From the NCBI GenBank assembly GCA_015056155.1, contig SVGU01000019.1, positions 1 to 40,430 of the forward strand: a stretch of 40,430 bases of DNA, in the 5' to 3' direction. The first letter of the stretch is position 1. The number at the start of each line of letters is the position of its first letter. Below the pieces are notes generated by a model. The model searched no databases, had not been told where the DNA came from, and saw only the letters and a program-made list of their open reading frames with translations. A program made the translations under genes and the position numbers. Shown one piece after another: positions 1-40,430 of this stretch. The DNA is from Clostridiales bacterium (GTDB lineage: Bacteria; Bacillota; Clostridia; Christensenellales; Aristaeellaceae).

Positions 1-2
1 CC

Positions 3-323
3 TTCCCCCGCTGGGGCGCTGCCGACTACCTGGCCGCCACCCGCGAGCAGCGTTACGTGGACTCTGCCATGATGTGGGCCAAGGCCTCCAACGTGCTGGA
101 GTACCCCAACGCCATCACCCTGTCCACCGACGCCCAGAAGGCCGTCGCTGACATCGAGAACATGGGCACCTACATCTCCGAGATGCAGTACAAGTTCATC
201 ACTGGCATTGAGCCCCTGACCAACTATGACTCCTACATGGAGCAGCTGCAGAAGATGGGCATCGAAGAGCTGATCAAGCTGTACCAGGATGCCTACGACA
301 GCTTCATGAGCCGCGGCAACTAA
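3..323 (+). CDS. C-terminal end of an extracellular sugar-binding protein (partial)
   Basis: Only the last 106 codons are in the window; the frame is open from position 3 to the TAA at 321-323, so the start lies upstream. The visible part matches the C-terminus of the complete binding lipoprotein encoded next (499-2025): both carry a Y-P-x-x-I-T segment, then a KFITG-x-EPL core, an N-x-D-x-Y motif and an I/L-Y-x-x-A-Y-x-x-x-M ending. It is therefore very probably a family 1 extracellular solute-binding protein of an ABC sugar importer (LplA/YtcQ-like), lipid-anchored outside the membrane. Seen: homology to the neighbour. Inferred: a substrate related to pectin oligosaccharides, from the operon downstream. 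It is followed by an intrinsic terminator, so it ends its own transcription unit. Confidence 0.8.
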   Translation, partial: FPRWGAADYLAATREQRYVDSAMMWAKASNVLEYPNAITLSTDAQKAVADIENMGTYISEMQYKFITGIEPLTNYDSYMEQLQKMGIEELIKLYQDAYDSFMSRGN

Positions 324-363
324 TCCCTGCCTGCATATCTGAAGCAACATAAGCAGACCCACT

Positions 364-397
364 GGGGGTCGTCGGGCGACCGGCGGCCCCCTTTTTT
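364..397 (+). terminator. Intrinsic terminator
   Basis: A 12-bp GC-rich stem (364-375 with 380-391, two G-U pairs) closes a GCGA tetraloop and is followed directly by six T. It lies 41 bases after the stop of the partial binding-protein gene and upstream of the next promoter. Confidence 0.92.
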
Positions 398-422
398 CAT
401 CCGGATTGCGGACAGGGGGCTT

Positions 423-450
423 TTGTGCATGCCTGTGTTCATGGTATAAT
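423..450 (+). promoter_or_regulatory. Probable sigma-A promoter of the pectin operon
   Basis: TTGTGC (423-428), a 16-base spacer and TATAAT (445-450) with GG just upstream of the -10. It lies about 50 bases before the lipoprotein start and just after the terminator, so it most likely drives the 499-12381 operon. No operator was recognised and no regulator gene is in view. Confidence 0.7.
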
Positions 451-498
451 GATCACACGTGGTCACAGGCGTATACAAGGGTAAGGAGCGTTTTGCAT

Positions 499-2025
499 AT
501 GAAGAAGAGAGCTTTGGCGATGCTGCTGGCGCTGGCGATGCTGCTGCTGACGGGCTGCGGGCCGGAGGCGGCGAAGGAAGCCGTGCAGATTACCTGGTAT
601 CTGCGCACGGAGGATACGGAGCTGTACAACCGGCTGGAGGGCGTGAAGGAGATCGAAAAGGCCACCGGCGTGGATGTGCTGTTCCAGTCCCCGCCGGACA
701 ACAGCGAGGATGCGTACAAGATGATGGTCGCCTCCGGAAAACTGCCGGATGTGATCATGTGGTCGCACTCCTCGGGCATGGACCGCATGTATGAGGAAGG
801 AACGATTATCGACCTGACGGATTTGATTGCTGAGCATGCGCCGAACCTGAGCCGCATCTATGCCGAGCGTCCTGAACTGCGCAGGGAGGTTGAAACGTCG
901 GATGGGCGACTGTACTATTTCCCGTCCATCAACCCGATGCTGACAGTGGAGGATATCTGCCGCAAATCCTACTGCGGCCTGATCATCCGCCAGGACTGGC
1001 TGGACAAGCTGGGGCTGAAGATTCCGCAGACCATCGATGAGTGGTACGACGTGCTTACGGCCTTCAAAAAGCGCGATCCCAACGGCAATCTGCTGGCGGA
1101 CGAGATCCCCTTTGACGGCTGGGGCCTGCCATACTTTGCGCCTGCCTTCGGCGTGCTGAATACCTTCTGCGTCAAGAAGGACGGGACGGTTGCGTTCGGC
1201 CCGATGGAGCAGGAGTACAAGGCGTATCTGGAAACGATGAACAAGTGGTACGCCGAGGGACTGCTGGGGCCCAATTGCCTGATCCATTCCGAAACGTGGA
1301 AGACTGAAAACATCGTCACAGGCCTGACCGGCTCCTTTGCGGGGCTGGACAATGCCTGGCGCTATTACCTGCCCGACATGCAGCGGAATGATCCGGCTGC
1401 GGCGCTCTCGGCGGTGAACTGGCTGAAGGATGGGCAGGGTGTGCGCTATACGCCCCGTGAGGATGTGGCGGGCCATATGGCGACGATCGTGACGGTCATC
1501 ACCTCCCAGTGCAAGGATCCGGTGGCTGCGGTGAAGCTGATCGACTACATGTACTCCGAAAAGGGCTCGACGCTGCTGACCTGGGGCGTGGAGGGCAAGA
1601 GCTATGTGGTGGTCAACGGCAGGAAGCAGCTGACGGAGCTGGCGCTTTCCGTTGATCCGGAGCATAACTGGCTCCGGCTGTACGATTACGCCATCGGCCA
1701 TGCATCCTTCCCCAAGTATGACGGGGAAACGGTGGTGCTGGCGAGCTATCCGGAGGATCAGCTGATTGCCGAGCAGACCTGGGCGGACGCCTCCTCGGCG
1801 CTGGTCTACCCGCCCTACATCACCATGAGCGTGGAGGACAAATCCTTCTGCGACGGCGTGATGGACGATGTGAACAACTATATCACGGAGATGGAGCTGA
1901 AGTTCATCACCGGCGAGGAGCCGCTGAGCAACTTCGACGCCTATGTGGCGCAGCTGGACCGCATGGGGGTCAATGAGGCGCTGGAGATCTACCGCAGGGC
2001 CTACGAGGCCTACATGGCCCGCTGA
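499..2025 (+). CDS. ABC transporter sugar-binding lipoprotein, LplA/YtcQ-like
   Basis: 508 residues. The start is the ATG at 499: GTAAGGAG sits 10 bases upstream, and it gives a proper lipoprotein signal (MKKR, hydrophobic stretch, LLTGC lipobox with the lipidated Cys near residue 18). An earlier in-frame ATG at 406 would put about 30 unrelated residues before the signal and precedes the promoter. The mature protein looks like a family 1 extracellular solute-binding protein, the receptor of a carbohydrate ABC importer. Its C-terminus closely resembles the partial gene before it, so the two are tandem paralogues. Relatives such as YtcQ/LplA in Bacillus serve rhamnogalacturonan oligosaccharide uptake; as first gene of a pectin operon the same role is likely. 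No permease gene follows, so it must share one encoded elsewhere, probably upstream. Confidence 0.88.
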   Translation: MKKRALAMLLALAMLLLTGCGPEAAKEAVQITWYLRTEDTELYNRLEGVKEIEKATGVDVLFQSPPDNSEDAYKMMVASGKLPDVIMWSHSSGMDRMYEEGTIIDLTDLIAEHAPNLSRIYAERPELRREVETSDGRLYYFPSINPMLTVEDICRKSYCGLIIRQDWLDKLGLKIPQTIDEWYDVLTAFKKRDPNGNLLADEIPFDGWGLPYFAPAFGVLNTFCVKKDGTVAFGPMEQEYKAYLETMNKWYAEGLLGPNCLIHSETWKTENIVTGLTGSFAGLDNAWRYYLPDMQRNDPAAALSAVNWLKDGQGVRYTPREDVAGHMATIVTVITSQCKDPVAAVKLIDYMYSEKGSTLLTWGVEGKSYVVVNGRKQLTELALSVDPEHNWLRLYDYAIGHASFPKYDGETVVLASYPEDQLIAEQTWADASSALVYPPYITMSVEDKSFCDGVMDDVNNYITEMELKFITGEEPLSNFDAYVAQLDRMGVNEALEIYRRAYEAYMAR

Positions 2026-2043
2026 GGGACGGAGGAAAATCGC

Positions 2044-3306
2044 ATGAACATCCGGGATTACGCAGCATATTCCAGGGGCGGCACGGACTGGACGGAGGCG
2101 TTCATCCGCGCCATTGACGATCTGAAGCAGCAGGGCGGCGGCGTGCTGACCGTGCCCGCCGGCGAGTACCCGACCGGCTCCATCCGCCTGTATGACGACA
2201 TGACCCTGTGCATCGAGTCCGGCGCGGCGCTGCGCTTCCATCAGGATGCGAAGGCGTTTCCGCTGATCGAGCTGGAGTTCGAGGGCCGGGCGGGGCTGAT
2301 GCACCAGGCGTGCATCTACGCGGAAAAGGCGAAGAACGTGGTCGTCACCGGCTACGGCACGGTGGACGGTCAGGGAAGCTTCTGGTGGCAGCAGATCCGC
2401 GAAAGGAAGCGCACCGAATATCCCCGGCCGTACCTGGTGTGCTTTGCCGACTGCGAGCATGTGGTGCTGGAGAATGTGACGCTGATCAATTCCCCTGCGT
2501 GGACGGTGCATCCCCTGCGCTGCCGCAACGTCACCGTGCGCGGGCTGAACATCAAGAACCCGGCCGATTCCCCCAACACCGACGGCATCAACCCCGACGC
2601 CTGTCAGGACGTGCGGATCCTGGACTGCACCATCGACGTGGGCGACGACTGCATCGCCATCAAGTCCGGCACTGAGGATACCCCCAACCGGCAGCCCTGC
2701 GAGCGGATCATCATCGCGAACTGCCACTTCCTGCACGGCCACGGCGGCGTGGTGCTGGGGAGTGAGATGTCCGGCGATGTGCGCAATGTGGTCGTGTCCT
2801 CCTGCGTGTTTTACGAGACGGACCGCGGCATCCGCCTCAAGACCCGGCGCGGGCGCGGCGGCACGGTCGAGGGCATCCAGCTCAACAATCTGGTGATGGA
2901 AAAGGTCATGTGCCCCTTTGTGTTCAACATGTACTATTCCTGCGGCACGGACATGACCATGCGCCATGTCTGGGAGAAGGTGCCCTACCCGGTGTACGAG
3001 GGGACGCCCTGCCTGCGGGATGTGTCCATCAGCGGCGTGCGGGCGCGTGAATGCACGGCCTGCGCCGGCTTCTTCTACGGTCTGGCCGAGATGCCGGTGG
3101 AGGGCGTGACGATGCAGGACGTGGTGGTCGAAATGGCGGAGAACGGCGCGCCCGGCCGGCCCGCGATGATGAGCGGCCTGGCGGACATGCAGGGCGCGGG
3201 CTTCTTCCTGCGCAACGCCGTGGGCGTCGATCTGCGCGGCGTGAAGGTACGCGGCGTGAAGGGCGAATGGCTGGATATTGACGGAAGCGTGACACTGGAG
3301 GCATAA
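2044..3306 (+). CDS. Glycoside hydrolase family 28 (polygalacturonase-type) enzyme
   Basis: 420 residues, 18 bases after the lipoprotein stop, with GGAGGA before the ATG. Right-handed beta-helix pectinase fold. The GH28 signature residues are present in order: NTDG (178-181), GDDC (200-203, the catalytic Asp pair), GHG (232-234) and an RLK at 264-266 standing in for the usual RIK. Family members hydrolyse galacturonosyl bonds in homogalacturonan or rhamnogalacturonan, or release terminal galacturonic acid. There is no signal peptide, so it should act on imported oligosaccharides in the cytoplasm, more consistent with an exo-acting enzyme (galacturonosidase or rhamnogalacturonan galacturonohydrolase) than with a secreted endo-pectinase. 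The exact bond cannot be read from the sequence. Confidence 0.92.
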   Translation: MNIRDYAAYSRGGTDWTEAFIRAIDDLKQQGGGVLTVPAGEYPTGSIRLYDDMTLCIESGAALRFHQDAKAFPLIELEFEGRAGLMHQACIYAEKAKNVVVTGYGTVDGQGSFWWQQIRERKRTEYPRPYLVCFADCEHVVLENVTLINSPAWTVHPLRCRNVTVRGLNIKNPADSPNTDGINPDACQDVRILDCTIDVGDDCIAIKSGTEDTPNRQPCERIIIANCHFLHGHGGVVLGSEMSGDVRNVVVSSCVFYETDRGIRLKTRRGRGGTVEGIQLNNLVMEKVMCPFVFNMYYSCGTDMTMRHVWEKVPYPVYEGTPCLRDVSISGVRARECTACAGFFYGLAEMPVEGVTMQDVVVEMAENGAPGRPAMMSGLADMQGAGFFLRNAVGVDLRGVKVRGVKGEWLDIDGSVTLEA

Positions 3307-3309
3307 GCG

Positions 3310-5538
3310 ATGAAGAACTGGAAGCTGTGGTATGACGCGCCGGCGAAGGACTGGAACATCGCCCTGCCGCTGGGAAACGGCCGGATGGGCGCGATGATCT
3401 TCGGCGGAACGGTGCTGGAGAGAATCAGCCTGAATGAGGACTCCTGCTGGTACGGCGGCTTCCGGGACCGGGTGAATCCGGACGCAAGGAAGTATCTGCC
3501 CGTGGTGCGTCAGCTGCTGGACGAGGACCGCATCGAGGAGGCGCAGCAGCTGGCGGAGGAGGCGCTGACCGCCACTCCGGACGGCGAGCGCCATTATGAG
3601 GTGCTGTGCGACCTGATCCTGCAGCAGCTGGACGGCGACCGCCCGGAGGGCCTCCACGGCATGCGCAACATGCGCGGGCGCGACATGACCCGGCACGAGC
3701 GGCCCGTCAGCGACTACCGGCGCGAGCTGGACATCCGGGACGGCGTGCATCAGGTGCGCTATGTCCGCAAGGAGAGGCAGATCTGCCGCGAGAGCTTCAT
3801 GTCTGCGCCGCATCAGGTGTTTGCGATGCGCCATGAGGGCTTCCCGGCGCGGATTCTGCTGCGGCGCGGCAGCTATGTCAACCGCATCGACCGGGTGGAT
3901 GACCGCACGATCCTCCTTTCCGGTCAGGCGGGCGACGGCGGCGTGCGCTACATGGCGGTCTGCCGCGCGGTGGGCGAAAACGTGCATGTCATCGGCAACA
4001 CGCTGCACGTGGGCGAAAAGGCGGACATTTTCCTTGCCGCCGCCACGTCCTACCGCTTTGACGACCTGCAGGCGGAGTGCCTGAAGCGGCTGGACAACGC
4101 CGTGGCAGCTGGGTATGACGCGGTGAAGGCGGCGCATGTGGCAGACCACCGGGAGATCATGGACCGCTGCAGCCTGACCCTTCACGGGGAGGATGCGCTG
4201 AACGCCCTTCCCACGGACGCGCGCCTTGCGCGGTATGCCTCCGGCGAGGCGGACAACGGCCTGGAGGAGATGTACTTCTCCTACGGGCGCTATCTGCTGG
4301 CCGGTTGCTCCCGCCCGGGGACGCTCCCGGCGAACCTGCAGGGCATCTGGAACGACGACTTCCATCCCGCGTGGGACGGCAAGTACACCATCAACATCAA
4401 TACGGAAATGAACTACTGGCCCAGCGAGGTGTGCAACCTGAGCGAGATGCATCTGCCGCTCTTCGATCACCTCCGGCGCATGCGGCCCCACGGGGAGCAT
4501 GTGGCGCAGGCGATGTACGGCGCGCGCGGCTGGGTGGCGCATCACAATACGGACCTGTGGGGCGACTGTGCGCCGCAGGACACCTACTGCCCGGCGACCT
4601 ACTGGCCGATGGGCGCGGCATGGCTGTGCCTGCACATCGCGGAGCATTACCGGTTCACGATGGACGAGGAATTCCTGCGGGCGCACTATGACCTGATGGA
4701 GGATGCGGCGCGGTTCTTCGTGGACGCTTGCGTGGAGCGTGAGGACGGCACGCTGACGGTCAGCCCCTCCTCCTCGCCGGAGAATGTGTACATCACGCCC
4801 TCGGGCGCGTCCGGCACGCTGACGAACTGTGCGGCGATGGACGGGCAGATCCTCTTTGCGCTGACGACGGAGCTGATCGAATGCGGCGCGGTGATCGGGC
4901 GGGACGCCTCGGAGTGGGCGGAGTTCCGCAGCCGGCTGAACCCTGTGCAGCTCGAAGACGGCCTGGTGAAGGAGTGGCTGCGCGACTGCCGCGACGGCTG
5001 CCCCGGACACCGGCACATCAGCCACCTGTTCGCCCTGTATCCGGGCAGGCAGATCACGGCGGACACGCCGGCGGAGTTCGCGGCGGCGCGGGCCACGCTG
5101 GAAAAGCGCCTGAACTGCGGCGGCGGTCACACCGGCTGGAGCCGGGCGTGGATCATGTGCCTGTGGGCGCGCCTCAGGGACGGCGAAAAGGCGGGCGAGA
5201 ACATCCGGCTGCTGCTGGAGCGTTCGACGCTGCCGAACCTGTTCGACAACCATCCGCCCTTCCAGATCGACGGCAACTTCGGCTCCGTCGCCGGCATGGC
5301 GGAGATGCTCGTGCAGAGCCACGAGGGATTCCTGCGCCTGCTGCCAGCGGTACCGGTCCAGTGGACGAAGGGTGCTGCGAAGGGCATCCGTGCCCGCGGG
5401 GGATATACGGTGGATATCGCCTGGGACGGCGCGAAATACCGCGCGGAAGTCACGGCCCGCATGGACGGCGTGCTGACGCTGGCGGATGGGCGCAGCTTTG
5501 TTCATCAGGCCGGGGATACGATCGCGATCGAAGGGTGA
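3310..5538 (+). CDS. Glycoside hydrolase family 95 (alpha-L-fucosidase/galactosidase type)
   Basis: 742 residues, starting 3 bases after the GH28 stop. The N-terminus has the typical GH95 opening (W-Y-D-x-P-A, then LPLGNGRMGAM and SLNEDSCWYGG). The catalytic (alpha/alpha)6-barrel part has the N-x-N pair N362/N364 before TEMNYW, the SPEN motif with the expected acid Glu491, a GH-x-x-x-SHLFALYPG loop, GHTGWSRAW, and FQIDGNFG with Asp654. These match the Asn-Asn-Glu-Asp set known from characterised GH95 enzymes. Characterised members are inverting alpha-L-fucosidases or alpha-L-galactosidases. In a pectin operon the substrate is probably a fucose or L-galactose decoration on rhamnogalacturonan or co-imported xyloglucan fragments (inference). 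No signal peptide; cytoplasmic. Confidence 0.92.
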   Translation: MKNWKLWYDAPAKDWNIALPLGNGRMGAMIFGGTVLERISLNEDSCWYGGFRDRVNPDARKYLPVVRQLLDEDRIEEAQQLAEEALTATPDGERHYEVLCDLILQQLDGDRPEGLHGMRNMRGRDMTRHERPVSDYRRELDIRDGVHQVRYVRKERQICRESFMSAPHQVFAMRHEGFPARILLRRGSYVNRIDRVDDRTILLSGQAGDGGVRYMAVCRAVGENVHVIGNTLHVGEKADIFLAAATSYRFDDLQAECLKRLDNAVAAGYDAVKAAHVADHREIMDRCSLTLHGEDALNALPTDARLARYASGEADNGLEEMYFSYGRYLLAGCSRPGTLPANLQGIWNDDFHPAWDGKYTININTEMNYWPSEVCNLSEMHLPLFDHLRRMRPHGEHVAQAMYGARGWVAHHNTDLWGDCAPQDTYCPATYWPMGAAWLCLHIAEHYRFTMDEEFLRAHYDLMEDAARFFVDACVEREDGTLTVSPSSSPENVYITPSGASGTLTNCAAMDGQILFALTTELIECGAVIGRDASEWAEFRSRLNPVQLEDGLVKEWLRDCRDGCPGHRHISHLFALYPGRQITADTPAEFAAARATLEKRLNCGGGHTGWSRAWIMCLWARLRDGEKAGENIRLLLERSTLPNLFDNHPPFQIDGNFGSVAGMAEMLVQSHEGFLRLLPAVPVQWTKGAAKGIRARGGYTVDIAWDGAKYRAEVTARMDGVLTLADGRSFVHQAGDTIAIEG

Positions 5539-5565
5539 GGGCGCCCACCATTGCCTGCGGCGACA

Positions 5566-5639
5566 CCTCCCTCAGAGAGGGAGGCTGGGCACACGCACCC
5601 AAAGCCCTCCTCGCTGAGGAGGGTGGCTCCGAAGGAGCC
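5566..5639. repeat. Three-hairpin palindromic element inside the operon
   Basis: Three perfect stem-loops sit in 74 bases: CCTCCCTC/GAGGGAGG (5566-5584, loop AGA), CCCTCCTC/GAGGAGGG (5605-5623, loop GCT) and GGCTCC/GGAGCC (5625-5639, loop GAA). The 147-base gap between GH95 and CE12 is the only long gap in an otherwise tightly packed operon. There is no T-run, so this is not a standard terminator. It looks like a mobile REP/MITE-like insertion or an mRNA-processing and stability element. Confidence 0.7.
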
Positions 5640-5685
5640 GGGAGGAGCCCACCCGCATACACGCACATAACAGGAGGAATCAGCT

Positions 5686-6330
5686 ATGACCATCTACATC
5701 TGCGGCGATTCAACCGCGGCGACCTACGCGCCGGAGCGCGCGCCGATCACCGGCTGGGGCCAGGTCATCGGCGAAATGATGCCGGGCGTGACCTTCTCGA
5801 ATCACTCCATCGGCGGTCGCAGCACGAAGTCCTTCCTGTCCGAGGGGCGGCTGGTTGCGGTGGAAAAGGCGCTACAGCCCGGGGATATCGTGCTGATCCA
5901 GTTCGGCCATAACGATGGCAGCGATCTGGTCTGGCGGCATACGGATGCGAACACCTCCTTCCTGAACAACCTGTCCATCTTTGTGGACACGGCGCGGCAG
6001 CACGGGGCGATCCCGGTGCTGCTGACGCATACGCCCTGCAGCTGGTGGCGGGAAGGTGAACTGCCGGGCCATCCCGGGCAGCATGCGCCTGCCACGCGCC
6101 GCCTGGCCGCAGCGCGCAATGTCCCCCTGATCGACGTGCTGCAGGAGGGGGAGGCGGCTCTCCGCGCGATGGGCGAGGAAGCGTCATCGGCCCTGTACAT
6201 GAACGTGGCGCCCGGCCTGTATCCCGCCTATCCCAACGGCTCGAAGGACAACACCCATACCCAGCGCGCCGGCGCGGAGCTTTTCGCCCGCATCGTCGCT
6301 GATGGGCTTCAAAAGCTCGGCCTGATCTGA
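5686..6330 (+). CDS. Rhamnogalacturonan acetylesterase, CE12 (SGNH hydrolase)
   Basis: 214 residues with AGGAGG 12 bases before the ATG. All SGNH blocks are visible: GDST with nucleophile Ser9, GGRS (43-46, oxyanion Gly), GHND (74-77, Asn76), and D188-N-T-H191 giving the catalytic Asp and His. The GDST and GGRSTKSF pattern is typical of family CE12 rhamnogalacturonan acetylesterases, such as Bacillus YxiM/RhgT relatives. These remove O-acetyl groups from galacturonic acid in the rhamnogalacturonan I backbone so that glycosidases can act. No signal peptide; cytoplasmic. The same domain occurs again at the C-terminus of the next protein, and a decayed relative lies at 10421, so the operon holds three related copies. 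Confidence 0.92.
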   Translation: MTIYICGDSTAATYAPERAPITGWGQVIGEMMPGVTFSNHSIGGRSTKSFLSEGRLVAVEKALQPGDIVLIQFGHNDGSDLVWRHTDANTSFLNNLSIFVDTARQHGAIPVLLTHTPCSWWREGELPGHPGQHAPATRRLAAARNVPLIDVLQEGEAALRAMGEEASSALYMNVAPGLYPAYPNGSKDNTHTQRAGAELFARIVADGLQKLGLI

Positions 6331-6342
6331 GGAGGCAGCATT

Positions 6343-7959
6343 ATGTATATCATTGCAAAGGACGGTTCGGGGGACTTTACCTCCATTCAGGCGGCCATCG
6401 ACGCGGTGCCGATGAGCAACCGGCACCCCATCATCCTGCTGCTCCGCATGGATGAATACCATGAGAAGGTCGTCGTCAACAAGGACAACATCCGCATCAT
6501 CGGCGAGGCGCGGGACCGGACGGTCATCACCAACTCCGGCTGCGCCAAGGACCTGAACGAGGAGGGCAAGGAGAAGGGTACCTTCCTGAGCTACACCTTC
6601 CTCGTCACCGGCGACAATGTGGAGGTGGAGAACGTCACCATCCGCAACGACGCGGGCGACGGCTCCCTCGTGGGGCAGGCGGTGGCGGTTTACGCGGCCG
6701 GCGACCGGGGCGTGTGGCGCAATGTGCGCATGATCGCCTGTCAGGATACGCTGTTCTGCGGCCCCACGATGCCCAAGGTTGCCCGGGACGCGCTGCCCCG
6801 GCTCGTGCCGGAGGGCGTGCTGTCGGTGGGGGACTGCCCGCTGGTGCTCAGCCGGCAGTATTTTGAGGACTGCTTCATCCAGGGCGATGTGGACTTCATC
6901 TTCGGCCCCTATGCCTGCTGGTTCGAGCGCTGCACGCTGTATATGAACCGGCGGGGCGGCTTCTACACCGCCGCCAACACGCCCGAGCAGGCGCCCTATG
7001 GGCTGGTGTTCCACAAGTGCCGCCTGACGGGCGAGTGCGAGCCCGGCATGGCTTACCTCGGCCGTCCGTGGCGGAAATTCGCCCATACGCAGTTCATCGA
7101 ATGCGAGATGGACGAATGCGTCGCGCCCGAGGGCTTCCAGGACTGGGGCGAAACGAAGATCACCCGCCGCTGCGGCGAATACCGGACCACCGGCGCCCGG
7201 GCGGACCAGACGACCCGCCATCCCGGTCAGGCAAGGCTGTCCGATGAGGAGGCGGCGATGCTGACCGTCCGAAACGTCATCGGCGGCGCGGACGGCTGGA
7301 ATCCGCAGAAGCGCACGCCCACGTGGTTCCTCTGCGGCGACTCCACCATGGCCGACTATGCGCCCAACTGGGCGCCCATGACCGGCTGGGGACAGGCGCT
7401 CAAGGGGCTGGTGGAGGGCGTGTATGTGGAAAACTGCGCCGTCTGCGGCCGTTCCAGCAAGTCCTTCATCGCGGAGAAGCGGCTGAACTTCATCGAACTG
7501 TGCCTGCGCAGGGGCGACAAGCTCTTCATTCAGTTCGGCCACAATGACGAAAAGGAGGACGTGGAGCGCGCCACCGTCGCCCGCGTGACCTACCCGGAAT
7601 ATCTGGGCATGTACATCGATGCGGCCCGCCGTCAGGGCGCGGAGCCTGTCCTGCTCACCTCCATCGCCCGCCGTCACTTCGACGAAAACGGCGCGCTGAA
7701 GCACACCCACGGGGATTACCCGGCGGCGATGCGCGATCTGGCGGAATACCGCGGCGTGCGGCTGCTGGACATGGAGAAGGCGACGGAGGAACTGCTGACG
7801 GCGCTGGGAGAAAGCGGGTCGAAGCCCCTGTTCAACTGGCAGGAGAAGGGCCATCCCAACTATCCCGACGGCGTACAGGACAACACCCATCTGAGCTTCA
7901 CCGGCGCGGTGCGGCTGGCGCAGATGGCGCTGCGGCTGATGGAGGAAAGCGAATGCTGA
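6343..7959 (+). CDS. Bifunctional pectin methylesterase (CE8) - acetylesterase (CE12) fusion
   Basis: 538 residues, 12 bases after CE12, with GGAGG before the ATG. Residues 1 to about 310 are a pectin methylesterase: it opens like family members (KDGSGDFTSIQAAIDA), has QDTLF with Asp135, a VDFIFG with nucleophile Asp184, and LGRPW with Arg241. From about 325 a complete CE12 SGNH domain follows: GDST with Ser334, GRSSKSF, GHND at 399-402, and D513-N-T-H516. Both sets of catalytic residues are intact, so one polypeptide should strip methyl esters and acetyl groups from galacturonic acid. No signal peptide, so it acts on imported oligosaccharides. The gene overlaps the next start by 7 bases, which implies translational coupling. 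Confident in both domains; the natural substrate length is inferred. Confidence 0.92.
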   Translation: MYIIAKDGSGDFTSIQAAIDAVPMSNRHPIILLLRMDEYHEKVVVNKDNIRIIGEARDRTVITNSGCAKDLNEEGKEKGTFLSYTFLVTGDNVEVENVTIRNDAGDGSLVGQAVAVYAAGDRGVWRNVRMIACQDTLFCGPTMPKVARDALPRLVPEGVLSVGDCPLVLSRQYFEDCFIQGDVDFIFGPYACWFERCTLYMNRRGGFYTAANTPEQAPYGLVFHKCRLTGECEPGMAYLGRPWRKFAHTQFIECEMDECVAPEGFQDWGETKITRRCGEYRTTGARADQTTRHPGQARLSDEEAAMLTVRNVIGGADGWNPQKRTPTWFLCGDSTMADYAPNWAPMTGWGQALKGLVEGVYVENCAVCGRSSKSFIAEKRLNFIELCLRRGDKLFIQFGHNDEKEDVERATVARVTYPEYLGMYIDAARRQGAEPVLLTSIARRHFDENGALKHTHGDYPAAMRDLAEYRGVRLLDMEKATEELLTALGESGSKPLFNWQEKGHPNYPDGVQDNTHLSFTGAVRLAQMALRLMEESEC

Positions 7960-9068
7960 AGGAATTCATGCCCCGGTCTGCCGCGCGGATGGCAGACTGC
8001 TTGATCGGGCGCAACGGGCTGCTGACCAGCCGCTGGAGCTATGACTACGGCGTTGTCTGGCGCGGCATGGAGGCGCTCTATGCCCTGAGCGGCGAAAAGA
8101 AGTATTTCGACTATATCCGGGACGCGATGGATACCTTCGTCACCGACGATACGGGTGCCATTCGGGATTATACCTTTGACAGCTTCAATCTGGACTATGT
8201 CTGCAACGGCCGTCAGCTGCTGTACCTGTACAAGGCGACGGGGGAGGAGAAGTACCGCCGGGCGGCGGATGTGCTGCGGGAGCAGCTGCGCCGTCAGCCC
8301 CGCACCTCCGACGGCGGCTTCTGGCACAAGAAGTGCTATCCGTACCAGATGTGGCTGGACGGGCTGCATATGTCCGCGCCGTTCTATGTGGAGTACTGCC
8401 TGATGACCGGCGATGACGAGGGCGTGCGCGACGCGGCAAAGCAGCTGACGCTGGCGTACGAGCACACGTACGAGCCCCGGACGGGCCTGAACCACCATGC
8501 GTGGGACGAGTCCCGGGCACAGCTGTGGTCGGACCCGGAGACGGGCAGGGCGGCGCATGCCTGGGGCCGGGCGGTGGGCTGGTACATGCTGGGCCTGGCG
8601 GATGTGCTGGAGCTGCTGCCGGCGGATCACGAGTGCTGCGAGCCCCTGCGGGCGATGTTTGAGAAGCTGGCCGGGCGGATGCTGGAGGTCCGCGTGGACG
8701 GCGCGTGGCTGCAGGTGATGGACTGTCCCGGCCGCGAGGGCAACTACCTGGAGTCCTCCGGCTCCTGCCTGATGACGTGCGCCATCCTCAAGGCGGCGCG
8801 CCTGGGCGCTGTGCCGGCGGAGATGGGCGATGCGGCGAGGGAGAGCTTCCGCGCGCTGCAGCGGCATTTCGTCGGCCAGATGCGCAACGGCACGCTGTTC
8901 CTCGCCAAGACCTGCCACGGCGCGGGTCTGGGCGGACGGCCGGACAGCTACCGCGACGGTTCCTATGCCTACTACATCTCCGAGGCGGTGGGCAGCTATG
9001 ACCTCAAGGGCACCGGCGCGTACATCCAGGCCGCATGTGAATACGAAAGGAGCATGAAGGATGCTTGA
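7953..9068 (+). CDS. Unsaturated rhamnogalacturonyl hydrolase, GH105 (YteR/YesR-like)
   Basis: 371 residues; the ATG lies inside the end of the preceding gene, after a GAGGAAAG ribosome site. The (alpha/alpha)6-barrel GH105 pattern is clear, with Asp81 in FNLDYVCNGRQ and the catalytic Asp136 in YPYQMWLDGLHM (equivalent to YteR Asp88 and Asp143). GH105 enzymes hydrate the double bond of the unsaturated galacturonic acid left by pectate or rhamnogalacturonan lyases and release it, typically from delta-GalA-Rha disaccharides. Its presence means the cell receives lyase products, yet no lyase is in the window. No signal peptide; cytoplasmic. It overlaps the next gene by 8 bases. Confidence 0.93.
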   Translation: MLKEFMPRSAARMADCLIGRNGLLTSRWSYDYGVVWRGMEALYALSGEKKYFDYIRDAMDTFVTDDTGAIRDYTFDSFNLDYVCNGRQLLYLYKATGEEKYRRAADVLREQLRRQPRTSDGGFWHKKCYPYQMWLDGLHMSAPFYVEYCLMTGDDEGVRDAAKQLTLAYEHTYEPRTGLNHHAWDESRAQLWSDPETGRAAHAWGRAVGWYMLGLADVLELLPADHECCEPLRAMFEKLAGRMLEVRVDGAWLQVMDCPGREGNYLESSGSCLMTCAILKAARLGAVPAEMGDAARESFRALQRHFVGQMRNGTLFLAKTCHGAGLGGRPDSYRDGSYAYYISEAVGSYDLKGTGAYIQAACEYERSMKDA

Positions 9069-10407
9069 CCAACGTCTGAAGACCCGGATCGAGAATTTCG
9101 TCAGCCGCCTGGAGCGGGAGGATGTGTGCATGCACGGCTTCATCCTCTCCGTGGGCGGGCAGATCAAGGCGAAGGCCTATTATGCGCCCTTTGAGGAGGG
9201 CAAGGCGCATCGGATGTACTCGGTGTCCAAAACCATGACGGCCATCGCCATCGGCATCCTGCTGGACGAGGGGAAGCTGTCGCTGGATGACCACATCACG
9301 GACTATTTCCGGGATTACCTGCCGGAGCAGCCCGACGAGCGGCTGCTGCGCCTGACCATCCGGGACATGCTGCGCATGGCGACCTGCTACCGCAGCACGG
9401 CGTACCGCGAGGGCGTGGACGAAAACTGGACGAAGCCCTTCTTCACCGCCGCGTCCACCCATGAGCCCGGTACGGTGTTCCACTATGACACGGGCTGCTC
9501 GCAGGTGCTGGCGGCGCTGGTGGCGCGCCTGAGCGGCCAGGAGGTCATCGACTTCCTGAATGAGCGGGTGTTCGGCCCCCTGGGCGCTGAGGACGAGAAG
9601 TTCTGGCTGCGCGACCCCAGCGGCACCTGTCAGGGCGGCACGGGCCTGTGCATGTCCCTGCGGGATCTGCACAAGGTGACCCGGCTGGTCATGGAGGGCG
9701 GCGGCGGCCTCATTCCCCGGTGGTTCTGCGGGGAACTGGGCAAAAAGCACATCGACAACCGCCTGTGCGCCAATGAGGAGGAGCGCTACGGCTACGGCTG
9801 GCAGGTCTGGCTGACCCGTGCCGGCTGGGCGATGTACGGCCTGGGCGGACAGCTGGCGGTCGTCTGCCCGGAGAAGGACGTCTGTCTGTGCACCATCGCC
9901 GATACCCGGCTGGACAATGTGGGTGTGCAGCGGATCTACAACGCCTTCTTCGAGGAGGTCTACCCCTACATCGGGCTGGAGGACATGTCGCCGGTCAGCA
10001 TGCAGCTGGCGACCCGTCCCGTGGGCAGCAATGACGAGTACGCCATCGCGCAGGCCGGTCCCTACGTGTTTGCGGAGCCGAACCAGCTGGGCCTGAAGAG
10101 CGTGGAGCTGAGGGGCAACACCCTCTTCTGGGAGAACGCATGGGGCAAAAATCCGCTGCGCTTCGGCGTGGGGGAGAACATCGTGGATACCTTCCCGGGC
10201 TGGCCGGAGCTGCCGACGCTGTCCTCCGGCGGCTGGGTTGAGGAGGGGCTGCTGCGGGTGCGCTGCTTCATCATCGGCAATGCGCCCTGCGGCGTGGATA
10301 TGCTCCTGAACTTCAGGGACAACTGCCTGACGGTCCAGTCGCGCAAGTCCTTCGATCCGGCGACAAACTGCTATGAGGGCGTGGCCTCCGGCTATCTGAA
10401 AGAGTGA
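9061..10407 (+). CDS. Beta-lactamase-fold serine hydrolase (class C/esterase-like)
   Basis: 448 residues; the start overlaps the GH105 stop by 8 bases and follows AAAGGAG. The N-terminal two thirds is a serine hydrolase of the penicillin-binding/class C beta-lactamase fold. The S-x-x-K motif is SVSK (Ser54, Lys57), followed by a helix and the LDEGKLSLDD loop typical of the family. The second motif keeps its Tyr but reads Y-D-T instead of Y-x-N, within FHYDTGCSQ. The last ~110 residues form a separate beta-rich part. No signal peptide. Since it is translationally coupled to pectin enzymes and intracellular, antibiotic or cell-wall roles are unlikely; an esterase acting on pectin side groups (acetyl or feruloyl) is the working guess. 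The fold is solid; the substrate is unknown. Confidence 0.82.
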   Translation: MLDQRLKTRIENFVSRLEREDVCMHGFILSVGGQIKAKAYYAPFEEGKAHRMYSVSKTMTAIAIGILLDEGKLSLDDHITDYFRDYLPEQPDERLLRLTIRDMLRMATCYRSTAYREGVDENWTKPFFTAASTHEPGTVFHYDTGCSQVLAALVARLSGQEVIDFLNERVFGPLGAEDEKFWLRDPSGTCQGGTGLCMSLRDLHKVTRLVMEGGGGLIPRWFCGELGKKHIDNRLCANEEERYGYGWQVWLTRAGWAMYGLGGQLAVVCPEKDVCLCTIADTRLDNVGVQRIYNAFFEEVYPYIGLEDMSPVSMQLATRPVGSNDEYAIAQAGPYVFAEPNQLGLKSVELRGNTLFWENAWGKNPLRFGVGENIVDTFPGWPELPTLSSGGWVEEGLLRVRCFIIGNAPCGVDMLLNFRDNCLTVQSRKSFDPATNCYEGVASGYLKE

Positions 10408-10420
10408 GGAGAGCGCGTGT

Positions 10421-10831
10421 ATGGCAAGGATTTTTGTGACAGGATGCGCCGACGCCGCGCAGATGGCGGCAGGCTATGAGGGAGACATTGTGGATTTCAC
10501 CTCGGCGGACTGGTCCGCGAAGGGCTTTGTCAGCCGGGGCTGCCTCGCCGGCGTGTACGACCGTCTGACCATGGGGGATACGCTGCTGATCCAGTACGGC
10601 CCCAACGATACGGACCCGGACAATGCGGCCGGCTATTCCGAGCCTGGACGGGAGTTTGCAAATTATCTGGAGCGCTTTGTGAACGTGGCGCGCAACAAGC
10701 GGGCGACGCCTGTGTTCCTGATCCCTGCGCTGCCGGGGAGCGAAAAGTGGCGGGACAGCTGCATCGCCCTTGCCCGTCGTCTGGGCGTGGGATATACGCT
10801 GCTGCCCGGGCAGGAAGGAGCGAATGCATGA
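10421..10831 (+). CDS. Degenerate CE12/SGNH-like protein without catalytic residues
   Basis: 136 residues, 13 bases after the previous stop with GAGGAGAG upstream. It aligns along its length with the CE12 enzyme at 5686: the first strand, a WSAKGFVSRG segment matching GRSTKSFLSEG, the GDTLLIQYG strand and the ATPVFL strand. However, the nucleophile block GDST is GCAD (Ser to Ala), GHND is GPND, and the protein stops before the region that would carry the Asp-x-x-His pair. It is about 80 residues shorter than its relatives. It cannot work as a normal SGNH esterase. The frame is intact, it has its own ribosome site and its stop overlaps the next start (ATGA), so it is either a maintained pseudoenzyme or an early-stage relic. 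Confidence 0.75.
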   Translation: MARIFVTGCADAAQMAAGYEGDIVDFTSADWSAKGFVSRGCLAGVYDRLTMGDTLLIQYGPNDTDPDNAAGYSEPGREFANYLERFVNVARNKRATPVFLIPALPGSEKWRDSCIALARRLGVGYTLLPGQEGANA

Positions 10832-12381
10832 TGAAGGACGCCTTGTATTTCCCGGACATGGGCAACGGGCAGTACCGCAATCCTGTGCTTTTCTGTGACT
10901 ATTCGGACCCGGACGTGATCCGCGTGGGGGATACGTACTACATGACGGCGTCCTCCTTCAACTATGTGCCGGGTCTGCCGATCCTCACCTCGAAGGATCT
11001 GGTCAACTGGACGCTGGTGAACTATGCGCTGAAGAACATCCCTGCGCCCGATTATGAGCGCCCCCGGCACGCCGACGGCGTCTGGGCGCCCGCCATCCGC
11101 TGGCACAACGGGTATTTCCATATTTTCTACGGCATGCCGGACGAGGGCATCTACATGGTGCGCAGCCGGGATGCGCTGGGGGAATGGGAGGCGCCGGTGC
11201 TGGTGCTGCCGGGCAAGGGCCTGATCGACCCCTGCCCCTTCTGGGACGACGACGGCAAGGCCTATGTCATCCACGGCTATGCCAACAGCCGCATCGGCTT
11301 CAAGAGCTGGCTGGGCATCTTCCCGATCAGTCCGGACGGCGCGACGGCGCTGGGGGACGATCACCTGCTGTTCGACGGCACGAAGGATCACCCCACCATC
11401 GAAGGCCCCAAGGTGCACAAGCGGGACGGCTGGTACTACATTTTCGCCCCTGCGGGCGGCGTTGTGACGGGCTGGCAGACGGTGCTGCGCAGCCGCAGCA
11501 TCATGGGCCCCTACGAGGACCGGATCGTCCTGAAGCAGGGGCAGAGCCGCACGAACGGCCCGCATCAGGGCGCATGGGTGGATACGCCCGGCGGCGAAGA
11601 CTGGTTCCTGCATTTCCAGAGCCGGGGGCTGTACGGGCGCATCACCCATCTGCAGCCCATGATCTGGCGGGAGGACGGCTGGCCTGTGATCGGCGAAGCG
11701 GCGCGGGGCGAGGTTTTCGGTACGCCGGTGGACGTGTGGCGCAAGCCCGAGGGCCCGGCGGAGGAGCCCTGCTCGCTGCAGGCGAGCGACGATTTCCGTG
11801 GGTCGCTGGGGCTGCAGTGGCAGTTCATGGGCAACTGGAAGGAAGAATTCTACGAGATCGGCGAAGAGGGGCTGCGGCTGCATGCCGTGAGGCTGCCCGG
11901 CCATGACGGACTGCTGTGGCACTGCCCGAATGTGCTGACGCAGAAGATCGCCTGCCCGGCCTTCACGGCGGAGGTTGAGATGGATGCGTCCGGCCTGCAG
12001 GACGGCGAACAGGCAGGTCTGGGCCTCGTCGGCGGGCAGTATGCCTATGCAGCGCTCCGCCGCAAGGCGGGGAAGCTGACGCTGGTGTATGTGCAGTCCG
12101 GCGGCGCCGACCATGCGGAGGCGGTTCTGCAGAGCGTGCCGGTTCAGGATGCGAAGCTCCGGTTCCGGCTGACGCTGCTGCCCACGGGCTATGACACGGC
12201 GTCGGTGACCTTCGAATACGCGGCGGAGGGCGAATACCGCTGGCTGGGGACGCCCTTTGAGCCTGCGCGGCACACGTGGGTCGGCGCGAGGCTGGCGCTG
12301 TTCGCGACGCCCCTGTCCGGCGAGGCTGTGCAGGCATGCGGACATGCGGACTTCCGCGCATTCCGCGTCGGGGCTGTGTGA
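10828..12381 (+). CDS. Glycoside hydrolase family 43 (xylosidase/arabinofuranosidase type)
   Basis: 517 residues. The chosen ATG at 10828 overlaps the previous stop as ATGA and follows GGAAGGAG; a second ATG comes immediately after. Residues ~15-310 are the five-bladed propeller of GH43: catalytic base Asp27 in SDPDVIRVG, the pKa-tuning Asp in LIDPCPFWDDDGKAY, and the acid Glu in TIEGPKVHKRDGWYY. A C-terminal beta-sandwich domain (~315-517, beta-xylosidase C-terminal type with FMGNWKEEFYEI) follows, as in long GH43 enzymes. Members remove arabinofuranose or xylose units. In this operon it probably trims arabinan or xylose side chains of pectin oligosaccharides in the cytoplasm. It is the last gene of the operon; a terminator follows. 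Confidence 0.9.
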   Translation: MMKDALYFPDMGNGQYRNPVLFCDYSDPDVIRVGDTYYMTASSFNYVPGLPILTSKDLVNWTLVNYALKNIPAPDYERPRHADGVWAPAIRWHNGYFHIFYGMPDEGIYMVRSRDALGEWEAPVLVLPGKGLIDPCPFWDDDGKAYVIHGYANSRIGFKSWLGIFPISPDGATALGDDHLLFDGTKDHPTIEGPKVHKRDGWYYIFAPAGGVVTGWQTVLRSRSIMGPYEDRIVLKQGQSRTNGPHQGAWVDTPGGEDWFLHFQSRGLYGRITHLQPMIWREDGWPVIGEAARGEVFGTPVDVWRKPEGPAEEPCSLQASDDFRGSLGLQWQFMGNWKEEFYEIGEEGLRLHAVRLPGHDGLLWHCPNVLTQKIACPAFTAEVEMDASGLQDGEQAGLGLVGGQYAYAALRRKAGKLTLVYVQSGGADHAEAVLQSVPVQDAKLRFRLTLLPTGYDTASVTFEYAAEGEYRWLGTPFEPARHTWVGARLALFATPLSGEAVQACGHADFRAFRVGAV

Positions 12382-12414
12382 GGAACCGGCCGGAGAATGG
12401 GAGAATAATCAGAT

Positions 12415-12445
12415 GCCGGAGCGCGGTGTGCGTTCCGGCGTTTTT
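12415..12445 (+). terminator. Intrinsic terminator of the pectin operon
   Basis: A 9-bp stem (GCCGGAGCG at 12415-12423 with CGTTCCGGC at 12431-12439, one G-U pair) is followed by GTTTTTG. It lies 34 bases after the GH43 stop. Confidence 0.88.
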
Positions 12446-12604
12446 GTGTGGGGTGGCTTTCTCGTTTGGGATTGGTCTGTATTGCAGTGGGGAGGCTGCT
12501 TTCGCGTGTCGACGGGTCATTGACCCGCGCGGCACAAAGCCGTCGGGGGAGAGCGAAAAAGCGCTTCCCCACGGCCCCCCTCGCGTCCTTAGCGGGTTGT
12601 ACTC

Positions 12605-12740
12605 GCGGCTGCATGGCGGGCGCTCAACTCTGGCCGACGATGCCGCACGAGCGCGTCGCGGGGCGTCTGTCACGCCCCGTGACCCCCGCGAAGGAAAAGC
12701 CCACAAACACTCCCCAAAACGGGGTCAAGGGTCGAAGGCC
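12605..12740. repeat. Dispersed intergenic repeat R1, copy 1
   Basis: This stretch closely matches 23924-24100 and 28343-28545 in the same orientation. Shared blocks are GGCGGGCGCTCAAC, the dyad GGGGCGT/ACGCCCC (12660-12678, loop CTGTC), CCCCGTGACCCC, and ACAAACACTCCCCAAAACGG followed by GTCAAGGGTCGAAG. Here the final hairpin is interrupted by repeat R2. Short open frames translate similarly in all copies, but that follows from nucleotide identity. The gap 12446-12854 otherwise shows no gene. Confidence 0.85.
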
Positions 12741-12820
12741 GTGGGAGCGCCTTCCCAGTGGGGAGTTCGCCGTAGGCGAAAGCGACGAGGAATGCTAGAT
12801 CGCCCCTGCCCGCCGGAGGG
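12739..12820. repeat. Dispersed intergenic repeat R2, copy 1
   Basis: About 80 bases nearly identical to 17080-17162: GTGGGAGCG, AGTGGGGAGTTCGCC, hairpin TTCGCC-GTA-GGCGAA (12766-12780), AAGCGACG and TAGATCGCCCC. It is joined directly to R1 in this copy. Confidence 0.8.
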
Positions 12821-12854
12821 CCCCGGCTTTTTCGTGTTTCCCCGTCCGAACCGG

Positions 12855-12883
12855 TTGCAATTCCCGGGAAATACAGGTATACT
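12855..12883 (+). promoter_or_regulatory. Sigma-A promoter of the BIG2 protein gene
   Basis: TTGCAA (12855-12860), a 17-base spacer and TATACT (12878-12883), about 90 bases before the start at 12974. Confidence 0.75.
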
Positions 12884-12973
12884 AAATATGATACGGCAGG
12901 GAAGAAAAACCAGCCCTGATCCGTCTGTATGGGTGAAACGAATCTGAATGTGGTATCAATTGGAGGTAGCGCC

Positions 12974-15028
12974 ATGAAGCGACTTGCGACCCTGCTGCTG
13001 ACTGCCCTCGTGCTGCTGATGCTGCTCCCCGGTGCGGCGCTGGCGGAGAACAAGTTTTATTTTGACAAGAGCGCCAGCACGGTGTTTGAGGGAGAGACGC
13101 TGGAGCTGATCCTGGTCCGGGAGGGGGACTGTGCCGAGGAAGGCGCGCTGTCCTTCACCTCCTCCAACAAGCGGGCCGTGACCGTCGATCAGGACGGCAT
13201 GGTCTACGGCGTGGGCAAGGGCACCGCGACCATCACTGCGACCCTCAAGGGCGCACGGCGCACCTGGACGGCCAAGCTGACCGTCACCTGCGCCCGCGCG
13301 GTCGAGGAGGTGCGCGTGAACGAGGAGAAGCTGCCCGTTTACAACGCCTACGACCCGCTGGTGGCGGATGTGATCGATCCCTACTCGGCCTATGGCGATC
13401 TGCCGGTGCTGGTGCTGCGCAAGGGCAAGGCCCAGACCGTCAGCGCCACCCTCTATCCCACCGACGCGACCAACCGCAAGTGGCAGCTGACCACCTCCGA
13501 CAGCAGCATCGTCCGCGTGAGCGGCACGTCCCTGACCGGCAGGGCGGCCGGCGAATGCCTTGTGACGGTGCAGAGCATCCAGAACCCCGAGGTGTATGTG
13601 GCGTACCGCGCGCTGGTGGTGGAGCCGGTGACGAAGGTGAAGGTCACGGGCGATGTGAAGAGCATCTATGTGGATGAGAGCCTCGTGCTGGAGGCGGTCG
13701 TTACGCCGTCCAACGCCACCATTCAGGGCGTCGTGTGGTCCAGCAGCAACGAGGACAACGCCGTGGTCGATGAGTACGGCGTGGTGACGGGCGTGAGCAA
13801 GGGCGATGCGAAGATCACCGCGAAGGCGGCCGACGGCTCCGGCCAGTACGGCACCTTCACCGTCACAGTGAAGCAGGCCCCGGAGAGCATCACCCTGTCC
13901 AAGGAGGTCCTCAGCCTCAAGACCGGCAACTACCAGACCCTGAAGGCGATGGTCCTGCCCAACACGGTCAACGACAAGACGGTCAGCTGGTATTCCTCCG
14001 ACGAGAGCGTTGCGAAGGTCAATTCCTCCGGCCGCGTCACCGCCGTCAGCCCCGGCACGGCCATCATCACCTGCGAGAGCAAGACCCATCCGCACATCTA
14101 TGCGCAGGCGGTCGTGAGCGTCTACCAGCCGGTGACGAAGCTGAACTTCATCGAGAAGAACCCCTATGTGGCCGTGGGCGGCAGCATCACGCTGTCCTGG
14201 GAGGTCGGCCCGGATACGGCGACCGACACCTCCGTGACCCTGTCCACGAACAAGGAGAACGTGCTGGAGGTGCATCAGGACGGCACCATCGTCGGCCTCA
14301 AGCGCGGCGAAGCGTATGTGTATGCCACCGCCAACGACGGCTCGGGCAAGAAGGCCACCGTCAAGGTGACTGTCACCCAGCCGGTGATGGGCGTGGAGAT
14401 GAAGTATGACGAGGTCAGCGTGGGCGTGGGCAGCAAGGTCACGAACACCGCGGAGTTCACCCCCTCGGACGCCTCCATCACCGACATGACCTGGTATTCG
14501 CAGGATGAGACGATCGCCACCGTCGCCGGCAGCGGCCCGAAGGCCACCGTCACCGGCCGCAGCTGGGGCGAAACGACCATCATTGGCGTGACCGAGGACG
14601 GCAAGTACGTCACCACCTTCACCGTCAACGTGGGCAACCTGGACGAGGCGATCAAGATCGTGAACCTCTATGTGGAGAATTCCGACACCATCCGCATCGT
14701 CACCTACAACCAGTCAAACCTGGTCATCACCCGGTTCTATTACGAGATCGAGCTGTTCGACGCGTGGGGCAATCCGCTGTCCTGCAACAGCCGCAATGGT
14801 TCCAACATGTTCGAGGGCAGCAACAACCACACCTTCTATCCCGGCGACACCCTCGGCCGCGGCACCTACTCCTTCGGCAGCGAATTCAGCCGCCCCTGGG
14901 GCATCGGCAAGGTGATCATGACCATCACCGGCTATGAGACCGAGGACGGCGTCAGCCGCTATATCCGCCAGGAGAACCGCGAGTCCTTCACCTGGGAGGT
15001 CACGGTGCTCGACGGATACAACTGGTAA
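12974..15028 (+). CDS. Secreted protein with six BIG2 (Ig-like) domains
   Basis: 684 residues. The ATG at 12974 follows TTGGAGG and opens a signal peptide (MKRL, hydrophobic core, AALA cleavage near residue 25); an earlier in-frame ATG at 12929 would precede the ribosome site. Six bacterial Ig-like BIG2 domains follow (roughly 27-107, 137-219, 219-303, 305-388, 389-470, 472-553), each with the W-x-S-S-x-x-x-x-A-x-V, G-x-V-T-G and G-x-A-x-I-T-x-x-A pattern. Residues ~557-684 form a different C-terminal domain (YYEIELFDAWGNPLSCN, then a glycine-rich GTYSFG stretch) that I cannot name. There is no LPXTG or transmembrane anchor. Probably an envelope-associated adhesin or structural protein; its function is not readable. 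It has its own promoter and terminator. Confidence 0.88.
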   Translation: MKRLATLLLTALVLLMLLPGAALAENKFYFDKSASTVFEGETLELILVREGDCAEEGALSFTSSNKRAVTVDQDGMVYGVGKGTATITATLKGARRTWTAKLTVTCARAVEEVRVNEEKLPVYNAYDPLVADVIDPYSAYGDLPVLVLRKGKAQTVSATLYPTDATNRKWQLTTSDSSIVRVSGTSLTGRAAGECLVTVQSIQNPEVYVAYRALVVEPVTKVKVTGDVKSIYVDESLVLEAVVTPSNATIQGVVWSSSNEDNAVVDEYGVVTGVSKGDAKITAKAADGSGQYGTFTVTVKQAPESITLSKEVLSLKTGNYQTLKAMVLPNTVNDKTVSWYSSDESVAKVNSSGRVTAVSPGTAIITCESKTHPHIYAQAVVSVYQPVTKLNFIEKNPYVAVGGSITLSWEVGPDTATDTSVTLSTNKENVLEVHQDGTIVGLKRGEAYVYATANDGSGKKATVKVTVTQPVMGVEMKYDEVSVGVGSKVTNTAEFTPSDASITDMTWYSQDETIATVAGSGPKATVTGRSWGETTIIGVTEDGKYVTTFTVNVGNLDEAIKIVNLYVENSDTIRIVTYNQSNLVITRFYYEIELFDAWGNPLSCNSRNGSNMFEGSNNHTFYPGDTLGRGTYSFGSEFSRPWGIGKVIMTITGYETEDGVSRYIRQENRESFTWEVTVLDGYNW

Positions 15029-15044
15029 GCAGGAATCAACCCTG

Positions 15045-15078
15045 TCGCACGGCTTCCTTTGCGGAGCCGTGCGATTTT
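15045..15078 (+). terminator. Intrinsic terminator after the BIG2 gene
   Basis: A perfect 10-bp stem TCGCACGGCT (15045-15054) / AGCCGTGCGA (15065-15074) is followed by TTTT, 17 bases after the stop. Confidence 0.88.
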
Positions 15079-15081
15079 GCT

Positions 15082-15109
15082 TTGCATTCGCGGCGATGTG
15101 TGGTACAAT
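15082..15109 (+). promoter_or_regulatory. Promoter of mnmG
   Basis: TTGCAT (15082-15087), a 16-base spacer and TACAAT (15104-15109) preceded by TGTGG, an extended -10. It lies directly behind the terminator of the previous gene. Confidence 0.75.
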
Positions 15110-15176
15110 CTTTAGCTGGGACTCTGAAGGGGTTCCGCCAGACAATTCCGGATTCTCCGGCGAAGGAGGGGGAAAT

Positions 15177-17054
15177 ATGCCCGACCTTGTTGTGATCGGC
15201 GGCGGCCATGCAGGCTGCGAGGCCGCTCTTGCCGCTGCCCGCATGGGCGCACAGACCCTGCTGCTGACCCTCAATATGGACGGGATCGCGCTCATGGCGT
15301 GCAATCCTGTCATCGGCGGCAGCGCCAAGGGACACCTGGTGCGCGAGCTGGATGCGCTGGGCGGCGAGATGGGCATGGCCATCGACGATACCTTCCTGCA
15401 GAGCCGGATGCTCAACACCTCCAAGGGCCCGGCGGTTCATGCCCTGCGCGCGCAGGCGGACAAGCAGGAATACCAGAACCGCATGCGCACCGCCCTCATG
15501 TCGCAGGAGCGGCTGACCGTCCGCCAGGGCGAGGCGGCTTCCATCGACGTGGAAAACGGCCGCGTCACCGCCGTGCACACCGCCACGGGGCAGCGCATCC
15601 CCTGCCGGGCGGCCATCGTCGCCAGCGGCGTGTACCTGCGCAGCAATATCATCATCGGCGAAAGCATCACGCCCGGCGGCCCGCAGGGGCTGATGAGCGC
15701 GCCGTTGCTGTCGGCGAGCCTGGAGAGCCTCGGCTTTCCGCTGCGGCGGTTCAAGACCGGTACGCCCGCGCGCATCGACGTGCGCTCCATCGACTTCGAC
15801 GAGATGACGCCCCAGCCCGGGGACGAGCCGGTCGTGCCCTTCTCCTTCCTGACGGAGAAGCAGCTCGCCAATACCCACCAGTGCTACCTGACGTGGACGA
15901 CCCCGGAAACCCACGACATCATCCGCCGGAACCTGCACCGCGCGCCGCTGTATTCCGGCAAGATCCACGGCGTGGGACCGCGCTACTGCCCCTCCATCGA
16001 GGACAAGATCGTCAAATTCGCCGACAAGGAGCGCCATCAGGTGTTCCTGGAGCCGGAGGGCGCGAAGAGCCGCGAGTGGTACGTGCAGGGCATGTCCACC
16101 AGCCTCCCGGAGGACGTGCAGTGGGAGATGTACCGCAGCGTGCCCGGATTGCACCGGGCTGAGCTGACGCGCCTGGCCTACGCGATCGAATACGACTGTA
16201 TCGACAGCCGCCAGCTGCGCCCGAGCCTGGAGAGCCTGCATGTGAAGGGGCTCTTTTTCGCCGGGCAGATCAACGGCACCAGCGGCTATGAGGAGGCTGC
16301 CTGTCAGGGCCTGCTGGCGGGCATGAACGCCGCGCTGACCATGCAGGGCAGGGAGCCCCTCGTGCTCACCCGCGACATGGCCTACATCGGCGTCCTCACC
16401 GACGACCTGACCACCAAGGGCACGGACGAGCCGTACCGCATGATGACCAGCCGCGCGGAGCATCGCCTGAAGCTGCGGCAGGACAACGCAGACCTGCGCC
16501 TGACGAAGATCAGCCACGACCTGAGCCTCGCCACGGACGAGCGCATGGCGCGCACGGAGCGCAAGATCCGCGAGACGGAGAAGCTGCTGGGCGTGCTGCG
16601 GGCGACGCGGTACACGCCGGGCGCGGATTTCAGCGCGTGGCTGACGGCGCACGGCCAGCCGGAGGCCTCCGCCGGCGTGAGCGCGGAGGAGCTGCTGCGG
16701 CGGCCGGAGATCCGACTGAGCGACCTATGCGGCTTGTCGCCGGAGATCGACATTGACGATCCGCAGGCGAAGGAGCAGGCGGAGATCACGGTGAAGTACG
16801 AGGGTTATCTGGACCGGCAGGATGCGCTGATCCGCCGGGCGCGGCAGATGGAGGAGACGCTGCTGCCGGAGGGATTGCCCTATGCGGAGGTGACGGGCTT
16901 GCGCATCGAGGCGAGGCAGAAGCTGGAGAAGCAGCAGCCCCGCAGCCTGGCAGCGGCAAGCCGCATCCCGGGCGTCTCCCCGGCGGACATCGCAGTCCTG
17001 ATGGTCTGGCTGGAGAAAAACCAGGCAGGGGAAGAAAAACGGGTCAAGGGGTGA
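15177..17054 (+). CDS. mnmG: tRNA uridine-5-carboxymethylaminomethyl synthesis enzyme MnmG (GidA)
   Basis: 625 residues, the usual length. The ATG at 15177 follows AAGGAGGGGG and begins directly with the FAD-binding strand and IGGGHAGCEAA (7-17). Other family signatures: CNPVIGGSAKGHLVRELDALGG, MLNTSKGPAV, GRxY-type PRYCPSIEDKIVKF, GLFFAGQINGTSGYEEAA and MTSRAEHRLKLRQDNAD. With MnmE it modifies the wobble uridine of several tRNAs, using FAD, methylene-tetrahydrofolate and glycine or ammonium. It is not next to mnmE or rsmG, its common neighbours in Bacillota; here it is a single-gene unit. The last five codons and the stop lie in a dispersed repeat (ACGGGTCAAGGGG), so the natural C-terminus has been rewritten by the element. 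Confidence 0.97.
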   Translation: MPDLVVIGGGHAGCEAALAAARMGAQTLLLTLNMDGIALMACNPVIGGSAKGHLVRELDALGGEMGMAIDDTFLQSRMLNTSKGPAVHALRAQADKQEYQNRMRTALMSQERLTVRQGEAASIDVENGRVTAVHTATGQRIPCRAAIVASGVYLRSNIIIGESITPGGPQGLMSAPLLSASLESLGFPLRRFKTGTPARIDVRSIDFDEMTPQPGDEPVVPFSFLTEKQLANTHQCYLTWTTPETHDIIRRNLHRAPLYSGKIHGVGPRYCPSIEDKIVKFADKERHQVFLEPEGAKSREWYVQGMSTSLPEDVQWEMYRSVPGLHRAELTRLAYAIEYDCIDSRQLRPSLESLHVKGLFFAGQINGTSGYEEAACQGLLAGMNAALTMQGREPLVLTRDMAYIGVLTDDLTTKGTDEPYRMMTSRAEHRLKLRQDNADLRLTKISHDLSLATDERMARTERKIRETEKLLGVLRATRYTPGADFSAWLTAHGQPEASAGVSAEELLRRPEIRLSDLCGLSPEIDIDDPQAKEQAEITVKYEGYLDRQDALIRRARQMEETLLPEGLPYAEVTGLRIEARQKLEKQQPRSLAAASRIPGVSPADIAVLMVWLEKNQAGEEKRVKG

Positions 17055-17162
17055 AGCCCCTTGCGGGGTGGAGGGGCGTTCCGTGGGAGCGTTTCCCCAG
17101 TGGGGAGTTCGCCGTAGGCGAAAGCGACGCGGAACGTTAGATCGCCCCTCCCCGTCGGAGAC
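17037..17162. repeat. Repeat cluster: R1-type hairpin plus R2 copy 2
   Basis: ACGGGTCAAGGGGTGAAGCC begins in the mnmG 3' end and forms the hairpin CAAGGGG/CCCCTTG (17044-17062), matching the R1 tail. R2 copy 2 (17080-17162) follows with hairpin TTCGCC/GGCGAA (17108-17122). The gap 17055-17439 shows no gene apart from these elements and the one at 17196. Confidence 0.8.
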
Positions 17163-17195
17163 CCCGCGCCCGCAGGTGCCCCCACCCACAACGCC

Positions 17196-17249
17196 TTTGA
17201 TCGATCCCCGATCGGTCAAACAGTTCGCTCAATCGGCAAAGAAGAAGAT
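17196..17249. repeat. TTTGA/TCAAA hairpin element, inverted relative to R3
   Basis: An 11-bp stem (17196-17206 with 17210-17220, one T-G pair, loop CCC) is followed by CAGTTCGCTCAATCGGCAAA and GAAGAAG. This is the reverse-complement arrangement of the R3 elements at 18391-18451 and 18643-18705: same TTTGA/TCAAA stem ends and flank, but a different inner stem. It and R3 flank the transporter gene in inverted orientation. Confidence 0.65.
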
Positions 17250-17439
17250 AACGAACCGGCAGAGGCAGCCCGCGGAGGAGCCAACCCACCCCCCACAACG
17301 GTCCTCCCTCCCCAGAGGGAAGATCATGAATAGCGGGGAAGTCCCTGGCCATAGCGGCGGGATGCAGGTTGACCTCCTGCGGATCAGCAATGTGAACCCA
17401 ATCAATCATGATTATGCGAAGGAAAGAAGGCGTATCCTG

Positions 17440-18354
17440 ATGTCTCCCTCCTACCTGCTCGTCCTGCTGGGCGTGGTGATGGTGTCTTATTCCGGGCCGC
17501 TGGTGAAGATCGGTCTGGCGCAGGGTGCAAACCCGGCGACGATCGCGATGATGCGCATGGCCCTGACGGCGGCGATCCTGCTGCCGATGATGCTGATGAA
17601 GCGCAAGGGGCAGACGGAGGCCCCTGTCCGCAGCCTGATGCGGATGACACGTAAGCAGTGGCTGTGGTCGGTGGCGGCGAGCGTGTGCCTGGCGCTGCAC
17701 TACCTGACGTGGATGACCTCGCTGGACAAGACGTCCACCTTTGCGTCGGTGGCGCTGGTATGCACGCAGCCGCTGTTTGTGGCGGCGGTGTCGGGGCTGG
17801 TGCTCAAGGAGCGGATGCCCCGGGCGGCGCTGCCGGGCGCGGTTGTGGCGGTGATCGGCGCGCTGCTGATCGCGGCCAATGGGCTGGGCAGCTCGAATGC
17901 CGGGGACCTGCCCGGAGCGCTGCTGGCGCTGGCCGGCGCGGTCATGATGGCCGGGCACTGGCTGTGCAACCGCTATGCGCGCCGCACGACGGAGGCGCTG
18001 CCGTTCATGTTCCTGCTGTATGTGCAGACGGCGGTGCTGCTGGCCTGCACGCTGCCGTTCATGGGCGGCTTCCGCATGACGTGGACGGCGCTGCTGTGCG
18101 TGGCGGGGCTGTCGGTGGGCTGCACGCTCCTGGGACACTCGATGTTCACCCTTGCGCTGGGCAAGGTGAGCGCGACGGTGGTGAGCTTTGCGCTGCTGGG
18201 CGAACCGGTCGGCGCGATGATCTGGGGCTTCATGATGGGCGACGTGCCGGATGCGCTGGTGATCGTCGGCGGTTTGGTCATCGTGGTCGGCCTGGCGCTG
18301 TACCTGATGGGTTCGACGGGGCTGATCGGCCGGAAGGAGCAGGTGAAGGAGTGA
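17440..18354 (+). CDS. EamA/DMT-family transporter
   Basis: 304 residues. The ATG at 17440 follows GAAAGAAGG and begins right at the first membrane helix; the frame is open further upstream, but that part is repeat sequence. About ten hydrophobic helices occur in two EamA halves (roughly 1-135 and 150-295), with the family pattern of alternating hydrophobic blocks, LALHYLTWMTSLDKTS in helix 3 and FALLGEPVGAMIWGF near the end. Drug/metabolite transporters of this group export amino acids or other small metabolites in the cytoplasmic membrane; the substrate is not readable. It stands alone between repeat clusters and converges with the methyltransferase gene. Confidence 0.88.
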   Translation: MSPSYLLVLLGVVMVSYSGPLVKIGLAQGANPATIAMMRMALTAAILLPMMLMKRKGQTEAPVRSLMRMTRKQWLWSVAASVCLALHYLTWMTSLDKTSTFASVALVCTQPLFVAAVSGLVLKERMPRAALPGAVVAVIGALLIAANGLGSSNAGDLPGALLALAGAVMMAGHWLCNRYARRTTEALPFMFLLYVQTAVLLACTLPFMGGFRMTWTALLCVAGLSVGCTLLGHSMFTLALGKVSATVVSFALLGEPVGAMIWGFMMGDVPDALVIVGGLVIVVGLALYLMGSTGLIGRKEQVKE

Positions 18355-18370
18355 GGCGCTCCTGTGGCAG

Positions 18371-18611
18371 TTTTTGCCGGGGTGCTTGTTCGCCTTCTTT
18401 GTTTGTTGAGTGAACTGTTTGAGGGACTTCACGGATGTGAAGTCCCTCAAAGGCGTTATGTGGGTTTTACGCTTTGCGCGGGTTGTATGAAAAAAGTGTT
18501 TGTGGGATTAGGGTGGGGCGTGCCTCCGGCGGCAAGGGCTCTGCCCTTGACCCGCGAAGGGGCTTCACCCCTTTCGAAACCCGTTTTTTCCCCTGTGCGG
18601 GGGATGCGGAT
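18371..18611. repeat. Tandem intergenic repeat R3, unit 1
   Basis: A ~250-base unit duplicated directly downstream with about 90% identity by eye. It contains the perfect 15-bp hairpin TTTGAGGGACTTCAC-GGAT-(complement) at 18418-18451, hairpin CAAGGGC/GCCCTTG at 18533-18549, a further AAGGGG/CCCCTT stem and then CCCGTTTTTTCC. The T-run after stems suggests it terminates the transporter transcript. Corresponding hairpins in units 1 and 2 are 254 bases apart. Confidence 0.85.
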
Positions 18612-18850
18612 CTTTTGCGGGTAGTCCTTGTTGGGGGTCGGGTCCGCTTTCTTTGTTTGTTGGTCGAACTGTTTGAGGGACTTCACGGATGTGAAGTCCC
18701 TCAAAGGCGTTATGTGGTTTTTTACGCTTCGCGCGGGTTGTATGGAAAAGTGTTTGTGGGATTAGGGTGGGGCGTGCCTCCGGCGGCAAGGGCGCTGCCC
18801 TTGACCCGCGAAGGGGCTTCACCCCTTTCGAAACCCGTTTTTTTCCCCTC
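18612..18850. repeat. Tandem intergenic repeat R3, unit 2
   Basis: Second unit, with the same hairpin at 18672-18705, the same GTGTTTGTGGGATTAGGGTG block, the CAAGGGCGCTGCCCTTG hairpin and a final T-run (18838-18844). Together the two units fill the 510-base gap between the convergent transporter and methyltransferase genes; no coding sequence was found there. Confidence 0.85.
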
Positions 18851-18864
18851 CCCCGCGGGTAGCC

Positions 18865-19587
18865 TTACCTTGTGAAGGTGTAGATGGCGATGGCGGCGGC
18901 GATGGAGAGGTTCAGGGAGTCGATCCGGTCGTTGCTCGGAATCCGCACCGGCTGACCCTTGTGCGCAAATTCACCCGGCAGACCGCTGCCTTCGTTGCCG
19001 AATACCAGCGTCCACTTCTCCGGCACGCCCGCCGCCAGCACATCCGGCAGACTCCGCGAACCGTCCAGCATGAACGGGAACAGCGCCCGCTCCGGGTGCT
19101 CCTGCTCGTAGGCCTCGAACGTGTCGTACGTCCGGATGCGCAGCTGGAACATGCTGCCCATGCTCGCGCGGACCACGCGGGGATCGAACACATCCACGCA
19201 GGGGCGGATCAGCGCCACATCCTCCACGCCAAAGCCCAGCGCCGTGCGCAGGATTGTGCCGACGTTGCCGCAGTCCGACGGGTTGTGCAGCACCACATGG
19301 GGCTTGTCGGCGGCCAGCGGATCGTCGAATTTCTCGAACACCGCCGCAGCGAAGCAGTTCTCCTTGCCGGAGATGCGGCTGAGGGCGCGGTCTGCCTCCT
19401 CCACGCGGACGCGGAGCTTCGCAGCCAGCTCGGTCAGCCGCTGTGCGCCCTCCGTCCCGGCGGATTTGGAGTGCAGCAGCACCCGTCTGGCGCACTCCGG
19501 GCGGTGCAGCAGGCATTCCATCGCCGGGAACATCCCCGGTGCATAGGCATAATCAAGGTCGGAACGGTAGGGGGACAGGGACGGCAT
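18865..19587 (-). CDS. TrmH/SpoU-family RNA 2'-O-methyltransferase
   Basis: 240 residues; the start is ATG at 19587 with GGAGG 8 bases upstream. The C-terminal ~150 residues are the trefoil-knot SPOUT domain with all three motifs: NPSDCGNVGTILRTALGFG (motif 1), LVFGNEGSGLP (motif 2) and IPSNDRIDSLNLSIAAAIAI (motif 3). The N-terminal part is a short substrate-binding region. Such enzymes transfer methyl from SAM to a ribose 2'-OH in tRNA or 23S rRNA; the target site is not readable. It lies 41 bases downstream of the AI-2E-type permease gene and probably shares its transcript. Confidence 0.92.
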   Translation of the reverse strand: MPSLSPYRSDLDYAYAPGMFPAMECLLHRPECARRVLLHSKSAGTEGAQRLTELAAKLRVRVEEADRALSRISGKENCFAAAVFEKFDDPLAADKPHVVLHNPSDCGNVGTILRTALGFGVEDVALIRPCVDVFDPRVVRASMGSMFQLRIRTYDTFEAYEQEHPERALFPFMLDGSRSLPDVLAAGVPEKWTLVFGNEGSGLPGEFAHKGQPVRIPSNDRIDSLNLSIAAAIAIYTFTR

Positions 19588-19628
19588 ATCGCCACCTCCA
19601 CAAGCATTGGTCGGTAGGGGACGGGGCG

Positions 19629-20702
19629 TCAGCGGGGCACCGGATGCATTTCGGACAGGAGCGTTCTGGCGGCCGCAGCGGCAGGGACGGCGAGCACCGC
19701 GCCGGTGAGGCCGAACAGGCCGCCGCCCGTCACCATGGCCGCGAGCGTCCACAGCGGCGTGAGGCCGAGGGTGGAGCTGACGATGCGGGGGTAGATCAGG
19801 TTGCTTTCGGCCTGCTGCAGCAGGAGGAAGAAGACCGCGAACCGGAGCGCTTCCGCAGCGCCGGAGGGGACGAGCAGCGCAGCGCCTGCCGCCGCGGCGA
19901 TGGGCGCGCCGACCATGGGGATCAGCGCCGATGCGCCGGCCATGGCGGAGATCGTCAGCGCCTGCGGGAGCCGAAGCGCCGTCATGCCCAGCAGGCACAG
20001 GCACCCCAGCAGCAGCGCCTCGATGCACTGCCCCTTCACATAGGTGCAGAAGGCGTCATGCAGCGCGCGGAGGATGCCGGTGATGCTGCGCAGCGCCCGT
20101 TCGCCCAGCAGCCGCTGTGTCAGGCGGGACACCTGGGCCTGCAGGCGTTCCTTCCCGGCAAGGCAGTATGCGGCGATGATCAGGGACAGCAGCGCATTGG
20201 CGGCTCCCGTAGTCAGGGCGGACAGGGCGTCCGCGGTGCTCCGGAGTACGCCGCCTGCGCTTTCCAGCGATGCGTTCAGCCCGCGCTGCAAAAGCGTCTG
20301 CCAGTCCGGCAGCCCGGCGGACCGCAGCCATGCCGCCGCGCCGCTATCGTCCAGCCATGCTGCGATGCTGCCCAGCAGCTCCGGCATTTCGGCGGCCAGC
20401 AGCGCCGCGCACCGGATCAGCTCCGGCAGGATCACCCATGCCAGCCATGCCGCAGCCGCAGCGGCGCCTGCCAGCGACGCCGTCAGGCACAGGCCGCGTC
20501 CGAAACGTCCGCCATGGGGAAAAAAGCGCCTTTCCATGGCGCTCATCGGAATGTTCACCATGCACGCAACGCCCCCGCCGTACAGCAGGGGCGATATCGC
20601 GCCGGTCAGCGCCCGGAGCGTTTCCTGCCCCGCGCAGACCAAATAGACCGCAGCCGCCGTCACGCCGAGGCGCAGGCAGGCTGCCCATGAGAGTTCCTTC
20701 AC
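19629..20702 (-). CDS. AI-2E transporter (PerM) family membrane protein
   Basis: 357 residues, GTG start at 20702 with GGAGG upstream. Eight or so hydrophobic helices with the family layout: two N-terminal helices, a long amphipathic middle part, then TYVKGQCIEALLLG, a GASALIPMVGAPIAA loop and a C-terminal QQAESNLIYPRI segment, all typical of the AI-2E exporter/PerM/YtvI family. Members include Na+/H+ antiporters and sporulation proteins as well as the AI-2 exporter TqsA, so the name does not fix a substrate. First gene of a two-gene unit with the methyltransferase. Confidence 0.9.
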   Translation of the reverse strand: MKELSWAACLRLGVTAAAVYLVCAGQETLRALTGAISPLLYGGGVACMVNIPMSAMERRFFPHGGRFGRGLCLTASLAGAAAAAAWLAWVILPELIRCAALLAAEMPELLGSIAAWLDDSGAAAWLRSAGLPDWQTLLQRGLNASLESAGGVLRSTADALSALTTGAANALLSLIIAAYCLAGKERLQAQVSRLTQRLLGERALRSITGILRALHDAFCTYVKGQCIEALLLGCLCLLGMTALRLPQALTISAMAGASALIPMVGAPIAAAAGAALLVPSGAAEALRFAVFFLLLQQAESNLIYPRIVSSTLGLTPLWTLAAMVTGGGLFGLTGAVLAVPAAAAARTLLSEMHPVPR

Positions 20703-20718
20703 GCGCCGTTCCTCCGGG

Positions 20719-20737
20719 ATGATGTTGATACATCATA
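20719..20737 (-). promoter_or_regulatory. Possible operator dyad upstream of the permease gene
   Basis: A perfect 7-bp inverted repeat ATGATGT-TGAT-ACATCAT (20719-20736) overlaps a -10-like TATGAT on the minus strand (20732-20737), 30 bases before the GTG start. No convincing -35 box was seen. Weak evidence. Confidence 0.3.
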
Positions 20738-20786
20738 CGCGCCGGGGGGACGGGGGTATGCGCAGCGAGCCGGGACGATGCGGCGC

Positions 20787-21173
20787 TTATGCCAGCAGCG
20801 CTTCCAGACGGCGGCACAGGCGCACCAGGACGGCACGCTGGGATTCCGCGGATTCGCCGGGGTTCCAGCGGCTCCAGGCGTCCATGTCGCGGCGGACGTC
20901 CTCCAGCACCTCCCGCGCCAGTGCGGTCGCGCTCACGGGGATCGCGTGTGTTTCAGGGCTCCGGCCCATGAGCGTCAGGCACGTTTCATGCCCGACCTCC
21001 ATGCGCCATTTTTCGCCCTCCGCATCGAAGGCGACGTCTGCGGCGCTCCCTGTGGACAGCGCCCGGATGAACGCTGTCAGCAGCATTTCCGGCACGGGCT
21101 GGATGTGGCTGACGGGCAGGAAATGCCCGCCGACGGAGATCGTTGCCCAGCCATGCGCCGGTGCGGACAGCAT
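20787..21173 (-). CDS. Small unknown protein coupled to ftsY
   Basis: 128 residues; the ATG overlaps the ftsY stop by one base (TGATG), so its translation is probably coupled to ftsY. I do not recognise the family. The N-terminal half alternates short strands (WATISVGGHFLPVSHI, then ADVAFDAEGEKWRMEVGHET) and the C-terminal half is helical with many charged residues. There is no signal peptide or membrane helix, so it should be cytosolic. A role linked to membrane-protein targeting would fit the coupling, but it is a guess. Confidence 0.7.
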   Translation of the reverse strand: MLSAPAHGWATISVGGHFLPVSHIQPVPEMLLTAFIRALSTGSAADVAFDAEGEKWRMEVGHETCLTLMGRSPETHAIPVSATALAREVLEDVRRDMDAWSRWNPGESAESQRAVLVRLCRRLEALLA

Positions 21174-22087
21174 CAGAACAGCGCCTCGATGAAGTCCCTG
21201 GCGTTGAAGGGCTGCAGGTCCTCGATGCCTTCGCCCACGCCGATGTACCACACCGGCACGTTCAGCTCCTGGCGGATGGCCAGCGCGATGCCGCCCTTGG
21301 CCGTGCCGTCCAGCTTGGTCAGGATGATGCCGCCGATCTCGCAGACCTCCTTGAAGGCGCGGGCCTGGGCAAGGCCGTTCTGGCCGGTGGTCGCGTCCAG
21401 CACGAGGATGCAGCGCACGTCCGCCTCCGGGTATTCCCGGTCGATCACGCGGCGCATCTTGTTCAATTCGTCCATCAGGTTCTTCTTGTTGTGCAGTCGG
21501 CCGGCGGTGTCCACGATCAGCAGGTCAGCGCCCTGCGCCTTGGCGGACTTCACGCCGTCGAACACCACCGCCGCCGGGTCAGCGCCCTCGGCATGCTTGA
21601 CGATCGGCACCCGCGCACGCTCCGCCCACACGGTCAGCTGTTCAGCCGCAGCCGCACGGAAGGTGTCGCCCGCGCACAGGATGATGCGGCGGCCGATATC
21701 CTGGAAGCGCAGCGCCAGCTTGCCGATGGTGGTCGTCTTGCCCACGCCGTTCACGCCCACGATCAGCATGACCATCGGCCACTTCAGCGGCGGACGCGGG
21801 ATATCCATCTGCTCGATCATGATCTGCTTGAGCATTTCCCTGGCCGTTTCGGCGTCCTTGACCTTGTCGCGCTCCACGCGCTCGCGCAGCTCGTCCATGA
21901 TGGTCATGGTCGCCTTCATGCCGCAGTCGGACAGGATCAGGATGTCCTCCAGCTCCTCATAAAACTCCTCGTCGATCTTCCGGGTCTCCTTGACCAGCGT
22001 ATCTACGCGGCCGGTCAGCACGTCGCGCGTCTTGGACAGACCTTCGCGCAGGCGGGCAAACAGGCCCTTCTTTTCCTTCTCAGCCAT
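21173..22087 (-). CDS. ftsY: Signal recognition particle receptor FtsY
   Basis: 304 residues, ATG at 22087 with AAGGAGGAACC upstream. NG domain with the SRP-GTPase motifs: P-loop GVNGVGKT (111-118), DTFRAAAAEQ (141-150), DTAGR (193-197), TKLDGTAKGG (257-266) and the closing GVGEGIEDLQPF. The acidic A domain of enterobacterial FtsY is absent, as usual in Bacillota; only a short basic N-terminal helix precedes the N domain. It docks ribosome-SRP complexes at the membrane. A separate promoter lies upstream, and the small unknown gene follows in coupled translation. The common neighbours smc and ffh are not adjacent. Confidence 0.97.
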   Translation of the reverse strand: MAEKEKKGLFARLREGLSKTRDVLTGRVDTLVKETRKIDEEFYEELEDILILSDCGMKATMTIMDELRERVERDKVKDAETAREMLKQIMIEQMDIPRPPLKWPMVMLIVGVNGVGKTTTIGKLALRFQDIGRRIILCAGDTFRAAAAEQLTVWAERARVPIVKHAEGADPAAVVFDGVKSAKAQGADLLIVDTAGRLHNKKNLMDELNKMRRVIDREYPEADVRCILVLDATTGQNGLAQARAFKEVCEIGGIILTKLDGTAKGGIALAIRQELNVPVWYIGVGEGIEDLQPFNARDFIEALF

Positions 22088-22122
22088 GGGAGGGTTCCTC
22101 CTTGTTGTTCAATACTCCATAT

Positions 22123-22151
22123 AGTGTATCATAGTTTCCCCGATTTGGGAA
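22123..22151 (-). promoter_or_regulatory. Probable ftsY promoter
   Basis: Read on the minus strand: TTCCCA (22146-22151), a 17-base spacer and TACACT (22123-22128) preceded by TGA. It lies 36 bases before the ftsY start. Confidence 0.5.
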
Positions 22152-22183
22152 GAGGCAAGCGTTCGCGGGGCGGTGAGGGCCGC

Positions 22184-23092
22184 TCAGGCTTCCTCCGCGC
22201 CGTGGGTCTTCAGGCCGCGCCGGAACTCCTCCGGGAGATCGGCCGTGAAGGTCAGGCGCTCGCCGGTCCGGGGATGGGTGAAGGTCAGCGAATAGGCGTG
22301 CAGCATCAGCCGGGACACCTTCGCGCCCTTGGCGCTGCCGTAGATGGGGTCGCCGCAGACGGGGTGGCCGATGTGGCGCATGTGTACGCGGATCTGATGC
22401 GTCCGCCCGGTCAGGATGTGCACATCCAGCAGCGTCACGCCCCGCGCGCGGGTCAGCACCGTCCATTCGGTGATCGCCTCGCGGCCTTCCTCGTCCACGG
22501 CCATCTTCTTGCGGTCCTTCTTGCTGCGGGCGATGGCGGCCTCGATCCGGCCGGAATCCTCCCGGAGACTGCCCTCGACCAGCGCGCGGTAGTGCTTCTC
22601 CATCGTGCGGGCGGAGAGCTGCTCCGACAGCGCCAGCTGGGCCGCGTCGTTCTTGGCGACCAGCAGCAGGCCGCTGGTGTCCTTGTCCAGCCGGTGCACG
22701 ATGCCGGGGCGCAGCTCGCCGCCGATGCCGCCCAGGCTGTCCAGATGGTGCAGCAGCGCGTTGACCAGCGTGCCGTCCTCATTGCCGGCGGCGGGGTGCA
22801 CCACCATGCCGCAGGGCTTGACGACCACGGCCAGGTCCGCATCCTCGTACAGGATGGTCAGGGGGATGTCCTGCGCCTCGGGGACGGCGGGCCGGGGGGC
22901 CGGGACGGTCAGGATGATCTCCTGGCCGGGCTTTGCCTTCATGCCGGCCTTCTTCTGCACCGCGCCGTCCACGGCGACGTTGCCTTCCTCCATCAGCGTC
23001 GCGATGCGGCTGCGCGTCAGCCCGGAGGCTTCCGACAGCTGCACGTCCAGACGGCGGCCGTCACCCGCCAGAACGATCTTCTGTGCTTCCAT
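22184..23092 (-). CDS. RluA/RluD-family pseudouridine synthase
   Basis: 302 residues. The start at 23092 is needed to include the S4 RNA-binding domain (RRLDVQLSEASGLTRSRIATLM, about 13-64) and lies 32 bases inside the lspA 3' end. The catalytic domain has HRLDKDTSG with Asp136, the VVVKPCGMVVHP strand and GRTHQIRVHMRHIGHPVCGD. It isomerises uridine to pseudouridine in rRNA; next to lspA this corresponds to the Bacillus YlyB/RluD type. The overlap suggests translational coupling. The C-terminus has the usual LMLHAYSLTFTHPRTGE segment. Confidence 0.95.
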   Translation of the reverse strand: MEAQKIVLAGDGRRLDVQLSEASGLTRSRIATLMEEGNVAVDGAVQKKAGMKAKPGQEIILTVPAPRPAVPEAQDIPLTILYEDADLAVVVKPCGMVVHPAAGNEDGTLVNALLHHLDSLGGIGGELRPGIVHRLDKDTSGLLLVAKNDAAQLALSEQLSARTMEKHYRALVEGSLREDSGRIEAAIARSKKDRKKMAVDEEGREAITEWTVLTRARGVTLLDVHILTGRTHQIRVHMRHIGHPVCGDPIYGSAKGAKVSRLMLHAYSLTFTHPRTGERLTFTADLPEEFRRGLKTHGAEEA

Positions 23093-23537
23093 TTGCTTCT
23101 CTCCAATCCTCCGGGCGGAACAAAAGCGAGCCCGCCATCAGGAGCGTTCCGATCGTCAGCGCCGCATCCGCCGCGTTGAACACGGCAAAGCGGATGAACA
23201 GCACCTCAAACATATCCACAACATATCCGCGGAAAAAGCGGTCCAGCATGTTTCCCACGGCGCCGCCCAGCATCAGCATCGCGGCGATCTTCGCCGGCGT
23301 TCCCAGGCGGTAGCGCCGCAGCGCCAGCCAGCCCGCAAGGATGCAGACCGCCGAAACCACGCCCAGCAGCCATGTGTGCCCGCTGAGCAGGCTGAAGGCC
23401 ATGCCGGTGTTCTCCGCATAGGTGAAGCGCAGCACGCCGGGGATGAGCGTCACCGGCTCGATGAGGCGGAGGCTGAGCCATTTGACGCTCTGATCGGCGA
23501 TCACCGTCAGCGCGGCGATCCAGTACCATTTCTTCAT
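23061..23537 (-). CDS. lspA: Signal peptidase II (prolipoprotein signal peptidase)
   Basis: 158 residues, four membrane helices. Conserved motifs: D15-Q-S-V-K-W, ENTGMAFS (42-49), GNMLDRFFRGYVVD with Asp108, and FNAADAALTIG with Asp124; the two Asp residues form the catalytic dyad. It cleaves the signal of lipoproteins after lipid attachment, for example the binding lipoprotein encoded at 499. It starts 9 bases after the DUF5665 stop and overlaps the pseudouridine synthase start. Confidence 0.96.
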   Translation of the reverse strand: MKKWYWIAALTVIADQSVKWLSLRLIEPVTLIPGVLRFTYAENTGMAFSLLSGHTWLLGVVSAVCILAGWLALRRYRLGTPAKIAAMLMLGGAVGNMLDRFFRGYVVDMFEVLFIRFAVFNAADAALTIGTLLMAGSLLFRPEDWREANGSTEDRSGG

Positions 23538-23546
23538 TGCCGTTGC

Positions 23547-23831
23547 TTACTCCAATCTGCGCTGCACGAGGGCGACGATCTCGGCAAGGAAATCGCCGAT
23601 GACCGGAAGATTCCGCTGCGCCAGTCCCTGCAGCAGCCATACGAGCACCGCGCCGAGGATGGTGAAGCCGATGGCCGTACCCAGCCCGCGGACGATGCCG
23701 CCCACCAGCTGCATCCGGTAGAAGCGCTTCCTGTCCTCCAGATACCGGATGTACTCCGGCAGCCGCAGACGCTCCAGCTGCATGATGTGCTCATCAAGCT
23801 TGTTCGCCATCCAGACCGTCCATTCCTTCAT
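23547..23831 (-). CDS. Small membrane protein, DUF5665-like
   Basis: 94 residues; ATG at 23831 with CAGGAGGG upstream. An N-terminal amphipathic, charged part (KLDEHIMQLERLRLPEYIRY) precedes one or two membrane helices (about 43-66 and 70-88). This layout, and the position just before lspA, match DUF5665 proteins of Clostridia. The function is unknown. First gene of the DUF5665-lspA-pseudouridine synthase operon. Confidence 0.8.
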   Translation of the reverse strand: MKEWTVWMANKLDEHIMQLERLRLPEYIRYLEDRKRFYRMQLVGGIVRGLGTAIGFTILGAVLVWLLQGLAQRNLPVIGDFLAEIVALVQRRLE

Positions 23832-23923
23832 TGCCCAGCCCTCCTGAGGGGTAGGATGGGCAATTTTCTCATGCATATGCGGCAGGAAGCGTCCGAAGGA
23901 ACGGGAATAAGGCCGATACAACG

Positions 23924-24100
23924 AAGTGCAGCCGTGATCTGCCGTGCTCTGCACGGCGGGTGCTCAACCCCACGCCACGTTGCCGCGCGAGCGCGTCGCG
24001 GGGCGTCTGTCACGCCCCGTGACCCCTGCAAGGAAGCCGCCAACAAACACCCCCAAAACGGGTCAAGGGTCGAAGACCCTTGCCGCCGGAGGCCCCCGTC
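23924..24100. repeat. Dispersed intergenic repeat R1, copy 2
   Basis: A full copy beginning GTGCAGCCGTGAT and including hairpin GCCGTGC/GCACGGC, the dyad GGGGCGT/ACGCCCC (24000-24018), AACACCCCCAAAACGG, the perfect hairpin CAAGGGTC-GAA-GACCCTTG and the end block CCGCCGGAGGCCCCCGTC. The gap 23832-24110 holds nothing else recognisable. Confidence 0.88.
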
Positions 24101-24110
24101 GAACACAAGA

Positions 24111-24137
24111 GCGGCTCCCCGGAAATCAGGGAGCCGC
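24111..24137 (-). terminator. Terminator-like hairpin after the large BIG2 gene
   Basis: A perfect 9-bp stem GCGGCTCCC/GGGAGCCGC with a 9-base loop, 17 bases past the stop on the minus strand. The following tract TCTTGTGTTC is only moderately T-rich. Confidence 0.6.
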
Positions 24138-24153
24138 CCGATATGGGTGCCGG

Positions 24154-27100
24154 TCAGGGCAGGATGACGACGGGGAACTGGGCGTTGACGGAGGGGTCAT
24201 CTGCGCTGGCGGCAGTGACGACGATGAGGGTGGGTGCGGTGACCTTCTTGGCGGACACGACGCCGTTGGTGACGGTGGCGATGGAGCTGGAGCAGTTGAC
24301 GCTCCAGACCAGGCGCTTGTTGGTCGCGTCGGCGGGGGTGATGGCGTAGCGCAGGCGGAGCGTGCGGCCGGAGCGGACGGCGTTGTCGCCCGCGATGGTG
24401 ATCTCCGTGATGGGCTTGACCACGCGGATGGTCACGCTGGTGTAGCGGCCGGAGCCGTCATTGGCGCGGGCGGTGATGGTCGCGGAGCCGACCCTGTGGG
24501 CGGTGACCAGACCGTAGGCGTTGACGGTGGCGACGCTCTTGCTGCTGCTGGACCAGGTGACGCTCTGCGCCGCGGAATCGGGCGTGCAGATGGCGGTCAG
24601 CTGCAGGGTGGGATTGGCGCTGTTGACGTCGATCCACAGGCGCGGGCCGATGATGGTGATGCGCCCGACGGAGGGACGGATGGTGATCTGATGGGTGTCG
24701 TAGACCGCGTTGTTCTCCTTGCTGAAGCAGAAGACGGTGACGGTCACGGGCTCCGTGACGCTCTTGGCGTAGAAGCGGCCGGAGGAGGAAATGGTGGCGA
24801 TGGACTTGTCGCAGTCCAGGGACCAGACGACGTTCTGGTTGGTGGCGTTCTCCGGGAGGATTACAGCGGTCAGGCGGGTGTTCGCGCCGCCGGCCAGCTC
24901 GGTCGCGCCGGTGATGGTCAGATCCTTGACGGCGTTGACGATGTTCAGGGTGATCTTCGCGGACTTGCCGGAGCCGTCGGCCGCCTTGGCGGTGATGGTG
25001 ACGGAGCCGGTCTTCTTCGCGGTGACCAGACCGTTTTCATCCACGGTGGCGCGGTTCTCGGAGGAGGAGGACCAGGTGACCTCCTGGCTGGCCAGATCGG
25101 GCAGGCACACCGCCTCCAGCTGGAGGGTGGGATCCTCGGAGGCCAGGTCGATGAAGGTCTGGGGGGCGATGATCTGGATCTTCTCCACCGCGGGGCGGAT
25201 GGTGATCAGACGGGTGGCGAAGATGGCGGGATTCTCCTCGGACACGCAGGTGACGGCGATGGTCAGGGGCATGGTGATGCCGGACTTGGCGCGGAGCTTG
25301 CCGGAGGAGGAGATGGTGGCGATGGAGCTGTCGCAGTCCACGGACCAGATCACATCGTCATTGGTGGCGTTTTCGGGGGTGATGACGGCCTTGTAGGTCA
25401 CGCTGCAGCCGGAGGCCACATCGGCGGGGCCGTCGATGGCCAGCGCCTTGACGGCGTTGACGATCTTGATGCTGATGGTGGCCTTCTTGCCGGAGCCGTC
25501 GGCGGCGCGGGCGGTGATGGTGACAGTGCCGGTCTTCTTCGCGGTGACCAGACCGTTCTCATCCACGGTGGCGCGGCTTTCGGAGGAGGAGGACCAGGTG
25601 ACCTCCTGCGAGGCGTCCAGCGGCTCGGCAAAGGCGATCAGCTGCAGGGTGGGGTTTTCGGAATCCAGGTCGATGACCGTCGCCGGGGCGAGGATGGTCA
25701 GCTTGGACACGATGGGGCGGATGGTGACCAGATGGGTGTCAGAGATGGCGGGGTTCTCCCGGGACACGCAGGTGACGGTCACGGTGGTGAGCGCCGCCAC
25801 GTTGGACTTGGCGGTCAGCTTGCCGGAAGAGGAGATGGTGGCGACGGACTTGTCGCAGTCCACGGACCAGGTGACGTCGTCATTGGTGGCGTTCTCCGGG
25901 GTGATGACGGCCTTGAGGGAGATGGACTTGCCGGCAGCGACGGCGGTGGGACCCTCGATGGTCAGACCCTTGACGGCGTTGACGATTTTGAGGGTGATGG
26001 TGGCCTTTCGGTCGGAGCCGTCGGTGGCGCGGGCGGTGATGGTGACGGTGCCGGTCTTCTTCGCGGTGACCAGGCCGTTCTCATCCACGGTGGCGCGGCT
26101 CTGGGAGGAGGAGGACCAGGTGACCTCCTGCGAGGCGTCGGCAGGCTCGGCCACGGCGGTCAGCTGCAGGGTCGGGTTCTCGGAGGCCAGGTCGATAAGC
26201 GTGGTCGGAGCGAGGATGGTCAGCTTGGACACGACCGGGCGGATGGTGACCTGGTGGATGTCGAAGATGGCGGGGTTCTCCTCGGAGGTGCAGGTGACGG
26301 TGACAACGGTGGTTTGATCGACGTTCTTCGCGGTCAGCTTGCCGGAGGAGGAGATGGTGGCGACGGACTTGTCGCAGTCGATGGACCAGATCACGTCGTC
26401 AATGGTGGCGTCCTCGGGGGTGACGACGGCCTTGAGGGTGATGGACTTGCCCTCGGCGACGCTGGCAGGGCCGGTGATCTCCACGCCGGTCACGCCGCGC
26501 ACGACCTGCAGGCTGATGGTGGCCTTCTTGCCGGAGCCGTCGGTGGCGCGGGCAGTGATGGTGACAGAGCCGGTCTTGTGGGCGGTGACCAGACCGTTCT
26601 CATCCACGGTCGCGCGGCTGGTGGAGGAGGAGGACCAGGTCACGCCGGTCATCGCGTCCAGCGGCTCCACCGCGGCGGTCAGCTGCAGGGTGCCGGCGCC
26701 GTTCAGGTCGATATACCTGGTGGGTGCGCTGATGGTCAGCTTGCTCACGCCGGGATGGATGGAGAGCACGAAGTCCGTGTAAACGGTGGGGTTGGCCTTG
26801 AGCACGGCGGTGACCTGAACGGTCTGGGTGTAGCTCACCTTGCGGGTGGACAGGACGCCGTTGCGGATGGTGCAGATCTGGGTGTTGTAGGGGTAGACGG
26901 CCCAGTCCACGAGGCCGGAGGAGATCTGCTGACCGTCCAGCATGGCCTTGAGGGTCACTTTTTCGCCGCCGCGCACGGAGGCGGGGCCGGTGATCTCAAG
27001 CTGGTTGCCCTGCACGGGGGGCTTGGGCTGGCTGGGGGTGGAGGGGATATCCGTGCCGGTGGTGATATCGGTACCGGTGGTGATATCCGTGCCGGTGGTC

Positions 27101-27183
27101 ACGGCCTGCGCAGCGCCGCATGCCAGCAGCATCGCCACAAGCAGCACAAGGGCGGCAGCGCGCCTGAGCATGTTGTTCATCAT
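24154..27183 (-). CDS. Secreted protein with eleven BIG2 (Ig-like) domains in alternating pairs
   Basis: 1,009 residues. The start is the first of two ATGs (27183), 10 bases after AAAGGAGG. Signal peptide 1-27 ends AAQA; a Cys at 22 could make it a lipoprotein, but the surrounding LLAC is a poor lipobox. A linker follows with three TTGTDI repeats (about 28-47) and a Pro-rich stretch. Then come eleven BIG2-type domains. After the first, two kinds alternate: a ~84-residue B type (SSSSxSRATVDENGLVTA) and a ~90-residue A type (DCDKSVATISSSGKLTAK). The A+B pair (~174 residues) is repeated about five times with high identity, so the array grew by duplication. No wall anchor is visible. Probably a surface or matrix protein; binding partner unknown. 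Confidence 0.88.
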   Translation of the reverse strand: MMNNMLRRAAALVLLVAMLLACGAAQAVTTGTDITTGTDITTGTDIPSTPSQPKPPVQGNQLEITGPASVRGGEKVTLKAMLDGQQISSGLVDWAVYPYNTQICTIRNGVLSTRKVSYTQTVQVTAVLKANPTVYTDFVLSIHPGVSKLTISAPTRYIDLNGAGTLQLTAAVEPLDAMTGVTWSSSSTSRATVDENGLVTAHKTGSVTITARATDGSGKKATISLQVVRGVTGVEITGPASVAEGKSITLKAVVTPEDATIDDVIWSIDCDKSVATISSSGKLTAKNVDQTTVVTVTCTSEENPAIFDIHQVTIRPVVSKLTILAPTTLIDLASENPTLQLTAVAEPADASQEVTWSSSSQSRATVDENGLVTAKKTGTVTITARATDGSDRKATITLKIVNAVKGLTIEGPTAVAAGKSISLKAVITPENATNDDVTWSVDCDKSVATISSSGKLTAKSNVAALTTVTVTCVSRENPAISDTHLVTIRPIVSKLTILAPATVIDLDSENPTLQLIAFAEPLDASQEVTWSSSSESRATVDENGLVTAKKTGTVTITARAADGSGKKATISIKIVNAVKALAIDGPADVASGCSVTYKAVITPENATNDDVIWSVDCDSSIATISSSGKLRAKSGITMPLTIAVTCVSEENPAIFATRLITIRPAVEKIQIIAPQTFIDLASEDPTLQLEAVCLPDLASQEVTWSSSSENRATVDENGLVTAKKTGSVTITAKAADGSGKSAKITLNIVNAVKDLTITGATELAGGANTRLTAVILPENATNQNVVWSLDCDKSIATISSSGRFYAKSVTEPVTVTVFCFSKENNAVYDTHQITIRPSVGRITIIGPRLWIDVNSANPTLQLTAICTPDSAAQSVTWSSSSKSVATVNAYGLVTAHRVGSATITARANDGSGRYTSVTIRVVKPITEITIAGDNAVRSGRTLRLRYAITPADATNKRLVWSVNCSSSIATVTNGVVSAKKVTAPTLIVVTAASADDPSVNAQFPVVILP
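27046..27099. repeat. Three 18-bp tandem repeats in the BIG2 linker
   Basis: Three 18-base units (27046-27063, 27064-27081, 27082-27099); the outer two are identical and the middle differs at two bases. They encode the TTGTDI hexapeptides just after the signal peptide. Confidence 0.85.
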
Positions 27184-27225
27184 CTATGGATCCTCCTTTG
27201 TTGATATGGCGGAAAGATTCTCCTG

Positions 27226-27254
27226 ATTATACCACATCCTGTGGCGGCGCACAA
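27226..27254 (-). promoter_or_regulatory. Promoter of the large BIG2 gene
   Basis: Minus strand: TTGTGC (27249-27254), 17-base spacer, TATAAT (27226-27231) preceded by TGTGG. It shares the TTGTGC -35 with the pectin operon promoter. Confidence 0.8.
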
Positions 27255-27321
27255 GGGAAAGGGGACGATATAAATGTAAAATCCGCAGAAACACCCGGCT
27301 TTCCGGCAGGGCGGAGGCATG

Positions 27322-27351
27322 AAAAAGCCCTGCACGCAGCGCATGCAGGGC
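27322..27351 (-). terminator. Intrinsic terminator of the ECF gene
   Basis: Minus strand: GCCCTGCA/TGCAGGGC stem (27327-27351) followed by TTTTT, 8 bases after the stop. Confidence 0.9.
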
Positions 27352-27358
27352 AGGGAGA

Positions 27359-27946
27359 TCAGGCGTTCAGCGTCCGGCTGACGGGGGAGAGGCGCGTCTT
27401 TTCCAGCGCCAGCACCACCGCCGGAACGACGACCAGATGGATCGCCGCCGCGACGGCCGTGTCCACGAAATAGGCGGTGACAAAGGCCACGAAGGTGAAG
27501 GGGGCGCTGCTGCCGATGACGCCGCCGGCGATCAGCAGCGCCTTGGCAATGCCGCCGACGATGCGGCCCGCGACCATCGCCAGCGCCAGCGATGCGACCA
27601 GCACCACCGGCCGGGGCGCGCCCATGCCGCTGCACAGACGGCGGCACAGCCACGGATATACAAGGCCCGTCAGCACGCCGTAAGCGCACAGCTCGAAGGT
27701 CATGGGCATCGCCATGGGGAAGGCGGGCATGCCGAACAGCGCCATCCGCAGCAGCGGCAGCACCGCGCCCAGCACGCCGCCCCACAGCCAGCCGCAGGTC
27801 AGCCCGCAGATCAGGACGGGGATGTGCAGCGGGCTGATCAGCTTGCCGATGGTCTGCAGCTGGCCGGTCAGAAAGGGCAGCACCAGACCAAGGGCCAGCA
27901 GCACCGCGGTGATGATCATCCGGTAAAGCGTATCGTTTCTGCGCAT
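27359..27946 (-). CDS. ECF transporter S component (vitamin-binding membrane subunit)
   Basis: 195 residues; ATG at 27946 with AGGAGG upstream. Five or six hydrophobic helices and no other domain. The sequence after helix 1 (SPLHIPVLICGLTCGW) and the GRIVGGIAKALL segment fit the small substrate-binding subunits of energy-coupling factor importers. These work with a shared ATPase/EcfT module, not present here, and take up vitamins or precursors. Which vitamin is not readable. It is a single gene with its own promoter, a structured leader and a terminator, so it is likely controlled by that leader. Confidence 0.82.
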   Translation of the reverse strand: MRRNDTLYRMIITAVLLALGLVLPFLTGQLQTIGKLISPLHIPVLICGLTCGWLWGGVLGAVLPLLRMALFGMPAFPMAMPMTFELCAYGVLTGLVYPWLCRRLCSGMGAPRPVVLVASLALAMVAGRIVGGIAKALLIAGGVIGSSAPFTFVAFVTAYFVDTAVAAAIHLVVVPAVVLALEKTRLSPVSRTLNA

Positions 27947-27966
27947 GGTAAGTATCCTCCTGCAAC

Positions 27967-28021
27967 AAAAAAGTCCATGAAGAAAGCACCGGCCTTCTGC
28001 CCGGAAACGCTTCCTTCATGG
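27967..28021 (-). promoter_or_regulatory. Structured leader / putative attenuator of the ECF gene
   Basis: The transcript leader is almost entirely one long hairpin: CCATGAAG pairs with CTTCATGG (28014-28021 and 27975-27982), AAGC with GCTT, and CCGG with CCGG around the loop GCAGAAGG. AC and six T follow (27967-27972), about 20 bases before the start codon. This is an intrinsic-terminator shape inside the 5' UTR, so transcription attenuation or a small riboswitch is plausible. It does not match TPP, cobalamin, FMN, THF or preQ1 consensus sequences as I remember them. Confidence 0.55.
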
Positions 28022-28034
28022 AAACAGTGAAGCC

Positions 28035-28064
28035 ATTGTAGCACATTCGATTGGACTCTGTCAA
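28035..28064 (-). promoter_or_regulatory. Promoter of the ECF gene
   Basis: Minus strand: consensus TTGACA (28059-28064), 18-base spacer, TACAAT (28035-28040) preceded by TGC. Transcription should begin near 28028, giving a leader of about 80 bases. Confidence 0.8.
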
Positions 28065-28342
28065 CCCAGCAATAAAGCCCCCCCGGCGGAGCGAAGAGAC
28101 CGCATCCCATATCGGGATTGGCAAAGACACACATTGCAGGAGAAGTCCAAATCAGGATTCAGATGGAGTAACTCCCGCACCCCACCGCAGGGGGGCTTCG
28201 ACCCGCTTATCCGGCCGCCTCCCTTTACACCAAAGGGAAAGACAAGTCCGGGCGACGCGAGAACTCTGCGAGCTCCGCTCGCAGATTCGAGCCAAAGCGA
28301 ACGCAACAAGGTACATGAAGATTTCGTTCCCACGCTGCACAA
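28065..28342. other. Gene-free stretch with small hairpins
   Basis: No convincing coding sequence. It contains CCCTTT/AAAGGG (about 28223-28239), the perfect 8-bp hairpin CTGCGAGC/GCTCGCAG (28266-28284) and CTGCAC/GTGCAG (28335-28350) leading into R1 copy 3. It looks like accumulated intergenic repeat sequence. Confidence 0.6.
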
Positions 28343-28545
28343 AAGTGCAGCCGTGATCCGCCGTGCTCTGCACGGCGGGCGCTCAACTCCACACGGCGCT
28401 GCTGCACGAGTGCGTCGCGGGGCGTCTGTCACGCCCCGTGACCCCCGCAAGAAAGCAGACCACAAACACTCCCCAAAACGGGTCAAGGGTCGAAGACCCT
28501 TGCAGGGTCCCGGGACAGAGTCCCGGGCCGCCGGAGGCCCCCGTC
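28343..28545. repeat. Dispersed intergenic repeat R1, copy 3
   Basis: The longest copy: the same blocks as copy 2, with dyad GGGGCGT/ACGCCCC (28419-28437) and the hairpin CAAGGGTC/GACCCTTG. It has an extra perfect 8-bp hairpin CCCGGGAC-AGA-GTCCCGGG (28509-28527) before the end block. The end block runs into the first two bases of the gluQ stop codon on the opposite strand. Confidence 0.88.
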
Positions 28546-29464
28546 ACACCGCAAACCTCAGCCTGAGGTCATCCCTCTTCACCTTTGACCAGTCGAAGAG
28601 GGGGATGAGCTGTTCGAGGGTCATGGGGCGCGGTTCGTCGGTGAGGCCGGAGCTGAAGGCGAGGACGCCGATGAGCTCGGGCGGGGAGAAGCGTTTGGCG
28701 AGGGCGGTCAGGTCGAGGTCGCGGTCGCGTTTGGCGAGGCGGCGTCCCTGTTCGTCCATGAGGAGGGGGATGTGGATGTATTCGGGGTGGGGGCAGCCGA
28801 GGAGGCGCTGGAGCCAGAGCTGGCGGGGGGTGGCGGAGAGGATGTCGCGGCCGCGCACGACCTCGGTCACGCCGCAGAGGGCGTCATCCACGACCACGGC
28901 GAGCTGATAGCCGAAGAGGCCGTCGGAGCGGCGGAGGATGAAGTCGCCGCAGTCCCGGGCGAGGTTCTCGCGCTGCGGGCCGAAAAGCCCGTCGGTGAAG
29001 GCGATCTCATCATCCGGGACGCGCAGGCGGATGGCGGGGGCGCGGGTCTTCGCGCGCTCGGCGGTCTCCTCCGGGGTGAGGGATGCACAGGTGCGCCCAT
29101 ACACCACCTGCGTGTCGCCGAGGTTCGGCGCAGCGAGGCTCATCAGCTGCGCCCGGGTGCAGAAGCAGGGGTAGGTGTGTCCGGCGGCGGTCAGGCGGTC
29201 GAGGGCGGCCTGGTAGACGCCGGTGCGGTCGGACTGGTAGAGGGGCTCCTCGTCCCAGGTGAAGCCGAGCCAGGCAAGGTCGTCGATGCACTGCCGGGCA
29301 AGGCTGCGGGGGCAGCGCGGCACGTCCACATCCTCGATGCGCAGCAGAAACCGCCCGCCCTTGCTCCGGACGGAGAGATAGGCCAGCATCGCGCAGAGGA
29401 TATTGCCCGGATGCAGCCGTCCGCTGGGAGTGGGCGCAAAGCGGCCCACGGGAATGACAGACAT
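28544..29464 (-). CDS. gluQ: Glutamyl-Q tRNA(Asp) synthetase (GluQRS)
   Basis: 306 codons. ATG at 29464 follows GAAGGGGGA and begins MSVIPVGRFAPTPSG; an earlier frame extension lacks a ribosome site and would overlap the promoter. Class I glutamyl synthetase catalytic core with the HIGH-like PSGRLHPGN, RIEDVDVPR, a Cys-rich zinc motif (CFC...YGRTC), DGLFGYQLAVVVDD, VVRGRDILSATPRQ and the KMSKS-like RRLAKRDRD. It lacks the C-terminal anticodon-binding domains of GltX, and its ~305 residues match GluQRS. It attaches glutamate to queuosine at position 34 of tRNA-Asp. Monocistronic, divergent from the kinase gene. Confidence 0.95.
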   Translation of the reverse strand: MSVIPVGRFAPTPSGRLHPGNILCAMLAYLSVRSKGGRFLLRIEDVDVPRCPRSLARQCIDDLAWLGFTWDEEPLYQSDRTGVYQAALDRLTAAGHTYPCFCTRAQLMSLAAPNLGDTQVVYGRTCASLTPEETAERAKTRAPAIRLRVPDDEIAFTDGLFGPQRENLARDCGDFILRRSDGLFGYQLAVVVDDALCGVTEVVRGRDILSATPRQLWLQRLLGCPHPEYIHIPLLMDEQGRRLAKRDRDLDLTALAKRFSPPELIGVLAFSSGLTDEPRPMTLEQLIPLFDWSKVKRDDLRLRFAV

Positions 29465-29504
29465 GTGGTGTCCCCCTTCATCGTTGTGGTGATTCGGTGC
29501 TCTT

Positions 29505-29533
29505 ACTGTACCGCAAGTGCGCGGCAAATGCAA
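29505..29533 (-). promoter_or_regulatory. Promoter of gluQ
   Basis: Minus strand: TTGCAT (29528-29533), 17-base spacer, TACAGT (29505-29510). It lies 40 bases before the start, back to back with the kinase promoter. Confidence 0.7.
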
Positions 29534-29608
29534 GCGGAAAGGTACCGGTGCGGATGGAAAAAACGGCGGCGAAATGGTCGGATTTCCTGCGTTTTTGACT
29601 GGGAAAGG

Positions 29609-29637
29609 TAGACAATTATGCTGTGATGTGGTATAAT
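29609..29637 (+). promoter_or_regulatory. Promoter of the kinase gene
   Basis: TAGACA (29609-29614), 17-base spacer, TATAAT (29632-29637) preceded by TGTGG. About 90 bases of leader precede the chosen start. Confidence 0.8.
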
Positions 29638-29733
29638 GTACATTGGTATATTATAGGAGAGCTCTGCCGGTTTCCAGGCGGGGCATGCCGTTCCATATAT
29701 ATCTCACAGCAGACGAAACGAGGGATCACCGGT

Positions 29734-32700
29734 TTGAGCGTTTACTGTTATGAATGTATGATGCATAACCTGCCGGAAGGCCAGCGCACCTGTCCCAATT
29801 GCGGTGCGCGTATTCCGTATACCGGCAAGGATCCGCGAGACTGTCCTCCCGGCACGGTGCTCAACGGGCGCTACCTGCTGGGCAAGGCCATCGGCCGCGG
29901 CGGCTTCGGCGTGACGTATATCGCGCTGGATATCCGGACGCAGGAGCGCGTGTGCATCAAGGAATACAACCCCAAGCAGATCAGCCAGCGAGACCCGAAC
30001 AATCCGGTCATGCTGCTGCCCACGGGCGGCGGCGAAGCGCAGGAGGACTACCAGAAGTACAAGAAGAGCCTCCTGGCCGAGAAGGACCGCCTGATGCGCC
30101 TGCGGGATATCCCGGGCGTGGTGAAGTGCTTCGACGGCTTTGAATGCAACAACACCGCATATGTGGTGCTGGAGTTCCTTGAGGGCTGCGACCTGAAGCA
30201 TTACGTGCTGGACAACCGCAGTGCCCGCGGCCAGCTGAGCATCATGGACAGCGTCGATATGACCTGCAACATCCTGATGACGCTGTCCCAGGTGCACAAG
30301 CACAAGATGCTCCACCGCGACATCAGCCCGGACAACGTGTTCCTGCAGAACAACGGCGTACTCAAGCTGATCGACTTCGGCTCGGCGCGAAATATCAACG
30401 TCGGCGAGATGACGGGCTTCATGAAGCCCGGCTATGCGGCGCCGGAAATGATCCTGGGCGACAAGCAGGGCGACTATACGGACATCTATTCCGTCGGCGC
30501 GGTGCTGTACTTCCTGCTGGTGGGCGAGAAGCCCCGCACCGGCAGCGACAGCAGCCGCCTGCTGCCCCCGCCTAACAACCGCACCACGCCGGAGCTGACT
30601 GCCATCTTCAACAAGGCCACCGAGCGTCAGCCCTCCGACCGATACCAGACGGCGGACGAGATGCTGGCGGACCTGCAGCAGGTCATGGCCCTGTACGGCA
30701 TCCAGCCCATCAAGCAGGCCAAGACCCGCTCACCGCTGGGCCGGAACCTGCTGATCGGCACGCTGTCCATCACGGCGGTTGGTCTGATCGGCCTGATCGT
30801 CATGGCCGGCATGGACAGCGGCAGCCAGGGCCAGCAGCCCGCGCAGCCTACCGCGACGGTCAGCACCTATGTGACCAGCACGCCCGTGCCGGTGAGCATT
30901 ACCGAGGAGCCCGTTTCTGTGGCGGCGATCACCGATACCCCCGTTCCGGCTGTGCGCCGTCTGGTGGGCGCGCCGGAGGGAGACCTGCGGCTGTTCGCAG
31001 GCCAGACGCTGACCATCAACAGCAGCTTTGGCGACGGCGAGCGCTTCGACGCCCGCTGGTGGTCCCGGAACTCCGCCAGCGCGGCGGCCCAGGGCCATGG
31101 CGACGGCCATGCCGTCATCACCGCGAAGGCGGAGGGCAAGGCGGAGATCACCTACTTCGACGGCTCGCGGAACCGCAGCTTCATGGTGGAGGTGCTGCCC
31201 TATCCGGAGCTGAAGCAGGACGGCGCATCGGCGCAGGTCGGCTTCCTGACCCAGAGCGGCGACCACAGCTATACCCTCACCCTGTCCAAGGGCGACATGA
31301 CCGCGCTGACGCTGGACCAGCATCAGGGCGTGACGTATGAGCTCATCCTGCTCGAGGGCGGGAAGAGCGGCAGCGTCCGGCTGCTGGACAACCGGACGGT
31401 GAGCATCTCCGCAGCGGCGGAGGGCGAGAGCGTGTTCGGCATCCGCGCCAGAGGCGTCGCGGTGGAGGAGGAGATCATCCGCCTGACGGTCAACGTGGGC
31501 CAGCACAGCATCACCGGCGGCCTGGAGGCCGAATACACCATGATCGAGGGCGGCAGCCTGCGCATCCCGATCCGCTTCACCGACGGCGCGACGCTGGATC
31601 TGTCGAAGGTGAAGAACGATCACAAGGCGCTGAAGATCAGCGTCGATCCCAAATATCCTGAGATCATGATCGTCGAAGGAACCCAGGCGGGCGTCTACGA
31701 CGTGACGATCGAGGGGCAGGACGTGCGCTTTGCGGTGCTGAGAGCCTCCGGACTGCAGACGAACGAATGGGTGAAGGCGGACGGCGGTGATTATGCCGTC
31801 ACGCTGCCCGTGAATGAGACGCTGACGCTGAATCTGACCGACTGGAGCGCGGAGCATCAGTACGTGGTGGAGCGCATCGGTGCGGGTGACGCCCGCCTGG
31901 CTGTTTCCCAGGACGGCACGGCGCTGGAGCTGACCGGCGCCAGCGTGCCCGGACAGGGCGAATTCAGCGTTTCCGCCAGCGGCGTGGAGCTGTTCCGCCT
32001 GAAGGTGAACACTGTTTCCCGCGGCGTGAACACCAGCTTCAAGCAGGAATACCGCATCTTTACCGACCAGATGTTTGAACTGGCGCTGGACTATGCCCAC
32101 GGCATGTCCGCCGCGCCCGAATGCACCGTCAGCCCGGCGGGCATCCTCGAAGCGGCGCCCGTCGACAGCGGCCGCAAGCTGCTCATCAAGGGCCTGAAGC
32201 CCGGCACCGCGCGGGTGACTGTGGACGGCAAGAGCTTCGATGTGGAGGTCGTCAGCGGCGCGATGGGTCTGTCAGCGGCCGAGGGTCTGACGCAAAACGG
32301 CAATGTGTATACGTTGACCATGGTGGAGGATGACCAGACGAAGCTGGAGATCGGGAATTTCTCCTCCGGCTGCAAGCTGGTCTCCGACAAGAACCGGACC
32401 TCCTCCGCTACGCTGACCCGGCAGAACGAGACCCTGATCGTCAAGAGCTCCGCCGCGGGCGAGAGCACCTTCGTGTTCCGCACCAGCGGCATGGAGGAGA
32501 ACCGGGAGCTGTTCACGCTGAAGGTGGTCGTCGAAAAGGCGCCGGTGTACGAGCTGGCGCAGAAGCCCCAGACGCAGTACACGGTCTTTGAGGGCGCGAC
32601 GCTGGAGATCCCGATCCGCTTCGGCGCGACGGGCAGCTTCCCGCTGGAAATGACGTACGACGCGAGCAGGCTGACCATCACCGAGCAGGCGGACAAGCTG

Positions 32701-35700
32701 ATCGTGACGGCCAAGCGCGCGGCCGGTCAGACTGGCCTCACGCCCGTGACTGTCCAGTACCGCACCAGCAGCGAGCTGGCGACCAAGTCCAGCTTCACCG
32801 TCCGGATCGCGCCTGCGCCGGCAATGATCCTCAACGGCGATACGACCGCCTCGAAGTACCTGGAGGAAACGGACGGGGGCTACACGCTGTATCTGTCGGC
32901 GGGCGAACAGGCGTCGCTGAAGATCAGCGAGGTGAGCGGCGTGGAGTATAAGCCGGTGCTCAAGCAGGGCTTCGGAGCGACGGATATCAGCGCCGCCAAC
33001 GGCCTGCTGAACGTGTCGGCGGTCCGCAGCGGCGAGAGCGTGTACGGCATCCACACCTCCGGCATGAGCGAGGACGGCGAAGTGATGCAGCTGCGCGTGG
33101 TTGTGGCCGGCCATATGCTGACCTCCAACCTGTCTGCCAGCGGCTACAACATCATCGCCGGCGGCGAGCTGAAGCTGACGACCCTGTTCAGCGACGGCAA
33201 GACGCTGGACGTGCAGAAGGATGTCAGGCAGCTCAGCGGTACGGCCCTGACCTTCCGCGCCGACCCGGAGAACAGCAGCATCCTCATCATCTCCGGCAGC
33301 CAGACCGGCAGCGCTGAGATCGAGATCGGCGGCAAGCGCGCGGTCGTCAACGTCATCAGCGCGCCCCGGATGATCGCCCAGAGCGGCGTCTCCCGGGACA
33401 GCGACGGCTATGTGCTGACCCTGCCTGTGGGCGGGTCCGCGGGCATCCCCATGACCGGCGTGACCCCGGCGCACCTGTTCATCGTCGATCCGATGAGCGA
33501 GGGCAGCGCGCAGGTGACCTTCAACCAGCAGAACAACACGCTGGCGATCTCTGCGGCAAACGCCAATGAGGAGCGCAGCTTCCGCATCATCTCCAACGGC
33601 ACGGTGCTGTTCAACCTGCGCGTGCGCACGGTGGTGCCGGAGCTGCTGACGAGCTTCAATGCAAGGACCTGCATCCTGACCGGAAGCAGCCTGAGCATTG
33701 ATCTGGAATACACCGACGGCATCCTGGTGGAGCCGAAGGTGGAGATTTATGAAAACAACAGGCAGGTGACGCAGTCCACGGTCGTGTGGACGAGCATCGA
33801 GGACGAAGGCCGCCGGCTGGTCATCGAGGGCCGGAAGGAAGGCGCTGTCCGCCTGACTGTGGACGGAAAGTCCTTCGAGGTGATCGTACAGAGCGCTGAT
33901 ATCAGCCTTGCGCTGGCGGACGGCGTGGTCCAGGAGGGCCTGGGCGTCTATACGGTCACGGCGCCGCTGAAGAAGAGCATGGCCCTGCAGCTCAACGGCC
34001 GCGACAGCAGCAGCGTGTACGGCATGAAGCCGGAAAAGGGCGACGCCTCCATCGCGCAGATGAAGGTCAACACCGACAAGAACCGCATCGAGATCTTCGG
34101 CCTCAAGCCCGGCGCCACCGTCTATGAGATCATGAGCGAAACGGACGGCGAGGAGCGCGTGCTGCTGACGGTGAAGATCATCGTGGAAGAGCCGCCCAAG
34201 CATGTCCATGTGGAGCAGAAGATCCCCGCCGTGGCGGCGACCTGCACCGCGACGGGCCTGACCGAGGGCGTGAAGTGCGCGGAGTGCGGCGAGATCCTGA
34301 CGGCGCAGCAGACCATTCCCAGGAAGGACCACCAGCAGGAGGTCCTTGCGGCGAAGGCGGCGACCTGCACCGAAAACGGTCTGACGTCCGGTCTGCGGTG
34401 CTCCGTCTGCGGCGAGATCCTGCTGAAGCAGGAAACCATCCCCGCGACCGGACACACGGTCGTGGAGCTCGCGGGCAAGGAAGCGACCTGTACCGAGCAC
34501 GGTCTGACGGCGGGCGAAAAGTGCTCCGTCTGCGGCGAGATCCTGAAGGTGCAGAGCGCCATCATCAAGAAGGGCCACCGTCAGGTGACGATCCCCGGCA
34601 GAGCGGCGACCTGTACCGCAACGGGCCTGACGGACGGCGTGAAGTGCTCCGTCTGTAACGAGATCCTGACGGAGCAGAAGGTCATCAACAAGCTCGCGCA
34701 CCGTGAGGTGGAGATCCCGGCGGTGGCCGCGACGGCGACCCAGACCGGTCTGACGGCGGGCGTGAAGTGCGCGGACTGCGGCGAGATCCTCGTGCCCCAG
34801 CAGGTCATCTCGGCAAAGGGCCACAAGGAAACCGTGATCCCGGCTGTGGAGGCGACCTGCACCACGACCGGCCTGACCGAGGGCGTGAAGTGCGCGGACT
34901 GCGGCGAGATCCTGCTGCCCCAGCAGGTCATCCCGGCGAAGGGCCACAAGGAAACCGTGATCCCGGCGGTTGCGGCGACCTGCACGGCGACGGGCCTGAC
35001 CGAGGGCGCGAAGTGCGCGGATTGCGGCGAGATCCTCGTCCGGCAGGAAACGACGCCGATGGCAGCGCATACGGAGACCGAGATCCCGGCCGTGGCAGCC
35101 ACCTGTACCGAATCCGGCCTGACGGCGGGCAAGAAGTGCGCTGTGTGCGGTATGGTGCTGAAGGCGCAGGAAAAGGTCGACGAGCTGGGACACTGGCTGC
35201 GGACGTACACCGTTGCTCCCACCACGGAGGACATCGGCTACGATCATGAGGTCTGCCAGCGCGAGGGCTGCAACTACTATCACAGCTACAATTACAAGGC
35301 AAAGCTGCCGAAGGTTCTTGGCTTCATCGTTTTCGACGCGAGTGATGCACCTGTTGATTACGATCTGGTTCAGGATGTGTACGGCGTGATGGAGATTACC
35401 GCTGCTGGCGAAGCTGACGGCACCTATCCCCTGCGCAAGCTGTACTTCAGCAGGGAGCTGATCAAGGAGCTGTACGAGCGCGATGTAAAGACGATCATCT
35501 TCATTGTAGATGACAACGAGCTGGAGTTCTCCATCGACCTGTTTGAAAAAGCAGAGCTTCCCGCAAATGCTGCTGCTTTCTTATTCGTCGTTGATGGTGA
35601 GGATGCGTATGTGCAGATCGAAGCCGGCGATGAGCTGATTGATATCACCGCCAGGGTCGAAGACATTGCCCTGAACGGTGAAAAACTGAAGGTACGCCCT

Positions 35701-36525
35701 GCGTCTTCCGTAGACGTCCTGCCCACGCTGGCGGCGGATGCGCAGCTGGAGACGGAGAAGAACGGCTACAGCATCAGCCTGCCCATCGGCATGGAATACA
35801 CGCTGAAGCTGAAGAACGCGAACCGGAACCATGACATTTCCATCGTTGCCCAGCAGTCTGGCAGCGCGGCGCTGACGCTCGGCGCGGACAAGGCAAGCCT
35901 GATGGTGGCGGCCGCTGCCGGCGAGGACGAGAGCGTGTATGTGGTCAATTGCAACGGCACGGAGCTGTTCACCCTGACGGTGAATACCGTGACCGGCGAG
36001 CTGACGAACAAGTTCAAGTCCGCCTACACCATCTTTGTGGACGGCACGGCGGAGATGGAGCTGAAGTACGGCCATCATTTCCCGGTGAATCCGGAGGTCG
36101 TCGTCAGCAACCCCAACATCATCAGCGCCAGCCTGGCCGACGACGGTCATACCCTGCTGCTGACAGCCCTCAAGGAAGGTATCTCGGACGTGACGGTGGA
36201 CGGCAAGTCCTTCCTGATCAACACCTGCCTGGCCAATGTGGGTCTGGAGCCCGCGACGGGTCTGACGCAGGAGAACGCGAATACCTACCGGCTGGTTGTC
36301 AGGGCGAACACCTCGGTGACGCTGAAGCTGACGAACTACGACAGCAGGCTGTTCAGCCTGAGGCTGAAGAAGAACGGCTCCGAGATCGCTGCGATCGATG
36401 ACAAGGGCGACACCCTGGTGATCGACAGCGTCAAGCCCGGTACCGCCGTCCATGAGGTGTACAGCCGCGGCAACGCCGATGAAGCACAGCTGTTCTTTAC
36501 CCTGATCGTTGAGGTGGTGGAGTAA
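29734..36525 (+). CDS. Giant zinc-ribbon Ser/Thr kinase receptor with repeat ectodomain
   Basis: 2,263 residues from a TTG start at 29734, chosen because GAGGGA lies 8 bases upstream and it keeps the first CxxC; the ATG codons at 29758/29761 would cut the zinc motif, and the one at 29623 lies in the promoter. Residues 5-23: four-Cys ribbon (CxxC, CPNC). About 45-315: complete kinase with G54-R-G-G-F-G loop, Lys76, H194-R-D196, D214-F-G and A-P-E238. 338-358: single membrane span, then a Pro/Thr linker. Outside: repeated beta-rich modules (~415-1490; recurring YTL-TL, DGKSFDV and GESVFGI motifs), eight 41-residue CxxC repeats (~1496-1823), a distinct segment (~1860-1992) and two more beta modules. 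Probably an envelope-sensing Hanks-type kinase; signal and targets unknown. A related pseudokinase gene follows. Confidence 0.87.
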   Translation: MSVYCYECMMHNLPEGQRTCPNCGARIPYTGKDPRDCPPGTVLNGRYLLGKAIGRGGFGVTYIALDIRTQERVCIKEYNPKQISQRDPNNPVMLLPTGGGEAQEDYQKYKKSLLAEKDRLMRLRDIPGVVKCFDGFECNNTAYVVLEFLEGCDLKHYVLDNRSARGQLSIMDSVDMTCNILMTLSQVHKHKMLHRDISPDNVFLQNNGVLKLIDFGSARNINVGEMTGFMKPGYAAPEMILGDKQGDYTDIYSVGAVLYFLLVGEKPRTGSDSSRLLPPPNNRTTPELTAIFNKATERQPSDRYQTADEMLADLQQVMALYGIQPIKQAKTRSPLGRNLLIGTLSITAVGLIGLIVMAGMDSGSQGQQPAQPTATVSTYVTSTPVPVSITEEPVSVAAITDTPVPAVRRLVGAPEGDLRLFAGQTLTINSSFGDGERFDARWWSRNSASAAAQGHGDGHAVITAKAEGKAEITYFDGSRNRSFMVEVLPYPELKQDGASAQVGFLTQSGDHSYTLTLSKGDMTALTLDQHQGVTYELILLEGGKSGSVRLLDNRTVSISAAAEGESVFGIRARGVAVEEEIIRLTVNVGQHSITGGLEAEYTMIEGGSLRIPIRFTDGATLDLSKVKNDHKALKISVDPKYPEIMIVEGTQAGVYDVTIEGQDVRFAVLRASGLQTNEWVKADGGDYAVTLPVNETLTLNLTDWSAEHQYVVERIGAGDARLAVSQDGTALELTGASVPGQGEFSVSASGVELFRLKVNTVSRGVNTSFKQEYRIFTDQMFELALDYAHGMSAAPECTVSPAGILEAAPVDSGRKLLIKGLKPGTARVTVDGKSFDVEVVSGAMGLSAAEGLTQNGNVYTLTMVEDDQTKLEIGNFSSGCKLVSDKNRTSSATLTRQNETLIVKSSAAGESTFVFRTSGMEENRELFTLKVVVEKAPVYELAQKPQTQYTVFEGATLEIPIRFGATGSFPLEMTYDASRLTITEQADKLIVTAKRAAGQTGLTPVTVQYRTSSELATKSSFTVRIAPAPAMILNGDTTASKYLEETDGGYTLYLSAGEQASLKISEVSGVEYKPVLKQGFGATDISAANGLLNVSAVRSGESVYGIHTSGMSEDGEVMQLRVVVAGHMLTSNLSASGYNIIAGGELKLTTLFSDGKTLDVQKDVRQLSGTALTFRADPENSSILIISGSQTGSAEIEIGGKRAVVNVISAPRMIAQSGVSRDSDGYVLTLPVGGSAGIPMTGVTPAHLFIVDPMSEGSAQVTFNQQNNTLAISAANANEERSFRIISNGTVLFNLRVRTVVPELLTSFNARTCILTGSSLSIDLEYTDGILVEPKVEIYENNRQVTQSTVVWTSIEDEGRRLVIEGRKEGAVRLTVDGKSFEVIVQSADISLALADGVVQEGLGVYTVTAPLKKSMALQLNGRDSSSVYGMKPEKGDASIAQMKVNTDKNRIEIFGLKPGATVYEIMSETDGEERVLLTVKIIVEEPPKHVHVEQKIPAVAATCTATGLTEGVKCAECGEILTAQQTIPRKDHQQEVLAAKAATCTENGLTSGLRCSVCGEILLKQETIPATGHTVVELAGKEATCTEHGLTAGEKCSVCGEILKVQSAIIKKGHRQVTIPGRAATCTATGLTDGVKCSVCNEILTEQKVINKLAHREVEIPAVAATATQTGLTAGVKCADCGEILVPQQVISAKGHKETVIPAVEATCTTTGLTEGVKCADCGEILLPQQVIPAKGHKETVIPAVAATCTATGLTEGAKCADCGEILVRQETTPMAAHTETEIPAVAATCTESGLTAGKKCAVCGMVLKAQEKVDELGHWLRTYTVAPTTEDIGYDHEVCQREGCNYYHSYNYKAKLPKVLGFIVFDASDAPVDYDLVQDVYGVMEITAAGEADGTYPLRKLYFSRELIKELYERDVKTIIFIVDDNELEFSIDLFEKAELPANAAAFLFVVDGEDAYVQIEAGDELIDITARVEDIALNGEKLKVRPASSVDVLPTLAADAQLETEKNGYSISLPIGMEYTLKLKNANRNHDISIVAQQSGSAALTLGADKASLMVAAAAGEDESVYVVNCNGTELFTLTVNTVTGELTNKFKSAYTIFVDGTAEMELKYGHHFPVNPEVVVSNPNIISASLADDGHTLLLTALKEGISDVTVDGKSFLINTCLANVGLEPATGLTQENANTYRLVVRANTSVTLKLTNYDSRLFSLRLKKNGSEIAAIDDKGDTLVIDSVKPGTAVHEVYSRGNADEAQLFFTLIVEVVE
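34219..35202 (+). repeat. Eight 41-residue (123-bp) CxxC repeats in the kinase ectodomain
   Basis: Eight in-frame units of pattern I-P-A-x-A-A-T-C-T-x-x-G-L-T-x-G-x-K-C-x-x-C, then GEIL, a Q-x-x-I-P segment and GH. Each keeps the CxxC and, apart from unit 5, the first Cys; unit 5 reads ATATQTGLT, Cys to Ala. Units 6 and 7 are the most alike at DNA level. This repeat type is familiar from Clostridia surface proteins. A degenerate ninth unit (VAPTTEDIGYDHEVC) closes the array. Confidence 0.9.
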
Positions 36526-36633
36526 GCGCGTCCCTTCCGGACGCCGCTTGCCCCCCGCCTGCGGTCGGGTGCATACAGGCAGGGAAGGCCAATCCCTGCT
36601 CCCAAATCACAGTAAGAAGTAGGAGGACAGATC

Positions 36634-39600
36634 ATGAGCAGATGTCCTAATTGCATGAATGAACTGGTGCACGACAGGTGTACCGGCTGCGGCTATCCGG
36701 CGGTCGAGGTGGCCGTCATCCGCGGTGCGATGCCGCCCGATACGGTGCTGATGGACCGCTTCGAGCTCGGCTATGCACTGGGGGCGAGCCATCAGTCGAT
36801 CGCATACATCGCCTACGATCGCCTTCAGGGGAAGGCTGTGCTTGTTCTGGAGTTCTTCCCCAAGCAGATCTCCATGCGCAAGAAGCTGCAGGTCGCGCCG
36901 CGCAGCCATAACGAGCTGTACATGGACGCGTGCCGCCTGTATCTCACCAGCGAGCAGGCGATGCCCATGCGTCTGATCCATACCTTCGCCGACAACAACA
37001 CGGCCTACCGCGTCTATCAGCTCAACGGCAGCGCCGCCAACGCGGTGGACGAGGCGGATCAGATGCTGGACCGGCCTTTCCTGTTCCGCAATGCGGAGGG
37101 CAAGCCGATCATGGCGGTCAACGCGCTGCCGATCCCGGCCATGCCCCAGACGACGCCCTGGAGCCTGTCCCGCAAGCTGACCAAGGAGCGCACGCGCAAG
37201 AAGGTCAACGGCATCGCAGCGGTAGCCCTCGCGGGCGTGATCGCGGTCGCCGGCGGCTTCGTGTACATGGACATGACCCGGGAGTATCCCGTCACCATCC
37301 GCGTGAAGACGGATTCCCCGATCGTGGAGGCGAAGCTGGGCGACGAGGTGCTGCCTGATGTGACGCCTGACCCCGACGGCTATGTCGTCTATACGCAGAG
37401 CCTGCGCAAGGGCGAATACCCCTTCCGGGCGAAGAACGCGGAGAAGGAAAAGACCGACACGCTGAAGGTGACCGGCGCGGAGGACGCAGCCTTTGAGGTG
37501 GCGATCCCCACCCCGGACCCCAAGGCCTACACGGCGGACGAGGCGGACTGGTACTTCCGCAAGGACGGAAAGACCTCCATCGTCAAGGACGGCCGGCTGG
37601 CCGAGGTGGATGAGCTGCGCCTCGCGGCAACGAAACCGGAGCTGTATGAGTTCCGCGTGGAGGCCGAGCCGGTGGACGGCATGAAGCTCGCCCTCGTCCG
37701 GGACGACGGGTTTGAGCAGGAGCTGGAAATGAGCGCCGCCGGAACGACCTTCAGCGTCACCGAGGGCGTGTACAGACTGTATCTGTACAAGGACGGCGAG
37801 CGCATCGCCGAACCTTCCATCCACATCCCCGGCAAGGAGACGGTGAAGCAGTTCGATACCCGCGCGTATCAGGTGTATCACGATTTCCTCAAGGACCGCA
37901 CGCCGGAGGAGCTGTACTACATCGGCGACGCCTGCAGCATTGAGGGGCTGGATGTGCCCTTTGCGGAGATCAACAAGTGGGCCGAGGATCTGCCGGAACT
38001 GTTCGGCCAGTTCGAGCAGCACGACGTGTACATCGCTCTGGATAACGGTGTGCCTGCAGATGCGCAGGTTGCCCTGAACGGCATCGCCTGGCAGCCGGGC
38101 GACCCGATCACCGTCAGCAAGACCGGAACGGAGCTCGATTATGCGATCAGCGTCGGCGGTACGGAATGGGACGCGGGCCGGATCGCGGCGAATAACGAGT
38201 CGGTCAGCCTGGGCGGTACCAAGGCAACGGAGGATATCAGCAGCTGGGACAGCATTACCGGCCTGGCCGAGCACAACGGGGCGCATTACTGGATCGGGCA
38301 GGAAGGCCGGATGCAGAAGATGACGGAGGAGCGCTGGCAGGAGCTGCAGAGCGATATGGCGCTCTATCCGAGCCTCCGGGAACGCCTGGACAAGCCGCTG
38401 CTCAGCCCGGTCATGAAGGTGAACAGCAGCGTCAATCTCGCGGTGGTCGATCGCGTCCGCCTGGAGGGTATCGACCTGACGCAGATCGCACCCGGCACGT
38501 ACCAGTTTGACGCCCTGCCTGGGGGCGACTATGATGTGGAGGTCTGCCTCAAGGGCGGCGATCGGGTCCGCGAGAGCCTTGACATCAAGGCAAGCGGCGA
38601 ATATGAGCTGATGACCAGCGACGCCCGCGAGATGAAGGTGATTGCGGAACTGATCGGCAGCAGGAAGCCCATGCTCATGGAGACCTCTGGCGGATATCAG
38701 TACCTTGGCGTGGAGGAGGACTACCTCTACAAGGTGCCGACGCAGGACGGGATCATCGACAAGACGCTGACGCCCGAAGTGCTGCTCGCCTTTGCGGACC
38801 GCTATGAGTCGATCATGAGCGCGCTTCCCCTGCATGATGTGCAGCTCAGCGTCGATCAGCGCATCAACCCGCGGCTGATCCGGGCTGTGTACATCAACGG
38901 CACGGAGGTCGGCTTCAATCAGGAAACGTACCGGCTGGACGTGCGGAAGCTCAGCGCCGGCGACTATACGATCGAATATGAGCTGGACGACGGAAAAACC
39001 GCCGCGCCGCACACGTTGAAGGTAGCGGGGATCGTCCGGGATGATACCCTGCTGAAGGCCGAGGCGGATGCGGCGTTCAAAGCGCTGCGGTACTGGAGCG
39101 CGCAAGAGGGCTATCGTGCGATCAACAGCGACAGCGAAGACTGGCTGACGAGGGAGACGCAGGAAGCCCGGATGAACGACAGCGTTGTTCTGTCCATGCA
39201 GGTGAATCCCGAAAACTGGGGCCACCTGACCTACACCCTGGAAACGCAGGGTGCGGCGGACCCGCTGATTCTGCGGCCGAATGAACACGGCATGATGACC
39301 GTGATCATCACCAGGGATGACACTGCCGAATACGAGCTGCTGGTGGCGGAGTCGGACAAGTCGATGCAGAAGCGTACGGTCAGAAAGTTCACGACGAACG
39401 ACTCTGACGTGATGGATCTGGACAAGGACCTGCTGGCCGTGGCCGCCGATCTCGGCGAAAACATGGCCGTGATCAACCTGCCCGTGGACAGCCGTCTGGC
39501 GGATAACATCAGCGTGTATGCCGAGCTGAAGGACGCGACAGGCAAGGAGCACCTGGTGGACCTGAAGAAGGTCATTGATGAGCAGGGTACGGTCAGCTAT

Positions 39601-40430
39601 ACCGCTGGTGATAAGACAGTCGCCTATGGCGATTATCTGGTTGTGGTGAACATCGACTACTCTGCGAACAGCGCGGTGTACCATGATTCGTACTGCTACG
39701 TGGCGTCGATGTACGAAGACGGCACGATGAAGCTGATGACGGCGGACGCGGCGCCCCGCGAGGTCTCGGCGCTGCTGGAAGACGTGGCGGACCGGGCAGT
39801 TGCGGATCTGCGCTTCTTCGGCAATGACCGGAAGAAGCTGGCTGTGCTGGCTGGCAATTGCGACATGCTGAGCGCGGAAGCCTTCCAGGCGGAGCAGAAC
39901 GCGGTGCAGGAATACAAGCTGTTCTTCCCCAATGTGTCTCCCGCGAAGGATCTGCTGTTTGAGCTGCGCCCGGCGGGTGACAACACGAACGTCATCAAGA
40001 TCGACGTCAAGACGTACCGCAAGGCCGGCTTTGAGAAGGGCCTGCGCTATGAATCCCTGTTCCTGTCCGAGGGCACCTACGAACTGACGGTCAGGAAGAC
40101 CGGCTCGTCGAAGGTGTACAAGATGGGTACGATCATCATCGGCGATGAGCTCGAGGTGAAGTCGTCCACGGGCGTCCTGACGACGGACAAGAACAAGCCC
40201 TTCGCGATCACCATCGTTGAGGAGTTCTGGTACGAGGACAAGCTGAACATGAAGGAGTATCTGGGCAGCGGGTCCAGCGGAAACGAAAGCAACGATGAAA
40301 CGAATATGAATCAGGGCGACGGCGCTGGTGGCGGCACTGGCGGCGGCAATGGCGGCGGCGCTGGTGGCGGCAATGGCGACGGCACTGGCAGCGGCAATGG
40401 CGGCGGCGCTGGTGGCGGCAATGGCGGCGG
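36634..40430 (+). CDS. Zinc-ribbon N-lobe-only pseudokinase membrane protein (partial)
   Basis: 1,265 codons are in view with no stop; the gene runs off the right end. ATG at 36634 follows AGGAGGAC. Residues 4-19: CxxC...CxxC ribbon like the upstream kinase. About 36-140 align with the N-lobe of that kinase (PPDTVL-x-x-R-F-x-L-G, AYIAYD, EFFPKQIS, NNTAYRVYQL). However, the glycine loop is G50-A-S-H-Q-S, the ATP lysine is Leu72, and the C-lobe with HRD, DFG and APE is missing. A basic segment (KLTKERTRKK) and one membrane span (192-213) follow, then over 1,000 residues of extracellular beta-type modules, partly PEGA-like (YPVTIRVKTDSP), ending in a Gly-rich tail. It cannot phosphorylate. It lies 108 bases after the kinase gene, with a small hairpin (36579-36599) lacking a T-run between, so co-transcription is likely. 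Confidence 0.85.
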   Translation, partial: MSRCPNCMNELVHDRCTGCGYPAVEVAVIRGAMPPDTVLMDRFELGYALGASHQSIAYIAYDRLQGKAVLVLEFFPKQISMRKKLQVAPRSHNELYMDACRLYLTSEQAMPMRLIHTFADNNTAYRVYQLNGSAANAVDEADQMLDRPFLFRNAEGKPIMAVNALPIPAMPQTTPWSLSRKLTKERTRKKVNGIAAVALAGVIAVAGGFVYMDMTREYPVTIRVKTDSPIVEAKLGDEVLPDVTPDPDGYVVYTQSLRKGEYPFRAKNAEKEKTDTLKVTGAEDAAFEVAIPTPDPKAYTADEADWYFRKDGKTSIVKDGRLAEVDELRLAATKPELYEFRVEAEPVDGMKLALVRDDGFEQELEMSAAGTTFSVTEGVYRLYLYKDGERIAEPSIHIPGKETVKQFDTRAYQVYHDFLKDRTPEELYYIGDACSIEGLDVPFAEINKWAEDLPELFGQFEQHDVYIALDNGVPADAQVALNGIAWQPGDPITVSKTGTELDYAISVGGTEWDAGRIAANNESVSLGGTKATEDISSWDSITGLAEHNGAHYWIGQEGRMQKMTEERWQELQSDMALYPSLRERLDKPLLSPVMKVNSSVNLAVVDRVRLEGIDLTQIAPGTYQFDALPGGDYDVEVCLKGGDRVRESLDIKASGEYELMTSDAREMKVIAELIGSRKPMLMETSGGYQYLGVEEDYLYKVPTQDGIIDKTLTPEVLLAFADRYESIMSALPLHDVQLSVDQRINPRLIRAVYINGTEVGFNQETYRLDVRKLSAGDYTIEYELDDGKTAAPHTLKVAGIVRDDTLLKAEADAAFKALRYWSAQEGYRAINSDSEDWLTRETQEARMNDSVVLSMQVNPENWGHLTYTLETQGAADPLILRPNEHGMMTVIITRDDTAEYELLVAESDKSMQKRTVRKFTTNDSDVMDLDKDLLAVAADLGENMAVINLPVDSRLADNISVYAELKDATGKEHLVDLKKVIDEQGTVSYTAGDKTVAYGDYLVVVNIDYSANSAVYHDSYCYVASMYEDGTMKLMTADAAPREVSALLEDVADRAVADLRFFGNDRKKLAVLAGNCDMLSAEAFQAEQNAVQEYKLFFPNVSPAKDLLFELRPAGDNTNVIKIDVKTYRKAGFEKGLRYESLFLSEGTYELTVRKTGSSKVYKMGTIIIGDELEVKSSTGVLTTDKNKPFAITIVEEFWYEDKLNMKEYLGSGSSGNESNDETNMNQGDGAGGGTGGGNGGGAGGGNGDGTGSGNGGGAGGGNGG
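40318..40430 (+). repeat. Gly-rich minisatellite at the window end
   Basis: About 110 bases of GGC-based tandem repeats; units of GGCGGCGCTGGTGGCGGC followed by AATGGC or ACTGGC recur, encoding GGGAGGGNGG-like peptide. It continues past the window edge, so its length is unknown; copy number is likely variable. Confidence 0.85.

Follow-up and report, generated by a model that had tools for sequence, protein, structure and literature searches.

For secretion subtypes related to the locus described here, it was proposed that phospho-threonine is written by a kinase and read by FHA proteins (PMC11217815), and a comparable circuit made of PpkA and Fha is described for the T6SS (PMC3953482, PMC11217815). 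On the phosphatase side, PP2C regulatory domains act via a switch helix located beside the active site, which in the PP2C Hab1 is also touched by SnRK2, a kinase of plants (PMC8080068). Published titles and abstracts, as far as searched, contained no N-lobe-only bacterial pseudokinase with a PP2C.

Here, we analyzed a window of 40,430 nucleotides, which represents contig C56 in full, from the genome of a gut bacterium that is 74% complete (G000), and which ends in a gene, hereafter B, encoding a putative pseudokinase limited to the N-lobe. Pfam and NCBIfam named no kinase in B or in the 15 members of its family (class I), and PADLOC returned no match for B, the PP2C, the WXG100 protein and the two FHA proteins discussed below; kinase A, encoded upstream of B, and the ATPase matched many kinase or ATPase models.

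Architecture of B and of kinase A

B extends from 36634 to 40428 on the plus strand, which also carries all other features given here; 1265 amino acids are visible, and the contig stops before the reading frame closes. Its first residues (4-20, 36643..36693) form a four-cysteine zinc ribbon, for which the Pfam DZR match was weak and below cut-off and whose cysteine columns are at least 90% conserved among the 15 family members, one class-I protein (L034) having no ribbon. A kinase N-lobe with five strands and helix alpha-C follows (residues 33-129, 36730..37020); this fold is supported by AlphaFold and Foldseek, and an N-lobe HMM matched all 15 class-I genes. An earlier note on this DNA had recognized both domains and had suggested structure prediction as a check, which indeed displayed the N-lobe fold.

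The earlier note also held that the glycine loop is lost, that the ATP lysine is replaced by Leu72 and that the whole C-lobe is absent, and all three losses were borne out at the level of the family. The former glycine loop (residues 50-55, 36781..36798) reads GASHQS in B and follows the motif S-R-Q-S/A in class I, with S in 13/15 proteins (N in the other 2/15), R in 12/15, Q in 15/15 and S or A in 15/15. In the family alignment, Leu72 (36847..36849) occupies the position of the VAIK lysine, where class-I proteins have Glu (13/15) or Leu (2/15) and never Lys, vs Lys in 14/14 kinases of the comparison set. The alpha-C Glu, invariant in these 14 kinases, has no conserved counterpart in class I. 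Judging from these residues, B is altered too far for usual ATP binding. When all six frames of the class-I genes (15, of which 4 are cut by a contig end) were searched with a C-lobe HMM, nothing matched at E<=1, and the HRD and DFG region was absent from class I in the same search; since no C-lobe showed in any frame of the available sequence, we consider it unlikely that an assembly or frameshift error explains its absence.

The basic juxtamembrane stretch (residues 179-190, 37168..37203, from the sequence) and the single membrane span (residues 190-208, 37201..37257, from hydropathy) that had been described for B are both there, but the N-lobe does not lead straight to them: a conserved, family-specific extension of 40 residues stands in between (residues 130-171, 37021..37146), in which D146, P148, F151 and P171 are invariant and which comprises a helix (134-145) and a hairpin (149-152/158-162). 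The idea, conceived by eye, that this extension may be a beta7-beta8 remnant of the C-lobe found no support in the sequence (E 0.82 for the match between extension and C-lobe). In the VIA rows, the aligned range ended at differing places in kinases. Class I, as we define it here, has an S-[RHYI]-Q-[SA] loop, E/L at the lysine site, the D-x-P..F..P extension and a PP2C partner, apart from the N for S in two loops and from one genome (G183) in which the PP2C was not seen.

Beyond the span, B has a long further part reaching the contig end, where the contig stops inside a Gly-rich repeat tail (40315..40428). Across class I, the conserved columns of the 15 diverged sequences (12 invariant, 10 nearly so) lie before the span, and the part after it varies from about 10-30 residues (in proteins of 221-244 aa) to >1000 aa. 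One span follows the extension in 13/15 proteins and none does in the two proteins that are fused to a PP2C; the outer part is missing in both fusions and nearly missing in L081, L082 and L083. By analogy with the kinase homologue, the head would lie on the cytoplasmic side. Altogether, these comparisons support the view that B is a non-catalytic, N-lobe-only protein that is conserved as a family rather than decaying.

Kinase A (29740..36525; start uncertain, ORF from 29623) is composed of a zinc ribbon and a full Ser/Thr kinase, after which come one membrane span and another long region. Its protein kinase domain (29878..30558) matched Pfam Pkinase with an E of 1.3e-33, and its K, HRD and DFG are all present. 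Kinase A belongs to a clade of dedicated kinases.

Distribution and ancestry of the family

Using profile A1, we searched 308 genomes belonging to the bacterial family of G000, scoring at most 11 candidates per genome, so that misses are possible. In 15/308 genomes, a match took in the whole extension (E<=1.7e-46, aligned at least to profile position 174); the next match (1.7e-22) was a full kinase, and lower matches stopped at position 152 or before. Broader samples, in which at most 8 candidates were scored per genome and misses are possible, added no new case: matches up to the end of the extension were found in G000 and G026 alone among 396 genomes of the order (threshold 1e-12) and in G000 alone among 398 genomes of the phylum (threshold 1e-22). 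A contig scan with B alone as the query gave no match. All class-I cases come from one bacterial family, and their genomes, most of them incomplete, are not independent samples. Five relatives are 'Clostridia bacterium' metagenome assemblies, three of which are titled as roe deer or water buffalo gut.

When 77 N-lobes were placed in a tree over 148 columns, the 15 class-I sequences formed one clade (bootstrap 100, SH-aLRT 99): class I is a family of single origin. Kinase A was not sister to this clade and, since B did not pair with its neighbor, the tree rejects B as a recent degenerate copy of kinase A, with the reservation that 148 columns are few for 77 rows.

We also came across a second class of N-lobe-only genes at 21 loci, when N- and C-lobe HMMs were run on the ORFs collected. 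Class II proteins typically have GQDASGIVY in the loop, Arg at the lysine site and then a span (by eye), and a presumed HAD-type phosphatase (by eye) adjoins the gene at 6/6 family loci viewed. In the tree, 12 of 13 class II sequences formed a clade (100/100). A joint clade of class I and class II was not rejected (AU p 0.315), and the tree does not demonstrate separate origins for the two classes.

Companion genes of class I

The steadiest companion of class-I genes is a PP2C phosphatase of one subfamily, which is adjacent, near or fused in 14/15 cases. In 8 genomes, the B-like gene is immediately followed by this PP2C; in two (G000 and G227), the repeat tail is interrupted by a contig break and the PP2C is the first gene beyond it; in two (G162 and, past a contig break, G139), one further ORF intervenes; and in two (G034 and G303), the PP2C is fused to the N-lobe. 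In the fusions, the N-lobe and extension are followed by a short linker and the PP2C without any membrane span, and one of the two also lacks the zinc ribbon. A PP2C of this subfamily was not seen in the remaining genome, G183 (99% complete), whose contig ends in the repeat tail of the gene. An AlphaFold model of a natural fusion had both domains folded (pLDDT 77.6, pTM 0.71), scores that leave their docking undecided.

A profile built from 11 class-I PP2Cs was run on the 308 genomes, with at most 7 candidates scored in each. It gave 14 matches at E<=1.5e-101, all in class-I genomes, although 11 of these 14 had contributed to the profile that scored them; the next match was at 2.6e-79, and a PP2C in that score range was found in none of the 293 non-class-I genomes, although misses are possible. 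When only genomes outside the profile were considered, the PP2C was found in 3/4 class-I genomes vs 0/293 others (Fisher p about 9e-7, which ignores kinship). The residues that we take to be the PP2C metal ligands are invariant in 11/11 of these proteins.

Three of the 14 links rely on joins between contigs that we inferred from matching repeats: C56-C67 (G000), C64-C107 (G227, repeat PKDTPTPKP) and C124-C41 (G139, repeat TAVP). For G000, contig C67 opens in a Gly-rich frame matching the tail of B (the two have 23 bases in common as one exact word, vs 13 for the rest of the C67 sequence analyzed), so that the window's own PP2C, going by these repeats, is probably on C67. From its end, C67 encodes the Gly-rich repeat, the PP2C, an ATPase with FHA and FtsK/SpoIIIE domains, a LytTR protein, a WXG100 protein and two FHA proteins (Pfam), and farther on a WXG100-like gene (by eye) and then a DUF4176 gene. 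C67 is a type VII-like locus. The marks of T7SSe/T7SSj are distributed over both contigs, with the FHA-bearing ATPase, WXG100 and PPM phosphatase on C67 and the kinase on C56, provided that the two contigs are indeed joined as proposed.

An EssC-type ATPase (E<=1e-30) was detected in 10/15 class-I genomes, and was not found in G026 (97% complete) or G183 (99%). EssB/YukC (PF10140) was over the Pfam cut-off in none of the 15 class-I genomes, the one sub-threshold match being in G059 (E 0.018), and B itself was unmatched. As to two other T7SSe/T7SSj components, the YukD-like TsxB and the DUF6382-FHA protein TsxJ, YukD was over the cut-off in L089 and just below it in L087, and FHA domains without a DUF6382 match were seen in the scanned L037 and L083 proteins.

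The full kinase was a less constant companion. With a profile made from nine kinases of eight class-I genomes (at most six candidates scored per genome, so that an undercount is possible), the subfamily of kinase A was found in 10/15 class-I genomes with a best E<=1.8e-92, vs a best of 3.7e-78 in the 293 others, and in 2/7 class-I genomes outside the profile. It lies at the same readable locus in seven genomes (G000, G162, G139, G026, G206, G303 and G059) and on a separate contig in three (G034, G050 and G288); the order B-PP2C-kinase on one strand is found in five (G162, G139, G026, G206 and G303). In G292 and G294, the kinases encoded close to the B-like gene have no zinc ribbon and fall outside the score range of the subfamily. 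On the question raised earlier, whether homologues always sit beside a full kinase, the dedicated kinase subfamily shares the readable locus in 7/15 cases and the genome in 10/15, vs 14/15 for the PP2C.

Possible role of B and comparison with known systems

The fold of B, the loss of the ATP lysine and of the C-lobe, the common origin, the new motifs, the linkage to PP2C and the two fusions were all observed by computation. The explanation that we favor, and to which we give an even chance, is that B is a non-catalytic, kinase-derived partner of the adjacent PP2C. The N-lobe and extension would bind the PP2C and/or present it to a kinase or to a kinase substrate, and the span would bring B close to the membrane kinases and, in genomes that have one, to the type VII-like secretion machine; phospho-threonine would be written by kinase A, read by the FHA proteins and erased by the PP2C, which B would position or tune at the membrane. 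We infer from this arrangement that B may physically bind the PP2C, recruit it to the membrane and affect phosphatase activity or secretion; the adjacency may also reflect shared regulation only. Somewhat more tentatively, at a little under even, we propose that a kinase reduced to its N-lobe now regulates or targets a PP2C as a subunit of its holoenzyme, taking the eraser to the membrane where the writer is and perhaps to the type VII-like system in the ten ATPase-bearing class-I genomes.

B could instead be a structural secretion part that replaces EssB/YukC, with a head that binds the FHA domains of an EssC-type ATPase and a span that anchors the complex. EssB has the same topology (a pseudokinase head, one span and a further part), the YukC pseudokinase domain binds the FHA region of YukB (PMC9600267, as excerpted), class-I genomes have no EssB/YukC over the cut-off and an FHA-bearing ATPase follows the PP2C on C67. 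However, that ATPase was found in only ten class-I genomes, not in G026 or G183, so that the B-PP2C pair seems possible without it, which speaks against B as a core secretion part even if most of the genomes are incomplete; the two PP2C fusions also have no span, and EssB has both lobes (PMC3694306) where B has one. We regard such a replacement as unlikely.

Equally unlikely, in our judgment, is a development of the docking idea of the earlier note, in which B, as an N-lobe decoy, would tune the dedicated kinase up or down by docking on it, either back to back or in the active site. Such docking has a precedent in the MviN pseudokinase domain, a back-to-back dimer with constraints at the N-lobe interface (PMC12599244, as excerpted), and it would fit the co-occurrence of the kinase subfamily with class I and the B-PP2C-kinase order seen in five genomes; but the kinase linkage is weaker than that of the PP2C (10 vs 14 of 15), and G292 and G294 have, close to the B-like gene, kinases without the zinc ribbon and outside the subfamily score range. 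Even less probable is a role in which B senses the outside via a large outer part and the N-lobe merely remains as a cytoplasmic cap that has no partner. The region beyond the span can indeed be long and is variable, but it is the part before the span that is conserved, and the outer part is missing in the fusions and nearly so in L081, L082 and L083.

That a half-kinase was kept as a family suggests that an N-lobe alone can be a binding module under selection. If B is a PP2C subunit, it would illustrate one route by which bacterial PP2C phosphatases reach their place, and B may be one more component of type VII-like loci, where phosphorylation control has been proposed (PMC11217815). The soluble domain is small and the natural fusions offer ready-made constructs, making the idea directly testable.

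Among described systems, T7SSe/T7SSj resemble this locus by their FHA-bearing EssC-type ATPase, WXG100, kinase, PPM phosphatase and FHA proteins, but the available excerpt of PMC11217815 names no N-lobe-only pseudokinase, and C67 has LytTR and more FHA genes. EssB/YukC is similarly a pseudokinase of the membrane in which a single span separates the head from an outer part, and an EssC-type ATPase accompanies class I in ten genomes, but EssB is bilobal with its own Pfam family whereas B combines a zinc ribbon, an N-lobe only and a PP2C partner; EssB was absent from the 50 structure-comparison matches listed and from 44 solved-structure sequences, which weighs neither way. Like the pseudokinases ActPs1-3, GLW, CP1, DYD and DLHK (PMC12599244), B has lost catalytic motifs and is assumed to be non-catalytic, but those families are listed, in the excerpt available, with letters at VAIK, HRD and DFG, and B has no HRD/DFG region. 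Finally, compared with Hanks-type zinc-ribbon Ser/Thr kinases (kinase A, PpkA), B lacks the glycine loop, the VAIK lysine, the conserved alpha-C Glu and the C-lobe, but it shares the zinc ribbon (of kinase A), the strand order, a conserved Glu after the lysine site and NNT before strand 5; among sequences of solved structures, it is PpkA that the family profile matches best, with an E of 3.2e-5 across the N-lobe.

A second N-lobe-only class in other genomes

Searching ORFs with HMMs of the kinase N- and C-lobes revealed zinc-ribbon membrane proteins of a second class that have only the N-lobe, all of them encoded in other genomes (loci L012-L017, L019-L028, L030, L031, L043, L074 and L093), and the C-lobe HMM had no match in the N-lobe proteins of these loci. 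In their typical state, these proteins carry an arginine instead of the lysine, together with a GQDASGIVY loop. A gene that looks by eye like a HAD-like phosphatase adjoins the second-class gene in all six family loci viewed. One small ORF separates the second-class gene from a full kinase at L115 (genome G337).

Assembly breaks and neighbours of class-I genes

The repeat-coded tail of B-like proteins, the class-I relatives of the N-lobe-only pseudokinase B, is where the assembly breaks in four genomes: the window's own genome G000 (window 40315-40430 and the end of its contig C67, L048), G139 (L036/L109), G227 (L077/L110) and G183 (L033). Because of such breaks, the neighbouring PP2C phosphatase gene is easily missed.

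In G026 (L038) and G139 (L036), the B-like gene lies close to what by eye is a signalling cluster, made up of at least two kinases, an FHA-like gene and two additional PP2C-like genes; genome searches found no EssC-type ATPase in either genome. In G139, an extra membrane protein (L109 524-1678) precedes the PP2C and resembles by eye the second half of a B-like protein, without the N-lobe.

The region after the span and the subfamily of kinase A

After its membrane span, the upstream kinase A (window 29740-36525) displays Ig-like stretches and, counted by eye, eight copies of an ATCTxxGLTxGxKCxxCGEIL-type repeat. Elsewhere in the window (2044-12381), genes resemble by eye those for plant cell-wall (pectin) degradation, with no relation to the finding on B. 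G000 also holds a second kinase of the kinase A subfamily on another contig (C47, L084 4910-5935), which is 50% identical to kinase A over the kinase region.
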